A DNA stretch of 64,000 bases from Sinomonas atrocyanea. Its GTDB lineage: Bacteria; Actinomycetota; Actinomycetes; Actinomycetales; Micrococcaceae. The notes beneath the pieces were generated by a model. It made no database searches, had not been told where the DNA came from, and saw only the letters and a program-made list of their open reading frames with translations. The translations under genes and the position numbers were made by a program. Below, piece after piece: positions 1-64,000 of the stretch (its first letter is position 1; each line of letters opens with the position of its first letter). Location of the stretch: positions 1-64,000 of the forward strand of contig NZ_JAUSTE010000011.1 of the NCBI RefSeq assembly GCF_030812675.1, written 5' to 3'.

Positions 1-90
1 CGGGCAGGGACTTCTGTCCGGTAACCCACGAATCTGCGTGAGCGAGGCCCCGGCCCGCAACCACCCACTAAGGCGGCCACTCCATACCGT

Positions 91-210
91 CTAGGGGGTC
101 CCGAAGCCGTCCATGATCCGCCCGACCAGCAGCGGAGCCAGGCTCGAGCCGGCGCGCAGCCACGCGCTGCCGAAGCCGGTGCCGATCGCCTGCGGACGCG
201 TTGGGTACGA
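91..210 (-). pseudogene. C-terminal remnant of an MFS transporter
   Basis: Reading the minus strand to the stop at 91-93 gives a peptide containing YPTRPQAIGTGFGSAWLR and then GSSLAPLLVGRIMDG. This resembles the C-terminal half of MFS sugar/aromatic-acid transporters, where a YPTRVRATGTG-type loop precedes a helix with LAPLLVG. Only about 38 codons are recognisable, and the upstream reading frame loses the family pattern, so the gene is truncated or frameshifted. The rest of 1-468 holds nothing I can support. The substrate cannot be inferred. Confidence 0.45.
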
Positions 211-468
211 GCACGCGGGTCCCGCGAGATCGCGGCGGGCGCCGCCGATGAGCCGCTGGGCTCGATCAACGGCCAGCCCGCCTCATCGCATCGGCAGCGG
301 ATGCTGGCGCCCACGCTCATCCCGCGCACGTCGACCGGACGGCCATCGAGACGGGCCGACGGTCCTGCCCAAAGCCCCGTGCAGGACGCCACAACCTAGC
401 CTTTAAATGTGCAGATGCGGGGCTGTCCGGGAATCCGCCCCTGGCAGGCAGCTCCGGCGTCGCAATGG

Positions 469-1101
469 CTATCTGGACGGGTCGTCGAGGAAGGTGGCTT
501 CCAGATCGAGCGAGGTGAGCATGCCTTTGAGCATCGCCTTGGTGTTCTCGCCAGCCCGCTCCCGCAGCTCGGACTTCTCTGCGGCGTCGGTCAGCTTCGT
601 TTCAGCGAGCGAGTAGAACTGCGACTGCTGGGGCGGTTCGAGCGCATCAGCGATCCGGTCTAGAACACCCCGGTCCTGCGAGAACACGTAGGACCGGCGA
701 TGGTCAAGGTTGGGCTTGTCGAGCTGTGGCTTCGGCAGCCGCACGTTTACGGACTTACCGTCCGCGGACAGCGTCAGGTCCCCTTCCTTCAACCCGGTCA
801 AATCGACGTAGGCATCCACTGTGCCGGCGGCGACGAAAAGCGTGCGGCGTCCAGCGACGACCCCCAAAGCCCCTGGCATGCCGCCATCCTGCACATCAAC
901 CACCGTCTCGAAGTTGCCCACCGCCGCGTGGTATCGGCTGGTGTTCTGGATTGACTTCAGCAGCGCCGGCTGGCTCCGGCCAGTTCTACCGAGGTGGAAC
1001 GGATTGACGCCGAATGCGTTCATTGCGAGGACCCCGGCCAACACGGTCGCGAGGACGCCAGCCACAAACAACCCAGTTATTTTGAGCACACGTGCGATCA
1101 T
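469..1101 (-). CDS. DUF4230-like membrane-anchored protein
   Basis: This 210-residue protein has one N-terminal transmembrane segment (about residues 5-27) followed by a soluble extracytoplasmic region of about 180 residues. The layout and patterns such as the VVDVQDGG stretch and the charged C-terminal helix fit DUF4230 proteins, whose function is unknown. The open frame runs upstream to 1218, but the ATG at 1101 has an AAGGGGAAG ribosome site at good distance and places the hydrophobic segment right at the N terminus, so I chose it. The next minus-strand gene upstream is a lipoprotein (1166-1765), so both may be envelope proteins expressed together. Confidence 0.7.
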   Translation of the reverse strand: MIARVLKITGLFVAGVLATVLAGVLAMNAFGVNPFHLGRTGRSQPALLKSIQNTSRYHAAVGNFETVVDVQDGGMPGALGVVAGRRTLFVAAGTVDAYVDLTGLKEGDLTLSADGKSVNVRLPKPQLDKPNLDHRRSYVFSQDRGVLDRIADALEPPQQSQFYSLAETKLTDAAEKSELRERAGENTKAMLKGMLTSLDLEATFLDDPSR

Positions 1102-1165
1102 CAGCACTTCCCCTTTCCGCCCCCTATTGGGCCGTGTCAAGATGCGTGAATGGCGCGAACCCGCC

Positions 1166-1765
1166 CTACTTGGCCGGGTAGCTCCACTCCCAGCCACCTG
1201 TAACGGCGATCGACTCAAAGATCAACGTTCCCCTGCCCGCGGGGACGTCGAACGCGATCTTCCCGGTCGCCTTTTCGCTGGGGCCCATTTCTTGCGGAAG
1301 CTGGCTTGCGGAGTCCAAGCACCCATATGCAACGGGGTCGCCGTTGACAGTCGTGCCATTCTCAGCAATCGCTTTCCACGACAGAGTCGTGAAGAACTTC
1401 TTGTTCGATAGCTCGCGCAGTGCGGCCGTTGTCTCAACATCAAGGTCCAGCGTGATGATCTGCCCATTCTTGGGTTGGTAGTACTGGCAGGCAACTCCCT
1501 CAGAGATCGACTTGACCGTGAATTTCACCGCGTGCGAGCCTGGCGTTCCGATCCATGCGGGCTCCCCCACCTGCTTGATCAGGTTCCCGCGTACGCTCGT
1601 CGGCCGAGGCGTGCTGGTCAGTGTCGGTGACGATGTTGGTCCTGCCGGCGCGACGCTCTGGGCTGCCGCGGGCGTTGGGCTGGTCTCCGCCGCCGGGGCT
1701 GCGGATCCGCAGCCCGCGAGCAGACCTGCGAGTACGCACGTCAGAACCACAAGATGCTTCTTCAT
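1166..1765 (-). CDS. Secreted lipoprotein, unknown function
   Basis: The 199-residue product begins MKKHLVVLTCVLAGLLAGCG: two lysines, a hydrophobic core and an LLAGC lipobox, so Cys19 should be lipidated and the protein anchored outside the membrane. A Ser/Thr/Pro/Ala-rich linker (about residues 20-60) is followed by a folded domain of about 130 residues that resembles the DUF4352 beta-sandwich found in many actinobacterial lipoproteins; this resemblance is tentative. The start at 1765 is preceded by GAGGGGGAC, and the in-frame extension to 1837 would bury the signal peptide. It lies about 65 bp upstream of the DUF4230-like gene on the same strand and is divergent from the restriction-protein gene at 1874. 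Confidence 0.7.
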   Translation of the reverse strand: MKKHLVVLTCVLAGLLAGCGSAAPAAETSPTPAAAQSVAPAGPTSSPTLTSTPRPTSVRGNLIKQVGEPAWIGTPGSHAVKFTVKSISEGVACQYYQPKNGQIITLDLDVETTAALRELSNKKFFTTLSWKAIAENGTTVNGDPVAYGCLDSASQLPQEMGPSEKATGKIAFDVPAGRGTLIFESIAVTGGWEWSYPAK

Positions 1766-1873
1766 TTGAGTGTCCCCCTCATAGATGCGATGCCCCTCCC
1801 CCAGGGCCCTGCTCATCATAGGGACACGCTCCGACATTCAAGCATTTGGTCCTGATCGGGCAAGATATCTCCC

Positions 1874-3298
1874 ATGGGGTCTACCGATTTCGCGAGCGTG
1901 TTCGACCAGCTGTACTACTCGGCCACCGACGAGCGGGACAAGGGCGCCAAGTTCGAGCGGCTCGTGAAGCGGTACTTGGAGTTAAAGCCGAAGTACGCGG
2001 ACCAGTTCTCGGACGTGTGGCTGTGGAGCGACTGGCCCGGCCGGAACGGGCACGTGGACACGGGCATCGATCTGGTGGCCCGCGACCGGTACACGGGCGA
2101 GCTGACAGGCATCCAGGCCAAGTTCTACGACCCGGCCCGCCAGCTGGACAAGAAGCACATCGACTCGTTTTTCACCGCGGTGGGCAAGGTCGACTTCGCC
2201 CACGGCATGGTCGTGACCACAACCGACCACTGGTCCAAGCACGCCGAGGAGGCGCTCGAGGACCAGTCCAAGGACATGCAGCGCATCCGCCTGCAGGACT
2301 TCGCGGACTCGACGATCGACTGGTCGGCCTTCGACGTGGACCGCCCGGAGGAGATGCGCAAGTCTCCGGCGAAGCAGCCGCGGAAGTACCAGCGGGAGCT
2401 CAACGAACGACAGTACCGACTGCGGTCTATCTTCCCAAGGAAGGGATCCCACAACCTCGGCTTCTACGCCAATGTCGGCGGAACGAACATTCCATTTTGC
2501 ACGCTCGCGATCACAACGATTCCAGATCTCAATTTCTACAGCCAAGGCGGTCAGTTCTTCCCGCGCTACACCTATTCGACCCCCGCGCCCGGCGAGGCCG
2601 ACCTGCTCAGTGGTCTCTCGCCGTCGTCCGAGGGGCCGGAGCGGATCGACAACATCACCGACGCTGCCCTGGCCGACTACCGCGCGGCGTACGGCGCGGA
2701 GGTGACGAAGGACGACATCTTCTTCTACGTGTACGGGCTCCTGCACTCGCCCGAGTATCGGGAGCGGTTCGCCGCGGACCTGAAAAAGATGCTCCCGCGC
2801 ATCCCGAACGTCCCGAGCGTGGGGCGGTTCCGGCAGTTCGCGGAGGCGGGCCGGCGGCTGTCGGAGCTGCACATCGGGTACGAGGACGTCGAGCCGTTCC
2901 CCCTGACGGAGGTCGAGACCGGGCTCGGTCTGGAGACCGACGCGTACGTGAAGTACGCGGTTACGAAGATGCGCTACGGCGGGAAGTCGGGCGCGTGGGA
3001 CAAGACCCGCGTGGTCTACAACGGGCACATCACCCTCGAGGGCATCCCCGAGGACGCCCACCGGTACATGCTCGGCTCCCGCTCGACGATCGACTGGATC
3101 CTCGAGCGCTACCAGATCAAGACCGACAAGGCCTCCGGCATCGTCAACGACCCCAACGACTGGTCCCGCGAGCACCACCAACCCCGCTACATCATCGACC
3201 TGCTCAAGAAGATCGTGACCGTGAGCGTGGAAACGAACCGGATCGTGGATAGGCTGCCCGCGATGGCAAGTATCCGCGTTGAGCCGCGGCAACGCTGA
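1874..3298 (+). CDS. Internally deleted Type ISP restriction-modification protein (nuclease plus specificity domain)
   Basis: Full Type ISP enzymes (LlaGI/LlaBIII type) are about 1,500-1,600 residues: Mrr-like nuclease, helicase, methyltransferase, then target-recognition domain. This protein has 474. Residues 1-172 match the nuclease end and the lead-in to the helicase, with PD-(D/E)XK-type residues E28, D66 and Q81-A-K83 and the phrase IRLQDFADSTIDW. From about residue 176 (NERQYRLRSIFP) it is the C-terminal specificity region, including GQFFPRYTY and NDPNDW. The helicase and methyltransferase are missing, joined in frame near position 2395. A protein like this cannot translocate or methylate as the family does, so it is probably a remnant, though the open frame suggests a recent event or retained use. 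No strong ribosome site precedes the ATG. Confidence 0.7.
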   Translation: MGSTDFASVFDQLYYSATDERDKGAKFERLVKRYLELKPKYADQFSDVWLWSDWPGRNGHVDTGIDLVARDRYTGELTGIQAKFYDPARQLDKKHIDSFFTAVGKVDFAHGMVVTTTDHWSKHAEEALEDQSKDMQRIRLQDFADSTIDWSAFDVDRPEEMRKSPAKQPRKYQRELNERQYRLRSIFPRKGSHNLGFYANVGGTNIPFCTLAITTIPDLNFYSQGGQFFPRYTYSTPAPGEADLLSGLSPSSEGPERIDNITDAALADYRAAYGAEVTKDDIFFYVYGLLHSPEYRERFAADLKKMLPRIPNVPSVGRFRQFAEAGRRLSELHIGYEDVEPFPLTEVETGLGLETDAYVKYAVTKMRYGGKSGAWDKTRVVYNGHITLEGIPEDAHRYMLGSRSTIDWILERYQIKTDKASGIVNDPNDWSREHHQPRYIIDLLKKIVTVSVETNRIVDRLPAMASIRVEPRQR

Positions 3299-3312
3299 AA
3301 GGGCAAGAGCTC

Positions 3313-4023
3313 GTGAAGCCTCTCCGAGAACTCCTCTCAGGACTGATGACTTGGGTTGCCATCAGCATTGCAAGCGGCCTCGCTCTCACGCTTTGGTCTG
3401 CATCCATTACGAATCCGTTCTGGCAGCCGCTACTCGCCGCAGTCGGATCTACCGCCATATCGATCTCTGGCGCGCTACTAATTACTGAAGTGATCCTCAA
3501 ACCGCTATACGTTCGGGACGTTCTCGACGTCGCCAGGCTCAGCAGCGAAGTATACGGTTCGGGCCTATCATCAATCACTCGTGCCAACAAACTCAGTTGG
3601 GAGAAGTATCTTTCCGGCACCGGAGATATCAATATCGCCGTGAGTAATCAAGCTCTCTTGAACGCCGGGGCATGGCAGCAAATCGTAGAAGATGTGCCAC
3701 GCAAAAAGCGCCAAATAAACATTTTCGTCCCAAATACAGACGGCGGCAAGGAAATTGCAACGCATCTAGAATCATCATGGGGCCGCAACGAGTGCAACAC
3801 GGGCGGTTCAATTCTCAAGATCGTACCTCTTGACTCCGTTACGCAGGGAATAATCGTAGTCTGCGATTCATTCACCGTTGCTTCTATAGCGGAGGACCCG
3901 TCATACGATAACCCACTCGTTGTTGCATTCAGGCAGAGCAACGGCAACGCGGATGACTCAACACTCAGGCGAGGAATCGAACGAATGACCGGCTCTGACA
4001 TATCTCCACTCTTCGAAGGATGA
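3313..4023 (+). CDS. Two-helix membrane protein with a soluble, possibly inactive PLD-like domain
   Basis: The 236-residue product has two hydrophobic helices (about 12-32 and 38-60) and then a cytosolic domain of about 165 residues. I do not recognise the family. The domain alternates strands and helices (INIAVSNQALL, INIFVPNTDG, GIIVVCDSF) in an order reminiscent of a phospholipase-D half-domain without an HKD motif; this is inference. The start is GTG at 3313, with AAGGGC upstream. The gene sits 14 bp after the restriction remnant and 7 bp before the DUF262 gene, and it shares that gene's lower G+C content and less biased codon use, so the two look like one transferred unit. A defence role is plausible but unproven. 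Confidence 0.55.
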   Translation: MKPLRELLSGLMTWVAISIASGLALTLWSASITNPFWQPLLAAVGSTAISISGALLITEVILKPLYVRDVLDVARLSSEVYGSGLSSITRANKLSWEKYLSGTGDINIAVSNQALLNAGAWQQIVEDVPRKKRQINIFVPNTDGGKEIATHLESSWGRNECNTGGSILKIVPLDSVTQGIIVVCDSFTVASIAEDPSYDNPLVVAFRQSNGNADDSTLRRGIERMTGSDISPLFEG

Positions 4024-4030
4024 GATTCTA

Positions 4031-5599
4031 TTGGCAAATAAGCGTACGACCATAGACGATCCCGATCTTATCGAACTATTGGATGGGATCGATCAAGGTC
4101 TCATTGGCCTTCCCAACTTCCAGCGCGACTTCGACTGGAGCGACAGCGACATCCGTGCCCTACTCGCGACTGTTCTCAATGGATGGCCAATGGGAAGCCT
4201 CCTCCTCATTGACGGTGATAGCCAAAGCCGCGATTTCTATGATCCTCGACACTTTGAGTTCGCGCCCAAACTCCGGGGCACGCCCGAAATGATAGTACTG
4301 GACGGGCAACAAAGGCTCACATCTCTCTATTCTGCACTTTATGGAAGGTCTGAATCAGTTCATGCGGTGCGCTGCCGCCCAGGGATGCAGTGGGGTGATA
4401 TTGATTCACTAGACTCGGCTATTACCACGTTCAAACGAACAATCTGGGAGGAGAAATACCCCTCACCCCGGGAACAATGGAGAAGCAGACTTATCCCAGC
4501 TACCGCCCTGAGATCGGCCATCGATTTTTACGCGTGGCGGGATCTTGCGGTGGATGATGAACGCGAGAGAGACGAGATAACCGAGATATATCGATCCCAC
4601 CTGTCTGGTCTTTACAGGTATAGGATTCCGGCGCTTGTCGTGTCCAAAGGTACACTACCAGCGGCGGTGGCGCGCATATTTGAACGAGTAAACAAGACCG
4701 GTCAGCAGCTCGGAACATTCGACCTCATGGTAGCCAAGTCATTCACGTCGAACTTCAACCTTCGGGTGAAATGGGATCAAGCGAAGGAGCTGTACCCTGC
4801 GGTCGGCGCATTCTATGGGGAAAATGGGCTTGCACCGCTCCAGGTTATCTCGATGCGATACCAGGAAGATATCAGAGCGTCCCGCGTCTTAGGCCTATCT
4901 GCGGTGACAATACATGATCATTGGGATTCAGCCGTTGCTGCGTTGGATTCCGCGATTCGGTTCTCCATGGATCATTTGGGGATACGGACAGGATCGTGGC
5001 TCCCCTACCCCAACATGATGATAGTCCTCGCAGCTTATGCATGGTCAGGGGAATCATTCAGACATGCTTTGATTCTCAAGAATTGGTTCTGGGCATCTTC
5101 CTTCACAGGTCGTTACGCTGTGGGGTCAAACACCGTCGCAGAATCGGACTACAAGAAATTGTCGGCAGGCACATGGCTGGCTGATGGGATCAGAATTGAC
5201 TGGCCCACGCTTCGTGATTCAACCAAGCAAGCCAGCGGAGCTATCCATCGCGCATGGCTGTGCGCCGTCGCGGCAGGGGCCGGGAGGCAACTCGGCCAGA
5301 CTCTAGAAGTCCCCATTCCGCGTAGCGTTCTTCCTAGAAATGCTTGGGCACCTGATGGGCCAGCCCCTCACCTGCTGACGCTTGGATTTGTCCTGGAAAC
5401 AGAAACCCGAGAACTTTTAAGCTCCAGGATGCAGCCTCAAGAAGCAGTTGCTGCAACAGGTATCAATAATTCGGTCAGTCTTCTTCGATTCCTGCGGGAT
5501 CGGGCTGAGCAGCTCGTTTCCTTCCTGAAGGAGGAATGCAGAATCCCGGTAACCCTCATCGATAGTGAACTATATGAGATCGAAGGTCATACCGACTGA
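4031..5599 (+). CDS. DUF262 (GmrS-like) protein
   Basis: This 522-residue protein opens with a DUF262 domain: LPNFQRDFDWSDSDI at residues 27-41 and the hallmark DGQQRLTSLY at 91-100. DUF262 is the NTP-binding/ParB-Srx-fold part of GmrSD-type modification-dependent restriction enzymes and of several defence systems. No C-terminal HNH (DUF1524) domain is evident, so the nuclease half is absent or replaced by an unrecognised region. The start is TTG at 4031 with AAGGATGAG upstream. It follows the 2-TM gene by 7 bp, so translation is probably coupled. Base composition is clearly less G+C-rich than the cre operon, consistent with horizontal acquisition. The specific trigger and target are unknown. 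Confidence 0.75.
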   Translation: MANKRTTIDDPDLIELLDGIDQGLIGLPNFQRDFDWSDSDIRALLATVLNGWPMGSLLLIDGDSQSRDFYDPRHFEFAPKLRGTPEMIVLDGQQRLTSLYSALYGRSESVHAVRCRPGMQWGDIDSLDSAITTFKRTIWEEKYPSPREQWRSRLIPATALRSAIDFYAWRDLAVDDERERDEITEIYRSHLSGLYRYRIPALVVSKGTLPAAVARIFERVNKTGQQLGTFDLMVAKSFTSNFNLRVKWDQAKELYPAVGAFYGENGLAPLQVISMRYQEDIRASRVLGLSAVTIHDHWDSAVAALDSAIRFSMDHLGIRTGSWLPYPNMMIVLAAYAWSGESFRHALILKNWFWASSFTGRYAVGSNTVAESDYKKLSAGTWLADGIRIDWPTLRDSTKQASGAIHRAWLCAVAAGAGRQLGQTLEVPIPRSVLPRNAWAPDGPAPHLLTLGFVLETETRELLSSRMQPQEAVAATGINNSVSLLRFLRDRAEQLVSFLKEECRIPVTLIDSELYEIEGHTD

Positions 5600-5995
5600 T
5601 CATGGTTCCGCCGATTGAAGTAATCTTCGCGAACGCGACCCTCCGCGCCAAGGAGGCGGTCATGTCCGACGAGCCGATCGAGCGCCGCATGGTGATCGGA
5701 TACGAAGTCATTGAGGGCGCCTGCGGCTGCACCGACCGCGGCCTCCCTCGCAAATGCGGCCCTTCGCATCTCCCGACGAACCGCGAAGAGCCCCTTGTTT
5801 CGAGAGCACGACGACCAGTTCGTCATTGCTTAGTCCCACGACATGGAAGGCCGTTGCCAACAAATTCCTGCCAACGATGGAACCGGGTCCGAGTAATTGG
5901 ATGCTAAGAGGCAGACTACTGCCGGTAAGAAAGACTGCTGTGATGAACCAGCAATCTTCTCCCATCCGTCCATTTACGGCACTCCGGGGCGTGAG
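5600..5995. other. Gene-poor spacer after the DUF262 gene
   Basis: About 400 bp separate the DUF262 gene from the convergent toxin gene. The stretch keeps the lower G+C of the accessory block. One strong AAGGAGG ribosome site precedes an ATG at 5662, listed separately. I see no terminator hairpin, tRNA or mobile-element end here, and the minus-strand open frame at 5708-5965 has no family resemblance. Confidence 0.4.
5662..5907 (+). CDS. Possible small protein or remnant 5' end of a gene
   Basis: A near-perfect ribosome site (AAGGAGG, 5 nt spacing) precedes the ATG at 5662. The first 30 or so codons read like a normal soluble protein (MSDEPIERRMVIGYEVIEGA), but the rest is Arg/Pro-rich and looks like out-of-frame translation. 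The most likely reading is that the start of a real gene survives and its body is degraded. No family is recognised, and it could be non-coding. Confidence 0.3.
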   Translation: MSDEPIERRMVIGYEVIEGACGCTDRGLPRKCGPSHLPTNREEPLVSRARRPVRHCLVPRHGRPLPTNSCQRWNRVRVIGC

Positions 5996-6409
5996 TCATA
6001 GAGGCTCGATCGTTGGCTGACGCGAGTGGCGCCCGGTCACCGGCCGCAGCCTGTAGAGGTGTGGCTCAGAGTGCGAGTCAACGTCGTCGAAGAAGTACGG
6101 AAGCCCGAGGGTGACCATCGCGAGCTGGGAGGCTAGACCGTGGGTGCCGGGCTCGTTGAGCTGCGGCACTCCGATCCAATGGAGCGAGCATCGCCGCAGC
6201 GCTGTGCGCTCCTCGTCCCTCACTAGCTGGTTCGCATCCTGCGTGATGATCGCGTCAAAGTCCAGCGTCTGGAGCGTCTCGAACAGCTCGATGTCCTCCA
6301 CGCCGCCGAGGGACTCCTGCTGCGGCGAGCGGAACTGGTGGCGCCGGTGGAGCTTCGCGAGAGGTTCGCCAAGTGCCGGGAACAGGTTCTGGTCTAGGTA
6401 GAGCTTCAA
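5996..6409 (-). CDS. PIN-like (DUF5615-type) toxin of a toxin-antitoxin pair
   Basis: The 137-residue protein starts MKLYLDQNLFPALGEPLA and has an acidic stretch DFDAIITQDANQL, matching Mut7-C/DUF5615 PIN-like proteins: an N-terminal strand with an Asp (D6) and a later D-x-x-x-x-x-D cluster that would bind metal. Relatives are presumed RNases partnered with DUF433 antitoxins, and the upstream gene on the same strand is exactly that, 6 bp away. RNase activity is inferred from the family, not shown. Length is normal and the frame intact, so the pair could be functional. Confidence 0.7.
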   Translation of the reverse strand: MKLYLDQNLFPALGEPLAKLHRRHQFRSPQQESLGGVEDIELFETLQTLDFDAIITQDANQLVRDEERTALRRCSLHWIGVPQLNEPGTHGLASQLAMVTLGLPYFFDDVDSHSEPHLYRLRPVTGRHSRQPTIEPL

Positions 6410-6415
6410 CGTCGA

Positions 6416-7126
6416 CTAGTCCCCCTGGAGACGCCGAACCGTACCGTCGAAGTTGACTGCATCGATGGCGGCAGCGGCTGAGACGCTCGGGTAGAACTCG
6501 TGGACCTCGTCAGGCGCCACTGAGCCGTCCTGCAGCAAGAGCGCGATGTTGTTGTACGGGATGCGGGTGCCCGAAATAGTCGGCCAGCCGCCCATTCGCC
6601 TCTCGCGCACCTCAAGGTTCGGGCGCGGCCTCCGGAAATCGACGACGATATCGCCCTGCATATTCTCGAACGGCGCGAGCACGTCCTCCATGGTGCCGAG
6701 CAGCTCTTGGCCCTTCCGCGTAACGAGGTCGGTGATGCTGTCGTCCTGCAGCAGGAGGATGCTCCCGTGGTCAGCGACGAGCTTGTAGGACGCGGGGTGG
6801 TCCGTGAGGTCGTAGTCACGGAGCGACGCCATTGCACGTCGAATCTTCTGGAGCGACACGTGCCGACGTAGGCGCACGAAGGTCCGGAGGGCGAGGACGT
6901 CCCGGAAAGAATAGAGCACCCTCGGGTGCTGCTGGACCTCGGGGCGCAGCAACTCGGTACTCCGCCAGCTTCGCAGCTGGGCGACCGACGCGCCGCTCAG
7001 GACCGACGTAAGGTCTGTGGGAAACGCGATGGCACTCTCCCCCTCCGCCAAGTAGCCTCTCGCGAGAAGGATGTCACACACTGCGAGAAATTGCTGTATC
7101 CGGCGTGGTGAGAACGTAACTCGCAA
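6416..7126 (-). CDS. DUF433 antitoxin with MerR-like helix-turn-helix
   Basis: The 236-residue protein has a MerR-type HTH near residues 35-90 (SGASVAQLRSWRS then YSFRDVLALRTFVRLRRHVSLQKI) and a C-terminal DUF433 domain with GTRIPYNNIALLLQDGSVAPDEVHEFYPSVS. This is the usual antitoxin design: DNA-binding N terminus and toxin-binding C terminus, normally autorepressing the operon. Translation stops 6 bp before the toxin start. The start at 7126 is TTG and poorly supported; an in-frame GTG lies about 15 codons downstream, so the N terminus may be shorter. The gene is divergent from the cre operon, with about 200 bp between. Confidence 0.65.
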   Translation of the reverse strand: MRVTFSPRRIQQFLAVCDILLARGYLAEGESAIAFPTDLTSVLSGASVAQLRSWRSTELLRPEVQQHPRVLYSFRDVLALRTFVRLRRHVSLQKIRRAMASLRDYDLTDHPASYKLVADHGSILLLQDDSITDLVTRKGQELLGTMEDVLAPFENMQGDIVVDFRRPRPNLEVRERRMGGWPTISGTRIPYNNIALLLQDGSVAPDEVHEFYPSVSAAAAIDAVNFDGTVRRLQGD

Positions 7127-7216
7127 TCACCGAGCCGGCAGGACGCGCGCATCCGCAGGGCAGCTCAAAGCCTATAGTCCTGCATGGGCTAATGGACCAC
7201 CGTTAGGTCGAAGCAG

Positions 7217-7233
7217 CTTCCACTCAGTGGAAG
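7217..7233. promoter_or_regulatory. Operator-like inverted repeat upstream of creJ
   Basis: CTTCCAC-TCA-GTGGAAG is a perfect 7-bp inverted repeat with a 3-nt centre, about 100 bp before the creJ start in the intergenic gap. It is too short and lacks a T-run for a convincing terminator, and its position fits an operator for the cre operon or for the divergent antitoxin gene. No cre-specific regulator gene lies next to it. Confidence 0.4.
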
Positions 7234-7332
7234 GCGACCCAGCACACTTGTCGGTGATCAGGACCACACTGGGACAAGACGCAGAGGCCCGGCCCCCCGC
7301 CGCGCCGAAGGCCACCAGATCAAGGAGTGCTG

Positions 7333-8676
7333 ATGTCACTGGAGACTCAGGGAACGGGCTGCCCGTTCGGGTTCGGCGCCCAGGCGGGCACCGACACGGG
7401 GGCGGCGCCGGCGAGCGCCGGCCACGCGCCGTCGGCCGCGCACAACGCCACCCACCACGGCTACGAGCCGTTCCAGATGAAGAACCCCTTCCCGGCGTAC
7501 GCGACTCTCCGCGCCGAGGAGCCTGTGATGTACGACGAGCGGATCGACCTCTTCGTGGTCACCCGCTACGACGACATCAAGGCCGTCTTCGACGACTGGG
7601 AGACCTTCTCCTCCGAGAACGCCCAGGCCCCGGTCCGCAAGCGCGGCCCGCAGGCCACCCAGATCATGAACGAGGGCGGCTTCACCGCCTACTCGGGCCT
7701 CTCCGCCCGCATCCCCCCGGAGCACACCCGCATCCGCGGCATCGTGCAGAAGGCCTTCACGCCGCGCCGGTTCAAGGTCCTCGAGCCCTTCATCCGTCAG
7801 AACGTCGCCGAGCGCCTGGACGCGATGATCGCGCGCGGCCAGGATACGGCCGCCCACCACGGCGAGATCGTCAAGGACCTCGCCTACGAGGTCCCCACCA
7901 TCACCATCCTCACGCTCATCGGCGAGGACCTCGCCAAGCTGGACGACTACAAGCGCTGGTCCGACTCCCGCGCCGCGATGACCTGGGGCGACCTCTCCGA
8001 CGAGGAGCAGATCCCCCACGCCCACAACCTCGTCCAGTACTGGCAGGCCTGCCTCGCGCTCGTCGCCAAGGCCCACGCCGAGGGCGGCGACAACCTCATC
8101 GCCGACCTCGTCACCGCGCAGAAGGACGGCGCCGAGATCTCCGACCACGAGATCGCCTCGGTGGCCTACAGCCTCCTCTTCGCCGGCCACGAGACCACCA
8201 CCACGCTCATCTCCAACGCCCTCCGCCTCCTCGCGGCAGACGAGAAGACTTGGCAGAAGCTCGTGGAGGACCCCAAGAAGATCCCGGGCGCGATCGACGA
8301 GGTGCTGCGCTACTCCGGCTCGATCGTCGCCTGGCGCCGCAAGGCCCTCAAGGACGCGGAAATCGGCGGGGTGAAGATCCCCAAGGGCTCCGGCATCCTC
8401 CTCGTGATGGGCTCCGCCAACCGCGACGAGTCGAAGTTCGAGGACCCCGAGACCTTCGACATCACTCGCCCCAACGCCCGCGAGCACCTCTCGTTCGGCT
8501 TCGGCATCCACTACTGCCTCGGCAACATGCTCGCCAAGCTCCAGGCCAAGATCGCCATCGAAGAGGCCACGGCCAAGCTCCCCCACTTCACCGTGGACGA
8601 CCCGGAGAGCATCGAGTTCCGCGAGAACCTCTCCTTCCGCGTCCCCGTCTCCGTCCCCGTGAGCTGGACCGAATGA
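7333..8676 (+). CDS. creJ: Cytochrome P450 CreJ, alkylphenyl-phosphate methyl hydroxylase
   Basis: This 447-residue class I P450 has the I-helix AGHETTT (284-290), the ExxR pair E323/R326, and the haem loop FGFGIHYCLG with axial Cys395. In the C. glutamicum cre pathway, CreJ oxidises the methyl group of 4-cresyl phosphate stepwise, taking electrons from ferredoxin (CreF) and its reductase (CreE), both encoded downstream here. Assignment rests on the unique neighbourhood (split PEP-synthase genes next, then SDR, ferredoxin, reductase, HD protein, ALDH) more than on sequence alone. AAGGAG sits 5 nt before ATG 7333; a GTG two codons earlier overlaps that site and is unlikely. Its stop overlaps the first possible start of creI (ATGA at 8673). 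Confidence 0.85.
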   Translation: MSLETQGTGCPFGFGAQAGTDTGAAPASAGHAPSAAHNATHHGYEPFQMKNPFPAYATLRAEEPVMYDERIDLFVVTRYDDIKAVFDDWETFSSENAQAPVRKRGPQATQIMNEGGFTAYSGLSARIPPEHTRIRGIVQKAFTPRRFKVLEPFIRQNVAERLDAMIARGQDTAAHHGEIVKDLAYEVPTITILTLIGEDLAKLDDYKRWSDSRAAMTWGDLSDEEQIPHAHNLVQYWQACLALVAKAHAEGGDNLIADLVTAQKDGAEISDHEIASVAYSLLFAGHETTTTLISNALRLLAADEKTWQKLVEDPKKIPGAIDEVLRYSGSIVAWRRKALKDAEIGGVKIPKGSGILLVMGSANRDESKFEDPETFDITRPNAREHLSFGFGIHYCLGNMLAKLQAKIAIEEATAKLPHFTVDDPESIEFRENLSFRVPVSVPVSWTE

Positions 8677-8705
8677 ACGCGCCGACCACAACCATGGAGC
8701 AGACC

Positions 8706-9821
8706 ATGCAGGACACCCACTTCCAAGACACCGAGTACATCCAGTTCTTCGACGGCGGCACCGAGCCGACCCTCGCGAACCTCGGCGGCAAGGGCGCATC
8801 GCTCGTCACGATGACGTCCGCGGGCATGCCCGTCCCCCCGGGCTTCGTGGTCACCACCGCCCAGTTCGACGCGTTCATGGCCGAGAACCAGATCACGGAG
8901 AGGATCCACGCGCTCCTCGCCGGCCTCAACCCAGAGGACGTCGCCGAGGTCGACGCCGTCTCCGCGACCATCCGCGCGAGCATCGAGGAGTGCCCGGTCC
9001 CGGCCGAGGCCCGCGCGCAGACGGTCGCCGCCTACGAGGCCCTCCAGTCCCGCTTCGACTCCCCCGTCCCGGTCGCCGTCCGCTCCAGCGCCACTGCCGA
9101 GGACCTCCCCGATGCCTCGTTCGCCGGCCAGCAGGACACCTACCTCTGGCTCGAGGGATTCGACGCGGTGGGCGAGCACATCCGCAAGTGCTGGGCCTCC
9201 CTCTACACCTCGCGCGCCATCATCTACCGCCTCAAGAACGGCATCCCCAACGAGGGCCTGTCCATGGCCGTGGTGGTGCAGAAGATGGTCAACGCGAAGG
9301 CCTCCGGCGTTGCCATGACCCTCGACCCCACCAACGGCGACCGCTCCAAGATCACCATCGACGCCTCCTACGGCGTCGGCGAGATGGTGGTCTCCGGCCA
9401 GGTCACCCCGGACAACATCGTCCTGGACAAGGTCACCCTCGCCCTCGTGGCCGAGCACCTCGGCGACAAGCACGCCGAGCTCGTCCCGGACGCCGCCACG
9501 CGCCGCCTCGTGGAGCGCGAGGTCGACGCCGAGCGCCGCTCCCGCCGCTGCCTCACCGACGCGCAGCTCACCGCAGTCGCCACGCTCGCCAAGCGCGCCG
9601 AGAAGCACTACAGGACCCCGCAGGACATCGAGTGGGCCCTCGACGCCGACCTTCCCGACGGCGAGAACCTGCTGCTCCTGCAGGCCCGCCCCGAGACCGT
9701 CCACTCCTCCAAGCCCGCCACCGCACCCCAGCCCGTGGTGAGCCAGAGCGCGCAAGCCGGCGCCGCGCCGTCGTCCGCCACCGGCGGCTTCAGCTGGGGC
9801 TCCATCAAGCTCACCGCCTGA
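8706..9821 (+). CDS. creI: CreI: PEP-synthase-like ATP-grasp subunit of alkylphenol phosphorylase
   Basis: The 371-residue protein is only the N-terminal nucleotide-binding (PPDK_N) part of a PEP synthase: LGGKGASL (26-33), VAVRSSATAEDLPDASFAGQQDT (about 123-145), ASGVAMTLDP (199-208) and a closing LLQARPET. The phosphohistidine and PEP-binding domains are absent and reside in creH next door. Together CreH and CreI make the aryl phosphate ester from a cresol and ATP, the committing step of the pathway, analogous to phenylphosphate synthase. I place the start at ATG 8706 (GGAG 6 nt upstream); ATG 8673 overlapping the creJ stop is the alternative and adds 11 residues. The last 40 residues are a low-complexity tail. 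Confidence 0.82.
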   Translation: MQDTHFQDTEYIQFFDGGTEPTLANLGGKGASLVTMTSAGMPVPPGFVVTTAQFDAFMAENQITERIHALLAGLNPEDVAEVDAVSATIRASIEECPVPAEARAQTVAAYEALQSRFDSPVPVAVRSSATAEDLPDASFAGQQDTYLWLEGFDAVGEHIRKCWASLYTSRAIIYRLKNGIPNEGLSMAVVVQKMVNAKASGVAMTLDPTNGDRSKITIDASYGVGEMVVSGQVTPDNIVLDKVTLALVAEHLGDKHAELVPDAATRRLVEREVDAERRSRRCLTDAQLTAVATLAKRAEKHYRTPQDIEWALDADLPDGENLLLLQARPETVHSSKPATAPQPVVSQSAQAGAAPSSATGGFSWGSIKLTA

Positions 9822-9857
9822 CCCTTCCGTTCGCCCGAACAAGCAGAGGACACACCA

Positions 9858-11780
9858 ATGTCGATGAAGTCCTTCCCGAAGCCGTCCGAGCTCCCGGTCC
9901 CCGCCGGAGCCGAGGGCTGGGAGAAGCTGTACCCCTACTACCTTGTGTTCCAGGACAAGCTCAAGGAGCAGGAGGACGCCAAGTTCTGGTTCTGCGACAG
10001 CCAGCACTGGCCCACCGTCTTCAAGCCGTTCGAGACGATCGGCGGCGAGTTCGCGGTCAAGTGCCTGGGCCAGTACAACGCCCGCCACCTCATGATCCCC
10101 AACGCGAACGGGATCGAGTTCCGCATCCATCTCGGCTACCTCTACATGAGCCCCATCCCGGTGCCGGAGGACCAGATCGCCGCGCGCGTTCCGGACTTCG
10201 AGGAGCGCGTGGGCTACTACTTCCAGAACTGGCCGCGCCTGCTCGAGCAGTGGCACACCAAGGTCAAGGGCACCATCGACGAGATGGAGAGGATCACCTT
10301 CGCCAGGCCCCCGGCCATCGTCCCGATCGAGGACATCCACTCGGGCAAGGCCAAGGACGGCTCCGAGGTCCTCCTCGACAACTACGACCGCCTCATCCAG
10401 CTCGCCTACCAGAACTGGCAGTACCACTTCGAGTTCCTCAACCTCGGATACATCGCCTATCTGGACTTCTTCAATTTCTGCAAGCAGGTCTTCCCGAACA
10501 TCCCGGACCAGTCCATCGCCACCATGGTGCAGGGCGTGGACATGGAGCTGTTCCGCCCCGACGACGAGCTCAAGGGCCTCGCCGCCCTCGCCGTCGAGCT
10601 CGGCATCCAGTCCGCCTTCGAGAACGCGGACGATGCCGACGCCACCTTGGGCGCGATCCGCGCCTCCGCCGGGGGTGACCACTGGATCCAGCGGTGGGAG
10701 GAAGCCCACGAGCCGTGGTTCAACTTCACCGTGGGCAACGGCTTCTACGGCCACGACAAGTACTGGAACGAGCACCCGGAGATCCCGCTCAACTACATCA
10801 AGGACTACATCGCCCGGCTGGACGCGGGGCAGGAGATCCTCCGCCCGGTCGAGGCGCTCATCGCCGAGAAGGAGCGGATCGTCGAGGAGTACCGCGAGCT
10901 GCTCGAGGGCGACAACCTCGCCGCGTTCGACGCCAAGCGCGGCCTGGCCGCCCAGTGCTACCCGTACGTGGAGAACCACAACTTCTACATCGAGCACTGG
11001 ACCATGGGCGTCTTCTGGCGCAAGATCCGCGAGCTCTCCCGCGTCTTCCATGCCGAGGGCTTCTGGACCGAGCCGGACGACCTCCTCTACCTGGGCCGCA
11101 ACGAGGTCCGCGACGCCCTGTTCGACCTCGTGACCTGGTGGGGCGTGGGCGCCTCCGAGCCGATCGGCCCGAGCTACTGGCCCGAGGAGATCGAGCGCCG
11201 CCGCGCCATCGTGGACGCGCTCAAGACCGCCCGGCCCCAGCCCGCCCTCAACACCCCGCCGGCCTCCATCACCGAGCCGTTCACCCGCATGCTCTGGGGC
11301 ATCACCACCGAGCAGGTGCAGCAGTGGCTCGGCGAGGGCGAGGCCGTGGAGGGCGGCGGCCTGCGCGGCATGGCGGCCTCCCCCGGCGTGGTCGAGGGCC
11401 CGGCCCGCGTGGTCACCGACGCGGACCAGCTCTCGGAGGTCCAGCAGGGCGAGATCCTCGTCGCAACCGTCACGGCGCCGTCCTGGGGCCCGATCTTCGG
11501 CAAGATCGCCGCGACCGTCACGGACATCGGCGGCATGATGAGCCACGCCGCCATCGTGTGCCGCGAGTACGGCCTCCCCGCCGTGACCGGCACCGGCTCG
11601 GGCTCCACGACCATCCGCACGGGCCAGATGCTCCGCGTGGACGGAACGAAGGGCACGGTGGAGATCCTCGACGCCGCCCCCGCCCAGGCGGTCGTGTCCG
11701 GCCCGGGCGCGCACAGCCACGCGCACGGCGAGCCGGGTCACGAGCACGGCGAGCACACGCAGGAGCCGGCGCATGCCTGA
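9858..11780 (+). CDS. creH: CreH: PEP-utilising mobile-domain subunit of alkylphenol phosphorylase
   Basis: This 640-residue partner of CreI carries a long unique N-terminal region (1-500) and then the swivelling phosphohistidine domain, with GGMMSHAAIVCREYGLPAV; H563 would carry the phosphate from ATP to the phenol. No nucleotide-binding domain is present, so it needs CreI. The N-terminal region, with many aromatic residues (NWQYHFEFLNLGYIAYLDFF), probably holds the phenol site; this is inference by analogy with phenylphosphate synthase. It ends in an odd His-rich tail (HSHAHGEPGHEHGEH) that could bind metal. AGAGGA lies 7 nt before the ATG. The 3' end overlaps creG by 8 bp. Confidence 0.82.
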   Translation: MSMKSFPKPSELPVPAGAEGWEKLYPYYLVFQDKLKEQEDAKFWFCDSQHWPTVFKPFETIGGEFAVKCLGQYNARHLMIPNANGIEFRIHLGYLYMSPIPVPEDQIAARVPDFEERVGYYFQNWPRLLEQWHTKVKGTIDEMERITFARPPAIVPIEDIHSGKAKDGSEVLLDNYDRLIQLAYQNWQYHFEFLNLGYIAYLDFFNFCKQVFPNIPDQSIATMVQGVDMELFRPDDELKGLAALAVELGIQSAFENADDADATLGAIRASAGGDHWIQRWEEAHEPWFNFTVGNGFYGHDKYWNEHPEIPLNYIKDYIARLDAGQEILRPVEALIAEKERIVEEYRELLEGDNLAAFDAKRGLAAQCYPYVENHNFYIEHWTMGVFWRKIRELSRVFHAEGFWTEPDDLLYLGRNEVRDALFDLVTWWGVGASEPIGPSYWPEEIERRRAIVDALKTARPQPALNTPPASITEPFTRMLWGITTEQVQQWLGEGEAVEGGGLRGMAASPGVVEGPARVVTDADQLSEVQQGEILVATVTAPSWGPIFGKIAATVTDIGGMMSHAAIVCREYGLPAVTGTGSGSTTIRTGQMLRVDGTKGTVEILDAAPAQAVVSGPGAHSHAHGEPGHEHGEHTQEPAHA

Positions 11781-12555
11781 GTCGCCCAACCCCACGCCCG
11801 GTTCCCGGCTCGCGCTCATCACGGGCGCGGCCGGGGGCCTGGGCCGGGCCTTCGCCCTCGGCTTCGCCTCCCGCGGCTACAAGGTGGCCGTCGCGGACGT
11901 GAACGCCGCCGGCGCCGAGGAGACCGCGCAGCTCGTGCGTGAGTCGGCCGTCGAGGGCACCCAGGCCGAGGCCCTCGCCCTCAAGGTCGACGTCACCGAC
12001 GTCGCGTCCACTGAGGCGATGGCCGCGGAAGCGGCCGAGTTCGGCCGAGGCCGGATCGACGTCGTCGTCAACAACGCCGCGATCTACGCCACGGTGACCC
12101 GCAGCCCGTTCGAGGAGATCGACCCCGCCGAGTGGGACCTCGTGATGGGCGTGAACCTCAAGGGCCCGTGGCTCGTGACCCGCGCCGCCAGCCCCTACCT
12201 GGGCGACGGCGGGCGCGTCATCAACCTCTCGAGCGCCACGATCTACTCCGGCTCCGAGCAGTGGGCCCACTACGTGGCCTCCAAGGGCGGCGTCGTGGCC
12301 CTGACCCGGGTCCTGGCCAAGGAGCTCGGCAAGCGCGGGGTCACGGTCAACGCGATCGCCCCCGGGTTCACGCTCACCGAGGCCAGCTACGGGCTCATGG
12401 AGAACGCCGAGACCTACGGCGTGGACCGCGGCTCCATCAAGCGGGCCAGCCAGCCCGAGGACATCGTGGGCGCCGCCCTCTTCCTCGCGAGCCCCGACTC
12501 CTCCTACATGACCGGCCAGACCCTCGTGGTCGACGGCGGCCGGCAGTTCATCTGA
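11773..12555 (+). CDS. creG: CreG: SDR alcohol dehydrogenase
   Basis: A 260-residue classical short-chain dehydrogenase: TGAAGGLG (17-24) binds the nicotinamide cofactor, followed by NNAA, the catalytic Ser in INLSSAT, YVASK (Tyr/Lys), and a C-terminal MTGQTLVVDGG. Asp in VAVADVN after strand 2 favours NAD+. In the cre pathway this enzyme oxidises the hydroxybenzyl alcohol to the aldehyde. Other roles would be possible for an isolated SDR; the assignment depends on its place between creH and creF. It starts inside the end of creH (8-bp overlap), so translation is likely coupled. Confidence 0.78.
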   Translation: MPESPNPTPGSRLALITGAAGGLGRAFALGFASRGYKVAVADVNAAGAEETAQLVRESAVEGTQAEALALKVDVTDVASTEAMAAEAAEFGRGRIDVVVNNAAIYATVTRSPFEEIDPAEWDLVMGVNLKGPWLVTRAASPYLGDGGRVINLSSATIYSGSEQWAHYVASKGGVVALTRVLAKELGKRGVTVNAIAPGFTLTEASYGLMENAETYGVDRGSIKRASQPEDIVGAALFLASPDSSYMTGQTLVVDGGRQFI

Positions 12556-12599
12556 ACCCTTTAGACCACCCTGACACCGATTCTCAGGAGAGCACCCCA

Positions 12600-12923
12600 A
12601 TGACCACTACCGTCCACTACACCGACGCGGAGGGCACCGTCCGGGACATCGAGGGACGCCCCGGCGACTCCGTCATGGAGACCGCCGTGCGCAACGGCGT
12701 GCCGGGCATCGTCGCCGAGTGCGGCGGCTCGCTCTCCTGCGCCACGTGCCACGTCTTTGTCCGCGAGGACTGCCTCGACGAGCTCCCGCCCATCGAGCCC
12801 ATGGAGGACGAGATGCTCTACGGCACCGCCGTGGACCGCGAGGAGAACTCGCGTCTGTCCTGCCAGCTCAAGCTCACGGACGGGATGGACCTGTACGTGA
12901 CCACCCCGGAAACGCAGGTGTGA
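12600..12923 (+). CDS. creF: CreF: [2Fe-2S] ferredoxin
   Basis: 107 residues of the putidaredoxin/adrenodoxin type. The cluster ligands are C41, C47, C50 (CGGSLSCATC) and C88, with the typical RLSCQL context. It carries electrons from the flavoprotein CreE to the P450 CreJ. An AGGAG lies about 9-10 nt before the ATG. It is directly followed by creE with one base between stop and start. Confidence 0.9.
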   Translation: MTTTVHYTDAEGTVRDIEGRPGDSVMETAVRNGVPGIVAECGGSLSCATCHVFVREDCLDELPPIEPMEDEMLYGTAVDREENSRLSCQLKLTDGMDLYVTTPETQV

Positions 12924-12924
12924 C

Positions 12925-14223
12925 ATGGCTGAGAAGACCGGCCTGCTGATCATCGGCGCGAGCCAGTCCGGCGTCCAGCTGGCCATCTCGCTCCGCGCCC
13001 TCGGCTTCGAGGAGCCCATCACCCTCCTCGGCGAGGAGAACCACCGCCCCTACCAGCGCCCGGCCCTCTCCAAGGAGTGGCTCCAGGGCGAGGTGGGCAA
13101 CGAGTCGCTCATCTTCCGCTCCAACGAGTACTGGGACGAGCACCACGTCACCCTCGTCAAGGACCAGCGGATCACGGAGATCCGGAAGAACCCGGACGGC
13201 TCCGGCGTCGCGGTGGCCGCCTCGGGCGCCGAGTTCCCGTTCCAGCGCCTGGCCCTCACGGTCGGGGCGCGGGCGCGGAAGCTCGCGATCGACGGCGGCG
13301 AGCTGGCCGGCGTCGTCTACCTCCGCAACGCCGACGACGCCCTGGCCCTCAAGGCGATCGTGGGCACCGCGTCGGACGTCGTGGTGGTGGGCGGCGGCTT
13401 CATCGGCCTCGAGGCCGCCTCGAGCCTGAAGAAGATGGGCAAGAACGTGGTGGTCCTCGAGGCCGGGCCGCGGCTCGTGGGCCGCGCCGTAGGCGAGGAG
13501 ACCGCGCAGTTCTTCCTCGACGCCCACCGGGCCCGCGGCCTCGACATCCGGCTCGGCGCGAAGATCACCCGGTTCGTGCCGGGCTCCGGCGAGGCGGATT
13601 CCGTCGCCGGGGCCGAGCTGGCGGCCGATGGTGGTGCCGAGCCCGAGGTCGTCCCGGCGCAGATCGTGCTCGTGGGCATCGGCGTCGTGCCGAACACCGA
13701 GCTGGCCGAGCAGATGGGCCTGGCCGTGGACAACGGGATCGTGGTGGACCAGTACGCGCTCGCCTCGGACGGCACCACGGTGGCCGTGGGCGACTGCGCC
13801 AACATGCCCAATCCGGTCCCCGGCTCCCCCGCCGGCGAGCGCATCCGGCTCGAGAGCGTCAACAACGCGATCGAGCACGCGAAGGTCGCGGCGTACTCCC
13901 TCATGGGCCGGCGTGAGGACTACGCGGGCATCCCGTGGTTCTGGTCCAACCAGGCCGACCTCAAGCTGCAGATCGCCGGCCTGTCCATGGGCTTCGACCA
14001 GACGGTGGTGCGCCGGGACGACGAGCGCGGCAAGTTCTCCGTGCTCTACTACCGGACCGGCCGGATCATTGCCGCCGACTGCGTCAACGCCCCGCTGGAC
14101 TTCATGGCCGTCAAGAACGCCCTCGCCAAGGGCCAGAACATCCCGGCCGACGCGGTCCAGGCCGCCGCGCCGGACGTGCAGCTGAAGACCCTGGCCGTCC
14201 CGCTCGCCCCGGCACCCGCCTGA
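12925..14223 (+). CDS. creE: CreE: NAD(P)H-dependent ferredoxin reductase
   Basis: The 432-residue flavoprotein has an N-terminal FAD Rossmann motif (LLIIGASQSGVQLA; the usual GxGxxG is changed to GASQSG), the PYQRPALSKEWL segment typical of putidaredoxin-reductase-like enzymes, an NAD-binding VVVVGGGFIGLEAA, and the second FAD motif VAVGDCAN. It completes the class I redox chain for CreJ. A 'GVQLA' in place of the common AAQTA is also seen in some rubredoxin/ferredoxin reductases and should not prevent FAD binding. The start codon is one base after the creF stop, preceded by AGGTG. The pair creF-creE almost certainly serves this P450, though it may also serve others. Confidence 0.88.
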   Translation: MAEKTGLLIIGASQSGVQLAISLRALGFEEPITLLGEENHRPYQRPALSKEWLQGEVGNESLIFRSNEYWDEHHVTLVKDQRITEIRKNPDGSGVAVAASGAEFPFQRLALTVGARARKLAIDGGELAGVVYLRNADDALALKAIVGTASDVVVVGGGFIGLEAASSLKKMGKNVVVLEAGPRLVGRAVGEETAQFFLDAHRARGLDIRLGAKITRFVPGSGEADSVAGAELAADGGAEPEVVPAQIVLVGIGVVPNTELAEQMGLAVDNGIVVDQYALASDGTTVAVGDCANMPNPVPGSPAGERIRLESVNNAIEHAKVAAYSLMGRREDYAGIPWFWSNQADLKLQIAGLSMGFDQTVVRRDDERGKFSVLYYRTGRIIAADCVNAPLDFMAVKNALAKGQNIPADAVQAAAPDVQLKTLAVPLAPAPA

Positions 14224-14285
14224 TCGTCCGGCCCCCATCTGCCGGCACAGCGCCGATCCTCGAATTCCTTGCCCCGGAGGACCCC

Positions 14286-15083
14286 ATGACTGACCAGCCC
14301 ACCCTTGCTTCGCCGGAGGCGAGCGCACCCGCGAGCGCCGCACCGCCGCCCAGCGCGGGCCAGCCCGCCGGCGGCCCCGCCGTGGACTCCGCCCGCGCCG
14401 ACGCGTTCGCCGCCGCCTACCCCGTGCGGCCCGTGCCGGCAGAGGGACCCGTAGACACCCGTCCCATCTGCGAGACGCCTGGGACGGCCGGCCCCGGTGG
14501 GCGCCTCGACCCGCTCTGGAAGGCCGTGGTCGAGTACACCCGCACCCGCGGCAACGACATCCACCTCCCCATGTCGGTGGCCTACGCCGAGCGCCTGTGC
14601 GATGCCTACCCGTCCGCTGACCGCGAGCTCGTACTCGTCGCCGTGCTCCTGCACGACACCGGCTGGGCCCGCGTCGACGAGTCCCGCATCCTCTCCGAGG
14701 GCTTCACCGGCGACTGGCGCAAGGCCCAGATCCGCTACGAGCACGAGCACCAGGGCTGCCTCGTGGCGCGCGAGGTGCTGCCCGGGCTCGGGTACGCGGA
14801 CGAGTTCGTCGAGCGCGTCACGGCGATCATCGACGGGCACGACACCCGCCACGTCGCCTACTCCCTCGAGGACGCCCTCATGCGCGACGCCGACCGGCTC
14901 TGGCGGTTCGACCGCGCCGGGATCGCCCTCGCGTCGTCGTGGTTCGGCATGGACCCGGCCACCTACACGGACCGCCTCGCCGACGAGATCGTGCCCGAGC
15001 TCATCACCGCCGCGGCCGTCGAGATGGCCAGCACCGACCTCGCGCGCTCCACCGCGCTGCTCCAGACGGGAGTGCTCCGATGA
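14286..15083 (+). CDS. creD: CreD: HD-superfamily phosphohydrolase
   Basis: A 265-residue protein with an HD metal site: H93 in DIHLPMS, H123-D124 in LLHDTGW, H153/H155 in YEHEHQG, H185-D186 in DGHDTRH and D201/D203 in RDADRLW. Such sites use two metals to cleave phosphoesters. In the cre pathway it removes the phosphate after the methyl group has been oxidised, releasing hydroxybenzyl alcohol or its oxidised forms. The first 60 residues are Ala/Pro-rich and probably disordered. GGAGG lies 5 nt before the ATG. Its stop overlaps the creC start (ATGA). Confidence 0.8.
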   Translation: MTDQPTLASPEASAPASAAPPPSAGQPAGGPAVDSARADAFAAAYPVRPVPAEGPVDTRPICETPGTAGPGGRLDPLWKAVVEYTRTRGNDIHLPMSVAYAERLCDAYPSADRELVLVAVLLHDTGWARVDESRILSEGFTGDWRKAQIRYEHEHQGCLVAREVLPGLGYADEFVERVTAIIDGHDTRHVAYSLEDALMRDADRLWRFDRAGIALASSWFGMDPATYTDRLADEIVPELITAAAVEMASTDLARSTALLQTGVLR

Positions 15084-16699
15084 CTGTCCCCGCCCACACC
15101 GGCGCCAGCCACACCGGCGCGACCCAGAACACCGGCTTCACGGCCGCGGGAGGCGAGCGGCCGGCGTCGTCCGCCTCCGGCCCCGACGCCCGCGGGCGCC
15201 GCGCCGCCCTCGCCCTGCCCTACACGCGGGTGGACGACGTGTTCGTCGACGGCGCGTGGGTCCCCGCGCGGGCCACCGGCCGCAACCCGGTCACCGACCC
15301 GGCCACGGGCGAGGTCTGGGGCGAGGTCCCGGACGGGTCGGCGGAGGACGTCGACGCCGCGGTGCACGCCGCGCGCCACGCCTTCGACGCCGGCCCCTGG
15401 CCCCGCCTCTCCCCCTCCGAGCGCGCGGCGTACCTGCTGCGGATCGCGGACGAGATCGAGTCGCGCGCCGAGGACCTCGCGCTGACGAACACGCGCGAGA
15501 ACGGCTCACCGATCACCGAGACCCGCGGGGCTGCGGCGAACGCGGCGGGGATCTTCCGCTACTTCGCCACCCTCGCCGAGTACCTCGAGCGCGAGGACGT
15601 GCGGCCGTTCCCGTTCGCCCCGGGCCAGGAGTCCGTGGTGCGCCGCGATCCCGTGGGGGTGTGCGCGCTCATCGCACCGTGGAACTTCCCGATCAACCTC
15701 GTGGTCATCAAGCTCGCCCCGGCGCTGCTGGCAGGGTGCACCGTGGTGATCAAGCCGGCCTCGCCCACGCCGCTGTCGATCCGGTTCATCGTCGACGCGG
15801 TCGCGGCGGCGGGGGTGCCGGCCGGCGTCGTGAACCTCGTGACGGGGTCGGGCCGGATGGGCGATGTGCTCGTCAAGCATCCCGGCGTGGACAAGGTCGC
15901 GTTCACCGGGTCCACGCCGGTGGGGCGGCGCATCGCGGCCGCGTGCGGGGAGCTGCTGCGGCCGGTGACGCTCGAGCTGGGCGGGAAGTCGAGCGCGATC
16001 GTGCTGCCGGACGCCGACCTGGACGCGATGTCCAAGGTTCTGATCCGGTCCTCGATGCGCAACACGGGCCAGACCTGCTACATCTCCACGCGCATCCTCG
16101 CGCCGGCCTCGCGGTACCGCGAGGTGGTGGACATGGCGGCGTCGGTCATCGCCGCGGCGCCGCAGGGCGACCCGCTCGACCCCGCCACGGTCTTCGGGCC
16201 GAGCGCCACGAAGTCCCAGTTCGACACGGTCATGGGGTACGTGGAGTCCGGCCTCGCGGAAGGCGCGCGGGCGGCGACCGGCGGCAGGGCGGCGTCGTTC
16301 GCGGCCGGAAGCGGCCTCGAGGGCGGCTTCTTCGTGGGGCCGACCGTGTTCGCCGACGTCACCCCCTCGATGCGCGTGGCCCGCGAGGAGATCTTCGGTC
16401 CCGTCCTGACGGTCCTGAAGTACGACGACGCCGGGCGGGCTCGCGGGGTCGACGAGGCCGTGGCGCTGGCGAACAACACCGAGTTCGGGCTCGGCGGCCT
16501 CGTGTTCTCGGCCGACCCCGAGGCGGCCCTGGCCGTCGCGGACCGGGTGGACACCGGTTCGATCGGCATCAACTTCTTCGCCTCGAACCACTCGGCCCCG
16601 TTCGGCGGCCGGCACGACTCCGGCCTCGGGACGGAGTACGGGATCGAGGGCCTGGGCGGGTACCTGACCTACAAGTCGATCCACCGGAAGGCGGGGTAG
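15080..16699 (+). CDS. creC: CreC: hydroxybenzaldehyde dehydrogenase (ALDH family)
   Basis: 539 residues of the aldehyde dehydrogenase superfamily: APWNFP (N202), the NAD-binding GS in AFTGSTPVGR, catalytic E299 in LELGGKSS and the nucleophile C333 in NTGQTCYIS. It should take 4-hydroxybenzaldehyde to 4-hydroxybenzoate as the last cre step. The N terminus is about 45 residues longer than usual and rich in Ala/Gly/Thr, probably a flexible leader. It overlaps creD by 4 bp (ATGA) and ends the operon; a hairpin follows within 45 bp. Confidence 0.82.
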   Translation: MTVPAHTGASHTGATQNTGFTAAGGERPASSASGPDARGRRAALALPYTRVDDVFVDGAWVPARATGRNPVTDPATGEVWGEVPDGSAEDVDAAVHAARHAFDAGPWPRLSPSERAAYLLRIADEIESRAEDLALTNTRENGSPITETRGAAANAAGIFRYFATLAEYLEREDVRPFPFAPGQESVVRRDPVGVCALIAPWNFPINLVVIKLAPALLAGCTVVIKPASPTPLSIRFIVDAVAAAGVPAGVVNLVTGSGRMGDVLVKHPGVDKVAFTGSTPVGRRIAAACGELLRPVTLELGGKSSAIVLPDADLDAMSKVLIRSSMRNTGQTCYISTRILAPASRYREVVDMAASVIAAAPQGDPLDPATVFGPSATKSQFDTVMGYVESGLAEGARAATGGRAASFAAGSGLEGGFFVGPTVFADVTPSMRVAREEIFGPVLTVLKYDDAGRARGVDEAVALANNTEFGLGGLVFSADPEAALAVADRVDTGSIGINFFASNHSAPFGGRHDSGLGTEYGIEGLGGYLTYKSIHRKAG

Positions 16700-16713
16700 G
16701 CGGAAGGGGTGCT

Positions 16714-16742
16714 CCCCGGCCGTCACACCGGGGCGGACGGCC
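16714..16742 (+). terminator. Candidate terminator of the cre operon
   Basis: GGCCGTC at 16718-16724 pairs with GACGGCC at 16736-16742 around an 11-nt loop. A competing stem, CCCCGG at 16714-16719 with CCGGGG at 16728-16733, overlaps it. There is no T-run, as is common in high-G+C actinobacteria. It lies 15-43 bp after the creC stop. Confidence 0.45.
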
Positions 16743-16825
16743 CTCTCGGGATGAGTGGAACGGCGTAGGCTGGGAAACGCATCACGAGGGACCGGATTGA
16801 GGGCCCCGCGCAAGGAGGCAGACCC

Positions 16826-17596
16826 ATGGACGAGACCATCGCCGGGCAGGGTCCGGAAGCCGTACTGGCCCGGGCGCAGGAGGACGAACTCCTGGACCTG
16901 TTCCTCGGAAGCGTTGACCTTGCCACGTTCCTGGCGCGCGTGGCCGTGGTCGCCGCGGAGGACCTGTCGAAGGACACGACCGTTCCCGGCACGGTCACGT
17001 GCAGCGTCACCGTGGGCCGGCACGGGCGCCGCGCCACCGCGGGCAGCAGCGACCCGATCGCCGACGCGATGGACGAGCTGCAGTACGCGAGCGGTGAGGG
17101 CCCCTGCTCCGAGGCCGTGAGCACGGGCCACACGGTCTACGTCCCCGACCTGAGCACCACCACCCGCTATCCGCGCTACCGGGCCGCCGTGGCCGGGTCC
17201 CCGCTCCGCTCGGTCTTCGCCACGCCCATCCCGCTGCCCACCTCGGCCAACGCCGAGGCAGCCCTCAACTGCTACTCGGCCGAGCCCGAGGGCTTCCCCG
17301 ACGAGCTCCGCGCCCGCGCCGAGGAGCTCGCGTCCCTGGCGTCGCGCTCGGTGCACCTCGCGGTGCGCTTCGCCCGGGAGACGGACCGCGTGTCGGACCT
17401 CGAGTCCGCCCTCGAGTCCCGCACGGCGATCAACCTCGCCGCGGGCGTGATCATGGCGCAGTCCAACTGCACCGCGGACGAGGCCATCCAGGTCCTCAAG
17501 AACGCCTCCATGAACCGCAACCAGAAGCTGCGGGATGTCGCCGCGCTGGTCCTGTCCCGGTACGGCAGCGAGGATCCCAAGACCACGTTCATCTGA
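16826..17596 (+). CDS. GAF-ANTAR antitermination regulator
   Basis: The 256-residue protein has an N-terminal GAF sensor (about 20-185; YASGEGPCSEAV and TPIPL are typical of the actinobacterial type) and a C-terminal ANTAR RNA-binding domain (about 190-250: ALESRTAINLAAGVIMAQ, then ADEAIQVLKNAS). ANTAR proteins bind paired hairpins in leader RNA to block termination. Its ligand and targets are unknown; no obvious double-hairpin leader was seen nearby. AAGGAGG lies 7 nt before the ATG. A role in cre control is possible only by proximity. Confidence 0.8.
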   Translation: MDETIAGQGPEAVLARAQEDELLDLFLGSVDLATFLARVAVVAAEDLSKDTTVPGTVTCSVTVGRHGRRATAGSSDPIADAMDELQYASGEGPCSEAVSTGHTVYVPDLSTTTRYPRYRAAVAGSPLRSVFATPIPLPTSANAEAALNCYSAEPEGFPDELRARAEELASLASRSVHLAVRFARETDRVSDLESALESRTAINLAAGVIMAQSNCTADEAIQVLKNASMNRNQKLRDVAALVLSRYGSEDPKTTFI

Positions 17597-17623
17597 GGTT
17601 CTCCGCGGGGGAGGTGAGGTGCC

Positions 17624-18316
17624 GTGCGCATCGTCTCGGTGGCCTTCGAGACGGAGGACCTGTTCCGCGCGGAGCAGTTCTACGGCGGGGTGCTGGGGCT
17701 GCCCACGCACCGTGAGGACGGGACGCTGGCCGTCCGGGCAGGGTCGTCGCTCCTGCTGCTGCGCCGCGGTCCCACGGGAGGCCCGACGGGCCCGGGCAGA
17801 CAGCATCTCGCCTTCACCGTTCCCCGGCTCATGTTCGACGCCGCGAAGCGCTGGATCGCCCCCAGAGCGGAGCTCCTGCGCGATGCCGACGGCAGGGACG
17901 ACTTCGAGACGGCGCCGCACTGGAACGCCCACTCCCTCTACTTCCCCGACCCCGACGGCAACATCCTCGAATTCATCATCCGCAGGGACATCCCGGACGA
18001 CCGAACAGGACCCTTCGGCCCCGGCCACATCCGGTGCATCAGCGAAGTCGGGATCGCGGCCGACGCCGTCCCGACGCTCGCCGGGCGGCTCGAATCAGAG
18101 TTCGGCGTCTGCCCCTACGGGGACGGCGTCCCGACCTTCCAGCCGGTGGGCGACGTCGAGGGCCTGCTGATCCTCGTCGCCCCCGGCCGGCCCTGGTTCC
18201 CCACGTCCGTGCCGAGCGGGAGCCAGAGCCTCACGGTCGACATCGCCGGACGGGCCGCCGGGTCGCTCGAAGCGAGCCCCGGCATCGTGATCCACTCGAA
18301 GGCTTATCGCTCCTAG
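17624..18316 (+). CDS. VOC (glyoxalase/bleomycin-resistance) family protein
   Basis: 230 residues with two tandem VOC modules. The first opens IVSVAFETEDLFRAEQFYGGVLG and carries QHLAF and FPDPDGNILEF, the usual metal-ligand positions (His and Glu). The second (about 130-230) is weaker. It begins with GTG at 17624, with GAGGTG just upstream, 28 bp after the GAF-ANTAR gene. VOC proteins include dioxygenases, isomerases and resistance proteins; no substrate can be named. Confidence 0.7.
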   Translation: MRIVSVAFETEDLFRAEQFYGGVLGLPTHREDGTLAVRAGSSLLLLRRGPTGGPTGPGRQHLAFTVPRLMFDAAKRWIAPRAELLRDADGRDDFETAPHWNAHSLYFPDPDGNILEFIIRRDIPDDRTGPFGPGHIRCISEVGIAADAVPTLAGRLESEFGVCPYGDGVPTFQPVGDVEGLLILVAPGRPWFPTSVPSGSQSLTVDIAGRAAGSLEASPGIVIHSKAYRS

Positions 18317-18344
18317 TTTCGAATATCTCTAGCTTTCCTCGAAA
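18317..18344. promoter_or_regulatory. AT-rich palindromic promoter region of the DUF222/HNH gene
   Basis: TTTCGA (18317-18322) and TCGAAA (18339-18344) form an inverted repeat in a short AT-rich island, followed by TATTCT and TAAAAT that could serve as -10 elements. The local base composition contrasts sharply with flanking DNA. It ends about 20 bp before the ATG at 18365. Confidence 0.35.
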
Positions 18345-18364
18345 CTGTATTCTAAAATAGGAGT

Positions 18365-20239
18365 ATGGGGACGCCGGGCGGGGTCGGGAGGCAGCGGGGT
18401 GCGGGAGCGCCGCGAGCCGTCAGCCTCGACGGCCTTCCTCCGGACGAGGAACTGCTCGCGAAGGACTACGAGGACTACGGATTCGTCGATCCGTTCAGCG
18501 CCGAGGGCCGCGGCGCGCTGCCGGTGATCGAGGACTACCTCGCGCTGGTGCAGGCACTCGACAGCCAGGAGATCGGGCCGGAGTCGCTCGATTCGGCCGT
18601 CCTCGCCATCGTCGCCCCGCATCTGGCGCCGGACCGCGTCCTCGAAGCCATGGAGGCGGGCTCTACGGTGGTCGACCCTGCGGTCCTCGACCCCAGCGTG
18701 GTGACGGCCGGCGAGTGGGAGGCCCTCGGCATTCCCACTCCCCGCAGCGACGAGGACCTCTCCACGGCACGGCGGGCCCTGCGGCTCGAACACGCCGCCG
18801 AGATCGTGCGGGCCATCGAGGAGACCGAGGTCGACCAGGCGCGCCTCGATGCCCAGCGTGCCGGGCTCATGGCCGAGCTTGTGCGGCTCCACGAAAGATC
18901 AGGCGATCTCCAACGGCGCCTCGAGGCCCCGTCCCTCGCGGCCTCCGAAATTGCCGCAGCGCTCCGCGTGTCCCAGCGGACGGCGCGGGCGAGGGTCGAG
19001 GAAGCCCGAGCCCTCGCCGATCCCTTGATGGCACCTGTCCTCGACGCGATGAAGGCCGGGCGGCTCACACGCCAGCGGGCGGCCGCGATGCTCGACGCCG
19101 CCATTCCGGTCCCGTCCACGCGCCTCGCAGATTTCGCAGCGGCAGCCGCCGCCATCGCTGCGCCCGAGGACCCGGACCGCCGGCCCACCCTTCCCGCCCT
19201 GGGGCGGCGCCTGCGACGCCTCGCAGAGGACTACTGCGAGGAGCCCCTCGCGGCACGCCGGGCCAAAGCCGTCGCCGACCGCCGCGTGGACGTGACTCCC
19301 ACGGGCGACGGCATGTGCTACCTCACGGCGTTCCTCCCCCTCGAGGTGGGCGCGGTGGTCGATACGCGCCTCACGGCGATCGCGCGTTCGCTCCAGTCAC
19401 CCGCCGAGGCGCGCACCATCAACCAGCTCCGCACCGACGTCCTGACCGACCTCCTGCAGCACGGCGCCGGCCCGCAGCTCGGCAGCACTCCAGTCGTCGG
19501 CGGCGCTCCCGTCGCGGGCGGCGTGTCCGAGGGCGCCGAGCGGCCCTCGGCTTGGGCGCCGCGTGCCGAGCCACCATGGGCGGAGCCGCCGTCGGCTTGG
19601 GTGCCACTCGGCGGGGTGCGCCTGCAGCTCGTGGTGACCGCACCGGCGTCGACCGTTGATGGCACCGGGGATGGCCCAGGCGAGATCCTCGGCTACGGCC
19701 CCATCGATCCTGAGACGACGCGGCGCCTCGCCGCGCAGGCCTCGACCTGGACCCGGCTGCTGGTGAGCGCCCGGGACGGGGCGCCGCTGTCGATCGGCCG
19801 CATCCGCTACGCGCCCACCGCGGCCATGCGGCGGTTCCTCACGGTGCGGGACGCCACGTGCCGCTTCCCGGGCTGCGACAAGCCCTCCGCGGCCACCGAG
19901 GCCGACCACACGATCGAATGGCACGAGGGCGGCCAGACCGACATCCGCAACCTTGCGCTCCTGTGCCCCGAGCACCACCGCCTCAAGAGCCTCGGCCTCT
20001 GGACGGTCAGGCACCTCGGAGCCGACGCGGAGGTGCCTGCCACCACGACGCCCGACGATCCGTCTGCACCGCCTCCTCACGGGCCGGCCCCGAACCCAGC
20101 TCCGCCACCGAGCCACACGCCACAAACCGCGCAGACGCCACCACCGGGGCCCGAGCCCCCGGGCACTCTCGAGTGGACCGCGCCCTCAGGACGCCGCTAC
20201 ATCACCCGCCCGTACCGCGAGGATCCGCCACCGTTCTGA
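18365..20239 (+). CDS. DUF222 domain protein with C-terminal HNH endonuclease
   Basis: The 624-residue protein belongs to the multi-copy actinobacterial DUF222 (13E12-like) family. The DUF222 region (about 130-420) contains LRVSQRTARARVEEAR and RLTRQRAAAML, and a C-terminal HNH motif is complete: CRFPGCDKPSAATEADH, then EWHEGGQTDIRNLALLCPEHHRLK. The tail is Pro/Thr-rich. The biological role is unknown; family members are often associated with repeats or mobile DNA. AGGAG lies only 1 nt from the ATG, so the true start or leader is uncertain. Its last 38 bp overlap the convergent regulator gene. Confidence 0.8.
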   Translation: MGTPGGVGRQRGAGAPRAVSLDGLPPDEELLAKDYEDYGFVDPFSAEGRGALPVIEDYLALVQALDSQEIGPESLDSAVLAIVAPHLAPDRVLEAMEAGSTVVDPAVLDPSVVTAGEWEALGIPTPRSDEDLSTARRALRLEHAAEIVRAIEETEVDQARLDAQRAGLMAELVRLHERSGDLQRRLEAPSLAASEIAAALRVSQRTARARVEEARALADPLMAPVLDAMKAGRLTRQRAAAMLDAAIPVPSTRLADFAAAAAAIAAPEDPDRRPTLPALGRRLRRLAEDYCEEPLAARRAKAVADRRVDVTPTGDGMCYLTAFLPLEVGAVVDTRLTAIARSLQSPAEARTINQLRTDVLTDLLQHGAGPQLGSTPVVGGAPVAGGVSEGAERPSAWAPRAEPPWAEPPSAWVPLGGVRLQLVVTAPASTVDGTGDGPGEILGYGPIDPETTRRLAAQASTWTRLLVSARDGAPLSIGRIRYAPTAAMRRFLTVRDATCRFPGCDKPSAATEADHTIEWHEGGQTDIRNLALLCPEHHRLKSLGLWTVRHLGADAEVPATTTPDDPSAPPPHGPAPNPAPPPSHTPQTAQTPPPGPEPPGTLEWTAPSGRRYITRPYREDPPPF

Positions 20240-21146
20240 GGCCCGCCCTACGATCTTCCCCGCTGCCCACGAGCTTCGCCATCCGCTCGCCCGTGTCGGA
20301 GCCGGGGGCGGGGAGGTAGGCGACGATGTGCAGGGTCGGGGCGTCGGCGGGCACGAGCTGGTGCTGCTCGAAGTCCAGCCGTCCGGCCACGGGATGGAGG
20401 AAGGTCCGGGCCCGGGAGGCGAAGCGGCGCACCTCGTGGTCATCCCAGGCGCGGGCGAAGTCGGGAGAGTCCTCGCGCAGCCGCGTGACGAGTTCAACGT
20501 GCGCCGCCCGGTCGGCGTGCGAACCCGCCTCGGCGCGGTAGTCGGCCAGGAAGCTGCGGACCGTGACCTCCCAGTCCGGCAGCATCCCCCGCACATACGG
20601 ATCCGTGAAGGTGAGCCGCAGGAGGTTCCGGTCGCGGGCAGGCACCGTGGCGATGCCAGGGAAGAGCGCCTCGTACCCGCTGTTCCACGCGCCGATGTCC
20701 CACGTCGAGGTCACGGCGAACGCCGGCGACGGGTCCAGCGCATCGAGCAGGTGCTGGACGTGCTCGGGCACCGGCTCCGGGGTGCCGGGCACCTCGCGCG
20801 GCGCCGGCGCGAAGCCACTGAGGCCCAGGATGTAGTCGTGCTCGGGGGCGCTGAGCCGCAGGTTCACGGCCACGGCATCGAGCACCTGGCGCGAGGGGTG
20901 GATGTCGCGGCCCTGCTCGAGCCATGTGTACCAGGTGACCGAGACGCCGGAGAGGAAGGCGACCTCCTCGCGCCGCAGCCCCACGGTGCGGCCTCGGCCC
21001 ACGGGCGGCAGGTCGTAGTCGGCGCGCACGGCCCGCTCGCGTCGGGAACGGAGGAAGGCCCCCAGTTCCTTGCGGTTCGCCGCCTGGCGGTCAACCGGCT
21101 CCGGACTCGCAGCACCCGTACGGCGCGCGGAAGGCTCGGGACTCAC
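20202..21146 (-). CDS. XRE-family regulator with MmyB-like sensor domain
   Basis: 314 residues: an N-terminal Cro/C1 helix-turn-helix (about 28-100; GLRREEVAFLSGVSVTWYTWLEQGR is diagnostic) followed by the MmyB-type ligand-binding domain (DPSPAFAVTSTWDIGAWN, RNLLRLTFTDP, HPVAGRLDFEQHQL). Such proteins bind fatty acids or small ligands and often control a neighbouring gene. The divergent neighbour is ilvD, 76 bp away. The start is GTG at 21146, with no strong ribosome site. The 3' end overlaps the DUF222 gene by 38 bp. Confidence 0.8.
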   Translation of the reverse strand: MSPEPSARRTGAASPEPVDRQAANRKELGAFLRSRRERAVRADYDLPPVGRGRTVGLRREEVAFLSGVSVTWYTWLEQGRDIHPSRQVLDAVAVNLRLSAPEHDYILGLSGFAPAPREVPGTPEPVPEHVQHLLDALDPSPAFAVTSTWDIGAWNSGYEALFPGIATVPARDRNLLRLTFTDPYVRGMLPDWEVTVRSFLADYRAEAGSHADRAAHVELVTRLREDSPDFARAWDDHEVRRFASRARTFLHPVAGRLDFEQHQLVPADAPTLHIVAYLPAPGSDTGERMAKLVGSGEDRRAGLRTVADPRGTGG

Positions 21147-21222
21147 GCTCCAACGCTAGCACTCTCACTACTAGTACCACCGCAGTCTGGCGGCGCCCCC
21201 GGGCGCGTGAAACGCTCGTGCC

Positions 21223-23112
21223 ATGCCCGCTCTTCGCTCCCGCACCGTGACCCATGGCCGCAACATGGCCGGCGCCCGCGCACTGATGCGCGCCTCCGGC
21301 GTCGCCAACTCGGACATCGGGAAGCCGATCGTCGCCGTCGCCAACTCCTTCACCGAGTTCGTCCCCGGCCACACCCACCTCGCGCCGGTGGGCCGCATCG
21401 TCTCCGATGCGGTCCTGGCCGCCGGCGCCGTGCCGCGCGAGTTCAACACCATCGCCGTGGACGACGGGATCGCCATGGGCCACGGCGGCATGCTCTACTC
21501 GCTGCCGTCCCGCGACCTCATCGCCGACTCGGTCGAGTACATGGTCAACGCCCACTGCGCCGACGCCCTCGTCTGCATCTCCAACTGCGACAAGATCACC
21601 CCGGGCATGCTCATGGCCGCGCTCCGTCTGAACATCCCCACGGTGTTCGTCTCCGGCGGCCCCATGGAGGCCGGCCGCGTCACCCTCACCGACGGCTCGG
21701 TCCGCTCCCTCGACCTCGTCAACGCAATCTCCGACGCCGTGGACGAGTCCATCTCGGACGCCGACATCGACCTCATCGAGCAGAACGCCTGCCCCACCTG
21801 CGGCTCCTGCTCGGGCATGTTCACGGCCAACTCGATGAACTGCCTCACCGAGGCCATCGGCCTGTCGCTCCCGGGCAACGGCTCCGTCCTCGCGACCCAC
21901 ACCGCCCGCAAGGCGCTCTACGAGCGGGCCGGCGCCACCGTCGTCGACCTCGCCAAGCGCTACTACGAGGACGACGACGACTCCGTCCTCCCGCGCTCCA
22001 TCGCCACCGCGCAGGCGTTCGACAACGCCATGGCCCTCGACATCGCCATGGGCGGCTCGACCAACACCATCCTGCACCTGCTCGCCGCCGCCCAGGAGGC
22101 GGGCGTCGAGTACGGCCTGGCCGAGATCGACGCCAAGTCCCGCAAGGTCCCGTGCCTCGCGAAGGTCGCCCCGAACGTCGCCAAGGACAAGACGTACTAC
22201 ATGGAGGACGTGCACCGCGCCGGCGGCATCCCCGCCCTCCTGGGCGAGCTCAACCGCGGCGGCCTCCTGCACACGGACGTCCACTCGGTCCACTCGCCCG
22301 ACCTCGCCTCGTGGCTCGACGCGTGGGACATCCGCAGCGGCAAGGCCACCGACGAGGCCCAGCAGCTCTGGCACGCGGCGCCGGGCGGGCAGCGGTCCTC
22401 GACCGCGTTCTCGCAGTCGAACGAGTGGACCTCGCTCGACACCGACGCCGAGGGCGGCTGCATCCGCTCGGTCGAGCACGCGTACTCGAAGGACGGCGGC
22501 CTCGCGGTGCTCCGCGGCAACGTCGCGGTGGACGGCGCCGTGGTCAAGACCGCCGGCGTGGACGAGTCGATCTGGACGTTCGAGGGCCCCGCGGTGGTGT
22601 GCGAGTCGCAGGAGGAGGCCGTCGAGAAGATCCTCAACAAGACGGTCAAGGAGGGCGACGTTGTGGTGATCCGCTACGAGGGCCCCAAGGGCGGCCCGGG
22701 CATGCAGGAGATGCTGTACCCGACCTCGTTCCTCAAGGGCCGCGGCCTCGGCAAGAAGTGTGCGCTCATCACCGACGGACGATTCTCCGGCGGCACCTCG
22801 GGCCTCTCGATCGGGCACATCTCGCCCGAGGCGGCCTCGGGCGGCACGATCGCCCTCGTCGAGGACGGGGACCTGATCCGCATCGACATCCCGAACCGCT
22901 CGATGGAGCTCGTGGTCGACGCCTCTGAGCTCGACGCCCGGCGCGAGCGGCTCGAGGCCACGACCGGCTACCACCCGGCGAACCGCGAGCGTCCGGTCTC
23001 GGCGGCCCTGCGCGCCTACGCGGCGATGGCCACCTCGGCGGACAAGGGCGCCGTGCGCGACATCGACGCTCTCACCCGGCTCACCTCGCCGCAGGCCCAG
23101 CCCGTCGGTTAG
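21223..23112 (+). CDS. ilvD: Dihydroxy-acid dehydratase
   Basis: The 629-residue enzyme catalyses dehydration of dihydroxy-isovalerate and dihydroxy-methylvalerate in branched-chain amino acid synthesis. The Fe-S ligands are visible in [11 protein letters not shown] and [20 protein letters not shown], and the C-terminal [10 protein letters not shown] and [10 protein letters not shown] motifs are intact. Length fits the longer E. coli-like type. No convincing ribosome site precedes the ATG at 21223, so it may be translated from a very short leader. The gene stands alone and is followed by a strong hairpin. Confidence 0.93.
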
Positions 23113-23141
23113 GGTTCCACCTCGCCGGTAGCCCGCACGGT

Positions 23142-23203
23142 ACTGCATCACTCAGGCGGCCTTCCCCCCACAAAGGGGGCTTCGGCCGCCTGAGTGATGC
23201 AGT
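23142..23203. terminator. Long perfect hairpin between convergent genes
   Basis: 20-bp arms ACTGCATCACTCAGGCGGCC (23142-23161) and its exact complement (23184-23203) flank a loop that itself contains a CCCCC/GGGGG pair. It sits between the ends of ilvD and the cytochrome operon and should stop transcription from both sides. The length and perfection also fit a dispersed palindromic repeat. Confidence 0.75.
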
Positions 23204-23227
23204 TTCGCACCTTTGTTCAGGGACGGG

Positions 23228-24268
23228 TCAGCGCCGCCGGTAGTAGTCCCGCCAGATGAGCCGGTGGAGGGGGATGATCCGGGGAATCGACCGCAGGCCC
23301 GGGATGAACGGCAGGAACATCAGCGCCAGGGTCAGGACCACCATGATCCCGATGACCACGAGGTCCGCGTTGGCGAGCCCGTTGAACGGCGGGATCTGGT
23401 ACCAGAAGGAGAAGAGCCACAGCCAGGACTGGCCCGGGTAGTTGCCGGTCTCGTTCATCATGCCCCACTGGTCGCCCGTGAGGTGCTGGCTGTCCGCCAG
23501 GCCCTTGAAGTAGGAGCCGTCGCCGAGGAACAGCTCGGTCCGGGTGCGGTCGAGGCCCGCGGCCGTCCCACTGGCCGTCCCGCCGTCGAGCACCCGGTCG
23601 AGCGCTCCCGAGCGGGCCATGCCGAGCAGCGCGTTGGCCAGCGCGGGCACCGGGCCGTAGTCGCCGGACGGGACCTTGGCCGGATCGCCGTCCGGCGCCT
23701 TGGACAGCGCGTCGGAGTAGGCGGCCGTCCAGTCGGCCCGCTGCTTGTCCGTGGCCCCCGTCCAGGCGGACAGGGCCGACGGCGGCTGCGGCAGCGTTTC
23801 GAGGGACGCCACCACGAGGTCCTGCGCGGTGTCGACCGGCAGGCGGACGCCCGAGAGGCTCTGGAGGTCGATCGGCCCGAGCGTCTGGCTCGCGCCCTGG
23901 GTGGCGTTGTACGGCGGGCCGTACTGGGCGGTGTCGCTCGTGCCGCCGAGCTCGGCCGTGGCCGTCGCCACGAAGTCCGACGGCGCCGCGCCGGCCCACG
24001 AGGCGAACGTCACCGGGGCGTCGTCCGGCGATCCGACCACGGCGGCGAGTCCCACGGTGAGCACTCCGATCACGACGAGCGCGTAGACGAGCTCCTTGAC
24101 GAGGTCGTACTCGCGGACGGCTCCGGTCCACGGTCTGCGGTCGAGATCGCGCCTGCGCTCGAGGTCGCCTGTCCGGCGGGAGCGCGGCGTGCGGGAGCGC
24201 GGCCGGTGCTGCTCGGACCGGCCGTGCCGCTCAGGTCCGGCGGCAGGCGGCCTCGATGTGGTCGTCAT
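23228..24268 (-). CDS. Membrane subunit of a b-type cytochrome operon
   Basis: 346 residues. After an Arg-rich N terminus (1-50) comes one transmembrane helix (LVKELVYALVVIGVLTVGLAAVV), a large extracytoplasmic region of about 200 residues (with WLWLFSFWYQIPPFNG near its end), and a second C-terminal helix (DLVVIGIMVVLTLALMFLPF). It follows the cytochrome b gene with an ATGA overlap, so the two are co-translated. The topology suggests a subunit-IV-like or scaffold role, but I see no haem-binding CxxCH and no Rieske motif. The family is not recognised by name. Confidence 0.6.
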   Translation of the reverse strand: MTTTSRPPAAGPERHGRSEQHRPRSRTPRSRRTGDLERRRDLDRRPWTGAVREYDLVKELVYALVVIGVLTVGLAAVVGSPDDAPVTFASWAGAAPSDFVATATAELGGTSDTAQYGPPYNATQGASQTLGPIDLQSLSGVRLPVDTAQDLVVASLETLPQPPSALSAWTGATDKQRADWTAAYSDALSKAPDGDPAKVPSGDYGPVPALANALLGMARSGALDRVLDGGTASGTAAGLDRTRTELFLGDGSYFKGLADSQHLTGDQWGMMNETGNYPGQSWLWLFSFWYQIPPFNGLANADLVVIGIMVVLTLALMFLPFIPGLRSIPRIIPLHRLIWRDYYRRR

Positions 24269-25047
24269 GCCGCGCCGCCCGTCCCGGCCTCGGGGATCGC
24301 CTGAGAGTCCCGGGCCTGCATCCCGCCCAGCTCGGCGTCGGTCCTCAACTGGGCATCGGTCCCCAGCTGGGCATCGGTCCCCAGCCGGGCGTCGGTCCCC
24401 AGCTGGGCGTCGGTCTCGGCGGCCTCGAGCGGCGGGACGACTCCGTGGACGCGCACCAGGAGCACATGGAGCACCACGACGGCGCCCACCGCGAGGGGCA
24501 GCAGCACGATGTGCCACATGAGGACCTGGCCGAGGTTCGCCACGTTGAACCACGCGCCGACCCCGACCGCGTTGAGCGCGTCCTTCGCCTGGAACGCGAT
24601 CCATTCGGAGTCGAAGTTGGTCTGGAGGAGGTAGCCGGTGAAGGCCGTGACGATCGAGACGACGAACGCGATCACTCCCGTGATCCAGGTGAGGGCACGG
24701 CCGCCGCGCCAGGACGCCATCCAGAACTTGCCCCACAGGTGGATGACCATCGTCATGAAGAACAGCTCGACCGCCCACAGGTGGGTGCTGTTGACGAAGT
24801 GGCCGAACGCGGACACGTGGTACCAGGAGGGCCCATTGAGCGCGAGCACCAGCCCGGAGACCACCACGTAGGCCAGCGCCGCGATCGCGCCCATCCCGAA
24901 GACGTAGATCCAGGACGCGACGTAGCTGGGCTGGGTCTCGGGGAGGAGCCGTTCCGGCGGCAGGGTGCGGACGCCCCAGCCCCTGAGCCGCCCGGTCCAG
25001 TTCACGATCCGGCCCCCGGGTTCCGAGTGCGGGGACTGCGCGGTCAT
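24265..25047 (-). CDS. Cytochrome b N-terminal (b6-like) protein
   Basis: 260 residues with four transmembrane helices. The bis-haem ligands are present with b6-type spacing: HLWAVELFFMTMVIH gives H-X13-H and HIVLLPLAVGAVVVLH gives H-X14-H. TGYLLQTNF and SAFGHFVNSTH are further cytochrome b hallmarks. It should transfer electrons within the membrane, but the operon has no Rieske protein or cytochrome c, so the partner is unknown. Start ATG 25047 overlaps the stop of the small upstream gene. The C terminus carries five repeats of a TDAQLG-type hexapeptide encoded by an 18-bp tandem repeat. Confidence 0.8.
   Translation of the reverse strand: MTAQSPHSEPGGRIVNWTGRLRGWGVRTLPPERLLPETQPSYVASWIYVFGMGAIAALAYVVVSGLVLALNGPSWYHVSAFGHFVNSTHLWAVELFFMTMVIHLWGKFWMASWRGGRALTWITGVIAFVVSIVTAFTGYLLQTNFDSEWIAFQAKDALNAVGVGAWFNVANLGQVLMWHIVLLPLAVGAVVVLHVLLVRVHGVVPPLEAAETDAQLGTDARLGTDAQLGTDAQLRTDAELGGMQARDSQAIPEAGTGGAA
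24328..24417. repeat. 18-bp tandem repeat, five copies
   Basis: Five consecutive 18-bp units of the form CAGCTGGGCATCGGTCCC encode hexapeptides (TDAQLG, TDARLG and variants) in the cytochrome b C-terminal tail. Units differ by one to four bases, so copy number could vary between strains without shifting the frame. Confidence 0.85.
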
Positions 25048-25229
25048 CGCCTGTCCTTCCCCCCGGGGAACGGCAGGAGGAGCGCTGCGACGAACAGGGC
25101 GATCATCGCGAGGATGACGATGAGGTTCCCGAGCTGGACCGTGAAGGAACCCCATCCGAGGTAGATGCCGCCGGCCTGGAGCCGGACGGCGGCCGCGAGG
25201 GCCGTGAGTGGCGTGGACACGCCACTCAC
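25044..25229 (-). CDS. Small membrane protein leading the cytochrome b operon
   Basis: 61 residues with a single strong transmembrane helix near the C terminus (LIVILAMIALFVAALLLPFP) and a positively charged end (GGKDRR). The stop overlaps the cytochrome b start (ATGA), so it is co-translated and is probably a small structural subunit. No family is recognised. The start at 25229 is the first in frame; initiation could be slightly downstream. Confidence 0.55.
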   Translation of the reverse strand: MSGVSTPLTALAAAVRLQAGGIYLGWGSFTVQLGNLIVILAMIALFVAALLLPFPGGKDRR

Positions 25230-25302
25230 GGTCCGCCCGCGCCGCCGCCCTACCTAGGGGCTTTCGGCCCGCCCGGGCACATTCCGGGCGAACTCACAGG
25301 AC

Positions 25303-26763
25303 TCAGAACGGGTACGGTGCGATCTCCGGGCGCATGGTGAGCCACTGGACCTCGGTGAACGCGTCCATGTTGGCCGTGGCGCCGCCGAACCGGGCCCCGG
25401 TCCCGGAGGCCCCCACGCCGCCGAACGGGGCGTTGGCCTCGTCCGAGACGGTCTGCTCGTTGATGTGCACCTTGCCGGAGTGGACGCGGTCGGCGATCTG
25501 CATCGCGGTGCCGACGTCGCCGAGGATGCCCACGGAGAGGCCGTACTCGTTGGCATTGACGAGATCCACGACCTCGTCCACGCTCGTGAACCGGGTGACG
25601 GGGGCGACGGGGCCGAAGATCTCGTCGGCGAACGCGGGGTTGCCGAGGTCGAGGTCCGCGAGGACGGTGGGCCGGTAGAACAGCCCCTCGAAGCTGCCGC
25701 CTGCCGCGAGCCGCCCGCCCTGGGCAACAGAGGCCTCGACGATGCCGTGGATGCGGTCCAGCTGCTTCTGGTCGATGATCGGGCCGAGCGCCACGTGCCC
25801 GGTGGCCGGATCGCCCACGGGGAGGTGCTCGGCCTTCTCGGCAAGGGCGGAGACGTAGTCCTCGTACACGGACTCGTGGACGAAGTGCCGGCCGGTGGTC
25901 ATGCAGATCTGGCCCTGGTGCATGAAGGACCCGAAGGCGCCCGCGGACGCGGCCTTCGCGAGGTCGGCGCCCGGGAGCACGATCAGCGCGTTGTTGCCGC
26001 CGAGCTCGAGGTGCGCGCGCTTGAGCAGCCGCGCCGCCGCCTCGCCGACCTTCCGGCCCGCGGCCGTGGAGCCGGTGAAGGAGACGACCCGCACCTCGGG
26101 CGCCTCGACCACGGCCTGGCCGGTCTCGGCGCCGCCGGGAAGGAGCGAGAGCACGCCCGCCGGCAGTCCCGCCTCCTCGAACACCCGCATGAGCGCCACA
26201 CCGCCGCACACCGCGGTGCGGGGGTCCGGCTTGAGCAGCACGGCATTGCCGAGTGCGAGCGCCGGCGCGACCGAGCGGATGGAGAGGATGAGGGGGAAGT
26301 TGAACGGCGCGATCACACTCACGACGCCGACGGGCCGCCGCCGGGCGAACGACCACCGGTCCTCGTCCGAGGTCAGGACCTCGCCGTGCGGGTGCGAGGG
26401 CAGGGCCGCGGCCTCGTAGCACTCGTTCGCGGCGATGTGCGTCTCGAGCTGCGCCTTCGGCGGGATCCCGCCGGACTCCCGGACGATCCAGTCCTGGATC
26501 TCGGCGCCGTGGTCCTCCCAGAGCTGGCCGGCCCGGCGCAGCACGGCGGCCCGCTCCTCGGGCTTCTTGGCCGCCCACGCGAGCTGCGCCTCGGCCGCGA
26601 CCCGTGCGGCCCGGTAGACGTCCTCGCGCGAGGCGGTCCCCACCGAGCCGAGCGTGGCCCCGGTGGCGGGCTCGACGACGTCGTGCGTGCCGCCCGCCGC
26701 CTCCGTCCAGCCGCCGATGTTCACCTTGCCGCCCCACAGGGCGGCGTCATCGAGAAGTGCCAT
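25303..26763 (-). CDS. Benzaldehyde-type aldehyde dehydrogenase
   Basis: 486 residues of the ALDH superfamily, closest in pattern to benzaldehyde/vanillin dehydrogenases: IAPFNFPLILS, FTGSTAAGRKV, LELGGNNALIVL (catalytic Glu) and HQGQICMTTGRH (catalytic Cys). It should convert an aromatic aldehyde to the acid, which fits the aromatic-catabolic theme of the window. GGGAGGTCACCC precedes the ATG at 26763; an upstream extension to 26934 would overlap the divergent regulator. The TetR gene 113 bp away is a likely regulator. Confidence 0.8.
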   Translation of the reverse strand: MALLDDAALWGGKVNIGGWTEAAGGTHDVVEPATGATLGSVGTASREDVYRAARVAAEAQLAWAAKKPEERAAVLRRAGQLWEDHGAEIQDWIVRESGGIPPKAQLETHIAANECYEAAALPSHPHGEVLTSDEDRWSFARRRPVGVVSVIAPFNFPLILSIRSVAPALALGNAVLLKPDPRTAVCGGVALMRVFEEAGLPAGVLSLLPGGAETGQAVVEAPEVRVVSFTGSTAAGRKVGEAAARLLKRAHLELGGNNALIVLPGADLAKAASAGAFGSFMHQGQICMTTGRHFVHESVYEDYVSALAEKAEHLPVGDPATGHVALGPIIDQKQLDRIHGIVEASVAQGGRLAAGGSFEGLFYRPTVLADLDLGNPAFADEIFGPVAPVTRFTSVDEVVDLVNANEYGLSVGILGDVGTAMQIADRVHSGKVHINEQTVSDEANAPFGGVGASGTGARFGGATANMDAFTEVQWLTMRPEIAPYPF

Positions 26764-26864
26764 GGGTGACCTCCCTGTCGCCGTGGTTCCCCTCAGCCTA
26801 AACCCGCGCCCCTCGGCCCGGACGGCGCCGACGCCCGGGGGCTGATGACAGCGCCGCGGGGACC

Positions 26865-26879
26865 CATAATGGTCCGGTG
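26865..26879 (+). promoter_or_regulatory. Promoter giving a probable leaderless TetR transcript
   Basis: CATAAT (26865-26870) looks like a -10 box and ends 6 nt before the GTG start at 26877. Transcription from it would begin at or next to the start codon, and no ribosome site is present, so the mRNA is probably leaderless. No good -35 is visible at the usual spacing. Confidence 0.45.
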
Positions 26880-27452
26880 CCGAAGATCTCCGCCCCGACC
26901 GTCGCCGAGCACCGCGACGCCCAGCGCACGGCACTGATCCGGGCTGCCGAGGCGGTCCTCCTGGAGGGCGGCCTCGCGGCCGCGACTCCTCGCGCCGTGA
27001 CCGAGCGCGCCGGCCTTGCCCGCTCGAGCTTCTACGACTACTTCCCGTCCAAGGACGACCTGCTGGTGGCCGTGGCCCTGCGGGCCTTCGAGCAGTGGAA
27101 CGAGGAGATCGGCGTCGAGCTCGCCGAGGCCGCGCCGGGACTCGAGCGGCTGCGCGTCTTCGTCGAGGCGACCCTGCGCATGACCGCCGACGGGAAGCAC
27201 GGGCTCGCCACCTCGCTGCGGGAGGCCGAGCTGACGCCGAAGCGGCGCGAGGACATCGGCGCCCTGCACGCCGCCCTGTTCCGGCCCCTCGAGCAGACGC
27301 TCGCCGAGCTGGGTCACTCCGACGCCACGCTGTGGGCCTACCTCGCCCAGGGCGTGCTCGGCGCCGGCGTCCAGCTGGTCGAGCACGGGGCCAACCATCG
27401 GGCCGTGGCGGACTCGGCGTTCCAGCTCCTCACCCGGGGCCTGCCCGCCTGA
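26877..27452 (+). CDS. TetR-family transcriptional regulator
   Basis: 191 residues: an N-terminal TetR HTH (LIRAAEAVLLEGGLAAATPRAVTERAGLARSSFYDYFPSKDDL, about 22-64) and an all-helical ligand domain. It is divergent from the aldehyde dehydrogenase gene and 147 bp upstream of an ABC exporter operon on the same strand whose promoter carries two inverted repeats. It could control either. The effector is unknown. The GTG start lacks a ribosome site, consistent with a leaderless message. Confidence 0.8.
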   Translation: MPKISAPTVAEHRDAQRTALIRAAEAVLLEGGLAAATPRAVTERAGLARSSFYDYFPSKDDLLVAVALRAFEQWNEEIGVELAEAAPGLERLRVFVEATLRMTADGKHGLATSLREAELTPKRREDIGALHAALFRPLEQTLAELGHSDATLWAYLAQGVLGAGVQLVEHGANHRAVADSAFQLLTRGLPA

Positions 27453-27518
27453 CGCCCGGCTCCCGGCCCTGAGGAGCCCTTCGCCGGCCGCGCGCATCCG
27501 CGAGCCGACTCTCCATTT

Positions 27519-27577
27519 TTGCCGACACCACCCGGTAGCTGACATACTGTCGGCATGATTCCGACACGAAGTCGGAA
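27519..27577 (+). promoter_or_regulatory. Promoter and nested operators of the ABC exporter genes
   Basis: TTGCCG (27519) and CATACT (27543) form a plausible -35/-10 pair with 18 nt between. GCCGACA (27521-27527) and TGTCGGC (27548-27554) bracket them, and TTCCGAC-ACGAA-GTCGGAA (27559-27577) is a perfect 7-bp inverted repeat just downstream. This arrangement fits repression by a dimeric regulator, plausibly the adjacent TetR. Confidence 0.6.
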
Positions 27578-27598
27578 AGATGCCTCCAAGGAAGTGAC

Positions 27599-28741
27599 AT
27601 GTTCCTCGCTCTGCGCGAACTCAGATTCGCCCGCGGCCGGTTCACCCTCATGGGTGCCGTGATCTCCCTGATCGCCGTGCTCGTCGTCCTGCTCTCCGGC
27701 CTCTCCTCCGGCCTCGTCAACGACGGGGTCTCCGGCCTCAAGTCCCTCAGCGCCACCGCGTTCGCCTTCGACAAGGGCACCATCAAGGACAACGCCTTCA
27801 GCCGTTCCCTCGTGGACGGCAAGCAGCTCCAGGCCTGGCGGGACGCGCCGGGGATCGAGCACGCCGAACCGATGGGAGTGAGCATCGTCAACGGCACCAC
27901 GTCCTCGGGCCACCAGGTCGATCTGACCCTCTTCGGGGTGCAGCCCTCCGGGTTCCTCGCCCCGGCGGCGGCCGAGGGCAAGGGCCTCGGGGCGCCCGAG
28001 GGGATCGTCGTCTCGTCCACGCTCAAGGCGAAGGGCGTGGCGGTCGGCGACACCGTGACGCTGGACCGGATCGGGACCGTCCTGACGGTCGCCGGCTTCA
28101 CCGACGGCCAGGCCACCTTCGGCCACGTCGACGTCGCGTACCTCCCGATCGGCACGTGGCGGCTGCTCGCCTCCGCAACCGCCAAGCCCGGCGCACCCAC
28201 CCAGGCCCAGGTGGACGCGGCCGACTACCCGTACTCGAGCGTGGTCGCGCTCAAGGCGGCGCCCGGCCGGTCCCCCGACTACTCCGCCCTCGACGCCGGC
28301 GCCGGCACCATGACGATGACCAAGGCGCAGGCGTTCAACGCGTCCCCCGGCTACGAGGCGGAGACCCTCACGCTGAGCATGATCCAGGTCTTCCTGTACG
28401 CCATCTGCGCGCTCGTGGTCGGCGCCTTCTTCACCGTCTGGACCATCCAGCGCACCCAGGAGATCGCGGTGCTGCGCGCCATCGGCGCCTCGGGCGGCTA
28501 CCTCCTGCGCGACGGGCTCGCCCAGGGCGCCCTCCTGCTCCTCGCCTTCACGGCCCTCGGCCTCGCGGTCGGCGTGGGCTTCGGCGCCATGATCCCGGAC
28601 GCCGTCCCCTTCGCCCTCGAAGCGGCCCCCATCGGCATCGCGACCGCGCTCACCGTGGTGCTCGGGCTGCTCGGCGCGGCCGTTGCCGTCCTGCGCATCA
28701 CGCGCGTCGATCCCATCACTGCGCTCGGAGGAAACCGATGA
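27599..28741 (+). CDS. ABC transporter permease (FtsX/MacB-like)
   Basis: 380 residues: an N-terminal transmembrane helix (about 17-40), a periplasmic-type domain of about 200 residues, and three C-terminal helices with TIQRTQEIAVLRAIGASGGYLLRD, the coupling motif of FtsX-type permeases, and the closing RVDPITALGG. It belongs to the small DevC/MacB-like exporter class and needs the ATPase encoded next. GGAAG lies just before the ATG. The stop overlaps the ATPase start (ATGA). Confidence 0.82.
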   Translation: MFLALRELRFARGRFTLMGAVISLIAVLVVLLSGLSSGLVNDGVSGLKSLSATAFAFDKGTIKDNAFSRSLVDGKQLQAWRDAPGIEHAEPMGVSIVNGTTSSGHQVDLTLFGVQPSGFLAPAAAEGKGLGAPEGIVVSSTLKAKGVAVGDTVTLDRIGTVLTVAGFTDGQATFGHVDVAYLPIGTWRLLASATAKPGAPTQAQVDAADYPYSSVVALKAAPGRSPDYSALDAGAGTMTMTKAQAFNASPGYEAETLTLSMIQVFLYAICALVVGAFFTVWTIQRTQEIAVLRAIGASGGYLLRDGLAQGALLLLAFTALGLAVGVGFGAMIPDAVPFALEAAPIGIATALTVVLGLLGAAVAVLRITRVDPITALGGNR

Positions 28742-29437
28742 CCACGCACTCAGCATCATCCGCGGCCGTGCCCGCCCTCGAGGTCTCGGACCTCGTGCTC
28801 GAGCTCGGCGACGGCAAGGTCCGCGCCCTCGACTCGGTGGACCTGCGGGTCGAGCCGGGCGAGTTCACGGCCATCGTTGGGTCCGTCCGGTTCCGGCAAG
28901 TCCTCGCTGCTCGCGGTGGCGGGCCTGCTCGCGAAGCCGACCTCCGGCGTCGTGCGCGTCCACGGCACGGAGGTGGCGGGCCTCGGGAAGGGCGCGGCGG
29001 CCCGGTTCCGGCTGGCGACCATCGGCTTCGTCTTCCAGTCGGCGAACCTGATTCCCGCCCTGACCGCCGCCGACCAGCTCCGCCTCGCGGCGCGCCTGGC
29101 GGGGAACCGCTCGCTGGATCCCGGGCCCCTGCTCGAGGCCGTCGGCATGTCGCACCGGGCGGACCACCGGCCCGGCCAGCTCAGCGGCGGTGAGCGCCAG
29201 CGGGTGGGGATCGCCCGGGCCCTGGTCAACCGGCCGAGCCTGCTGCTCGTCGACGAGCCGACGGCTGCCCTGGACCGCCGCCGCAGCCACGAGGTCGTCT
29301 CGCTCCTCGCGGACCAGGCGCGCGAGTCGGGCGCGGCCGTGGTGATGGTGACGCATGACCGGGATGTCCTGGTCCACTGCGACCGGGTGCTAGAGATGTC
29401 CGACGGCCGCCTGGCGGAAGCCGGCGTGCCGGCCTGA
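28738..29437 (+). pseudogene. ABC exporter ATPase with a frameshift in Walker A
   Basis: The gene starts well (GGAGGAAACC then ATG at 28738) with ALEVSDLVLELGDGKVRALDSVDL and FTAIVG. One extra base within GTTGGG (28876-28881) then shifts the frame, so the Walker A PSGSGKSS lies in the +1 frame. The remainder is a perfectly normal ATPase: FVFQSANLIPALT, signature LSGGERQRVGIARAL, Walker B LLLVDEPTAALD and MVTHD. As written it gives no working ATPase and would inactivate the exporter. A sequencing or assembly error is an equal possibility because everything else is intact. Confidence 0.75.
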
Positions 29438-29478
29438 CGCGCCCCATCCCGGATGCCCGGGGAGCCCGCGCGGTCGCC

Positions 29479-30309
29479 TCAGGCGGCCCCGACCGCGCGG
29501 GCGGCCTCGGCGATCGACACCGCGGCGGCGCGCAGCTCGGGCACGAGGCGGGCGAGCTCGGCGTCGCGCCCCGCATCCCGGCCGTCGCCGTCGATCCGCG
29601 CGGAGAGGGCCATGTTGATTGCGGCGAGCGTGCGCCCGTCCGCCCCCAGCACCGGGACCGCGAGCGAGCGCAGGCCCACCTCGAGCTCCTGGTCGACGAC
29701 GGCGTACCCCGCCTCGCGCACCCGGCGCACCTCGGCTTCGATCGCCTCGCGCGAGGTCAGGGTGCGCGGCGTGAGCGGGGTGAGTTCCGCGCGGGCGAAG
29801 TAGGCAGCGAGCTCGGCCGGCGGGAGGGCGGCGAGCAGGACGCGGCCCATCGACGTCGCGTGCGCGGGGAACCGCGTGCCCGGCGAGATGCCCACCGAGA
29901 TGATCCGGCGTGTGTGGATCCGGGCCAGGTACACGATGTCGGTGCCGTCGAGGATCGCGAGCGAGGTCGACTCGCCGTGCCGGTGCGAGAGCTCCTCGAG
30001 GATCGGCTGGGCGAGCTCGGGCAGCTGCTGGCCGGAGAGGTAGGCGTAGCCGAGCTGGAGCACGAGCGGGGTGAGCGCGAAGGTCCGCCCATCCGTGCGC
30101 ACGTACCCCAGCTCGACGAGCGTGTGGAGGAACCGGCGGGCCGTGGCCCGCGTGAGCGCCGTCCGCGCGGCCACCTCCGAGAGCGTCATCTCCTGGTGCT
30201 CGGCGTCGAACGCGCGCACCACGGCGAGCCCGCGCGCGAGCGACTGCACGAACGCGTCGCCCGGTCTCGACTCCGCGTCGCTCCGCTCAACCACCGGGGG
30301 TTCGGCCAC
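29479..30309 (-). CDS. pcaR: PcaR/PobR-type IclR regulator
   Basis: 276 residues. An N-terminal winged HTH (MTLSEVAARTALTRATARRFLHTLVELGYV) is followed by the IclR effector domain, with ISVGISPGTRFPAHATSMGRVLLAALP and the closing INMALSA. It matches the Pca regulon regulatory subfamily, which responds to beta-ketoadipate-pathway intermediates. It is the last gene of the pca block, 32 bp after pcaJ. The start is GTG at 30309 with GAGAGG upstream; the longer open frame to 30681 runs through pcaJ and is spurious. Candidate operators occur upstream of pcaH and mobA. Confidence 0.82.
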   Translation of the reverse strand: MAEPPVVERSDAESRPGDAFVQSLARGLAVVRAFDAEHQEMTLSEVAARTALTRATARRFLHTLVELGYVRTDGRTFALTPLVLQLGYAYLSGQQLPELAQPILEELSHRHGESTSLAILDGTDIVYLARIHTRRIISVGISPGTRFPAHATSMGRVLLAALPPAELAAYFARAELTPLTPRTLTSREAIEAEVRRVREAGYAVVDQELEVGLRSLAVPVLGADGRTLAAINMALSARIDGDGRDAGRDAELARLVPELRAAAVSIAEAARAVGAA

Positions 30310-30341
30310 GGGTTCCTCTCTGCTGGCAGGCTGCTCTGGGC

Positions 30342-31049
30342 TCAGGCGGCGGGCAGCAGCGGCACGTCCACGAGGCCCTGGAGGCCCTCGAAGCTGATGC
30401 CGAACGTCTCGCGGACGCGCACGCCCTCCTCCGTGATGAGGAAGACCGCCTTCTCCGTGTACACCCGGGTCACGCAGCCCACGCCGGTCACAGGGTACGT
30501 CAGCTCGGGGACGAGCTTGGACTTCCCGTCCTTGGTCAGCAGCGTCATCATCACGTAGACGTCCTTCGCGCCGGTCGCGAGGTCCATCGCGCCGCCCACG
30601 GCCGGGATCGCGTCCGGGGCGCCGGTGTGCCAGTTCGCGAGGTCCCCCGTCGCGGAGACCTGGAACGCGCCGAGCACGCACACGTCGAGGTGGCCGCCGC
30701 GCATGATCGCGAACGAGTCGGCGTGGTGGAAGTAGCTCGCGCCCGGCAGCTCGGTGACGGGGATCTTGCCCGCGTTGATGAGGTCCTGGTCGATCTGGTC
30801 GCCCACCGCGACCGGGCCCATCCCGAGCATCCCGTTCTCGGTGTGCAGCGTGATGTCCTGCTCCTCGGTGAGGTAGTTGGACACGTTGGTGGGCTGGCCG
30901 ATGCCGAGGTTCACGAAGGAGCCCGGCGCGATGTCCTTCGCCACCAGCTTGGCCATGTCGTCGCGGCCCAGGGGTGCGTCGCTGCTCTGGGGCACGGTGC
31001 CCGAGGCGGTGTCCGCCGAGGTGAGGTCCGACGTCGTCTGCTCGCCCAT
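30342..31049 (-). CDS. pcaJ: 3-oxoadipate CoA-transferase, subunit B
   Basis: 235 residues of the CoA-transferase beta subunit: GSFVNLGIGQPTNVSNYL and the catalytic glutamate in HTENGMLGMGP. With PcaI it moves CoA from succinyl-CoA to 3-oxoadipate. About 30 extra N-terminal residues (Ser/Thr-rich) precede the conserved DDMAKLVAKDI. It begins 4 bp after the pcaI stop. Confidence 0.93.
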   Translation of the reverse strand: MGEQTTSDLTSADTASGTVPQSSDAPLGRDDMAKLVAKDIAPGSFVNLGIGQPTNVSNYLTEEQDITLHTENGMLGMGPVAVGDQIDQDLINAGKIPVTELPGASYFHHADSFAIMRGGHLDVCVLGAFQVSATGDLANWHTGAPDAIPAVGGAMDLATGAKDVYVMMTLLTKDGKSKLVPELTYPVTGVGCVTRVYTEKAVFLITEEGVRVRETFGISFEGLQGLVDVPLLPAA

Positions 31050-31053
31050 GCTT

Positions 31054-31722
31054 TCAGCCCACCTTCACGATCGTGTTGACATAGATGCCCGGAGTGATGA
31101 CGTTCTCGGGGTCGAGGCCGCCGACCGGCACGACCTCGGCAACCTGCACCACGGTGTGCTTCGCGGCGGCGGCCATGATGGGGCCGAAGTTGCGGGCGGT
31201 CTTGCGGTAGACGAGGTTGCCCTTGCCGTCCGCCTTGAGGGCCTTGATGAGGGCCACGTCGGCGTGGATCGGGGTCTCGAAGACCTGCCACTTCCCGTCG
31301 AGGAAGCGGGTCTCCTTGCCCTCGGCGAGCATGGTGCCGTAGCCGGTCGGGGTGAAGAAGCCGCCGATCCCGGCGCCCGCGGCGCGGATGCGCTCGGCGA
31401 GGTTGCCCTGCGGGACGAGCTCGAGCTCGATCTCCCCCGCGCGGTACTTCGCGTCGAAGTGCCACGAGTCGCTCTGCCTCGGGAAGGAGCAGATCATCTT
31501 CTTCACGCGGCCCTCCTTGATGAGGAGCGCGAGGCCCTCGTCGGCCTGGCCCGCGTTGTTGTTGACCACGGTGAGCTCCTTCGCCCCGCCCTGGAGCAGC
31601 GCGTCGATGAGCTCGAACGGCTGCCCGGCGTTGCCGAATCCGCCGATCATCACGGTCGAGCCGTCCCGGACGGCCGCCACGGCCTCCGCGGCGGTGTCCT
31701 TGAACTGGAGTGTGTGTGCCAT
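31054..31722 (-). CDS. pcaI: 3-oxoadipate CoA-transferase, subunit A
   Basis: 222 residues with the alpha-subunit glycine loop GSTVMIGGFGNAGQP, followed by TVVNNNAG and GIGGFFTPTGYGT. It pairs with PcaJ to activate 3-oxoadipate as its CoA ester. The gene lies 9 bp after pcaF and 4 bp before pcaJ, so the two subunits are made together. Confidence 0.94.
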   Translation of the reverse strand: MAHTLQFKDTAAEAVAAVRDGSTVMIGGFGNAGQPFELIDALLQGGAKELTVVNNNAGQADEGLALLIKEGRVKKMICSFPRQSDSWHFDAKYRAGEIELELVPQGNLAERIRAAGAGIGGFFTPTGYGTMLAEGKETRFLDGKWQVFETPIHADVALIKALKADGKGNLVYRKTARNFGPIMAAAAKHTVVQVAEVVPVGGLDPENVITPGIYVNTIVKVG

Positions 31723-31731
31723 GCCGGTCCC

Positions 31732-32979
31732 TTACTTCGCGTTGACGTTCTCGAGCACCACTGCGAGGCCCTGGCCCACGCCGATGCAGATGGCCGCGAC
31801 GCCCCACCGCTGGCCGCTGCGCTGGAGCGAGCGGGCGAGCGTGCCGAGGATGCGGCCGCCCGAGGCACCGAGCGGGTGGCCCATCGCGATCGCGCCGCCG
31901 TGCTGGTTGACGATCTCGGGGTCGATCTTCCACGCGTCCACGCAGGCGAGGGACTGGGCGGCGAAGGCCTCGTTGAGCTCGACGGCGCCGACCTCGTCCC
32001 AGCCGATCCCCGCCTTGGCGAGGGCCCGGTTCGCGGCCTCGACCGGCGCGAAGCCGAAGTACTGCGGCTCGTTGGCGGCGGCGCCGCGGCCGGCGATGCG
32101 CGCGATCGGCTCCAGGCCCAGCGTGCCCGCGGCGCCCTCGGAGCCGAGCAGCACGGCGGAGGCGCCGTCGGAGAGCGGGGAGGCGTTGCCGGCAGTGACG
32201 GTGCCGCCCGCCGTCGTCCCCGAGCGGTCGCCGTTGTCCTTGCGGAACACGGTCTTGAGCCCGGCGAGCTTCTCGGCGGAGGAGCCGGGACGGATGCCCT
32301 CGTCGCGGGTGAGGTCGGTGCCGGGCACCGGGACCACGAGGTCGTCGTAGAAGCCGGCGTTCCACGCGGCGTCGGCGAGGTTGTGGGAGCGGGCGGCGAA
32401 CTCGTCCTGGCGGTCGCGGCCGATCGAGAAGCGCTCGCGCAGCTGCTCGGTCGCCTCGCCGAGGGAGACGGTCCACTCGGCGGGCATGTTCTTGTTCACG
32501 AGGCGCCAGCCGAGCGTGGTGGAGGCGAGGGCCATGTCGCCGGCCGGGTAGGGCTTCTCGGTCTTGGGCAGGACCCAGGGCGCGCGGGACATGGACTCGA
32601 CGCCGCCCACGAGCATGACGTCGGCGTCGCCCACCTGGATCTGGCGGGAGGCGATCATCGCGGCGTCGAGGGAGGAGCCGCAGAGCCGGTTCACCGTGGT
32701 GCCCGGGATCGAGACCGGCAGGCCCGCGAGGAGGGTGGCCATGCGGGCCACGTTGCGGTTCTCCTCGCCGGCACCGTTGGCGTTGCCGAAGATGACCTCG
32801 TCGATCGCGCCGGGCTCGCCGCCCGCTCCCTCGAGGGCCTCGGGGGTCAGGCCCGGGGCGCGGTCCACGATCGAGCGGACCATGTGGGCCGCGAGGTCGT
32901 CGGGGCGGACGCCGGCCAGGCCGCTGCCGAACTTGCCGAACGGGGTGCGGATGGCGTCGTAGACGAACGCGTCAGTCAT
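31732..32979 (-). CDS. pcaF: 3-oxoadipyl-CoA thiolase
   Basis: 415 residues of the thiolase family: acylated Cys100 in VNRLCGSSLDA, NEAFAAQ, the His in GGAIAMGHPLGASG and the second Cys in ICIGVGQGLA. It cleaves 3-oxoadipyl-CoA to succinyl-CoA and acetyl-CoA, the final step. The start overlaps the pcaC stop (ATGA). It is slightly longer than common thiolases because of a GAGGEPGA-type insertion around residue 50. Confidence 0.93.
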   Translation of the reverse strand: MTDAFVYDAIRTPFGKFGSGLAGVRPDDLAAHMVRSIVDRAPGLTPEALEGAGGEPGAIDEVIFGNANGAGEENRNVARMATLLAGLPVSIPGTTVNRLCGSSLDAAMIASRQIQVGDADVMLVGGVESMSRAPWVLPKTEKPYPAGDMALASTTLGWRLVNKNMPAEWTVSLGEATEQLRERFSIGRDRQDEFAARSHNLADAAWNAGFYDDLVVPVPGTDLTRDEGIRPGSSAEKLAGLKTVFRKDNGDRSGTTAGGTVTAGNASPLSDGASAVLLGSEGAAGTLGLEPIARIAGRGAAANEPQYFGFAPVEAANRALAKAGIGWDEVGAVELNEAFAAQSLACVDAWKIDPEIVNQHGGAIAMGHPLGASGGRILGTLARSLQRSGQRWGVAAICIGVGQGLAVVLENVNAK

Positions 32980-33446
32980 GAGTTCGAGTCCTTAGTGCTG
33001 TCTGCATCAATCTGGTCGAGGGTCTTCTGGGCCACCTTGAAGGCGGTGTTGGCCGAGGGGACCCCGCAGTAGATCGCGCTCTGCAGGATCACCTCCTTGA
33101 TCTCGTCCCGCGTGAGCCCGTTGCGCAGGGCGGCGCGGACGTGCATCGCGAACTCGTCCCAGTGCCCGTGCGCGATCATCGCGGTGAGCACGGCGACCGA
33201 GCGCATCTGGCGGCTGAGGCCGGGCCGCGTCCAGATGCCGCCCCACGCGATGCGGGTGATCATGTTCTGGAACTCCGCCGTGAACTCGGTGGTGTTCGCG
33301 TTGGCGCGGTCCACGTGCTCGTCGGAGAGCACCTCGCGGCGCACGGCCAGGCCGCCGTCGTACAGCTCGCGCTGGGTGGCGTCGGGCTGGACGGCCCCGG
33401 CCCGCTCCTGCGGGACCCAGTTCTCGCCGGCCTGCTGGTGGCTCAT
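32976..33446 (-). CDS. pcaC: 4-carboxymuconolactone decarboxylase
   Basis: 156 residues of the CMD/AhpD fold; the core runs from REVLSDEHVDRA to the conserved ITRIAWGGIWTRPGLSRQMRS, HWDEFAMHVRAALRNG and ILQSAIYCGVPSANTAF. It decarboxylates 4-carboxymuconolactone to the enol-lactone handed to PcaD. GGAGGCGCG precedes ATG 33446. Here it is a separate gene rather than the PcaDC fusion (PcaL) seen in some actinobacteria, although the two overlap by 4 bp. Confidence 0.93.
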   Translation of the reverse strand: MSHQQAGENWVPQERAGAVQPDATQRELYDGGLAVRREVLSDEHVDRANANTTEFTAEFQNMITRIAWGGIWTRPGLSRQMRSVAVLTAMIAHGHWDEFAMHVRAALRNGLTRDEIKEVILQSAIYCGVPSANTAFKVAQKTLDQIDADSTKDSNS

Positions 33447-34303
33447 CGCGCCTCCTGCCCGGCGCCGGATCCGTCCACGCCGCTCACCGTGCGGGCGGCC
33501 GCGGCGAAGTGCTTGCGGAGCAGGTCTGCGACGAGGGCCGGGTCCTCGGTGGGCGCGATGTGCGCCACGCCCGGGACCTCGACGGCGGTGCCGTCCTGCG
33601 CGTGCTCGGCCATCCACCGGGCATCGGCGATGGGGCAGACCGAGTCGAATTCGCCGGCCACAGCGAGGAACGGCACCGCGATCTCGCCGAAGCGGTCGCG
33701 GACGTCGTACGCGGCGATGGCGCGGCAGACCGCCGCGTAGCCGAACCGGTCGGCGTCGCGCAGGGTGTGGAGGAGGCGCGAGGACTCGGTGGGGTGGGAG
33801 CCCAGGAAGCCGGGGGCGAACCAGATCTCGGCCGAGGCCTGCAGGCGGACGGCGGTGCCCTGCTTGGCGACCTGGTCGGCGCGCTCGGCGTAGCCCTCGG
33901 CGCCGTTGAAGCGGGCCGAGGAGCAGAACATCGCCAGGCTCAGGAGCCGTTCGGGGTGCCGCAGGGCCAGTTCGGCGCCCGTGGCGCCGCCCACGGAGTC
34001 GCCGGCGTAGTGGAAGCGGACCGGCCGTTCATCACCGCGGGCTGGGACGATCGAGTCGACGAGGGCCACGACCGCGTCCGCGAGTTCCCCGATGCTGAAC
34101 TCGGTGTCGGGGTCCGCGGCGGGCGAGATGCCGTGGCCGGGCAGGTCCCAGCCGAGGATGTCGTAGTCGTCGCCGAGGAGGCGCGCGGCGTCGTCCCACA
34201 TGACGGTCGAGGTTCCGAGCGACGGCCCGAGCACCACGAGCTCCTTGTCCCCGAGCTGCTCGCGCGGGCTGAGGCGGACGGCCTTGATCTTCGGCATGCT
34301 CAC
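33443..34303 (-). CDS. pcaD: 3-oxoadipate enol-lactonase
   Basis: 286 residues of the alpha/beta-hydrolase fold: LGTSTVMWDDAA, GWDLPGHGIS, the nucleophile Ser in AGDSVGGATG, an acid in AGEFDSVCP and a His in VAHIAPTEDP. It hydrolyses 3-oxoadipate enol-lactone. AAGGAC lies 6 nt before GTG 34303, which I take as the start; ATG 34297 is two codons on. Overlaps pcaC by 4 bp. Confidence 0.9.
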   Translation of the reverse strand: MSMPKIKAVRLSPREQLGDKELVVLGPSLGTSTVMWDDAARLLGDDYDILGWDLPGHGISPAADPDTEFSIGELADAVVALVDSIVPARGDERPVRFHYAGDSVGGATGAELALRHPERLLSLAMFCSSARFNGAEGYAERADQVAKQGTAVRLQASAEIWFAPGFLGSHPTESSRLLHTLRDADRFGYAAVCRAIAAYDVRDRFGEIAVPFLAVAGEFDSVCPIADARWMAEHAQDGTAVEVPGVAHIAPTEDPALVADLLRKHFAAAARTVSGVDGSGAGQEAR

Positions 34304-34366
34304 GTGCTGGTCCTTTCCTTCAGGTGTCACTGGATGTCGTGGAGCGGGTCTCAGCGTGGCGCAGGG

Positions 34367-35866
34367 TCAGGCCCTGCGGAGCTGGCCCCGCAGCGGTTCG
34401 CGGAGCTGGGCCGCGGTGGCTTCGTAGTCGGCGAGCACGCGGTCCACGATCCCGGCCGCGTCGCCGCGGTAGCCCGCCGGGTCGAGCAGCTCGTCGAGGC
34501 GGGCATCGGTCACCGTCTCCGTGCGCACGACGCCGCGCAGCGCCTCGCGCAGGACCCTCGCCTGCTCGTCGGTCCCGGCGCCGTCCCTGGCCGCGCCGAT
34601 CGCGGCATCGACGGCGGACTGGACGCCCTCGCGGCCGCCCTCGGCCACGGGGGCGAGCTCGAGCATGAGCCGCTCGCTCGTCAGCAGCGGCCCGGAGATT
34701 GCGAGGTTGGCGCGCATGCGCCCAGGGAAGACCCGCAGCCCTTCGGCGAGCTCGCGCAGGGCGGCCGCCGCGCCCGAGGCCAGGCGCAGGAGGGTGCGGA
34801 GGGCGGGCCACTCGGTGTGCCACGCGCCGCCGGTGCGCTCGTCCTCGGCCAGGGCCGCGGCGAGCTCGACCTGCGCTGCGTGGGCCGGGGCCTGGAGCGC
34901 GGCGGAGCGGATGAGGGTCGAGAGGGCAGGGTTCTGCTTCTGCGGCATGGCCGAGGAGACGCCGCGCCCGGCGGCGAGCGGCTCGCCCAGCTCCCCGATC
35001 TCGGGGCGTGAGAGGAGCATGACGTCGTTGGCCACGTGGCCGGCTGCCGTGCAGGCGGCGGCGAGGGCGTGGGCGAGGTCGGTGACCGGCCCGCGGAAGG
35101 ACTGCCACGGTGCGACGGCCGCGTCCAGGCCCGCGCGGCGGGCCCAGTCGGCCGCCAGTGTGGCGGGCTCGGCGCCGAGCGCGACGAGGGAGGCGTTGGT
35201 GCCCGCTGCTCCCCCGCACTGGACGGGGAAGCGGAGGCCCGCGAGCCGGGCCTCGGCGTGGGCGATGCCCTGGAGCCAGTTGGCGGCCTTGAGCCCGAAG
35301 CTCGAGGGGAGGGAGTGCTGCGCGAGGGTGCGGGCCACCTGGGGGGTGTCCCGGTGCTGCGCCGCGAGGTCCGCGAGGGCGTCCGCGGCGGCCGCGAGGT
35401 CGGCCGCGATCCCCACCACGGCGCGGCGGCCCACGAGCTGCAGCGCCGAGTCGAGCACGTCCTGGCTCGTGAGCCCCTGGTGGACTGCGCCCTTCCCGGG
35501 ACCGTCGGGGTCCGCATCGGCAACGGAGGCCCGCAGCGCCTTCACCAGGGGGATGACGGGGTTCCCGCCGCCCTGGCCCGCCTCGGCGAGCCGGGCCGGG
35601 CTGAGCGGCCCCGCCGGGGAGCCGGCGGCAGCCCGCACCACGGACCGCACGGCCGCTCCCGCACCCCGGCCCGCGAGGCCGGCGGCCTCGAGCGCCTCGG
35701 CCCAGCACGCCTCGAGGTCGGCCATCGCGGCGACCAGTGCGGCGTCGCCCGTCGGGGCCGCCACGGAAGGCGAGGCCCAGACGGGGGCGAGCAGGCCGAC
35801 GTCGGCCGGGTCGAGGCTGGCGGGGCCGGCTGGATCGCCGGCGGGGCGGGGGGCGGGAACCGTCAT
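34367..35866 (-). CDS. pcaB: 3-carboxy-cis,cis-muconate cycloisomerase
   Basis: 499 residues of the fumarase/aspartase superfamily, with the signature GVSSAMPQKQNPALS and HQGLTSQDVLDSAL. It lactonises 3-carboxymuconate to 4-carboxymuconolactone. It is about 50-100 residues longer than many PcaB proteins, mainly from Ala-rich stretches at the N terminus and near the C terminus. It lies 19 bp after pcaG. Confidence 0.9.
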   Translation of the reverse strand: MTVPAPRPAGDPAGPASLDPADVGLLAPVWASPSVAAPTGDAALVAAMADLEACWAEALEAAGLAGRGAGAAVRSVVRAAAGSPAGPLSPARLAEAGQGGGNPVIPLVKALRASVADADPDGPGKGAVHQGLTSQDVLDSALQLVGRRAVVGIAADLAAAADALADLAAQHRDTPQVARTLAQHSLPSSFGLKAANWLQGIAHAEARLAGLRFPVQCGGAAGTNASLVALGAEPATLAADWARRAGLDAAVAPWQSFRGPVTDLAHALAAACTAAGHVANDVMLLSRPEIGELGEPLAAGRGVSSAMPQKQNPALSTLIRSAALQAPAHAAQVELAAALAEDERTGGAWHTEWPALRTLLRLASGAAAALRELAEGLRVFPGRMRANLAISGPLLTSERLMLELAPVAEGGREGVQSAVDAAIGAARDGAGTDEQARVLREALRGVVRTETVTDARLDELLDPAGYRGDAAGIVDRVLADYEATAAQLREPLRGQLRRA

Positions 35867-35885
35867 CGTGTCTTCCTTGCCCGGG

Positions 35886-36476
35886 CTAGGCCTGGCCGTG
35901 GAAGTCGAGGAACACGGTCTCGTCCTCGCCCTGCAGCCGGATGTCCCAGTGGAGCGAGCCGTCGGCGAGGCGCTCTGCGACGAGCGTCTTGCGGCGGGCG
36001 GGCTCGAGGGCGGACAGGACGGGGTCGTTCGCGAGGGCCTCGGCGTCTTCGGGCAGGTACACGCGGGTGAACAGGCGGTTCAGCAGGCCGCGGGCGAACA
36101 CGGTCACGGCGATGAACGGCGCCTTGCCGGGCTCGGTGGGTCCGGGGTTGACCGTCGTGAAGACGTACTTGCCCGTGTTGCCCACCGCGACGCGGCCCCA
36201 GCCGGTGAACGTGCGGCCATCGCGGACCAGCGAGCCGGTCTCGGCGACCACGTTGCCCTTGGCGTCCGCCTGCCAGATTTCCAGCAGCGCGTCCGGAATC
36301 GGGTCGCCGTGACCGTCCAGCACCGTGCCGTGCAGCGTGATGCTGTCCGGGGAGCCCGGCGGTACGAGCTCCCCGCCCTTCTCGAACGGCAGCGCGAAGC
36401 CGTAGAACGGGCCGATGGTCTGCGCCGGCGTCTCGGTCAGGCTGGTCTTCGTGCTGTTCACGTTCTCAGTGCTCAT
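35886..36476 (-). CDS. pcaG: Protocatechuate 3,4-dioxygenase, alpha subunit
   Basis: 196 residues: TPAQTIGPFYGFALPF, then the intradiol core ITLHGTVLDGHGDPIPDALLEIWQA. The alpha chain lacks the iron ligands but shapes the active site with PcaH. Its start lies inside the end of pcaH (11-bp overlap), ensuring matched expression. Confidence 0.95.
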   Translation of the reverse strand: MSTENVNSTKTSLTETPAQTIGPFYGFALPFEKGGELVPPGSPDSITLHGTVLDGHGDPIPDALLEIWQADAKGNVVAETGSLVRDGRTFTGWGRVAVGNTGKYVFTTVNPGPTEPGKAPFIAVTVFARGLLNRLFTRVYLPEDAEALANDPVLSALEPARRKTLVAERLADGSLHWDIRLQGEDETVFLDFHGQA

Positions 36477-37284
36477 CGTCGCCCTGCTCTCCGTAGGCTT
36501 CGTTCTCGGTCCAGGTGCGCTTCGGGCCGGTGAGGACGATGTCCCACTCGTAGCCGAGCGCCCACTCGGGCGAGGTCAGGTCGTGGTTGTACTTGGCGAT
36601 CAGGCGATCGCGGGCATCCTGGTCCACGATCGACTGGTAGATCGGGTCGAGCGGGAACAGCTGGTCTCCCGGGAAGTACATCTGCGTGATGATGCGCTGG
36701 GTGAACTCCGAGCCGAAGAGGCTGAAGTGGATGTGCGCGGGGCGCCACGCATTGAGGTGGTTCTTCCACGGGTAGGCGCCGGGCTTGATGGTGAGGAACT
36801 CGTAGGAGCCGTCCGGGCCGGTGATGCAGCGGCCGACGCCGGTGAAGTTCGGGTCGATGGGGGCCGGGTGCTGGTCGCGCTTGTGGATGTAGCGGCCGGC
36901 CGAGTTGGCCTGCCAGATCTCCACGAGCTGGCCCGCGACGGGGCGGCCGTCGCCGTCGAGCACCTTGCCGCGGAGCACCATGCGTTCACCGAGCGGCTCG
37001 CCGTTGTGCTGGATGGTCAGGTTCGACTCGAGCGCATGCACGTCCTGGTGTCCGAACGCCGGGCTGTAGAGCTCGATCGTCTCGGGATCGGCATGGTGCA
37101 GGCTCTTGGTGGGGTGCCGCAGGATCGAGCTGCGGTACGGGGCGTAGTCGACGCGGGGCTGCGTCTCGGCGGGTGCCCCTGCGGCGCGCCCGGCCTTGTA
37201 GGACTCCTCGATGTCCCGGATCTCCTGGCTGACGATCGCCTGATTGTCAGCCGCGGCGTCCGACGACTTGACGGGCTCGCCCAT
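36466..37284 (-). CDS. pcaH: Protocatechuate 3,4-dioxygenase, beta subunit
   Basis: 272 residues. The non-haem Fe(III) ligands are all visible: Y132 (GRYIHKRD), Y171 (GAYPWKNHL), H184 and H186 (RPAHIHFS). The enzyme opens the protocatechuate ring between the two hydroxyls. It is first in the pca operon; GAGGAGGAGAG precedes ATG 37284. The N-terminal 40 residues are an unusual linker-like extension. Confidence 0.95.
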   Translation of the reverse strand: MGEPVKSSDAAADNQAIVSQEIRDIEESYKAGRAAGAPAETQPRVDYAPYRSSILRHPTKSLHHADPETIELYSPAFGHQDVHALESNLTIQHNGEPLGERMVLRGKVLDGDGRPVAGQLVEIWQANSAGRYIHKRDQHPAPIDPNFTGVGRCITGPDGSYEFLTIKPGAYPWKNHLNAWRPAHIHFSLFGSEFTQRIITQMYFPGDQLFPLDPIYQSIVDQDARDRLIAKYNHDLTSPEWALGYEWDIVLTGPKRTWTENEAYGEQGDDEH

Positions 37285-37360
37285 GGGCTCTCCTCCTCTA
37301 GCTTCCTTGCAGAGTCGTTTCTCAGCAGAGTGCCCCGCACTTCGCCTGGCATCCTCTGTC

Positions 37361-37409
37361 AGAGTAGCGCGATGTTCGCATCCTGCACAAGTGTTCGGCA
37401 TGCGAACAC
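37361..37409 (-). promoter_or_regulatory. pca operon promoter with IclR-type operators
   Basis: GTGTTCGGCATGCGAACAC (37391-37409) is a perfect inverted repeat of 7-bp arms and 5-bp centre. A third half-site TGTTCG lies at 37373-37378. On the minus strand TTGTGC (37385-37390) and TACTCT (37361-37366), 18 nt apart, could be the -35 and -10. The operator abuts the -35. The mobA upstream region has the same 19-bp motif. Confidence 0.6.
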
Positions 37410-37580
37410 CATATGCCGCCGAGGACGTACGGGGCTGTCCTGCCAATGTAGGACGGGGCCCGGATGTGATCTATAGAACTTCCGATGAACGGAAGAAGTG
37501 GATTGGCGTGGTGCCGTGCCCCGCGTTTCATCGCCCTGCCCTGCGGGTACTGGACGCAGATGCTGACGGGAGCCGTGGCC

Positions 37581-38480
37581 ATGGGCCACGCGGCGAAGGT
37601 CTTCTCCTCGACCCACTGGTTCGGGATCCCCATCGCGCTGCTCGGCGCCGTCTTCCTGGCCTTCGGGACCATCTTCCAGGGCCGCGGGGTCGGCGCCCAC
37701 GGGACGCGGGAGACGAGCCTGCGGACCCTCGCGCGCAGGCCCGTCTGGCTCGCCGGGAGCGCGATGCTCGGGGCGGCCGTGCTGCTGCAGCTCGCCGCCC
37801 TCCGGTTCTCCCCCCTCATGGTGGTCCAGCCGATCGGCGCCGCGGCGCTCGTGGTGACAGCCCTCGCCAACGCCCGCGGGTCCCGCCAGGCACCCGGTGG
37901 CCGGCAGACGGCGGCGATCCTGCTCAGCGTCGCCGGCATCGCCGCGTTCGTCGCCGTGGCCTCTGCCTCGGCGCAGGACGTCGAGATCAGCGACGCCCAT
38001 CTGCGCACGATCCTGATCCTCCTCGCCATGGCGGTCGCCGCGGGGCTCCTCGTCAGCGCCCGCAACCGCTCGCGTCCCAACGCCACCCTGTCCACGGCCG
38101 CGGCCGGTGTGCTCTACGGCTTCGTCGCGACCCTCGTGAAGGCCGTGATCGGCCGGCTCGTGCAGGGGGACTTCGCGTGGCTCTCGATCGTCGGCGTGGC
38201 CGGGCTCGCCGTCGCTGTCGTCATCGGGGCCCGCCTCGTCCAGAAGGCCCACGCCGGCGGCAGCGACGAGCTCGTCGTGGCCGGCCTGACCGTAGTCGAC
38301 CCGATGACGGCGGTCGGTCTCGGGATCGCCGTGCTCGGCGAGGCCGACGCCGCCCCGCCGGCCGCCTTTGCGGGCTTCCTCGCCGCCGGGGCCGCCGCCG
38401 TGGCGGGCGTGTGGCTGCTCGCCAGGCCCGCGGGCCAGCGCCGGTCCGCCGGGACGGGCGGCCGGACGAGGGAAGGATGA
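37581..38480 (+). CDS. DMT/NIPA-like membrane transporter
   Basis: The 299-residue protein has about nine transmembrane helices, beginning HWFGIPIALLGAVFLAFGTIFQGRGV and including RPVWLAGSAMLGAAVLLQLAALRFSPLMVVQPIGAAALVVTAL in pieces typical of actinobacterial DMT-superfamily (NIPA/EamA-like) proteins. The substrate is unknown. The frame is open from 37485, but the ATG at 37581 has a GGGAG and puts the first helix near the N terminus; 37560 is an alternative. Its stop overlaps the glycosyltransferase start. Confidence 0.7.
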   Translation: MGHAAKVFSSTHWFGIPIALLGAVFLAFGTIFQGRGVGAHGTRETSLRTLARRPVWLAGSAMLGAAVLLQLAALRFSPLMVVQPIGAAALVVTALANARGSRQAPGGRQTAAILLSVAGIAAFVAVASASAQDVEISDAHLRTILILLAMAVAAGLLVSARNRSRPNATLSTAAAGVLYGFVATLVKAVIGRLVQGDFAWLSIVGVAGLAVAVVIGARLVQKAHAGGSDELVVAGLTVVDPMTAVGLGIAVLGEADAAPPAAFAGFLAAGAAAVAGVWLLARPAGQRRSAGTGGRTREG

Positions 38481-39319
38481 CGGGCATGGGCGCCGTGTCG
38501 ATCGTGATTCCCGCGTTCAACGAGGAGGCCCTCATCCGTCGCAGCCTCGAGGCGGCTGTCGGCCAGACCGTCCCCGCCCGGGAGATCCTCGTCGTCGACA
38601 ACGGCTCCTCCGATGCCACGGCGCAGGTGGTCCGGCAGTTCCAGTCGGCACATCCGGGCCACGGCGTGCGGCTGGTCCGACAGGACGGGGCCTCGGGCAT
38701 CGTGCCCACGCGCAACCGTGGCTTCGACGAGGCCCGCGGCGAGGTCATCGGGCGCTTCGACGCGGACAGCCTCCCCTCCCCGGACTGGGTGGAACAGGTC
38801 GAGGCCTGCTTCGCTGACGGCACCGTGGCGGCGGCGACCGGCCCCGTGTACTACTGGGACCTGCCCTTCCGCCGCCTCCTCCTGGCCGCCGACAGGCTGG
38901 TGCGCCGCGCGATGCTCCAGGCGGTCCCGAACGAGTTCCGGTTCCTCTTCGGCTCCAACATGGCCCTCCGCGCGAGCGCGTGGAAGCTCATCCGCGGCGA
39001 GACCTGCCCGGACGAGCACGACCGCCTGCACGAGGACATCGATCTGGCCCTCCATCTGGCCGGTCGGGGCCTGCGCATCGCCTACAGCCCGTCGATGGTC
39101 ACGGGCATCTCTTCCCGCAGGCTGGACGACTCGCCGCGGGACTTCGTCTTCTACGTCACCCGGTTCGGCCGCACCTACGCCGCGCACGGCATCCACTCCA
39201 AGCGCCTGAAGGCACCGACGGTGTTCTTCCTCGGCATCTACCTCCCGGCGAGACTGGTGCGGAGCGCCTACCGCCGCTGGTCGCGGAGTCCGTCCGGGGA
39301 GCCTCCGGGTGGCCGCTGA
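38477..39319 (+). CDS. Family 2 glycosyltransferase
   Basis: 280 residues with a GT-A fold: VSIVIPAFNEEALIRRSLEA, EILVVDNGSSDAT, the metal-binding FDADS and a later HEDIDLALH with catalytic-type acidic residues. It should add a sugar from a nucleotide donor to a cell-envelope acceptor. There is no transmembrane anchor except a weak C-terminal hydrophobic stretch. The start is ATG 38477 (overlapping the upstream stop) or 38486, which has better ribosome-site spacing. Confidence 0.8.
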   Translation: MTGMGAVSIVIPAFNEEALIRRSLEAAVGQTVPAREILVVDNGSSDATAQVVRQFQSAHPGHGVRLVRQDGASGIVPTRNRGFDEARGEVIGRFDADSLPSPDWVEQVEACFADGTVAAATGPVYYWDLPFRRLLLAADRLVRRAMLQAVPNEFRFLFGSNMALRASAWKLIRGETCPDEHDRLHEDIDLALHLAGRGLRIAYSPSMVTGISSRRLDDSPRDFVFYVTRFGRTYAAHGIHSKRLKAPTVFFLGIYLPARLVRSAYRRWSRSPSGEPPGGR

Positions 39320-39369
39320 GCGCCTTGGGCTAGGGGCGAGGCGCAGGGCCACGAGCTCCCCACACAGAA

Positions 39370-39403
39370 AACGACCCGGCGGCCAGAAGGCTGCCGGGTC
39401 GTT
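39370..39403 (-). terminator. Rho-independent terminator of the LAETG gene
   Basis: AACGACCCGGC (39370-39380) pairs with GCCGGGTCGTT (39393-39403). On the minus strand the stem is followed by TTTTC, so it stops transcription of the gene ending at 39417. On the plus strand there is no T-run. Confidence 0.8.
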
Positions 39404-39416
39404 CCGCGTCAGGAAA

Positions 39417-39977
39417 TCAGGCGCGGCGCTGCTTGCGCACGAAGCCGAGGGTCGCAACGATCGCGACGCCGAGGACGAGGGCGCCGGCACCGATCCAGAC
39501 CATGAGCATCGGGAGCGAGGCACCCGTCTCGGCCAGGGCGGCGCCACCGGCGTTGCCCATCGAGGCGCTCGTGCCGGTGTTGGCGACGCTGGCCGGGACG
39601 ACCGTGATGGTGGCGGTGCCGACGTTGCCCGAGGTGAGGCCCTTGGCGGTCAGGGTGTAGGTGCCCGAGGCGTCAGCCGGAAGGGTGACGTTGAAGGACA
39701 CGGCGCCCGTGGCGGAGGCCTGCTTGGTGAACTGGGTGGTGACCGCGGCCTTCACGACCGAGAGGGTCACTGCCGTGTTCCCGGTCACGGAGGCGCTGAC
39801 CTCCTCGTTCGGGGCGAAGGAGCCAGCAGCGAAGTTGACGGTCACGGTGCCGCCGGGCGTCGCATCGCCGGCGACGGTGATGTTGTTGCTCACGACGTAG
39901 GCGGCGTTGGCGGCGGACGGCGCAGCGACCAGCGCCGCAAAGGCGACGGCTAGGACTGCGATGGCTTTCTTCAGCAT
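39417..39977 (-). CDS. LAETG-anchored surface protein
   Basis: 186 residues: a signal peptide (MLKKAIAVLAVAFAALVAAPSAANA), one Ig-like beta domain of about 100 residues (GGTVTVNFAAGSFAPNEEV onward), and a sorting signal with LAETG at 148-152, a hydrophobic helix and RKQRRA. LAxTG is the signal read by class E sortases of high-G+C actinobacteria, and such a sortase is encoded about 3.7 kb away. The product should be linked covalently to the wall. GGGGGAG precedes ATG 39977. Confidence 0.85.
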   Translation of the reverse strand: MLKKAIAVLAVAFAALVAAPSAANAAYVVSNNITVAGDATPGGTVTVNFAAGSFAPNEEVSASVTGNTAVTLSVVKAAVTTQFTKQASATGAVSFNVTLPADASGTYTLTAKGLTSGNVGTATITVVPASVANTGTSASMGNAGGAALAETGASLPMLMVWIGAGALVLGVAIVATLGFVRKQRRA

Positions 39978-40055
39978 CACGAGGCTCCCCCAGAAGGATT
40001 GATAGTTAACAGTCAGTTCTGCAACCGCCCGCGACTAAGGCGCTACACGGACACG

Positions 40056-41960
40056 TTACCGAGCTACATCTTTGCATGAAAGGGCCGCTTGAGAAAAGGC
40101 GGGCTTATTAACAGTTGGTGTCGAAATCAATCCCGGCGTTGTTTCCGCGTGCTCGCCGCCCAGGAATTGGAGGCGGAGGGTCGTCGAGGCGCCGGGGGCC
40201 AGCGATATGTAGGTCTGCGCGACGGGGTATCCGCCGTCGGCGTCGCGATGCACATTGAGCGGCTTCGAATCCTTCCACGCGCCGAGGAAGACGGCGGACT
40301 GGGGCGCGTAGACATTCACCTGGGTCTTCACAACTCCCGCCGGGACCCCGAACACGCCGCCGCCGGTCACATATCTCGGAAGGGCCGTGGCCGCGTCCGC
40401 CGGGGCCGTGCTCGTCAGCGTCACCTCGACCTGCCAGGCGGGCCTCCCGTCCTGCCGGCACATGGCCCCGCCCACGCGGTAGGCCTCGCGCAGGTAGTAG
40501 TCCATCTTGGCCCCCGTTGCGTCATTGAGGTACACGCCGAACGAGTCCTTGGAGGAGCTGGAGGCCGGCGGCCAGCCGGAGAGGTCCGCGGCCGCTATCG
40601 CGTCCTGCTCCTGCTGGTTCGGGCTCCACCCGAGGAGCCTCCGCTCCGAGGCCGCGTGGCCCAGGGCGTCCAGCATGGCCTTGGGCTGGAAGCCTCCGGC
40701 GGCGACCTTCTGGAACACGGCCGCGGCGGCCGTGGCGAAGAACTCGTCCTTCTGCTGCACCACGCGGTAGTCGGCATAGGCATCGCTGAGGAGGAGCTTG
40801 ACGGCGTTGCCGCTGTCCATCGTCTCCCCGCCCGGGAGCTTGACCGGCCCGGTCGCCTTGAGCAGGTAGCCGAGGGCCACGGGGTCGAGGGAGAAGACCC
40901 CGTCCACCTTCTGCCCGAACTGGCGTCGCCACATCTCGGTGGCGAGGCGGGCGCTCAGGGGAAACTGCGGGGTGAGGTTCACGTCCTGGAAGTACTGGCC
41001 GGTGATCGGCTCGTAGAGGCCCTGGGTCTGGTCCGACAGCGGCAGGACCGGTTCCTCGAACGGGCCGATGTTCTTGCCCGCCGACTGCCGTCCGAGCGAG
41101 ATCTTCCCGTGGTCCACCCGGACCTCGGCGGCGGCGCCGGGGATGCCTCCCGTGGCCCGCAGCTCTGCGTTGTTCTGGAAGAGCACCAGATACGTGCGCG
41201 GGGCGTCGCTGCCCATCATGGCGGGAAGCACGCTCGTGGCCGTGTCCGCGGCGGAGACCTGCTGCGCCGCCTCGTCCACCACGGTCTTGAAGCGCTCGAG
41301 CCCGTCGCGGACCGGGGGCAGCGTCCCGTTCGCCGGCGTGAGCGCCGCGAGCTGGGCGGACGCGTCCTGGAGCGCCTTGTCGGCCTGGACGATCGCGGGG
41401 CGCGCGGCCGTGACCGGCTTCAGGTCCACGGCGCCGTGGGACGGCTTCAGGCTGGCGGGGCTGAGGGTCCCGGCGACGTCGGCCAGCGGCAGCACCGCCT
41501 GGTGCGTGACGGTGCCGAGGATGTTCGCGAGCTGGGAGACCGTCGAGAAGTTGCTGCCCACGAACGGCACGTGGCCCGCGAGGCTCCAGATCGGATCGTC
41601 CACGTAGGAGCGGCCGGCGTCGACGTGGGCGGCGAACTGGCGGGCTGAGTCCTGGGCGTCGCCGCCCTGGCCCGCGACCACCTGCGTCTGGACCACCTTG
41701 GCGAGGCGCTGGGCCTCGGCGATCTCCTTCTGGGCCAGGAACGCGCGCACCCCGAGCCAGGCGCAGCACGCGAGCAGGAGCAGCACCACGACGGCGGCGC
41801 CCGTTGCCCAGGCCCGCTTCCGTCCCCGCGGCCAGCGCAGGCGGCGGCCGGAGCGCGAGCCGGCCGCGCGCCGTCGGCCGCTCTCGGCGGAAGCCTCAGC
41901 GTGCACCTCTGACGACGAGCTTCTCCGGCGCAACGACTGGTCCTTCCCCCTGGGCCACAC
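40056..41960 (-). CDS. DUF4012 membrane-anchored surface protein
   Basis: 634 residues: a basic cytosolic N terminus (1-50), one transmembrane helix (ATGAAVVVLLLLACCAWLGV) and a large outer DUF4012 region with YLVLFQNNAELRATGGIPG and VDGVFSLDPVALGYLL. DUF4012 proteins in actinobacteria often lie beside glycosyltransferase and sortase genes and may relate to LytR-CpsA-Psr-type wall assembly; the function is not established. The start is GTG 41960 without a strong ribosome site; an in-frame GTG about 19 codons on is possible. Confidence 0.8.
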   Translation of the reverse strand: MWPRGKDQSLRRRSSSSEVHAEASAESGRRRAAGSRSGRRLRWPRGRKRAWATGAAVVVLLLLACCAWLGVRAFLAQKEIAEAQRLAKVVQTQVVAGQGGDAQDSARQFAAHVDAGRSYVDDPIWSLAGHVPFVGSNFSTVSQLANILGTVTHQAVLPLADVAGTLSPASLKPSHGAVDLKPVTAARPAIVQADKALQDASAQLAALTPANGTLPPVRDGLERFKTVVDEAAQQVSAADTATSVLPAMMGSDAPRTYLVLFQNNAELRATGGIPGAAAEVRVDHGKISLGRQSAGKNIGPFEEPVLPLSDQTQGLYEPITGQYFQDVNLTPQFPLSARLATEMWRRQFGQKVDGVFSLDPVALGYLLKATGPVKLPGGETMDSGNAVKLLLSDAYADYRVVQQKDEFFATAAAAVFQKVAAGGFQPKAMLDALGHAASERRLLGWSPNQQEQDAIAAADLSGWPPASSSSKDSFGVYLNDATGAKMDYYLREAYRVGGAMCRQDGRPAWQVEVTLTSTAPADAATALPRYVTGGGVFGVPAGVVKTQVNVYAPQSAVFLGAWKDSKPLNVHRDADGGYPVAQTYISLAPGASTTLRLQFLGGEHAETTPGLISTPTVNKPAFSQAALSCKDVAR

Positions 41961-42130
41961 GGCAGCGAACGCCCCTGTCCGGCGATCCGGCCGTGGCGGC
42001 GACGTTCGGCACCGCCATCCTACGGGACCGCCGTGACAGGGCCGGTGGTAGCCTTCGATCCGTGCGCCGCCGGGCGCCGGATGCCCGCGATGACGGCCCT
42101 CGTGCCGCCCGCCCCTGTGAGTGGAGGACC

Positions 42131-42847
42131 ATGGTCACGAAGACCCGCCGCCGCGTACCGCGGCTCGTGTGGGCTGGGCTCGGACTGGTCGCCGCGGTGC
42201 TGTGCGGCTGGACGGTCGAGGCCGCGGCAGCCGCCCGCCTCGACCCGGCCCTGCTGGGGGTCGCCGCGTATGTGCTCGTCTGGGTCCCGCTCGTCCTCGG
42301 GCTGGCCCTGAGCTTCGCCGGGGAGACCCTGCGGGACGCGGCCGCCTTCCTCGGGCTGCGCTTCCGCCCCATGGACCTCCTGTGGGGCGTGGGCATCGGG
42401 TGCCTCGCCCGCGCGGCCGACGCCCTCGTCCGGATGGCCGCCACCGGATCGACCGGCCTGGCGCCCCAGCCCACCCTGAGCTCGATCGGCGGCCTGGGCG
42501 TGCAGGCGGTCGCCCTCGGGATCATCGCGCCCGTGGTCATCGCGCCGGTCCTCGAGGAGACCTACTTCCGCGGGCTGGTGCTGCGCTCCCTGGCCGGCGC
42601 GCTCGGCCGGCTCTCCGCCCCGGCCAGGTGGGCCACCGCCGTCGTCATCACCGCGGCCGCGTTCGCCCTGGTCCACGCGCTGCTGCTGGCCGGGACCCCG
42701 GGCGAGGCGGTGCTCACCGGCGTCTCGACGTTCCTGTTCGCGCTCCTCGCGGGGGCGGTCGCCGCCGCGACCCGGCGGCTCGGCGGCGCCATCGTGGGGC
42801 ACGTGGTCTTCAACGGGCTCGGCGTCCTGCTGACCTGGGCCGTCTGA
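42131..42847 (+). CDS. CPBP-family intramembrane metalloprotease
   Basis: 238 residues with six or seven helices and the Abi/CPBP motifs: EETYFRG (two glutamates and Arg), a His in FALVHALL and HVVFN at the end. Members act as type II CAAX-like proteases or bacteriocin-immunity proteins; the substrate here is unknown. GGAGG precedes the ATG closely. It is convergent with the gene at 42899. Confidence 0.8.
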   Translation: MVTKTRRRVPRLVWAGLGLVAAVLCGWTVEAAAAARLDPALLGVAAYVLVWVPLVLGLALSFAGETLRDAAAFLGLRFRPMDLLWGVGIGCLARAADALVRMAATGSTGLAPQPTLSSIGGLGVQAVALGIIAPVVIAPVLEETYFRGLVLRSLAGALGRLSAPARWATAVVITAAAFALVHALLLAGTPGEAVLTGVSTFLFALLAGAVAAATRRLGGAIVGHVVFNGLGVLLTWAV

Positions 42848-42864
42848 CCCTGGGCCGTCTGACC
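42835..42864. repeat. Perfect 15-bp tandem duplication over a stop codon
   Basis: CTGGGCCGTCTGACC occurs twice in immediate succession, with the stop codon of the CPBP gene in the first copy. It is probably a slippage product and does not change the protein. Confidence 0.85.
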
Positions 42865-42898
42865 CAGCCGTCCGCCGAGGAGTACGGGCCCAGGGGGA

Positions 42899-43459
42899 TC
42901 AGGCCTTCGGCTGGCGCCCGATCAGGCAGGTCCCCTGGGCGACCGGCGCCGCGACCTCGGTGGAGATGCTCGCGTCCGACCTGACGAACTGCCCCACGAG
43001 GCAGTCGCCGCCCACCCGGACCGCGACGGTGAGGACCGGGGCCTGGAGGTTGGCGCTCGTCTGGTCCGCACTGCGCTGCATCGCCGAGGGCGCGAAGCCC
43101 GCGGCCTTCAGCGCCCCGGTGAGGGTCGCCGCGTCGACCGAGGAGGACGACGCCGACCGGGCGGCACCGTCCAGGGCGCGCCTGAACACCTCGAGGTTCT
43201 CCGCGGCCGAGGCGCCCGGGTCGAACCGGCTCAGGCTGCGGGCGGGCGACGACGTGGGAGCCGGGGTGGCCGGCGCGGCGCTGGCGGGCCTCCCGGCCCC
43301 GGTCGGGGCGGTGGGGGCTGCGGTGGATCCGGCGGTGGAGCCGCGGGCAGCCGCCCCCAGGTCGAGTCCCTGCAGCGCGCCCGCAAGCCCGATGGCGCCG
43401 ACCGCCAGGAGCACCACCAGCACGGCCGCCCACACGAGGTTCTTCATCCGAGTGTCCAT
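42899..43459 (-). CDS. Membrane-anchored secreted protein in the sortase locus
   Basis: 186 residues: an N-terminal hydrophobic helix (LVWAAVLVVLLAVGAIGLAGAL) that may be an anchor or signal, a long Ala/Pro/Thr/Ser linker (about 35-75), then a domain of about 100 residues with two cysteines (GGDCLVGQF and QGTCLIGR) that could form a disulphide. Similar DUF6993-like proteins occur near class E sortases, but I am not certain of the family. It lies 6 bp after a 54-codon gene and should be in the sortase transcript. Confidence 0.6.
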   Translation of the reverse strand: MDTRMKNLVWAAVLVVLLAVGAIGLAGALQGLDLGAAARGSTAGSTAAPTAPTGAGRPASAAPATPAPTSSPARSLSRFDPGASAAENLEVFRRALDGAARSASSSSVDAATLTGALKAAGFAPSAMQRSADQTSANLQAPVLTVAVRVGGDCLVGQFVRSDASISTEVAAPVAQGTCLIGRQPKA

Positions 43460-43465
43460 GCCGTC

Positions 43466-43630
43466 CTACGCGCCGTTGCCGACGGTGGCCTGGTCATCGA
43501 CGAAGGTCGCGGCGAGCCACGGGAAGACCCACTGGTCCAGGACGATGAGGAGCACCGCGACCATCAGGGCGAGGACCAGCACCCGGACGAGGGTGGGACC
43601 GGGAAGGGACCTCCACAGGGCTCGGTACAT
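43466..43630 (-). CDS. 54-residue single-pass membrane protein next to the sortase
   Basis: The minus strand encodes MYRALWRSLPGPTLVRVLVL followed by a hydrophobic run (ALMVAVLLIVLDQWVFPWLA) and ends TVGNGA. There is one transmembrane helix with a short outer tail. It starts one base after the sortase stop and ends just before the 186-residue gene, so it sits in the middle of a three-gene operon. I recognise the pattern from sortase E neighbourhoods but know no function. Codon use is typical of the genome, which supports it being real. Confidence 0.65.
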   Translation of the reverse strand: MYRALWRSLPGPTLVRVLVLALMVAVLLIVLDQWVFPWLAATFVDDQATVGNGA

Positions 43631-43631
43631 G

Positions 43632-44435
43632 TCAGCCGTCCTTCGCGAGGATGGGGGCGAGCTCCGCGGGCGGTGCCGTGTCGAAGCCCACGAAGGTGCC
43701 GTAGGCGGCCAGCCGCTCGAGCGGCGGGAAGATGGCCGGGTAGCACGTGGTCAGGGTGATGAACCGCTCGCGCGCGGCCGCGCCGGACACGGTGGGCACG
43801 GCGTTGAGGACGTCGATCGCGTCAGGCTGGACGAACTGGAAGTTGCGGAACGTGTACGTGTACCAGCCGAGGGAGGTCTGGATGTAGACCTTGTCGCCGA
43901 GGCGGAGCTTGCTCAGGTTCAGGAAGCTGTTGCCGTAGCCGATGTCGTGCGCGGCCACGGCGAAGTTCCCCTGGCCGCCGGGCATGGCCGTCCCGGTGTA
44001 GTGGCCCACGCCGGCCGTGACGCTGTTGAGGACCCGCTCCGTGTCCACGGCCTGCCGCACGATGCGGCGCCAGCCGTCGCCGAGGCGCGGGATGTAGATG
44101 ACGCCGATCGTGTCGGCCACAGCGGGGGGCTCGGCGGCGACGGGAATGGTGGCCGCCGCCGGAGCGGCCTTCGGGCCGGCGGTGCCGCCCGAGGGCTGCG
44201 GCGCCGGAGCCGTCCGGGGGGCCGCCTGCGGCTTGGCCTTGAGCTGCTGGGTGAGCTGCCTGCTCTGTTCGGCGGCAACCTTGTCCTGGCGCAGCCCCAC
44301 CACCCACGGGTTGACGTACGCGTACCAGAGGATGAACAGGCCGATAATCACCGCGAACGTGATCAGCAGCTCCCCGGTCACGCCCAGGGCCTTGAGCAGC
44401 CCTGTCCGGTCTGCCGTACCGCGTCTCGCCGCCAC
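43632..44435 (-). CDS. Class E sortase
   Basis: 267 residues: a membrane helix (LLITFAVIIGLFILWYAYV, about 23-41), an Ala/Pro/Gln linker, and the sortase domain (about 108-255). The catalytic triad is H163 (FAVAAHDIGYG), C231 (ITLTTCYP) and R241. The His context is AHD rather than the common GHR. It should cut LAxTG substrates between Thr and Gly and attach them to the wall; the LAETG protein at 39417 is an obvious client. The start is GTG 44435, with GGAGG 3 nt upstream. Confidence 0.88.
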   Translation of the reverse strand: MAARRGTADRTGLLKALGVTGELLITFAVIIGLFILWYAYVNPWVVGLRQDKVAAEQSRQLTQQLKAKPQAAPRTAPAPQPSGGTAGPKAAPAAATIPVAAEPPAVADTIGVIYIPRLGDGWRRIVRQAVDTERVLNSVTAGVGHYTGTAMPGGQGNFAVAAHDIGYGNSFLNLSKLRLGDKVYIQTSLGWYTYTFRNFQFVQPDAIDVLNAVPTVSGAAARERFITLTTCYPAIFPPLERLAAYGTFVGFDTAPPAELAPILAKDG

Positions 44436-44534
44436 GTTCCTCCCCCACAGCTTCCGCTTCCAGCCCTTCGAGGATACAAGCTCGGCCGCGCCGTTCGTGC
44501 CCGGGGCCGTGCTGGCGGCGCTACCGTGAGCAGC

Positions 44535-45458
44535 ATGGCCACGCTCGATCCCGTCCGCGTCCCCTACGGCCCCCACCCCGACCAGTGGGCCGACCTGTAC
44601 CTCCCGGCTCCCGGCCCGCGGCCCGGACCCGGCGGCCGGCGCGACGACGGCGGGTGGCGAGGGGTCGCCGTCGTGATCCACGGCGGCTACTGGCGGGAGA
44701 AGTACACGGCCGAGCTCGGCGTCCCGGTGGCCCGGGACCTCGTCGCGCACGGCATCGCGGCGTGGAACCTCGAGTACCGGCGGGCGGCCGCGGACGGCCC
44801 GGGCGGCACGCCAACGGCGGGCGACGGCGGGTGGCCGGCCACGTTCCTCGACGTCGCCGCCGGGATCGACCGGCTCGCCGACGTGGCGGGCCTCGGAGTC
44901 CTCGCGGACGACGACGCCGCGCGGCTCGCAGGGGTGCTCTCGGCGGGGCGGGTGGTGGGCCTGGGGCACTCGGCCGGCGGGCACCTCGCCGTCTGGGCGG
45001 CGGGCCGTCATCGGCTCCCAGCGGGCGCGCCCGGCGCGGCCCCGGATGGAGCGACCCCGGATGGAGCGGCGGGCGCGGGGCCGCGGGTGGCGCTGCGCGG
45101 CGTCGTGAGCCAGGCCGGCGTGCTCAGCCTCGCCGAAGCGGAGGCCCGCGGGCTCAGCAACCACGCGGCACGGAACCTCATGGGCGGGGCGTCGGCCGAC
45201 TCGGCCGAACTCGCGCGGGCGTTCGCCCTGGCCGATCCGATGTGCGCGCTGCCGATCGGGGTGCCGGTCCACGCGGTCCACTCCCGCGACGACGAGGCCG
45301 TGCCGTTCGCCCTCTCCGAGGACTACGTGGCCGCAGCCCGCGCGGCCGGCGATCCGGCGGTGCTGCACGTGACCACCGGCGACCACCGGGCCGTGATCGA
45401 CCCCGGCCACGAGGCGTACCGGCTGTGCCGCTCGCTCGTGGAGGAGCTGCTCGGCTGA
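44535..45458 (+). CDS. Alpha/beta hydrolase, probable kynurenine formamidase
   Basis: 307 residues. The oxyanion-hole motif HGGYW (VVIHGGYWREKY) and the nucleophile GHSAGGH are those of arylformamidase-type hydrolases, followed by an acid in HSRDDEAVP and a His in TTGDHRAVID. Kynureninase and tryptophan 2,3-dioxygenase genes lie 0.2-3.3 kb downstream on the opposite strand, and a formamidase is the step between them, so N-formylkynurenine is the likely substrate. General esterase activity is the alternative. A GTG three codons upstream (44526) is another possible start. Confidence 0.6.
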   Translation: MATLDPVRVPYGPHPDQWADLYLPAPGPRPGPGGRRDDGGWRGVAVVIHGGYWREKYTAELGVPVARDLVAHGIAAWNLEYRRAAADGPGGTPTAGDGGWPATFLDVAAGIDRLADVAGLGVLADDDAARLAGVLSAGRVVGLGHSAGGHLAVWAAGRHRLPAGAPGAAPDGATPDGAAGAGPRVALRGVVSQAGVLSLAEAEARGLSNHAARNLMGGASADSAELARAFALADPMCALPIGVPVHAVHSRDDEAVPFALSEDYVAAARAAGDPAVLHVTTGDHRAVIDPGHEAYRLCRSLVEELLG

Positions 45459-45489
45459 GGCCGCGGCGGCGCTGGGGCACCATGGGCGG

Positions 45490-45597
45490 GTGGGCATCCT
45501 GAAGACCGCCGTCCTGTTCGTCCTCGCCGCCGCGGCGGAGATCGGCGGGGCCGACGTGACCCCTCAACTCTGGGACATGACCCCACATCAACGTTGA
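45490..45597 (+). pseudogene. Truncated YnfA/UPF0060 membrane protein gene
   Basis: From GTG 45490 the reading is MGILKTAVLFVLAAAAEIGG, the invariant first helix of YnfA-family small membrane proteins (normally about 110 residues). Homology stops at about 45552, where a palindromic repeat begins, and a stop follows at 45595. Only about 21 native codons remain. Confidence 0.6.
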
Positions 45598-45650
45598 GGG
45601 GTCATGTCCCTGCGATGAGGGGTCATATCCCTGTCATGTCCCTCAACCGG
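45556..45650. repeat. Palindromic repeat block that truncates ynfA
   Basis: GGGACATGACCCC (45572-45584) and GGGGTCATGTCCC (45598-45610) form a perfect 13-bp inverted repeat. Related segments surround it: GACCCCTCAAC before, then GATGAGGGGTCATATCCC and CATGTCCCTCAACC after. The block fills the gap to the kynU end. It looks like an insertion-sequence end or scar, or a dispersed palindromic element. Confidence 0.7.
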
Positions 45651-45653
45651 AGG

Positions 45654-46955
45654 TCAGGCGAGGTCCCCGAGGGCGTCGCGGATCGCCTCCATGCCCGCCT
45701 GCAGCTCCGCGAACGAGGTGCTCAGCGGCGAGAGCCCGATCCGCAGCCCGTGCGGCGGCCGGAAGTCGGGGATGACCCCCCGCTGCCACAGCAGCGCCGT
45801 GACCTCGCGGAAGCGCGGGTGGTTCACGGTGATGTGCGAGCCGCGCTCCGCCGGATCCCGCGGACTCGCGAGCTCGACGCCGAGCGGGGCCAGGAGCGCG
45901 TCGTGCAGGGCGATGGCCCGCTCGGTCAGGGCCACGGACTTGGCCCGGACGGCGTCCATGCCGGCCTCGGCAACGAGCTCGAGCATGTGCTTGAGCGGCT
46001 GCATCGCGAGGATCGGAGGGGTGCCCGTGATGAAGCGGCGCACATCCCCGGCAGGCTCGTAGGCGTGGGTCATGCCGAACGGATCGGCGGCCCCCATCCA
46101 CCCCCAGATCGGCTGGCGGAGGCGGCCCTGGAGGTCGGAGCGGACGTAGGCGAACGCGGGTGCCCCTGGGCCGCCGTTGAGGTACTTGTACGTGCAGCCG
46201 ACCGCGAGGTCCGCGCCCCACGCGTCCAGCTCCACGGGCACGGAGGCTGCGGAGTGGCACAGGTCCCACAGGATCAGCGCCCCGGCGTCGTGCGCCACCT
46301 GGGTGATGGCAGCGGCGTCGGCCATGAACCCCGAGCGGTAGGCGACGTGCGAGAGGAGCACGACGGCGGTGCGCGGCCCCGCGACCGCCGCGACGTCCGC
46401 GGGCCGCACCCCGGTGAGGGGGTCCGCCTCGATCCAGGCGATCCGGGTGCCGCGCTCGGCGGCGATGCCCTCGACGATGAACCGGTCGGTCGGGAAGTTG
46501 TCCCGGTCGAGGACGATCTCGGTGCGCCCCTCCCCCGCGGCGGCCTGCGCGTCCAGCGCCGCACGGAGGAGCTTGTAGAGCAGCACGGAGGTCGAGTCCG
46601 CGACGATCGTCTGGCCGGCGGCCGCGCCGAGCACCACCTCGCCGAGGCGGTCGCCCACGGACGTGGGCTCGTCCATCCACTCCTCATCCCAGGCGCGGAT
46701 GAGCCGCTCGCCCCACGGGCCGGCCACGAACTCGCCGAGCTTCGCGGGCGTCTCGGCGAGCGGACGGCCGAGCGAGTTCCCGTCGAGGTAGGCCACGACC
46801 GCCTCGCCGTGCGGGCCGGCAGGCCGCAGGAAGCGGTCGCGGAACCGCGCGAGGGGATCGGCGGCGTCGAGCGCGGCGGCGGTGAGGTCGCCCGCGGCGG
46901 CGGCCAGGGCGGCGTCGTGCTCGGCGGCGCCGAACTCGGGGGCGTCCATGCTCAC
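45654..46955 (-). CDS. kynU: Kynureninase
   Basis: 433 residues of the PLP fold-type I family: YLDGNSLGRPL, VVLLSHVAYRSG, WDLCHSAASVPVEL and the PLP lysine in GCTYKYLNGGPGAPAF. It splits kynurenine to anthranilate and alanine. The start is GTG 46955, 8 nt after GGAG and 3 bp after the dioxygenase stop; an ATG two codons on is less well placed. Confidence 0.93.
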   Translation of the reverse strand: MSMDAPEFGAAEHDAALAAAAGDLTAAALDAADPLARFRDRFLRPAGPHGEAVVAYLDGNSLGRPLAETPAKLGEFVAGPWGERLIRAWDEEWMDEPTSVGDRLGEVVLGAAAGQTIVADSTSVLLYKLLRAALDAQAAAGEGRTEIVLDRDNFPTDRFIVEGIAAERGTRIAWIEADPLTGVRPADVAAVAGPRTAVVLLSHVAYRSGFMADAAAITQVAHDAGALILWDLCHSAASVPVELDAWGADLAVGCTYKYLNGGPGAPAFAYVRSDLQGRLRQPIWGWMGAADPFGMTHAYEPAGDVRRFITGTPPILAMQPLKHMLELVAEAGMDAVRAKSVALTERAIALHDALLAPLGVELASPRDPAERGSHITVNHPRFREVTALLWQRGVIPDFRPPHGLRIGLSPLSTSFAELQAGMEAIRDALGDLA

Positions 46956-46958
46956 GGC

Positions 46959-47807
46959 TCAGGCTCCGATCTCGGTGCGGACGGCGTACAGCTCGGGGAA
47001 GAACGTCAGGTCCAGGGCGCGCTGGAGGAAGCCGACGCCGGAGGACCCGCCCGTGCCTCTCTTGAACCCGATGGTCCGCTGGACGGTGCGCAGGTGCCGG
47101 AAGCGCCAGAACTGGACGTTGTCCTCGACGTCCACGAGGGCCTCGCACGCCTCGTAGAGGCCCCACGGGGCGTCGTCGGACTCGTAGATCTGCCGGAAGA
47201 CCGGCACGAGGGCCGGTTGCAGAGTCCAGGGCTCGGTGACGTCCCGCTGGAGGATCTCGGGCGGCACGGCGTAGCCGGCGCGGGCGACGGCGCGCAGGAA
47301 CTCGTCGTAGACCGTCGGCTCCGCGAGGAGCCCCTCGAGCAGCGCCTGAGCCTCGGGCTCGGAGCTGAAGACCTCGAGCATGCGCCGGTGCTTGTTGCCG
47401 AGGATGAACTCGACGGCGCGGTACTGGTACGACTGGAACCCCGAGGCGTTGCCGAGGAAGCCGCGGAACTGCGCGTACTCGCGCGGGGTGAGGGTGGCCA
47501 GGACGGTCCACTGGTCCGTGAGCTGCTTCTGGATCGCCTTGACGCGGGCCAGGCACTTGAGGGCCATGCCGAGGTCGTCGGCGGCGAAGCGCGCCCGGGC
47601 CTCCCGCAGCTCGTGGAGCATGAGCTTGAGCCACAGCTCCGAGGTCTGGTGCTGGATGATGAACAGCATCTCGTCGTGGTGCTCGGGGGCGCTCACCGGG
47701 TGCTGGGCGTGCAGGAGCCGCTCGAGGTCGAGGTACCTGCCGTAGGTCATGGCGCCGCGCAGGTCGGTGCGGATGGAATCTTCGATGTCGCGGACGCCCT
47801 TGGCCAC
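46959..47807 (-). CDS. kynA: Tryptophan 2,3-dioxygenase
   Basis: 282 residues with the family signatures MTYGRYLDLERLL, HHDEMLFIIQHQTSELWLKL, GNASGFQSYQYR and RHLRTVQRTIGFKRGTGGS. It opens the indole ring of tryptophan to N-formylkynurenine using haem. AAGGAG lies 6 nt before GTG 47807; the open frame to 47891 lacks homology. Co-transcribed with kynU. Confidence 0.93.
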   Translation of the reverse strand: MAKGVRDIEDSIRTDLRGAMTYGRYLDLERLLHAQHPVSAPEHHDEMLFIIQHQTSELWLKLMLHELREARARFAADDLGMALKCLARVKAIQKQLTDQWTVLATLTPREYAQFRGFLGNASGFQSYQYRAVEFILGNKHRRMLEVFSSEPEAQALLEGLLAEPTVYDEFLRAVARAGYAVPPEILQRDVTEPWTLQPALVPVFRQIYESDDAPWGLYEACEALVDVEDNVQFWRFRHLRTVQRTIGFKRGTGGSSGVGFLQRALDLTFFPELYAVRTEIGA

Positions 47808-47906
47808 GGGTTCTCCTTGCCTGGTTTTCGTGGTCGGCCCTTTGTGGGGGCCGTCACACGATCGTAGCGGGAGAGGAGGGCGCCGAATCACCGCCCATCT
47901 TGACCG

Positions 47907-49241
47907 ATGCTGGGCAGCGGTCCGACAGTGTCCTCTGTGAGGCGCGAGGCAGTCCGCGAATACTTGGCCGGTGCGCTCTGGGCGATGCCGACTGCTGCGG
48001 TCATCCTTGCGCTCATCCTCGGGGCTGGACTGTCCTCGGTCCTCGTCGATCCCGCCTCTCCGTTCGCTGTCCTCCTGTTCCAGGGAACGTCCGACGACGC
48101 GCGCAACCTCCTCGTGAGCATCGCCAGCACCATGGTCACGGTCATCGCCCTCGTGCTCGGCCTCACGGTGGTGGCTCTCCAGCTCGCGTCGACGCAGTTC
48201 AGCCCTCGGCTGCTGAGGAACTTCCTCCGCGACCTCCCCAATCAGCTCACCTTGAGCATCTTCGTCGCGACCTTCGCCTACAGCACCGCAGGGCTGTACA
48301 CGGTCGGCATTGCCAGCGGGCAGCGCGTCGAGACCTACCCTCGACTAGCCGTCAGCGGCGCCTTGTTCCTTCTGTTCGTCAGCATGGTCATGCTCGTCTT
48401 CTTCGTGCATCACCTCGCCCATTCGATCCAGATCGACCATGTGATGAAGGGCGTCGAGAAGGCGACGCTGGGGGTGCTCGAGCGCTCCTTCATAGCGGGC
48501 GATCCGCAGGTGAGCCTCCCGGGGCCGCCCGAAGGCGCGGCCGTCCTGGAGGCGACGCGGTCCGGGTACGTCCAGGCGATCCATGCCGAAGCCTTCGTCG
48601 GGGCTCTGGAGGCCAGAGGACTGAGCGCCCGGATCGTGCCCATGGTCGGACGCCACGTCGTCGCCGGGACGCCGCTCGCGTGGGTCTGGGACACGGACAG
48701 CACCGGCCCCCGTTCCCTCGACCCGCAGTCTCGGACCGAGCTGCGCCGGGCCCTCATGCGAACCGTCAGGGTCGGGTACGAGCGCACCCTCGAGCAGGAC
48801 ATCGCCTTCGGCATCCGCCAGCTCGCCGATATCTCCTCCAAGGCGCTCTCGCCCGCGGTCAACGACCCGTACACGGCGAACCAGGCTGTGGACCACCTGG
48901 CCTCGATCCTCGCTGCCCTCACCGTCCGGCAGCACGGCCCTTACGCCGTGAAGGACCGGCAGGGACTGGTACGGCTGCACGTGCCCGCGCGGGACTTCGA
49001 GTACCTCCTGGAGCTCGCCCTCGGCCAGGTGCGCCGCTATGGGGCCAACGAGCCGCGCGTGGTCCGCGCTCTCCTGCGGGTGTGCCGCGATGTCGGATCG
49101 CTCAGCGGGGAGGACCACCGCACCGTCGTCCGTCGCTACGTCGAGACGCTCCTCGACGACGTCCGGCGCATGGTTCCCCAGGCTGCGGACCGCGAGCCCC
49201 TGCTCGCGGAAGGGGCCGCGGTTCTGGCAGCGCTGGCCTGA
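47907..49241 (+). CDS. DUF2254 membrane protein
   Basis: 444 residues: four N-terminal helices (about 20-170, including VSIASTMVTVIALVLGLTVVALQLASTQFSPRLLRNF in segments) and a C-terminal cytosolic region with RTVRVGYERTLEQDIAFGIRQLADISSKALSPAVNDPYTA in segments, the hallmark of DUF2254. Function unknown. The ATG at 47907 is the first start; GTG codons at 47928 and 47937 are also possible because no ribosome site is clear. Divergent from the tryptophan genes. Confidence 0.8.
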   Translation: MLGSGPTVSSVRREAVREYLAGALWAMPTAAVILALILGAGLSSVLVDPASPFAVLLFQGTSDDARNLLVSIASTMVTVIALVLGLTVVALQLASTQFSPRLLRNFLRDLPNQLTLSIFVATFAYSTAGLYTVGIASGQRVETYPRLAVSGALFLLFVSMVMLVFFVHHLAHSIQIDHVMKGVEKATLGVLERSFIAGDPQVSLPGPPEGAAVLEATRSGYVQAIHAEAFVGALEARGLSARIVPMVGRHVVAGTPLAWVWDTDSTGPRSLDPQSRTELRRALMRTVRVGYERTLEQDIAFGIRQLADISSKALSPAVNDPYTANQAVDHLASILAALTVRQHGPYAVKDRQGLVRLHVPARDFEYLLELALGQVRRYGANEPRVVRALLRVCRDVGSLSGEDHRTVVRRYVETLLDDVRRMVPQAADREPLLAEGAAVLAALA

Positions 49242-49271
49242 CTTCCGGCGGCAGACCGCGGCGGAGCGCCC

Positions 49272-50678
49272 TCAGAGGCCGTCTTCGGCGAGGCCCTCCT
49301 CGGCCTCGGCCTCGGCGTTCCGCGTCCCCCGAGGCCTTCCGGCCTTCACCCAGGCGCCGAAGAGGCCAGCGGCGATCAGGCCGGCGGCGCCGAGGCTGAT
49401 GGCGGGGAGGCCGCGGGCGAGGTTGGCGGCCAGGGTGAAGGCCACGACCAGGGCGCCCGCGGCGTTCAGCACCAGGTGGCCGCGCCGCCCGTCACGGTGG
49501 GAGAACAGGGCCATGGACAGCAGCCCGGCAAGGAAGCTCAGGAAGACGGACACGGCGTAGAACAGCACGAGCTCCTGGTCGTCGCCGCCGGCGGCGGCCG
49601 TGGCGGCCGCGGCGAGGACGGCGAACACGACGGTCCCCCAGTAGGGGGTGTGGTGGACGTTGGTCCTGCCCAGGGGCACGGCGAGGATCCCCACGTTCTC
49701 GCCCCGGGCGGTCGTGTGCCGGGCAAGGGCCTTGAGCAGTCCGGGGCCCGCCTGGAAGGACGAGCTCGCGGCAGCGAGCAGCAGGAGCGCCGTGACCAGC
49801 TGGAACGCGGCGAAGACGGGGGCCGGGGCCACGAGGCGCGCCAGCTCGGCGATCTGGGTGCTCTCAGCCGGTGGGACGCCCACGCCAAGGCGGACAGCCT
49901 CGAAGGTCAGGCCGAGGGTGATCGCGCCGACGACCGCGAGGGTCAGCCACAGGGTCACCCGCCCGAATCCGACGCGTCCGGCATTGTCGAGCTGGCCGAG
50001 CTGGGCGATGGCCGAGGAGGGCGCCTCCACCCCGGTGGCCAGCGCCATCGCCACCGGGAACGCGAGCACGACGGCCAGGACCGGGCCCTGCCCGGCTGCC
50101 GTTCCCGGGTTCACCGCGGCGTGGGGCTGTGCGAAGAGCCCGAAGGCCAGCACGATGACGGCAACCGCGATGAATGCGAGTGTCATCGCAGCGAAGACCA
50201 GCCGCCCCAGATGCCCGAACCAAGTCATGCCGCCGACCACCAGCACCAGCGCGACGGCGAGGACGAGCCGCCACGGTGCGAGGACGGGGAAGTAGGCGAT
50301 CACCGCAGAGGCGCCGGCTGAGACGCTGATCGCGATGGTCAGGACGAAATCCACCACGAGCGCCCCGATCGGCAGGAAGGACCAGCCATCACCGAACGCC
50401 TCCCCCACGGCGGCCGAGGCACCCCCGCCGCCCGGGTACCGTCCCACGAGCTGGCGGTAGTTGAGGATCACGAGCGCAATGATCGCCACCACGAGCACCA
50501 TGGTGGGCGCGAGCAGGGCCAGATCGCCGTCCAGCGCGCGCAGGGCGGCCTCGATCGCGTAGGCGACTGAGGAGACCGGGTCCGCCATCACCGCGAAGGC
50601 GAACCCCAGGAGCAGGGCGGACCGTGAGCGCAGCAGGCCGGGACCGGACTGGGATGGGATGCGGGACGACATGCGCAC
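49272..50678 (-). CDS. APC-superfamily amino acid/polyamine permease
   Basis: 468 residues with about 12 helices: MADPVSSVAYAIEAALRAL, GRYPGGGGASAAVGEAFG and PFVAMALATGVEAPSSAIA-like motifs (FPVAMALATGVEAPSSAIAQ) of the APC family. The substrate is not evident. GGAGG lies 5 nt before GTG 50678. The upstream frame to 50918 has no homology. It is convergent with the DUF2254 gene, 30 bp apart. Confidence 0.8.
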   Translation of the reverse strand: MRMSSRIPSQSGPGLLRSRSALLLGFAFAVMADPVSSVAYAIEAALRALDGDLALLAPTMVLVVAIIALVILNYRQLVGRYPGGGGASAAVGEAFGDGWSFLPIGALVVDFVLTIAISVSAGASAVIAYFPVLAPWRLVLAVALVLVVGGMTWFGHLGRLVFAAMTLAFIAVAVIVLAFGLFAQPHAAVNPGTAAGQGPVLAVVLAFPVAMALATGVEAPSSAIAQLGQLDNAGRVGFGRVTLWLTLAVVGAITLGLTFEAVRLGVGVPPAESTQIAELARLVAPAPVFAAFQLVTALLLLAAASSSFQAGPGLLKALARHTTARGENVGILAVPLGRTNVHHTPYWGTVVFAVLAAAATAAAGGDDQELVLFYAVSVFLSFLAGLLSMALFSHRDGRRGHLVLNAAGALVVAFTLAANLARGLPAISLGAAGLIAAGLFGAWVKAGRPRGTRNAEAEAEEGLAEDGL

Positions 50679-50916
50679 GGGAACCTCCGGGCCAGGAGCA
50701 GGACCGACTTCAATGCCGACCAGACTTCCCGGCGCACCTGCCTCAGGATAAGGCCGCGGGGCCGCCCGCGGAGGGGCCTTTGCGGAACCTTTGCGTGCGA
50801 GGCCGCCCGCGGGTCGTACGCTCGCAGTTCTCGGCATCCTCCCTGCGTCTTCCCTCCATCGCTCAAACGGCGTAGACACGGGAGGGACAGCCCGCCCATC
50901 CCCAAGGAGCACCACC

Positions 50917-51918
50917 ATGCGCTACCGCAAGCTCGGCAGTTCAGACCTCGAAGTCTCGGAGATCTCCCTCGGCTCGTGGCTCACCTTCTCCGGCGGCATC
51001 GAACAGGAGCAGACCCAGGCCTGCACCGAGGCCGCCTTCGACGCCGGCATCAACTTCTTCGACACCGCGAACGTCTACGGGCGCGGGGCGTCGGAGACCG
51101 CGTGGGGCGACATCCTCTCGGCTCATCCTCGCGACTCCTACATCCTCGCGACCAAGGTCATGGGCCAGATGTCCGACGACCCGGCCGAGTCCGGCCTCTC
51201 CCCCGCGCAGATCGCCAAGCAGATCGACGCCTCGCTCTCGCGGCTGCAGACGGACTACGTGGACCTCTACCAGGCGCACCGCTTCGACACGTCGGTGCCG
51301 ATCGAGGACACCGTCGAGGCCTTCCAGAAGGTCGTCGAGCAGGGCAAGGCCCGCTACCTCGGCTTCAGCGAGTGGACCCCGGAGCAGATCCAGTCCGCGA
51401 TCGACATCGCCGGGCCGGACCTCTTCGTGTCCTCGCAGCCGCAGTACTCGATGCTCTGGCAGGCGCCCGAGGCCGAGGTCTTCGGGCTGTGCGCGGCCAA
51501 CGGCATCTCGCAGATCGTCTGGTCCCCGCTCGCGCAGGGCGTCCTCACCGGCAAGTACAGGCCCGGCCAGGACATCCCGGCGGACAGCCGCTTCGCCAAC
51601 GACTCCATGAATATGGCCAAGGACCTGGTGCTGTCCGACCCGGTCCTCGAGGCCGTGCAGCGCCTCGTCCCCATCGCTGAGGGCGCCGGGATGAGCCTGC
51701 CGACCATGGCCCTCGCATGGGTCCTGCGCCGCAGCGAGCTCGCCTCCGCGATCACCGGCGCGTCCCGCCCCGAGCAGGTGCACGCGAACGCGGCCGCGTC
51801 CGGGGTGGAGCTGTCCGCGGACGTCCTCAGCGCGATCGACGAGGCCCTCGGCGACGTCCCGGTCCGCGGACCGAGGCTTGCCCCCAACGCCCGGGAAGGG
51901 GTCCTGCACCGGGGCTGA
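50917..51918 (+). CDS. Aldo/keto reductase
   Basis: 333 residues of the AKR (Kvbeta/YghZ-like) type: FFDTANVYGRGASE (catalytic Asp/Tyr), ILATKVMG (Lys), YQAHRFD (His) and the NADPH-binding TGASRPEQVH near the end. It reduces aldehydes or ketones; the substrate is unknown. AAGGAG lies 7 nt before the ATG. Confidence 0.88.
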   Translation: MRYRKLGSSDLEVSEISLGSWLTFSGGIEQEQTQACTEAAFDAGINFFDTANVYGRGASETAWGDILSAHPRDSYILATKVMGQMSDDPAESGLSPAQIAKQIDASLSRLQTDYVDLYQAHRFDTSVPIEDTVEAFQKVVEQGKARYLGFSEWTPEQIQSAIDIAGPDLFVSSQPQYSMLWQAPEAEVFGLCAANGISQIVWSPLAQGVLTGKYRPGQDIPADSRFANDSMNMAKDLVLSDPVLEAVQRLVPIAEGAGMSLPTMALAWVLRRSELASAITGASRPEQVHANAAASGVELSADVLSAIDEALGDVPVRGPRLAPNAREGVLHRG

Positions 51919-51938
51919 CGGCTCCGATCCGCGGGGCG

Positions 51939-51969
51939 GCCGGCGCGGAAGGCGAGGGCGCGCGCCGGC
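51939..51969. terminator. Bidirectional hairpin between AKR and SDR genes
   Basis: GCCGGCGCG (51939-51947) pairs with CGCGCCGGC (51961-51969) around a 13-nt loop, between the convergent genes ending at 51918 and 52019. Confidence 0.5.
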
Positions 51970-52018
51970 GGTGTCCACGCGCCGTCGTGCACCCGGCCGC
52001 GCTGCGGCCCGGCTGGCC

Positions 52019-52855
52019 TCAGGCCCCCGGTTCCCCGGCGACCCAGGCGCGGGTCACCCCGAGCACGCGCTCCCCGTCGAGGTCGGCGAGCGAGGCGCCG
52101 ACGAAGCGGACCGCGGCCTCGGAGGTCTGCCAGCGGAAGCGGTAGTCCGCCGAGGTCGCGGCATCCGCGATCACCGCCCCGGCCTCCGCGGCGGCCTGGG
52201 CCCCTGCGAAGGCGCCCGAGGCGCGCGCGAGGTAGGCGTCGAGCTGCGCGCCGTACGCGCCGATGTCGGCGGGGCGCTCGACGTTCGCGACGAACTCGCT
52301 CGCCACCGCGGCCGGCTCGACGACGCTCACGCGCACGCCGAACGGCTCGACGACAGGCGCGAGTGACTGCATGAAGCCCTCGATGGCGAACTTCGCACCG
52401 CAGTACGCGTCCGCGAACGGCTGGCCGACGGCCCCGCCCACGCTCGTCACGGTCACGATGCGGCCGTGGCGGCGCTCCCGCATGCCGGGCAGGACGAGCT
52501 TGGCCAGGTGCACCGGCGCGAGGTAGTTGACCTCGAGCTGGTCCCGGACCACTTTCATCGGCAGCTGCTCGGCCGTCCCGACGCAGCCCCTCCCGGCGTT
52601 GTTGACCAGGACGTCGATCCGGCCGTGGTCGGCGGCCACCGCGGCCACGAGAGCCTCCGCGGCGGGGTGGTCCACGACGTCGAGGGCGCGGATGTCGAGC
52701 ACGACGCCGGCCGCCTCGGCCGCCGCTCGGAGGTCCCCGGCCCGCGTGGTGTCCCGCATCGTCGCGACCACGGCCAGGCCGCGGCGGGCGAGTTCGACGG
52801 CGGCATGCAGCCCCATCCCCGACGAGGTTCCTGTGACGAGCGCAACATCAGGCAT
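52019..52855 (-). CDS. SDR-family oxidoreductase
   Basis: 278 residues: TGTSSGMG cofactor loop, NNAG, a Ser in TVTSVGG and YCGAK in place of the usual YxxSK (the Lys is kept). This is the classical SDR layout, similar to retinol/steroid-type dehydrogenases. Substrate unknown. ATG 52855 is taken as the start; GTG 52861 two codons upstream is possible, and neither has a good ribosome site. Divergent from mobA. Confidence 0.8.
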   Translation of the reverse strand: MPDVALVTGTSSGMGLHAAVELARRGLAVVATMRDTTRAGDLRAAAEAAGVVLDIRALDVVDHPAAEALVAAVAADHGRIDVLVNNAGRGCVGTAEQLPMKVVRDQLEVNYLAPVHLAKLVLPGMRERRHGRIVTVTSVGGAVGQPFADAYCGAKFAIEGFMQSLAPVVEPFGVRVSVVEPAAVASEFVANVERPADIGAYGAQLDAYLARASGAFAGAQAAAEAGAVIADAATSADYRFRWQTSEAAVRFVGASLADLDGERVLGVTRAWVAGEPGA

Positions 52856-53005
52856 GCGCACACGGTATCCGAGCGCACCCCTTCCGCCGACCGGAGTCTG
52901 GGATCCGAGACCCCGCCAGAGCGCGCGAAGAGCCGCCGACGGCGCCCGTTACCCGGCCTTGTGGCGCGCCCCACTCCTCGCGTACCATCGTTGTGAGCGA
53001 TATTA

Positions 53006-53031
53006 GAACACCGTGTTCCATTATCGAACAC
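53006..53031 (+). promoter_or_regulatory. IclR-type operator upstream of mobA
   Basis: GTGTTCCATTATCGAACAC (53013-53031) has the same 7-5-7 layout as the pcaH operator, with one arm mismatch. A further GAACAC at 53006-53011 makes a second, tight palindrome GAACACCGTGTTC. The region lies 66-91 bp before the mobA start within an AT-rich patch and should regulate it. Confidence 0.6.
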
Positions 53032-53096
53032 AGCAGATATCGGACAGGCAATGCGATGGCGAGTGGTCGCCACCCCACAGAGAAGTGAGGAAACCC

Positions 53097-54998
53097 GTGC
53101 AGTTCCACCATCACGGCTACGTCTCCACGAACCCCAAGGTTCAGCCGGCCGCGGGCGTCGGCCTCAACCGCCCCGAGGAGCTCCCCGACCAGGTCGACGT
53201 CCTGATCATCGGCACGGGCCCCGCCGGCATGATCACCGCCGCGCAGCTCTCCCAGTTCCCGGACGTGACCACGCGCATCATCGAGCGCCGCCCCGGCCGC
53301 CTCGAGATCGGCCAGGCTGACGGCATCCAGGCGCGCAGCGTCGAGACCTTCCAGGCGTTCGGCTTCGCACCCGAGATCATCGCCGAGGCCTACCACATCA
53401 CCGAGATGAACTTCTGGAGCCCAGACCCCGAGGACCCGCACAACATCGTGCGGACCTCCCGCGCGGTCGACGACGAGATGGGCATCAGCGAGTTCCCGCA
53501 CCTGATCGTGAACCAGGCCCGGGTCCTCGACTACTTCGCCGACGTCATGCGGAACTCGCCGACCCGGATGACCCCGGACTACGGCTGGGAGTTCCTCGGC
53601 CTCGAGATCGGCGAGGGCGAGTACCCCGTCACCGTGCGGATCGTCGGCTCGGGCCACGACAACCAGGGCCAGGAGCGCACCATCAGCGCCAAGTACGTGG
53701 TCGGCTCGGACGGCGCGCGCTCCAAGGTGCGCGATGCGATCGGCTGCGAGATGAGCGGCGACCGCGCCAACCACGCGTGGGGCGTCATGGACGTCCTGGC
53801 CAACACGGACTTCCCGGACATCCGCACCAAGTGCGCCATCCAGTCCCACGACGGCGGCAGCATCCTGCACATCCCGCGCGAGGGCGGCTACCTGTTCCGC
53901 ATGTACGTGGACCTCGGCGTGGTGCCGGATGACGACCACGGCAAGATCCGCCAGACGCCCCTCGAGGAGATCATCGCCCGCGCGAACAAGATCCTCCACC
54001 CGTACAGCGTTGACGTGAAGAGCGTCGCCTGGAACAGCGTCTACGAGGTGGGCCACCGCGTGACCCACCGCTTCGACGACGTCCCCACCGAGCTCGCCGG
54101 CACCCGCACCCCCCGCGTGTTCATCACCGGCGACGCGTGCCACACCCACAGCGCCAAGGCCGGCCAGGGCATGAACGTCTCGATGCAGGACGGCTTCAAC
54201 ATCGGCTGGAAGCTCGGCCACGTCCTCGAGGGCCGCAGCCCCGAGAGCCTGCTGTCGACCTACACCGCCGAGCGCCAGGTCATCGCGCAGAACCTCATCG
54301 ACTTCGACCGCACCTGGTCCTCGATGATGGCCAAGAAGCCCGAGGAGTTCGAGAACCCCCAGGAGCTCGCCGACTTCTACGTGCGCACCGCGGAGTTCCC
54401 CGCCGGGTTCATGACCGAGTACACCGAGTCCATGATCGTGGGCGCTCCCAAGCACCAGGCCCTCGCCACCGGGTTCCCCGTGGGCAAGCGCTTCAAGTCG
54501 GCCCGCGCCGCCCGGATCTGCGACACGAACCCGCTCCACCTCGGCCACCTGGCCGCGGCGGACGGCCGCTGGCGCATCTACGTCTTCGCCGATGCCGCCA
54601 AGCCCGGCACGCCCGACTCGACGCTCGCCAAGTTCGCGGACTGGCTCGCCACCGACCCGGCCTCCCCGGTCGTCGCGACCCCGGACGGCCTGGACCGCAA
54701 CGCGTGGTTCGACGTCAAGGTGATCTACCAGCAGGACCACCGCTCCTTCGACCTGAACGACGTCCCCGCCGTCTTCAAGCCCCAGGTCGGCGAGTTCGGC
54801 CTGAACGACCTCGAGAACGTCTTCGGCACCCTGGCCGACGACGACATCTTCGCCGAGCGCGGGATCGACCGCGACGGCGTGGTCGTGGTGGTCCGCCCCG
54901 ACCAGTACGTCGCCGACGTCCTGCCCCTCGCGGCCACCGACGAGCTCGGCGCGTTCTTCGCCGGCGTCCTCAAGGGCCGCACGGCAGCGCAGGTCTGA
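53097..54998 (+). CDS. mobA: 3-hydroxybenzoate 4-monooxygenase
   Basis: 633 residues of the phenol-hydroxylase-like group A flavoprotein family: VDVLIIGTGPAGMITAAQL (FAD), the DG motif in VVGSDGARSKVRDAIG, and FITGDACHTHSAKAGQGMNVSMQDG (second FAD/NADPH motif), then a thioredoxin-like C-terminal domain (about 450-633). The opening MQFHHHGYVS-type sequence resembles known MobA proteins, which make protocatechuate from 3-hydroxybenzoate; phenol 2-monooxygenase is the alternative. I set the start at GTG 53097, which has GAGG 5-6 nt upstream; the longer frame from 53013 includes the operator. Confidence 0.82.
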   Translation: MQFHHHGYVSTNPKVQPAAGVGLNRPEELPDQVDVLIIGTGPAGMITAAQLSQFPDVTTRIIERRPGRLEIGQADGIQARSVETFQAFGFAPEIIAEAYHITEMNFWSPDPEDPHNIVRTSRAVDDEMGISEFPHLIVNQARVLDYFADVMRNSPTRMTPDYGWEFLGLEIGEGEYPVTVRIVGSGHDNQGQERTISAKYVVGSDGARSKVRDAIGCEMSGDRANHAWGVMDVLANTDFPDIRTKCAIQSHDGGSILHIPREGGYLFRMYVDLGVVPDDDHGKIRQTPLEEIIARANKILHPYSVDVKSVAWNSVYEVGHRVTHRFDDVPTELAGTRTPRVFITGDACHTHSAKAGQGMNVSMQDGFNIGWKLGHVLEGRSPESLLSTYTAERQVIAQNLIDFDRTWSSMMAKKPEEFENPQELADFYVRTAEFPAGFMTEYTESMIVGAPKHQALATGFPVGKRFKSARAARICDTNPLHLGHLAAADGRWRIYVFADAAKPGTPDSTLAKFADWLATDPASPVVATPDGLDRNAWFDVKVIYQQDHRSFDLNDVPAVFKPQVGEFGLNDLENVFGTLADDDIFAERGIDRDGVVVVVRPDQYVADVLPLAATDELGAFFAGVLKGRTAAQV

Positions 54999-55025
54999 GC
55001 AGGCCGGCCGGCCGCTTCGCGAAGC

Positions 55026-55075
55026 ACGACGGCGCGGGGTCGCCTTCCGTACGGGAGGCGGCCCCGCGCCGTCGT
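55026..55075 (+). terminator. Terminator hairpin after mobA
   Basis: 19-bp arms at 55026-55044 and 55057-55075 (ACGACGGCGCGGGGTCGCC with one G-T pair) flank a 12-nt loop, 28 bp after the mobA stop. No clear T-run follows. Confidence 0.7.
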
Positions 55076-55163
55076 CGTCCGCGGAATGTTTCTCGGAGCG
55101 CTCGGAGGGGAAACCTCGAACCACTCGAGCACCACGCGAAACACCCGAACGGAAGGCACTGCC

Positions 55164-55919
55164 ATGATTGACTCACTCACCGCGGGTCTCGCCGAAGTGG
55201 CGCGGTTCGTCCCCCAGTTCCTGCTCTTCCTCGTCATCCTCATCGTGGGGCTGCTGGTGGCCAAGGCCATCGCCAAGGCGCTCTCCCGGCTCCTGACCAA
55301 GGTCGGGTTCGACCGCTGGGTCGAGCGCGGCGGCGTCAAGCGGGCCCTCGCCAATTCGAATCTCGACGCGAGCGAGATCGTCTCGAAGATCATCTACTAC
55401 GCGCTCGTGCTCTTCGTGCTCCAGTTCGCCTTCGGCGTCTTCGGGCCCAACCCGGTCAGCACGCTGCTGGCCGCCATCATCGCCTTCCTGCCCAAGATCG
55501 TGGTGGCCATCATCATCGTGATCGTGGCCGCCGCCATCGCGGCCGCGGTCAAGACGCTCATCCAGGGCTCGCTCGGCGGCCTCTCGTACGGCCGCACCCT
55601 GGCCAACATCGCGAGCATCTTCATCATCGGGATCGGCGTCATCGCCGCCCTCAACCAGGTGGACATCGCGGTCACGGTCACGACGCCGATCCTCATCGCG
55701 GTCCTCGCGGCGATCGTCGGCGTGGTCATCGTCGGTGTCGGCGGCGGCCTCATCAAGCCCATGTCCCAGCGCTGGGAGCGCTACCTCTCGCGGGCCGAAG
55801 AGGAGGCCCCGCGCGTCAAGGCCCACGCCGAGTCCGCTCCCCCGGCGAGCGAGCAGATCAAGCAGGCCGCCCGCGCGCACATGCCCGACTCGTCCGACGG
55901 CGGCGCCCACAAGTACTGA
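55164..55919 (+). CDS. CmpX-like small mechanosensitive-channel-related membrane protein
   Basis: 251 residues with five hydrophobic segments: an N-terminal helix (FLLFLVILIVGLLVAKAIAKAL), then pairs rich in Ala/Ile/Val (AIIAFLPKIVVAIIIVIVAAAIA). The repeated layout resembles the N-terminal TM region of CmpX/MscS-related proteins, without the large MscS beta domain. Probably linked to envelope stress; this is inferred from its neighbours. GGAAGG lies 7 nt before the ATG. Confidence 0.7.
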   Translation: MIDSLTAGLAEVARFVPQFLLFLVILIVGLLVAKAIAKALSRLLTKVGFDRWVERGGVKRALANSNLDASEIVSKIIYYALVLFVLQFAFGVFGPNPVSTLLAAIIAFLPKIVVAIIIVIVAAAIAAAVKTLIQGSLGGLSYGRTLANIASIFIIGIGVIAALNQVDIAVTVTTPILIAVLAAIVGVVIVGVGGGLIKPMSQRWERYLSRAEEEAPRVKAHAESAPPASEQIKQAARAHMPDSSDGGAHKY

Positions 55920-55988
55920 GCGCACACTGGTACTGACGGCGTGCGACCTGGCCAGACAACGACACCCCCGCGCGAAGGAGGAACCGCG

Positions 55989-56495
55989 ATGCTCACCAAC
56001 GCAGACCTCGAGGACCTCAAGGACGGCCACGGCGACGTGGTCTCCCAGGACGGGGAGAAGATCGGCGGGATCGGCGACTTCTACCTCGACGACGAGACCG
56101 ACGTCCCCACGTGGGTCACGGTGAAGACGGGGCTCTTCGGGACCAAGGAGTCCTTCGTGCCCCTCGAAGGGGCGAGGATCGCCGAGGAGAACCTCGTGGT
56201 CCCCTACTCGAAGGAGCACGTCAAGGACGCCCCCCGGGTGGACGCGGACGAGCGGCTCGAGCCCGGCGAGGAGGACCGCCTCTACCGCCACTACGGCCGC
56301 TCGGCTCCGACGGCGCTGGCGGACACCGAGCGCGCGCAGAACGAGGTGGCCCTGCAGGAGGGCCCAGTCGGGAAGCAGCTGCGGGAGGGCCGCCTCCGCA
56401 GGCACCCCCTCGGAACCAGCATGAACCAGCCGATCCCGGTGCAGACCACGCCCGCCGACGGCACCCCGGTCGAGACGGACAAGGAGTCCTCATGA
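55989..56495 (+). CDS. PRC-barrel domain protein
   Basis: 168 residues: an N-terminal PRC barrel (about 8-85; GDVVSQDGEKIGGIGDFYLDDETDVPTWVTV in parts is typical of actinobacterial stress PRC proteins) and a charged C terminus (about 90-168). Such proteins are usually membrane- or RNA-associated; the function here is unknown. AAGGAGGAA lies 6 nt before the ATG. The stop overlaps the next start (ATGA). Confidence 0.82.
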   Translation: MLTNADLEDLKDGHGDVVSQDGEKIGGIGDFYLDDETDVPTWVTVKTGLFGTKESFVPLEGARIAEENLVVPYSKEHVKDAPRVDADERLEPGEEDRLYRHYGRSAPTALADTERAQNEVALQEGPVGKQLREGRLRRHPLGTSMNQPIPVQTTPADGTPVETDKESS

Positions 56496-56905
56496 GCACG
56501 GATCCCGCTGAGGGACACGACGTGACCAGGTCGCGGGTCCCCGAAGGCTCGTCCGTTCCCCCGCCCTCAGCTCGGCCGGCCTCCGGCCCCGCCTCCGAGA
56601 CTCCGCCCTCCGGGGTCTCGGAGGAGCGGCCGGGGCGGCAGGGCGTGTCCCGCGCCGGGGCCACCTGGACCGCGGTTATCGCGGGGCTCGTGGTGTTCAT
56701 CCTGCTCGTGGTGTTCTTCATCCAGAACCAGGACATGGTCCAAGTCCACTTCCTCGGCCTGATCGGGCCGGTGCCGCTGGGCCTGGCGCTGTTCATCGCG
56801 GCGGTCGCCGGCGGGGTGCTCGTGGCGATCGCCGGGGCCATCCGCATCATCCAGCTCCGCGCGGCCGCGCGCCGCGCCCGGCGCACCACGCCCCCGGGGC
56901 GTTAG
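56492..56905 (+). CDS. LapA-domain membrane protein
   Basis: 137 residues: a disordered Ser/Pro/Glu-rich N terminus (1-50), then two helices with the LapA/DUF1049 pattern (VVFFIQNQDMVQVHFLGL and LALFIAAVAGGVLVAIAGAI) and a basic tail. It completes the three-gene unit with the channel-like and PRC genes, and it overlaps the latter by 4 bp. Confidence 0.8.
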   Translation: MSTDPAEGHDVTRSRVPEGSSVPPPSARPASGPASETPPSGVSEERPGRQGVSRAGATWTAVIAGLVVFILLVVFFIQNQDMVQVHFLGLIGPVPLGLALFIAAVAGGVLVAIAGAIRIIQLRAAARRARRTTPPGR

Positions 56906-56917
56906 GGAGCATCTGTC

Positions 56918-56961
56918 CTGAACCGGGGCGCTCCCGTCTTGGCGGGAGCGCCCCGGTTCAG
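56918..56961. terminator. Strong bidirectional terminator
   Basis: CTGAACCGGGGCGCTCCCG (56918-56936) and its exact complement (56943-56961) form a 19-bp stem with a 6-nt loop. It lies between the LapA gene and the convergent gene that ends at 56977. Confidence 0.85.
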
Positions 56962-56976
56962 CTGTGTCTGGGGCCG

Positions 56977-57702
56977 TCAGGGGCGCTCCGGGCCGGCTCG
57001 CCGCCTCCCGCCGCCGGCGAGCGCCGCGCGGACGTTGCCCGCGAGGTGGATGAGGAAGGCCACCACAAGGAAGGCGGCCAACACCTCGCCGGTGGTCACC
57101 AGCACGGCCGGCCAGCCGCCGTCGAGCGTCGGATCGAGGAAGCTGTACACGTACCAGCCGTCGATCCCTCCCCGGATCCACGAGAACGCGAGGAACGCCG
57201 CCGGGTACGCAATCCAGGCCAGGGGGCGCCACCAGCGGCCGCGGACGGTCCGGGTGACCAGGAGCCAGTCGATGGCCATCACGAGCGGGACGATCCGGTG
57301 GTGGATCATCTGCGGCCAGTACAGCTCAAGGGTCCACCATGGTTCCTCGGGCGGCGCCACGAGCACCACGTAGATGATGCCCGTCATGACCAGGTAGAAG
57401 GCCAGGGCGCCGAAGAGGTGGTCCCACCAGCGCGGGAGACGGGTGCGGGGCCAGGCCGCCGAGGCGACCAGGACGAGCGCTGCGGCCAGGTTGGACTGGA
57501 CCGTGAACTCGGAGTAGAGCTGGGGGATGTCGACGTCGTTGGTCGGCAGGGTGGCATCGAGGGTCTTCTGGATGAGGGCAACCAGCGCCGCGACCCCCAC
57601 CAGGGCGCGTGCGAGGCGGATCCAGAGGCGGTCCGGATCCAGCGCATGCTGTGCCCCCGGGGCATGGGCTCCCGAGGGGAGCAGGGTCGGTGTCCCGCGC
57701 AT
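56977..57702 (-). CDS. Pr6Pr-family membrane protein
   Basis: 241 residues with six helices; QSNLAAALVLVASA, YLVMTGIIYVVLVAP, HRIVPLVMAIDWLL and YPAAFLAFSWIRG match the Pr6Pr (FAR-17a/AIG1-like) layout, including the conserved H-R-I/V-x-P. Function is unknown in bacteria. I chose ATG 57702; the open frame to 57897 overlaps the neighbouring gene on the same strand. Confidence 0.75.
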   Translation of the reverse strand: MRGTPTLLPSGAHAPGAQHALDPDRLWIRLARALVGVAALVALIQKTLDATLPTNDVDIPQLYSEFTVQSNLAAALVLVASAAWPRTRLPRWWDHLFGALAFYLVMTGIIYVVLVAPPEEPWWTLELYWPQMIHHRIVPLVMAIDWLLVTRTVRGRWWRPLAWIAYPAAFLAFSWIRGGIDGWYVYSFLDPTLDGGWPAVLVTTGEVLAAFLVVAFLIHLAGNVRAALAGGGRRRAGPERP

Positions 57703-57805
57703 CGCCCCAGTGTGCTCCGGCTCCCGGGGCGGCGCCCAGAGACAAAAGTACTGTGGTCCCTGCCCCCTCAGGGGGTTGCGGCCCCCGCTCAGGGGACAGC
57801 CGCGC

Positions 57806-58777
<972 letters not shown>

Positions 58778-58908
58778 GGGAGGGACGTCCTTTCGTCAGC
58801 GGTACGGATGAGACCGACGCTACGCCGCCGGGCCACCACGAGGGAGGCCCTGGCAGGGCGAGGATCGGACGGTTGAACCGCCCCGACCGGATGTCCGAGG
58901 CTGGGGGG

Positions 58909-59340
58909 ATGAGTGAAACCGTCTGCCGTGTCCGCATCCGCTGCACACCCGAGGCCCTGTGGTCCGCGCTCACCGACACCGACGTGCCCCGGCCGTGGAT
59001 GGGCGGTGGGACGGTCCACAGCTCCTGGGCTCCCGAGGCGGCCTACGAGATGCGGGCAGCCGGTGCAGAGGTGGCGCTCGGGCACCTCATCGCGATCGAC
59101 CCTCCGCGGCGGCTCAAGGCGACCTTCGACCCCCGGTGGGACCCGGCCGTGGTGAACGAACCGCCGGGAACTCTCGAGTACCGCATCGAGGACGCGGAGG
59201 AAGGCCTCTGCGAGCTCACGGTCACGATTGCGGGCCTGCAGGGCGCCTCGGCGGCGAGGGTGGAGCGGGAGGCGCCGGGGACCTGCTCCCGCCTGAAGGA
59301 ATGGATCGAGGCCGGCGGCGCCCGGGGCGGGCGGGGGTGA
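58909..59340 (+). CDS. SRPBCC (START-like) ligand-binding protein
   Basis: 143 residues: SETVCRVRIRCTPEALWSALTD opens the helix-grip fold, followed by GGGTVHSSW, ATFDPRW and the long C-terminal helix. Members bind hydrophobic ligands or assist Hsp90 (AHSA1-type). The start is ATG 58909, with ATG 58891 possible. The 3' end lies in a local duplication. Confidence 0.7.
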   Translation: MSETVCRVRIRCTPEALWSALTDTDVPRPWMGGGTVHSSWAPEAAYEMRAAGAEVALGHLIAIDPPRRLKATFDPRWDPAVVNEPPGTLEYRIEDAEEGLCELTVTIAGLQGASAARVEREAPGTCSRLKEWIEAGGARGGRG

Positions 59341-59405
59341 CCGGGCGCCCCGGGGCGGGCGGGGGTGACCCCCAGGAGGTGACCCCCAGGAGGTGACTCC
59401 CAGAA
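59322..59405. repeat. Two short tandem repeats after the SRPBCC gene
   Basis: A 21-bp G-rich segment (59322-59342) is repeated at 59350-59370, and GGTGACCCCCAGGA follows twice perfectly (59364-59391) and once degenerate (to 59405). The first copy spans the stop codon of the gene at 58909. Confidence 0.8.
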
Positions 59406-59426
59406 GCTGATCCTCAGAAGGGGCGC

Positions 59427-61013
59427 TCACTCGGTCTCCTGCTGGCGGCCCAGGCGCACCTCCTCGGCGTCGAGCTCGCCCTCGATGGTGCGCAGCACCG
59501 TGTCGTCGATCGTCTTCTCGTCCCGCAGGCGCACCACCGTGGCCCGTTTGTGGCCGATCAGCGCCAGCCGCAGCCGGGCGTACTGGCGCGTACGCACCAC
59601 GGCCGGGTGGTCCTCGTCGTCGAAGCCGGCGGTCATCGCCGCCAGATGTTCGTCGTACTCGGCATGAATGCGCTCGAGCACCTCGTCGTCCACGTTGATC
59701 TGGCGGGCCAGATCGGGCAGCGCCTTGAACGCCTCCTCCGTGGCCGTGCGCTTGGCGAGCAGGATCTCCTCGGTGACCTTCGTGTCCTCGGGGATGCGGG
59801 ACCACCGGATGACCCTCGGCAGCACGGAACCCTGGAGCGCCAGTGACGCGACCACCACGAAGGCCGTGACGAACACGATGACGTCGCGCGCCGGGTAGTC
59901 CTGCGGGACCGCGAGCGCGACGGCGAGCGAGACCGCGCCCCGGACGCCCGCCGTCGTGCTCATGACCCGGGCGCGGTTCGTGGTGCGGAGCTTGCGCTGG
60001 TGGGGCCGGCGGTCCACGGCCCTGATCACGTACGCCGAGACCACGAGCACCGCCAGCCGCGTGACGAGGATCGTGCCGTACACCGCCGCGCCCACGAGCA
60101 GGACGGTGCCCAGCGGCTGCCCGTGCCCGGACTGCCCGGCGAGGATTCCGCCCATGGCAGAGGGCAGGGCGAGGCCCACCAGGACGAACAGGGCGCCGTT
60201 GAGGAGGTAGCTGCCGATCCGCCAGACGGCGGCCGTCTGCTGGCGGGTGTAGGCGGAGATGGTGAGCGGCGCGGCCTGGGAGATGTACAGCCCGCACGAG
60301 ACGACGGCGAGCACGGCCGAGGCGTGGACGAGCTCGCCCCCGAGGTACGCCACGAAGGGGGTCAGGAGGGTCGCGGCGTTGCCGGCGAGCGGGTTCTCGA
60401 TGCGCCGGCGCACGGACAGCGAGGCCCACGCGACGGCGACGCCCACCGCCACGCCGCCCACGAACGAGTACAGGAACTCGCCCGTGACCATGAGCGGGGT
60501 GATCTCCACGGACCCGGTGGCGAATCCGACCGCGACCCCGTAGACCACGAGCGCCGTGCCGTCGTTGATGAGGCTCTCGGCGTGCAGCACGGTCATCTGC
60601 CGGCGCGGGAGGAGCCCGTGGGCGATCGCCGCCACCGCTGTTGCGTCCGTGGGCGCGAGGGCCGCCCCGATGATCCACGCCGGCCCCCAGTCCATCCCGA
60701 GCGCGTGCGCCACCGCCGCGACGGCAGCCGCGGTGAGGACCACGAGCAGCGTCCCGCTGAGGATGATGCCGCGGATGAACCTGCGGATCTCGCGCAGCGA
60801 CGTGGTGAGGCTCTCCCAGTACAGCAGGGCCGGGAGGAACAGCAGCAGGACCGTCTCCGGCGGCAGCCCCACACCGCGGAACTCCGGGACCAGGGTGAGC
60901 GCGAGGCCGAGGATCACGAGCAGGAGGGGCTGGGTGATCCTGATCCTGGGCGCGAGGAGGCTCGCGACGACCACCGCCGCCCCCAGGGCGACGACGAGTT
61001 CCAGACCGAGCAT
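59427..61013 (-). CDS. CPA1-family Na+/H+ antiporter
   Basis: 528 residues: about 12 helices with the NhaP/NhaE-type LAPTDATAVAAIAHG and LINDGTALVVYG ion-site motifs, ending in a charged cytosolic domain (about 400-528) that may sense pH. It should exchange sodium or potassium for protons. AAAGG lies 5-6 nt before ATG 61013. Confidence 0.88.
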   Translation of the reverse strand: MLGLELVVALGAAVVVASLLAPRIRITQPLLLVILGLALTLVPEFRGVGLPPETVLLLFLPALLYWESLTTSLREIRRFIRGIILSGTLLVVLTAAAVAAVAHALGMDWGPAWIIGAALAPTDATAVAAIAHGLLPRRQMTVLHAESLINDGTALVVYGVAVGFATGSVEITPLMVTGEFLYSFVGGVAVGVAVAWASLSVRRRIENPLAGNAATLLTPFVAYLGGELVHASAVLAVVSCGLYISQAAPLTISAYTRQQTAAVWRIGSYLLNGALFVLVGLALPSAMGGILAGQSGHGQPLGTVLLVGAAVYGTILVTRLAVLVVSAYVIRAVDRRPHQRKLRTTNRARVMSTTAGVRGAVSLAVALAVPQDYPARDVIVFVTAFVVVASLALQGSVLPRVIRWSRIPEDTKVTEEILLAKRTATEEAFKALPDLARQINVDDEVLERIHAEYDEHLAAMTAGFDDEDHPAVVRTRQYARLRLALIGHKRATVVRLRDEKTIDDTVLRTIEGELDAEEVRLGRQQETE

Positions 61014-61167
61014 GTCCAACCTTTCGCGCAGGGCCCCGCACTGAATGTAACGCCGCGCCGCGGCCCGTGGGAGGCACTCCCCGTCCGAGGACCGGCCCTG
61101 CCTCCCGCCGACGGCCGCGAGCGCGTTGACTGGTGTGGTTACCCGCTGGACCCACGGAAGGAAACCC

Positions 61168-62007
61168 ATGGACGCCTCACCCGTCTGGCTCATCACCGGC
61201 TGCTCCACCGGACTGGGCCGCGCCCTCGCCGAGGCGGTCCTCGCGCGCGGCGACCGCGCCGTGGTCACCGCGCGCGACGCCGGCTCGGTCGCCGACCTCG
61301 TCGAGGCCCACCCGGACACGGCCCTCGCGCTCGCGCTCGACGTCACCGACGCTGCGCAGGTGGCCTCCGCCGCCGCGGCCGCGCAGGACCGCTTCGGACG
61401 CATCGACGTGCTCGTGAACAACGCCGGCTACGGCTATCGGGCAGCCGTGGAGGAGGGCGATGACGCCGACGTGGCGCGCCTCTTCGCGACCAACGTGTTC
61501 GGCCCGGTGGCCCTGATGAAGGCCGTGCTCCCGGGCATGCGGGCCCGCCGCTCGGGCGCGATCGTGAACATCTCCTCGATCGGCGCCCGGCTCTGCCCGG
61601 TGGGCTCGGGCTACTACTCGGCCACCAAGGCCGCGCTCGAGGGCATCTCGGGCTCGGCCCAGAAGGAGCTCGCGCCGCTGGGGATCTCGGTGACGGCCGT
61701 CGAGCCGGGGGCATTCCGGACGGACTTCGCGGGCCGTTCGCTGACGCAGTCGGCCGAGCCCATCGCGGACTACGCCCAGACCGCCGGGCAGCGGCGCAAG
61801 GAGCACGACACCGTCCACGGGACGCAGGCCGGCGACCCGGCCAGGGCCGCCGAGGCCATCATCGCCGCGGTGGACGCAGAGCACACACCGGCGTTCCTGC
61901 TGCTCGGTCAGGACGCCCTCGCCGGCTACCGGGCGGTCGCCGAGGCTCAGGCGGCCGAGGTGGCCGCGTGGGGGTCGGTGAGCGCGTCCACGGGGTTCGA
62001 GGACTGA
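61168..62007 (+). CDS. SDR-family oxidoreductase
   Basis: 279 residues: TGCSTGLGRALAEAV, NNAGYGYR, a Ser in NISSIG and YYSATKAALEG; the C-terminal region is longer than in classical SDRs and matches the SDR5-like group often annotated as 17-beta-HSD-like. Substrate unknown. GGAAGGAAA lies 5 nt before ATG 61168. The gene is divergent from the antiporter. Confidence 0.85.
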   Translation: MDASPVWLITGCSTGLGRALAEAVLARGDRAVVTARDAGSVADLVEAHPDTALALALDVTDAAQVASAAAAAQDRFGRIDVLVNNAGYGYRAAVEEGDDADVARLFATNVFGPVALMKAVLPGMRARRSGAIVNISSIGARLCPVGSGYYSATKAALEGISGSAQKELAPLGISVTAVEPGAFRTDFAGRSLTQSAEPIADYAQTAGQRRKEHDTVHGTQAGDPARAAEAIIAAVDAEHTPAFLLLGQDALAGYRAVAEAQAAEVAAWGSVSASTGFED

Positions 62008-62153
62008 GGGGCTGAGAGTGCGGGGCTGAGGGCCAGGGCCGAGGGGGCACCGGACGGTTCTGCTCAGACTGGACGTGCTCGGACCCGTGGGCCCGGCGCG
62101 TCTGTCCCGCCACGCCGGGCCCTCCCCGCCAATCTGGGCAGGAGCGGACGGCG

Positions 62154-63929
62154 TCAGGCCCGGGTATGCTCGGCGGGCACCGCGCCGTCGTCCTCGTAGC
62201 GCTCGGCCCGGGCCAGCTCGCGGCCGGCGACGTACCCGAAGGTCAGCGCCGGCCCGAGGTTGATCCCTCCGGCCGGGTAGAAGCCGCCCATGATGCTGGC
62301 CTGGTCGTTTCCCGCCACGTACAGCCCCTCGACAGCGGAGCCGTCCGCCCGGAGCACCCGCGCCCGCCCGTCTGCCGCGAGACCGGCGAAGGTCCCGAAC
62401 GAGCCGGGCACCACCTTGACCGCGTAGAACGGGCCCTGCTCGATCGGCGCGAGCGAGGGGTTCGGCCCGACCTTGGGGTCGCCGCCGTACCGGTTGAACT
62501 CGGTCTCGCCGCGCTCGAACTCAGGGTCTGCCCCGCGCCGGGCGCCCTCGTTGAACCGCTCGACCGTCTCGCGCAGCCCGGCGGGGTCGATGCCGCACGC
62601 CGCGGCGAGCTCCTCGAGCGTCCGCCCGCGCTTGAGGTAGCCGGAGCGCAGGTACGGGAACAGGGGCACGGGAAGCGGCTTGGCCATGCCGAGCGGGTAC
62701 CTGCGCACGAACCGCGAGTCGGCGATCTGCCACGACTCGACCGCTTCGCCCTCGGGCGTCGCGGCGACGAGCGCGGAGACGTAGTCGTAGTAGCCGTTGG
62801 CCTCGTTGACGAACCGCTTCCCGTCCCGGCGCACGCCGATCGATCCGGGCTTGGCGCGGTCCATGATGTGCGGGAAGGTCCCGACCCGGCCGCTGCGGTA
62901 CGGGACGAGCGAGACGGGGCACCACGCCGCGGGCGACTCGACGTCGGTGACGAACTGCGCCCCGACCGACTCGCCGAGCGTGATCCCGTCGCCGTCGGCC
63001 TCCTTCGGCGCGAGCGTCCAGTGCTCGCGCCCGGTGGGCGTCTTGGGGAACAGCGCGGCGCGCCGCTGCACATCGTTCGGGAATCCGCCGGCCGCGAGCA
63101 CGACGCCGCGCGCGGCCTCGATCTCGTAGCGTCCTTCCGGTCCGCTCACCACGGCGCCGGTGACGCGCCCCGAGTCGTCGGTGGTGAGCCTGACGGCGGG
63201 GGTCGAGACCCGTACGTCGACGCCGAGGTCCTCCGCGCTCTGCAGGAGCCGCCCCACGAGCGCGATCCCGTTCACCAGGTGCATGCCCCTGCGGTGCACC
63301 GCGAGGTCGAGGATGTGCCGCCCCACCCGCCAGGCCGCGTACGCGAGGCCCTGCAGCGAGCCCTGGGACGCCGAGAGGAACCTGGTCAGGTCCGGGCCGG
63401 CCATGATGCCCATGCCGAGGAACGAGGTCTCGTAGAGCTGACCGCGCAGGAGCCTCCGCACACGGGGCGAGAGGCGGCGGGCGCTGATCGGCGCCGGGCC
63501 GACGGAGCGGTGTCCCGTCCCCGCGCCGGGGGTCTTGCCGTAGATGTCCCTGATCTTCGCGCCGGGGGTGAACTGCAGCCGCGTCCTGTCCTCGAAGAAG
63601 CCGACCATGTGAGGCACGGCCTCGAGGAACGCGTCGATGCGGGCGGCGTCGTACCGGTCTCCGAGCCGGTGGCGGAGGTAGGTGCGGAACTGCTCGGGAT
63701 CCTCGTCCACGCCGTCGGCCTTCGCGAGCGGGTTGCCGGGGGTCCACGCCCAGCCGCCGGACCATGCCGTGGCGCCGCCGCAGACCTCGGCCTTCTCGAC
63801 CACCACGACGCGCAGTCCGTGGTAGGCGGCCGTCACGGCCGCGGACAGGCCGCCGGCGCCGGAGCCGATGACGAGGACGTCGGTCTGGACGGCGGGGGCG
63901 GCAGAGGATGTCGGGGCGGGGGCGGTCAT
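62154..63929 (-). CDS. FAD-dependent 3-ketosteroid dehydrogenase-like flavoprotein
   Basis: 591 residues of the fumarate reductase/KstD family: VLVIGSGAGGLSAAVTAAYHGL, VVEKAEVCGGATAWSGGW, VVLAAGGFPNDV and a C-terminal GLYVAGNDQASIMGGFYPAGG. The arrangement and length fit 3-ketosteroid delta-1 or delta-4 dehydrogenases, which oxidise ring A; other 2-enoate substrates are possible. GGAGCC precedes the ATG. It overlaps the upstream gene's stop (ATGA), so it is in an operon that continues past the window. Confidence 0.75.
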   Translation of the reverse strand: MTAPAPTSSAAPAVQTDVLVIGSGAGGLSAAVTAAYHGLRVVVVEKAEVCGGATAWSGGWAWTPGNPLAKADGVDEDPEQFRTYLRHRLGDRYDAARIDAFLEAVPHMVGFFEDRTRLQFTPGAKIRDIYGKTPGAGTGHRSVGPAPISARRLSPRVRRLLRGQLYETSFLGMGIMAGPDLTRFLSASQGSLQGLAYAAWRVGRHILDLAVHRRGMHLVNGIALVGRLLQSAEDLGVDVRVSTPAVRLTTDDSGRVTGAVVSGPEGRYEIEAARGVVLAAGGFPNDVQRRAALFPKTPTGREHWTLAPKEADGDGITLGESVGAQFVTDVESPAAWCPVSLVPYRSGRVGTFPHIMDRAKPGSIGVRRDGKRFVNEANGYYDYVSALVAATPEGEAVESWQIADSRFVRRYPLGMAKPLPVPLFPYLRSGYLKRGRTLEELAAACGIDPAGLRETVERFNEGARRGADPEFERGETEFNRYGGDPKVGPNPSLAPIEQGPFYAVKVVPGSFGTFAGLAADGRARVLRADGSAVEGLYVAGNDQASIMGGFYPAGGINLGPALTFGYVAGRELARAERYEDDGAVPAEHTRA

Positions 63930-64000
63930 GCGGAGGCTCCGTTCGGTGCGGTGCGGGTGGGGTGGGCAGGCCCGGTGGCCCGTGCTCGGACGAGCGCCTC
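63926..64000 (-). CDS. 3' end of an upstream gene (partial)
   Basis: The last 24 codons of a minus-strand frame end at TGA 63926-63928, overlapping the start of the flavoprotein gene. The residues (EALVRARATGPAHP and on) show no family. The gene continues beyond the window; its existence is inferred from the ATGA coupling. Confidence 0.45.
   Translation of the reverse strand, partial: EALVRARATGPAHPTRTAPNGASA

Follow-up and report, generated by a model that had tools for sequence, protein, structure and literature searches.

The first 64,000 nucleotides of Sinomonas atrocyanea contig NZ_JAUSTE010000011.1 (the window) contain an intact copy of the already known cre operon, orthologous throughout, which very likely directs a phosphorylation-first catabolism of p-cresol and probably also of related 4-alkylphenols. 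All eight frames are intact and lie on the forward strand (Table 1), and the order creJ-I-H-G-F-E-D-C (7333-16699) given in the initial annotation is borne out by coordinates, protein families and strand. Three junctions are overlaps (creJ/creI, 4 nt; creH/creG, 8 nt; creD/creC, 4 nt) and the others are gaps of 36 (I/H), 44 (G/F), 1 (F/E) and 62 nt (E/D); GC3 ranges from 0.936 to 0.975 per gene. Chance open reading frames in G+C-rich DNA can be dismissed, since the gene order is conserved across families of bacteria. An uninformative scan of positions 6300-18500 turned up no sigma-70 promoter-like site, where 0.4 would be expected, and a single terminator-like site against 3.2 expected, which lies on the opposite strand ahead of the operon.

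Table 1. Coordinates of the cre operon and associated features in the window
Feature	Position	Strand	Description
Palindrome TTCCACTCAGTGGAA	7218-7232		Predicted operator of IclR-type regulator; 115 bp before creJ start
creJ	7333-8676	+	Cytochrome P450, 447 aa; PF00067 (p450); 5xjn_A 675 bits; Cys395
creI	8673-9821	+	Phenol kinase ATP-grasp subunit, 382 aa; PF01326 (PPDK_N) 369 bits
creH	9858-11780	+	Swivel/phenol-binding subunit, 640 aa; PF00391 (PEP-utilizers); catalytic His563; motif TDIGGMMSHAAI
creG	11773-12555	+	Short-chain dehydrogenase, predicted 4-hydroxybenzyl alcohol dehydrogenase; PF13561 (adh_short_C2) 203 bits
creF	12600-12923	+	[2Fe-2S] ferredoxin, 107 aa; PF00111 (Fer2); C41, C47, C50, C88
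creE	12925-14223	+	FAD-dependent ferredoxin reductase, 432 aa; PF07992 (Pyr_redox_2) and PF14759 (Reductase_C)
creD	14286-15083	+	HD-domain phosphohydrolase, 265 aa; PF01966 (HD) 35 bits
creC	15080-16699	+	Aldehyde dehydrogenase, predicted 4-hydroxybenzaldehyde dehydrogenase, 539 aa; PF00171 (Aldedh) 510 bits; E299, C333
pca cluster (regulator, J, I, F, C, D, B, G, H)	29479-37284	-	Protocatechuate branch; associated, outside the cre operon

The initial annotation called the pathway rare, a view that does not hold: the operon is widespread in Actinomycetota. Of the best 80 relatives, 72 have all eight genes in identical order and strand with at least 50 % identity, and a CreH match of more than 1000 bits occurs in 49 of the 295 genomes of the family. 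Five of these 72 full loci (L021, L040, L059, L069 and L086) have a gene for which the match covers under 70 % of the length, and the CreE matches of L040 and L059 are partial. The initial annotation was to be refuted if the proteins lay in unrelated families without synteny; when this test was run, the proteins fell in the expected families with synteny kept, and the proposal stands. The same eight genes are listed for Corynebacterium glutamicum, with an order of creC to creJ according to the locus tags cg0637-cg0645 in the table of one paper (PMC7764795). Relative to that locus-tag table, the window genome differs in having an IclR-type gene paired with a second HD-domain gene near pobA on another contig. 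In Corynebacterium gallinarum, the nearest named relative, an IclR gene adjoins cre and no second HD gene was found. This brings phosphate-first cresol breakdown, until now a one-species curiosity, closer to being a module that is common in actinobacteria and strict in gene order. In Rhodococcus tukisamuensis (L063) and Prescottella agglutinans (L082), two of the 73 relatives in the alignment, creJ and creI form one continuous frame, and one natural variant has no creE or creF but carries flavodoxin and reductase genes nearby. Such variants, together with a loss of creI and creJ described below, offer handles on the purpose of phenol phosphorylation, the reason for which is called unclear in PMC12167813.

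The catalytic residues named in the initial annotation for CreJ, CreH, CreF, CreD (HD at 123-124) and CreC were all found, and we compared them by aligning the window to 73 relatives, namely the 72 complete loci and L076. CreJ C395 and CreH H563 are identical in 74 of 74 rows; L076 lacks CreF, and the four cysteines of that protein are identical in all 73 remaining rows. The CreC pair E299/C333 is identical in 72 of 74 rows and the CreD set H93/H123/D124/H153/H185/D186 in 71 of 74, with the remainder consisting of gaps and no substitutions; these gaps probably reflect matches clipped at contig ends or the simple extension of ORFs. CreG Ser154, Tyr167 and Lys171 are identical in all rows aligned there (71 of 74). 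Simple extension also flagged 30 gene-locus pairs as ending before the end of the BLAST match, which we take to be alignment edges: for the J, H, E and C pairs the stop falls no more than 78 bp from the match end, and for the G and D pairs it comes shortly after a match start located upstream of the gene.

CreJ is closest to PDB entries 5xjn and 7ccf (675 bits, 5xjn_A over residues 37-446) and 5gwe (674 bits), all of which we take to be structures of C. glutamicum CreJ; the sequence ranked after them scores only 241 bits. The cre P450 of C. gallinarum, to which window CreJ is 71 % identical, matches these entries at 798 bits. No match to CreD was found among the solved structures searched. CreH passes NCBIfam model NF006150 (1243 bits, cut-off 650), whereas CreD, CreE, CreG and CreC exceeded the cut-off of no specific family model, and the role given to creG is that of the gene table in PMC7764795.

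The initial annotation described a split, PEP-synthase-like kinase. The division into two subunits, CreH with the catalytic histidine and CreI with the ATP-grasp domain, is evident, although a two-component relative of rifampin phosphotransferase is the more fitting description of the enzyme. HpeHI of Rhodococcus rhodochrous GD02 is likewise presented in two papers (PMC12167813, PMC9618137) as a two-component phenol kinase of this kind, although in the hpe pathway the kinase is followed by carboxylation with no P450 oxidation. That the present cluster is of the Hpe (hydroxyphenylethanone) type is nevertheless scarcely credible, even though HpeH is given as about 45 % identical to CreH (PMC12167813) and Hpe-like loci were retrieved from eight genomes of the family, because both gene content and tree contradict it. 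No carboxylase, and hence no counterpart of the biotin-dependent enzyme of the hpe pathway, is present among the eight cre genes, where the P450 system takes its place; nor was a second full-length CreH match found in this genome. In a tree of 82 rows, made by a quick method and without C. glutamicum CreH, verified HpeH or PpsA, window CreH groups with the CreH rows and is separated from eight Hpe-like paralogues by one branch (SH-aLRT 99). The residue preceding the catalytic histidine, stated for the two enzymes to be Ser in CreH and Cys in HpeH (PMC12167813), is Ser in 74 of 74 CreH rows and Cys in the eight Hpe-like paralogues. The rows nearest to window CreH are from Sinomonas, which agrees with the Micrococcaceae-like genome recognized earlier. 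Phenylphosphate synthase (PpsAB) of Thauera aromatica also begins with the phosphorylation of a phenol, by published description (PMC12167813), although it belongs to an anaerobic phenol pathway.

Each chemical step of the cre pathway can be proposed from the literature on homologues or from general background. CreI would bind ATP and pass phosphate to CreH His563, from which it would be transferred onto the phenol hydroxyl; electrons from NAD(P)H would then flow through CreE and CreF to the P450 CreJ, which would oxidize the aryl phosphate at its methyl group. CreD is expected to take the phosphate off, and CreG and CreC to finish the oxidation to 4-hydroxybenzoate, which a PobA-like enzyme and the pca cluster would carry into central metabolism. 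We infer that this strain catabolizes p-cresol by way of cre; a C. glutamicum chassis strain without the operon is described as unable to use this compound (PMC7764795). Among 72,556 plasmid records only two, both from Rhodococcus, have a CreJ match at E 1e-100, and in both the cre operon directly adjoins genes annotated as toluene (4-)monooxygenase, the product of which would be p-cresol. These neighbouring genes, and the conservation of all eight genes with the cre set, make it unlikely that the main substrate is another 4-substituted phenol, such as 4-ethylphenol or a lignin-derived phenol, handled by the same chemistry. Kinase substrate ranges do overlap, however, because the homologous HpeHI is promiscuous: its rate with cresol is reported as almost one quarter of that with 4-hydroxyacetophenone (PMC12167813). 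We note that this alternative overlaps with the preferred explanation, which itself admits related alkylphenols.

A route from 4-hydroxybenzoate to central metabolism appears to be encoded in the same genome, and the full pca operon reported earlier beside cre is indeed present in the window. Its regulator, J, I, C, G and H products exceed their NCBIfam cut-offs, and the PcaF, PcaD and PcaB models score below theirs. For PcaB a model of nitrosuccinate lyase gives the better score (351 bits, against 274-276 for the PcaB models, all under cut-off), so that its identity rests on position too. The PobA-like gene, on another contig, matches 8weq at 649 bits and TIGR02360 at 378, below the cut-off of 539. 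In the retrieved flanks of the 80 loci a pobA relative occurs at 18 and pcaH at nine.

The initial annotation lacks both the palindrome before creJ and the separately encoded regulator for which it probably serves as operator, an IclR protein whose gene usually adjoins the operon (60 of 67 loci) and lies here near pobA. With up to three mismatches in 14 positions allowed, a site occurs in the 500 bp ahead of creJ at 60 of the 72 loci; the remaining sequence of these loci predicts 0.016 per 500 bp. Across the 4.12 Mb genome only the window copy matches perfectly, and matches expected by chance in the window number 0.04 at two or fewer mismatches. Four further sites with two mismatches are present in this genome, one of them preceding the HD/IclR pair. 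The 12 loci without a site at this threshold (L015, L063, L067, L071, L073, L074, L077, L078, L079, L080, L082 and L084) include both creJ-creI fusions, and at L015 a weaker copy is visible in the upstream sequence. A reversed-pattern control gave no sites in the window genome or G121, two in G226 and one in G037. Genome G226 has a two-mismatch site (C13:310042-310056) that abuts another IclR gene, and paralogous regulators may therefore use the motif too. We infer that the regulator encoded near pobA controls cre through the palindrome, which gives a concrete, testable pair of predicted operator and regulator.

The name creR presumably belongs to the naming of the C. glutamicum cre cluster. 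Within the open-licence PMC literature the term was not found in matching papers, so that a regulator may have been described elsewhere; the same search found neither the palindrome before creJ nor any paper on Sinomonas together with cresol. In C. glutamicum a second regulator may be at work, because deletion of another IclR regulator, Cg3388, is reported to raise creF RNA (PMC7764795).

The separation of regulator and operon might suggest that cre is present but silent or being lost, as might the patchiness of the genus, where nine of 15 genomes have a strong CreH match, and the sister species Sinomonas notoginsengisoli, which retains creHGFEDC without creI and creJ. With eight intact frames and a perfect match to the predicted operator, we consider such decay very improbable in this strain. 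Kinase and P450 might further form one coupled unit in which aryl phosphate passes from CreH/CreI to CreJ, creJ and creI being fused in the two relatives and overlapping in the window, and in the window genome the unit might be tied to 4-hydroxybenzoate catabolism by the pobA-near regulator acting in trans on the palindrome; we offer this composite reading tentatively and think it rather doubtful.

The MerR/DUF433 and PIN-like genes upstream of cre were matched in none of the 80 relatives. The GAF-ANTAR gene after creC (16826-17596) was considered as a cre regulator and rejected; it is unlikely to be a general one because it occurs in three of the 80 relatives (L007, L008 and L009), all of them Sinomonas.

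The cre operon comprises eight genes, creJIHGFEDC, all intact and tightly packed, whose products match, in operon order, the Pfam families p450, PPDK_N, PEP-utilizers, short-chain dehydrogenase, Fer2, Pyr_redox_2 with Reductase_C, HD and Aldedh. The catalytic residues listed in the initial annotation (CreJ C395, CreH H563, the four cysteines of CreF, the HD site of CreD, CreC E299 and C333) are each present at those positions and are kept in aligned relatives, and families, residues, gene order and orthology together bear out its identification of the operon. CreJ matches PDB entries 5xjn and 7ccf with 675 bits (residues 37-446) and 5gwe with 674 bits, the next PDB sequence scoring 241 bits; we take these three to be CreJ of Corynebacterium glutamicum. 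The P450 of a Corynebacterium gallinarum cre locus, 71 % identical to the window CreJ, scores 798 bits against these PDB entries.

CreH passes the NCBIfam NF006150 cut-off of 650 with 1243 bits. In a tree built by a quick method from 82 rows (the window, 73 relatives and eight Hpe-like paralogues), a branch with SH-aLRT 99 sets the paralogues apart from all other rows, and the rows closest to the window CreH are from Sinomonas. The residue preceding the catalytic histidine is serine in all 74 CreH rows and cysteine in the paralogues, the same difference as is given between CreH and HpeH in excerpts of PMC12167813; a separate clade of kinases for 4-alkylphenols already appears in excerpts of PMC9618137. 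The paralogues are called Hpe-like because of this cysteine and because we read the adjoining frames as biotin-carboxylase-like, not because of a family search. Hpe-like kinase loci with carboxylase-like frames (L107-L114) occur in eight family genomes, three of them of the window's genus.

In homologous kinases the ATP-grasp subunit presents ATP, and the swivel-domain histidine takes the phosphate and hands it to the phenol (PMC12167813, in part). By analogy, CreI would present ATP, and the swivel-domain histidine of CreH and then the phenol would be phosphorylated; CreJ, CreE and CreF would oxidize the phosphorylated intermediates, and CreD, CreG and CreC would complete the conversion after the P450 step. 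Du and colleagues are said to have reported in 2016 phosphorylated intermediates as the substrates of CreJEF, with the last steps of the route carried out by CreD, CreG and CreC. The excerpted gene table of PMC7764795 agrees with the roles assigned to CreJEF, CreD, CreG and CreC, and in it creC to creJ of C. glutamicum run by locus tag from cg0637 to cg0645.

A single pattern-based scan of 84 980 species genomes gave 361 confirmed stretches with CreH relatives at E 1e-3, of which the best 80 were kept, a sample biased toward close relatives. All eight genes are present with at least 50 % identity, in the same order and strand, in 72 of these best 80; in five of the 72 the match to one gene covers under 70 % of its length. 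Five of the eight exceptions come from short contigs or from the ends of contigs (L029, L034, L050, L068 and L085). The others are Sinomonas notoginsengisoli (L009), which keeps creHGFEDC without creI and creJ and whose genome has only distant matches to CreI (168 bits) and CreJ (83 bits), Microbacterium lacus (L076), without creE and creF, and a Streptomyces (L081) with its creI and creJ relatives on a separate contig. Among 295 genomes drawn from the family, 50 pass the NF006150 cut-off and 49 exceed 1000 bits (a hand count); the fiftieth (G001, 694 bits) falls in the Hpe-like group of the CreH tree. Within the genus, nine of the 15 listed genomes have a match above 1000 bits, including that of S. 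notoginsengisoli. With this spread and the prior reports, the pathway, initially described as rare, is known and common. The window operon is a further case of it, and what is new is the separation of the regulator, the predicted operator and a creJ-creI fusion. We note that Arthrobacter sp. C2 carries two cre operons on its chromosome (L038 and L045), with CreH proteins that fall among different genera, and that the L034 operon, with a CreH 84 % identical to that of the window, is on a contig labelled as an Acidobacteria MAG, perhaps a misbinned Micrococcaceae contig.

The regulator was sought with two L076 genes as queries, the IclR gene and the second HD-domain gene, which shares 32 % identity with CreD, in the 67 loci that extend 3.5 kb or further upstream of creJ. 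A similar IclR gene (at least 42 % identity, >150 bits) is found no more than 4 kb from the creJ match in 60 of the 67 (59 of 66 without L076 itself), and a relative of the second HD gene within 4.5 kb of creJ in 34 (33 of 66). In L046, one of the seven loci lacking the IclR gene near creJ, an IclR relative lies on the opposite side of the operon. Neither gene is beside creJ in the window locus, L007, L008 or L010. The closest relatives in the window genome are paired on contig C6, about 4.4 kb from pobA and on another contig than cre in this draft assembly (C6 against C11), and are 92 % and 80 % identical to copies in Sinomonas gamaensis. In three other Sinomonas genomes the pair is on the cre contig, about 38 kb (G037, the S. 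notoginsengisoli genome), 39 kb (G226) and 122 kb (G121) away, and the pobA region of the window genome aligns with the equivalent stretches of all three.

A k-mer search seeded with the 300 bp before the window creJ returned one strongly conserved element, the palindrome TTCCACTSAGTGGAA. Its best 14-mers occur with at most three mismatches in 60 of 72 loci, and a single shuffle of each gave 0 or 1; as a 15-base palindrome with at most 3/14 mismatches, within 500 bp before the creJ match, it is again found in 60 of 72, the rest of the same loci giving an expectation of 0.016 sites per 500 bp. The window copy is the only perfect match in the 4.12 Mb genome, and a two-mismatch copy lies 60 bp ahead of where similarity to the second HD gene starts. 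Both G226 and G121 carry a one-mismatch site before creJ, and three-mismatch copies in or close to the corresponding position ahead of the HD gene. No palindrome was found before the HD gene of G037 (L154), which lacks creI and creJ, and none with two or fewer mismatches at its cre genes. The simplest reading of these sequences is that the IclR regulator would control cre in trans through the predicted operator; it probably acts on its own genes too, through the same element. Regulation of cre by IclR and this palindrome was not met in print within the literature searched. A further two-mismatch copy in G226 abuts another, distant IclR gene.

Features of the window, its genome and related loci
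Feature	Location	Strand	Remark
GmrSD-domain protein	window 4031-5599		N-terminal restriction endonuclease domain
PIN-like and MerR/DUF433 pair	window 5996-7126		divergent from creJ
Palindrome	window 7218-7232		perfect
cre operon	window 7333-16699	+	
GAF-ANTAR protein	window 16826-17596		directly after creC
pca cluster	window 29479-37284	-	regulator, pcaJ, I, C, G, H over cut-offs; pcaF, D, B below
FAD monooxygenase	window 53097-54998		phenol hydroxylase type (PF01494, PF07976)
pobA-like gene	C6:193013-194167		
HD/IclR region (L152 11482-13168)	G000 C6:198481-200167		near pobA and MFS transporter
Palindrome	C6:198533-198547		2 mismatches
HD/IclR pair	C6:198607-200140		
Palindrome	G226:C13:310042-310056		2 mismatches
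Palindrome before HD gene	L153 11498 (G226)		3 mismatches
Palindrome before HD gene	L155 8274 (G121)		3 mismatches
creJ-creI fusion	L063 ~7598-9964		Rhodococcus tukisamuensis
creJ-creI fusion	L082 ~7566-9932		Prescottella agglutinans
cre genes	L076 7669-14889		
Flavodoxin and reductase-like genes	L076 4027-5738		divergent

The pca operon initially placed in the same window was found there, with its F, D and B models below cut-off; the pcaB gene scores higher with a nitrosuccinate lyase model than with the PcaB model, both being below cut-off. The pobA-like gene is the one strong match for a 4-hydroxybenzoate hydroxylase genome-wide (378 bits against TIGR02360, cut-off 539), and its product matches PDB 8weq, named 4-hydroxybenzoate 3-monooxygenase, with 649 bits over residues 1-394 of 396. 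In the fetched flanks of the 80 loci (E 1e-40) a pobA relative is present in 18 and pcaH in nine. On two plasmids of Rhodococcus (NZ_CP129900.1 and NZ_CP021355.1; L162 and L163), which were typed as conjugative and mobilizable, the cre operon adjoins genes annotated as parts of toluene monooxygenase and toluene-4-monooxygenase. These enzymes would convert toluene to p-cresol, and the arrangement gives independent support for p-cresol as the substrate. The window also holds a further aromatic oxidation gene, an FAD monooxygenase.

In two loci, L063 and L082, creJ and creI form one uninterrupted reading frame encoding a P450 joined to the kinase ATP-grasp domain; among 73 aligned relatives only these have a CreJ frame longer than 450 residues, and the fusion is absent from both plasmid copies. 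Such a fusion suggests that the P450 and the kinase may operate side by side. The M. lacus genome contains no close CreE (best match 70 bits, genome-wide), and CreF is absent from the locus; as flavodoxin and pyridine-nucleotide reductase-like genes lie upstream of HD-IclR-creJ, a swap of redox partner for CreF/CreE is plausible. Upstream of the window operon, the PIN-like and MerR/DUF433 genes resemble a toxin-antitoxin pair and a GmrSD-domain protein is also encoded; the GAF-ANTAR protein downstream is matched in three of the 80 relatives, all Sinomonas.
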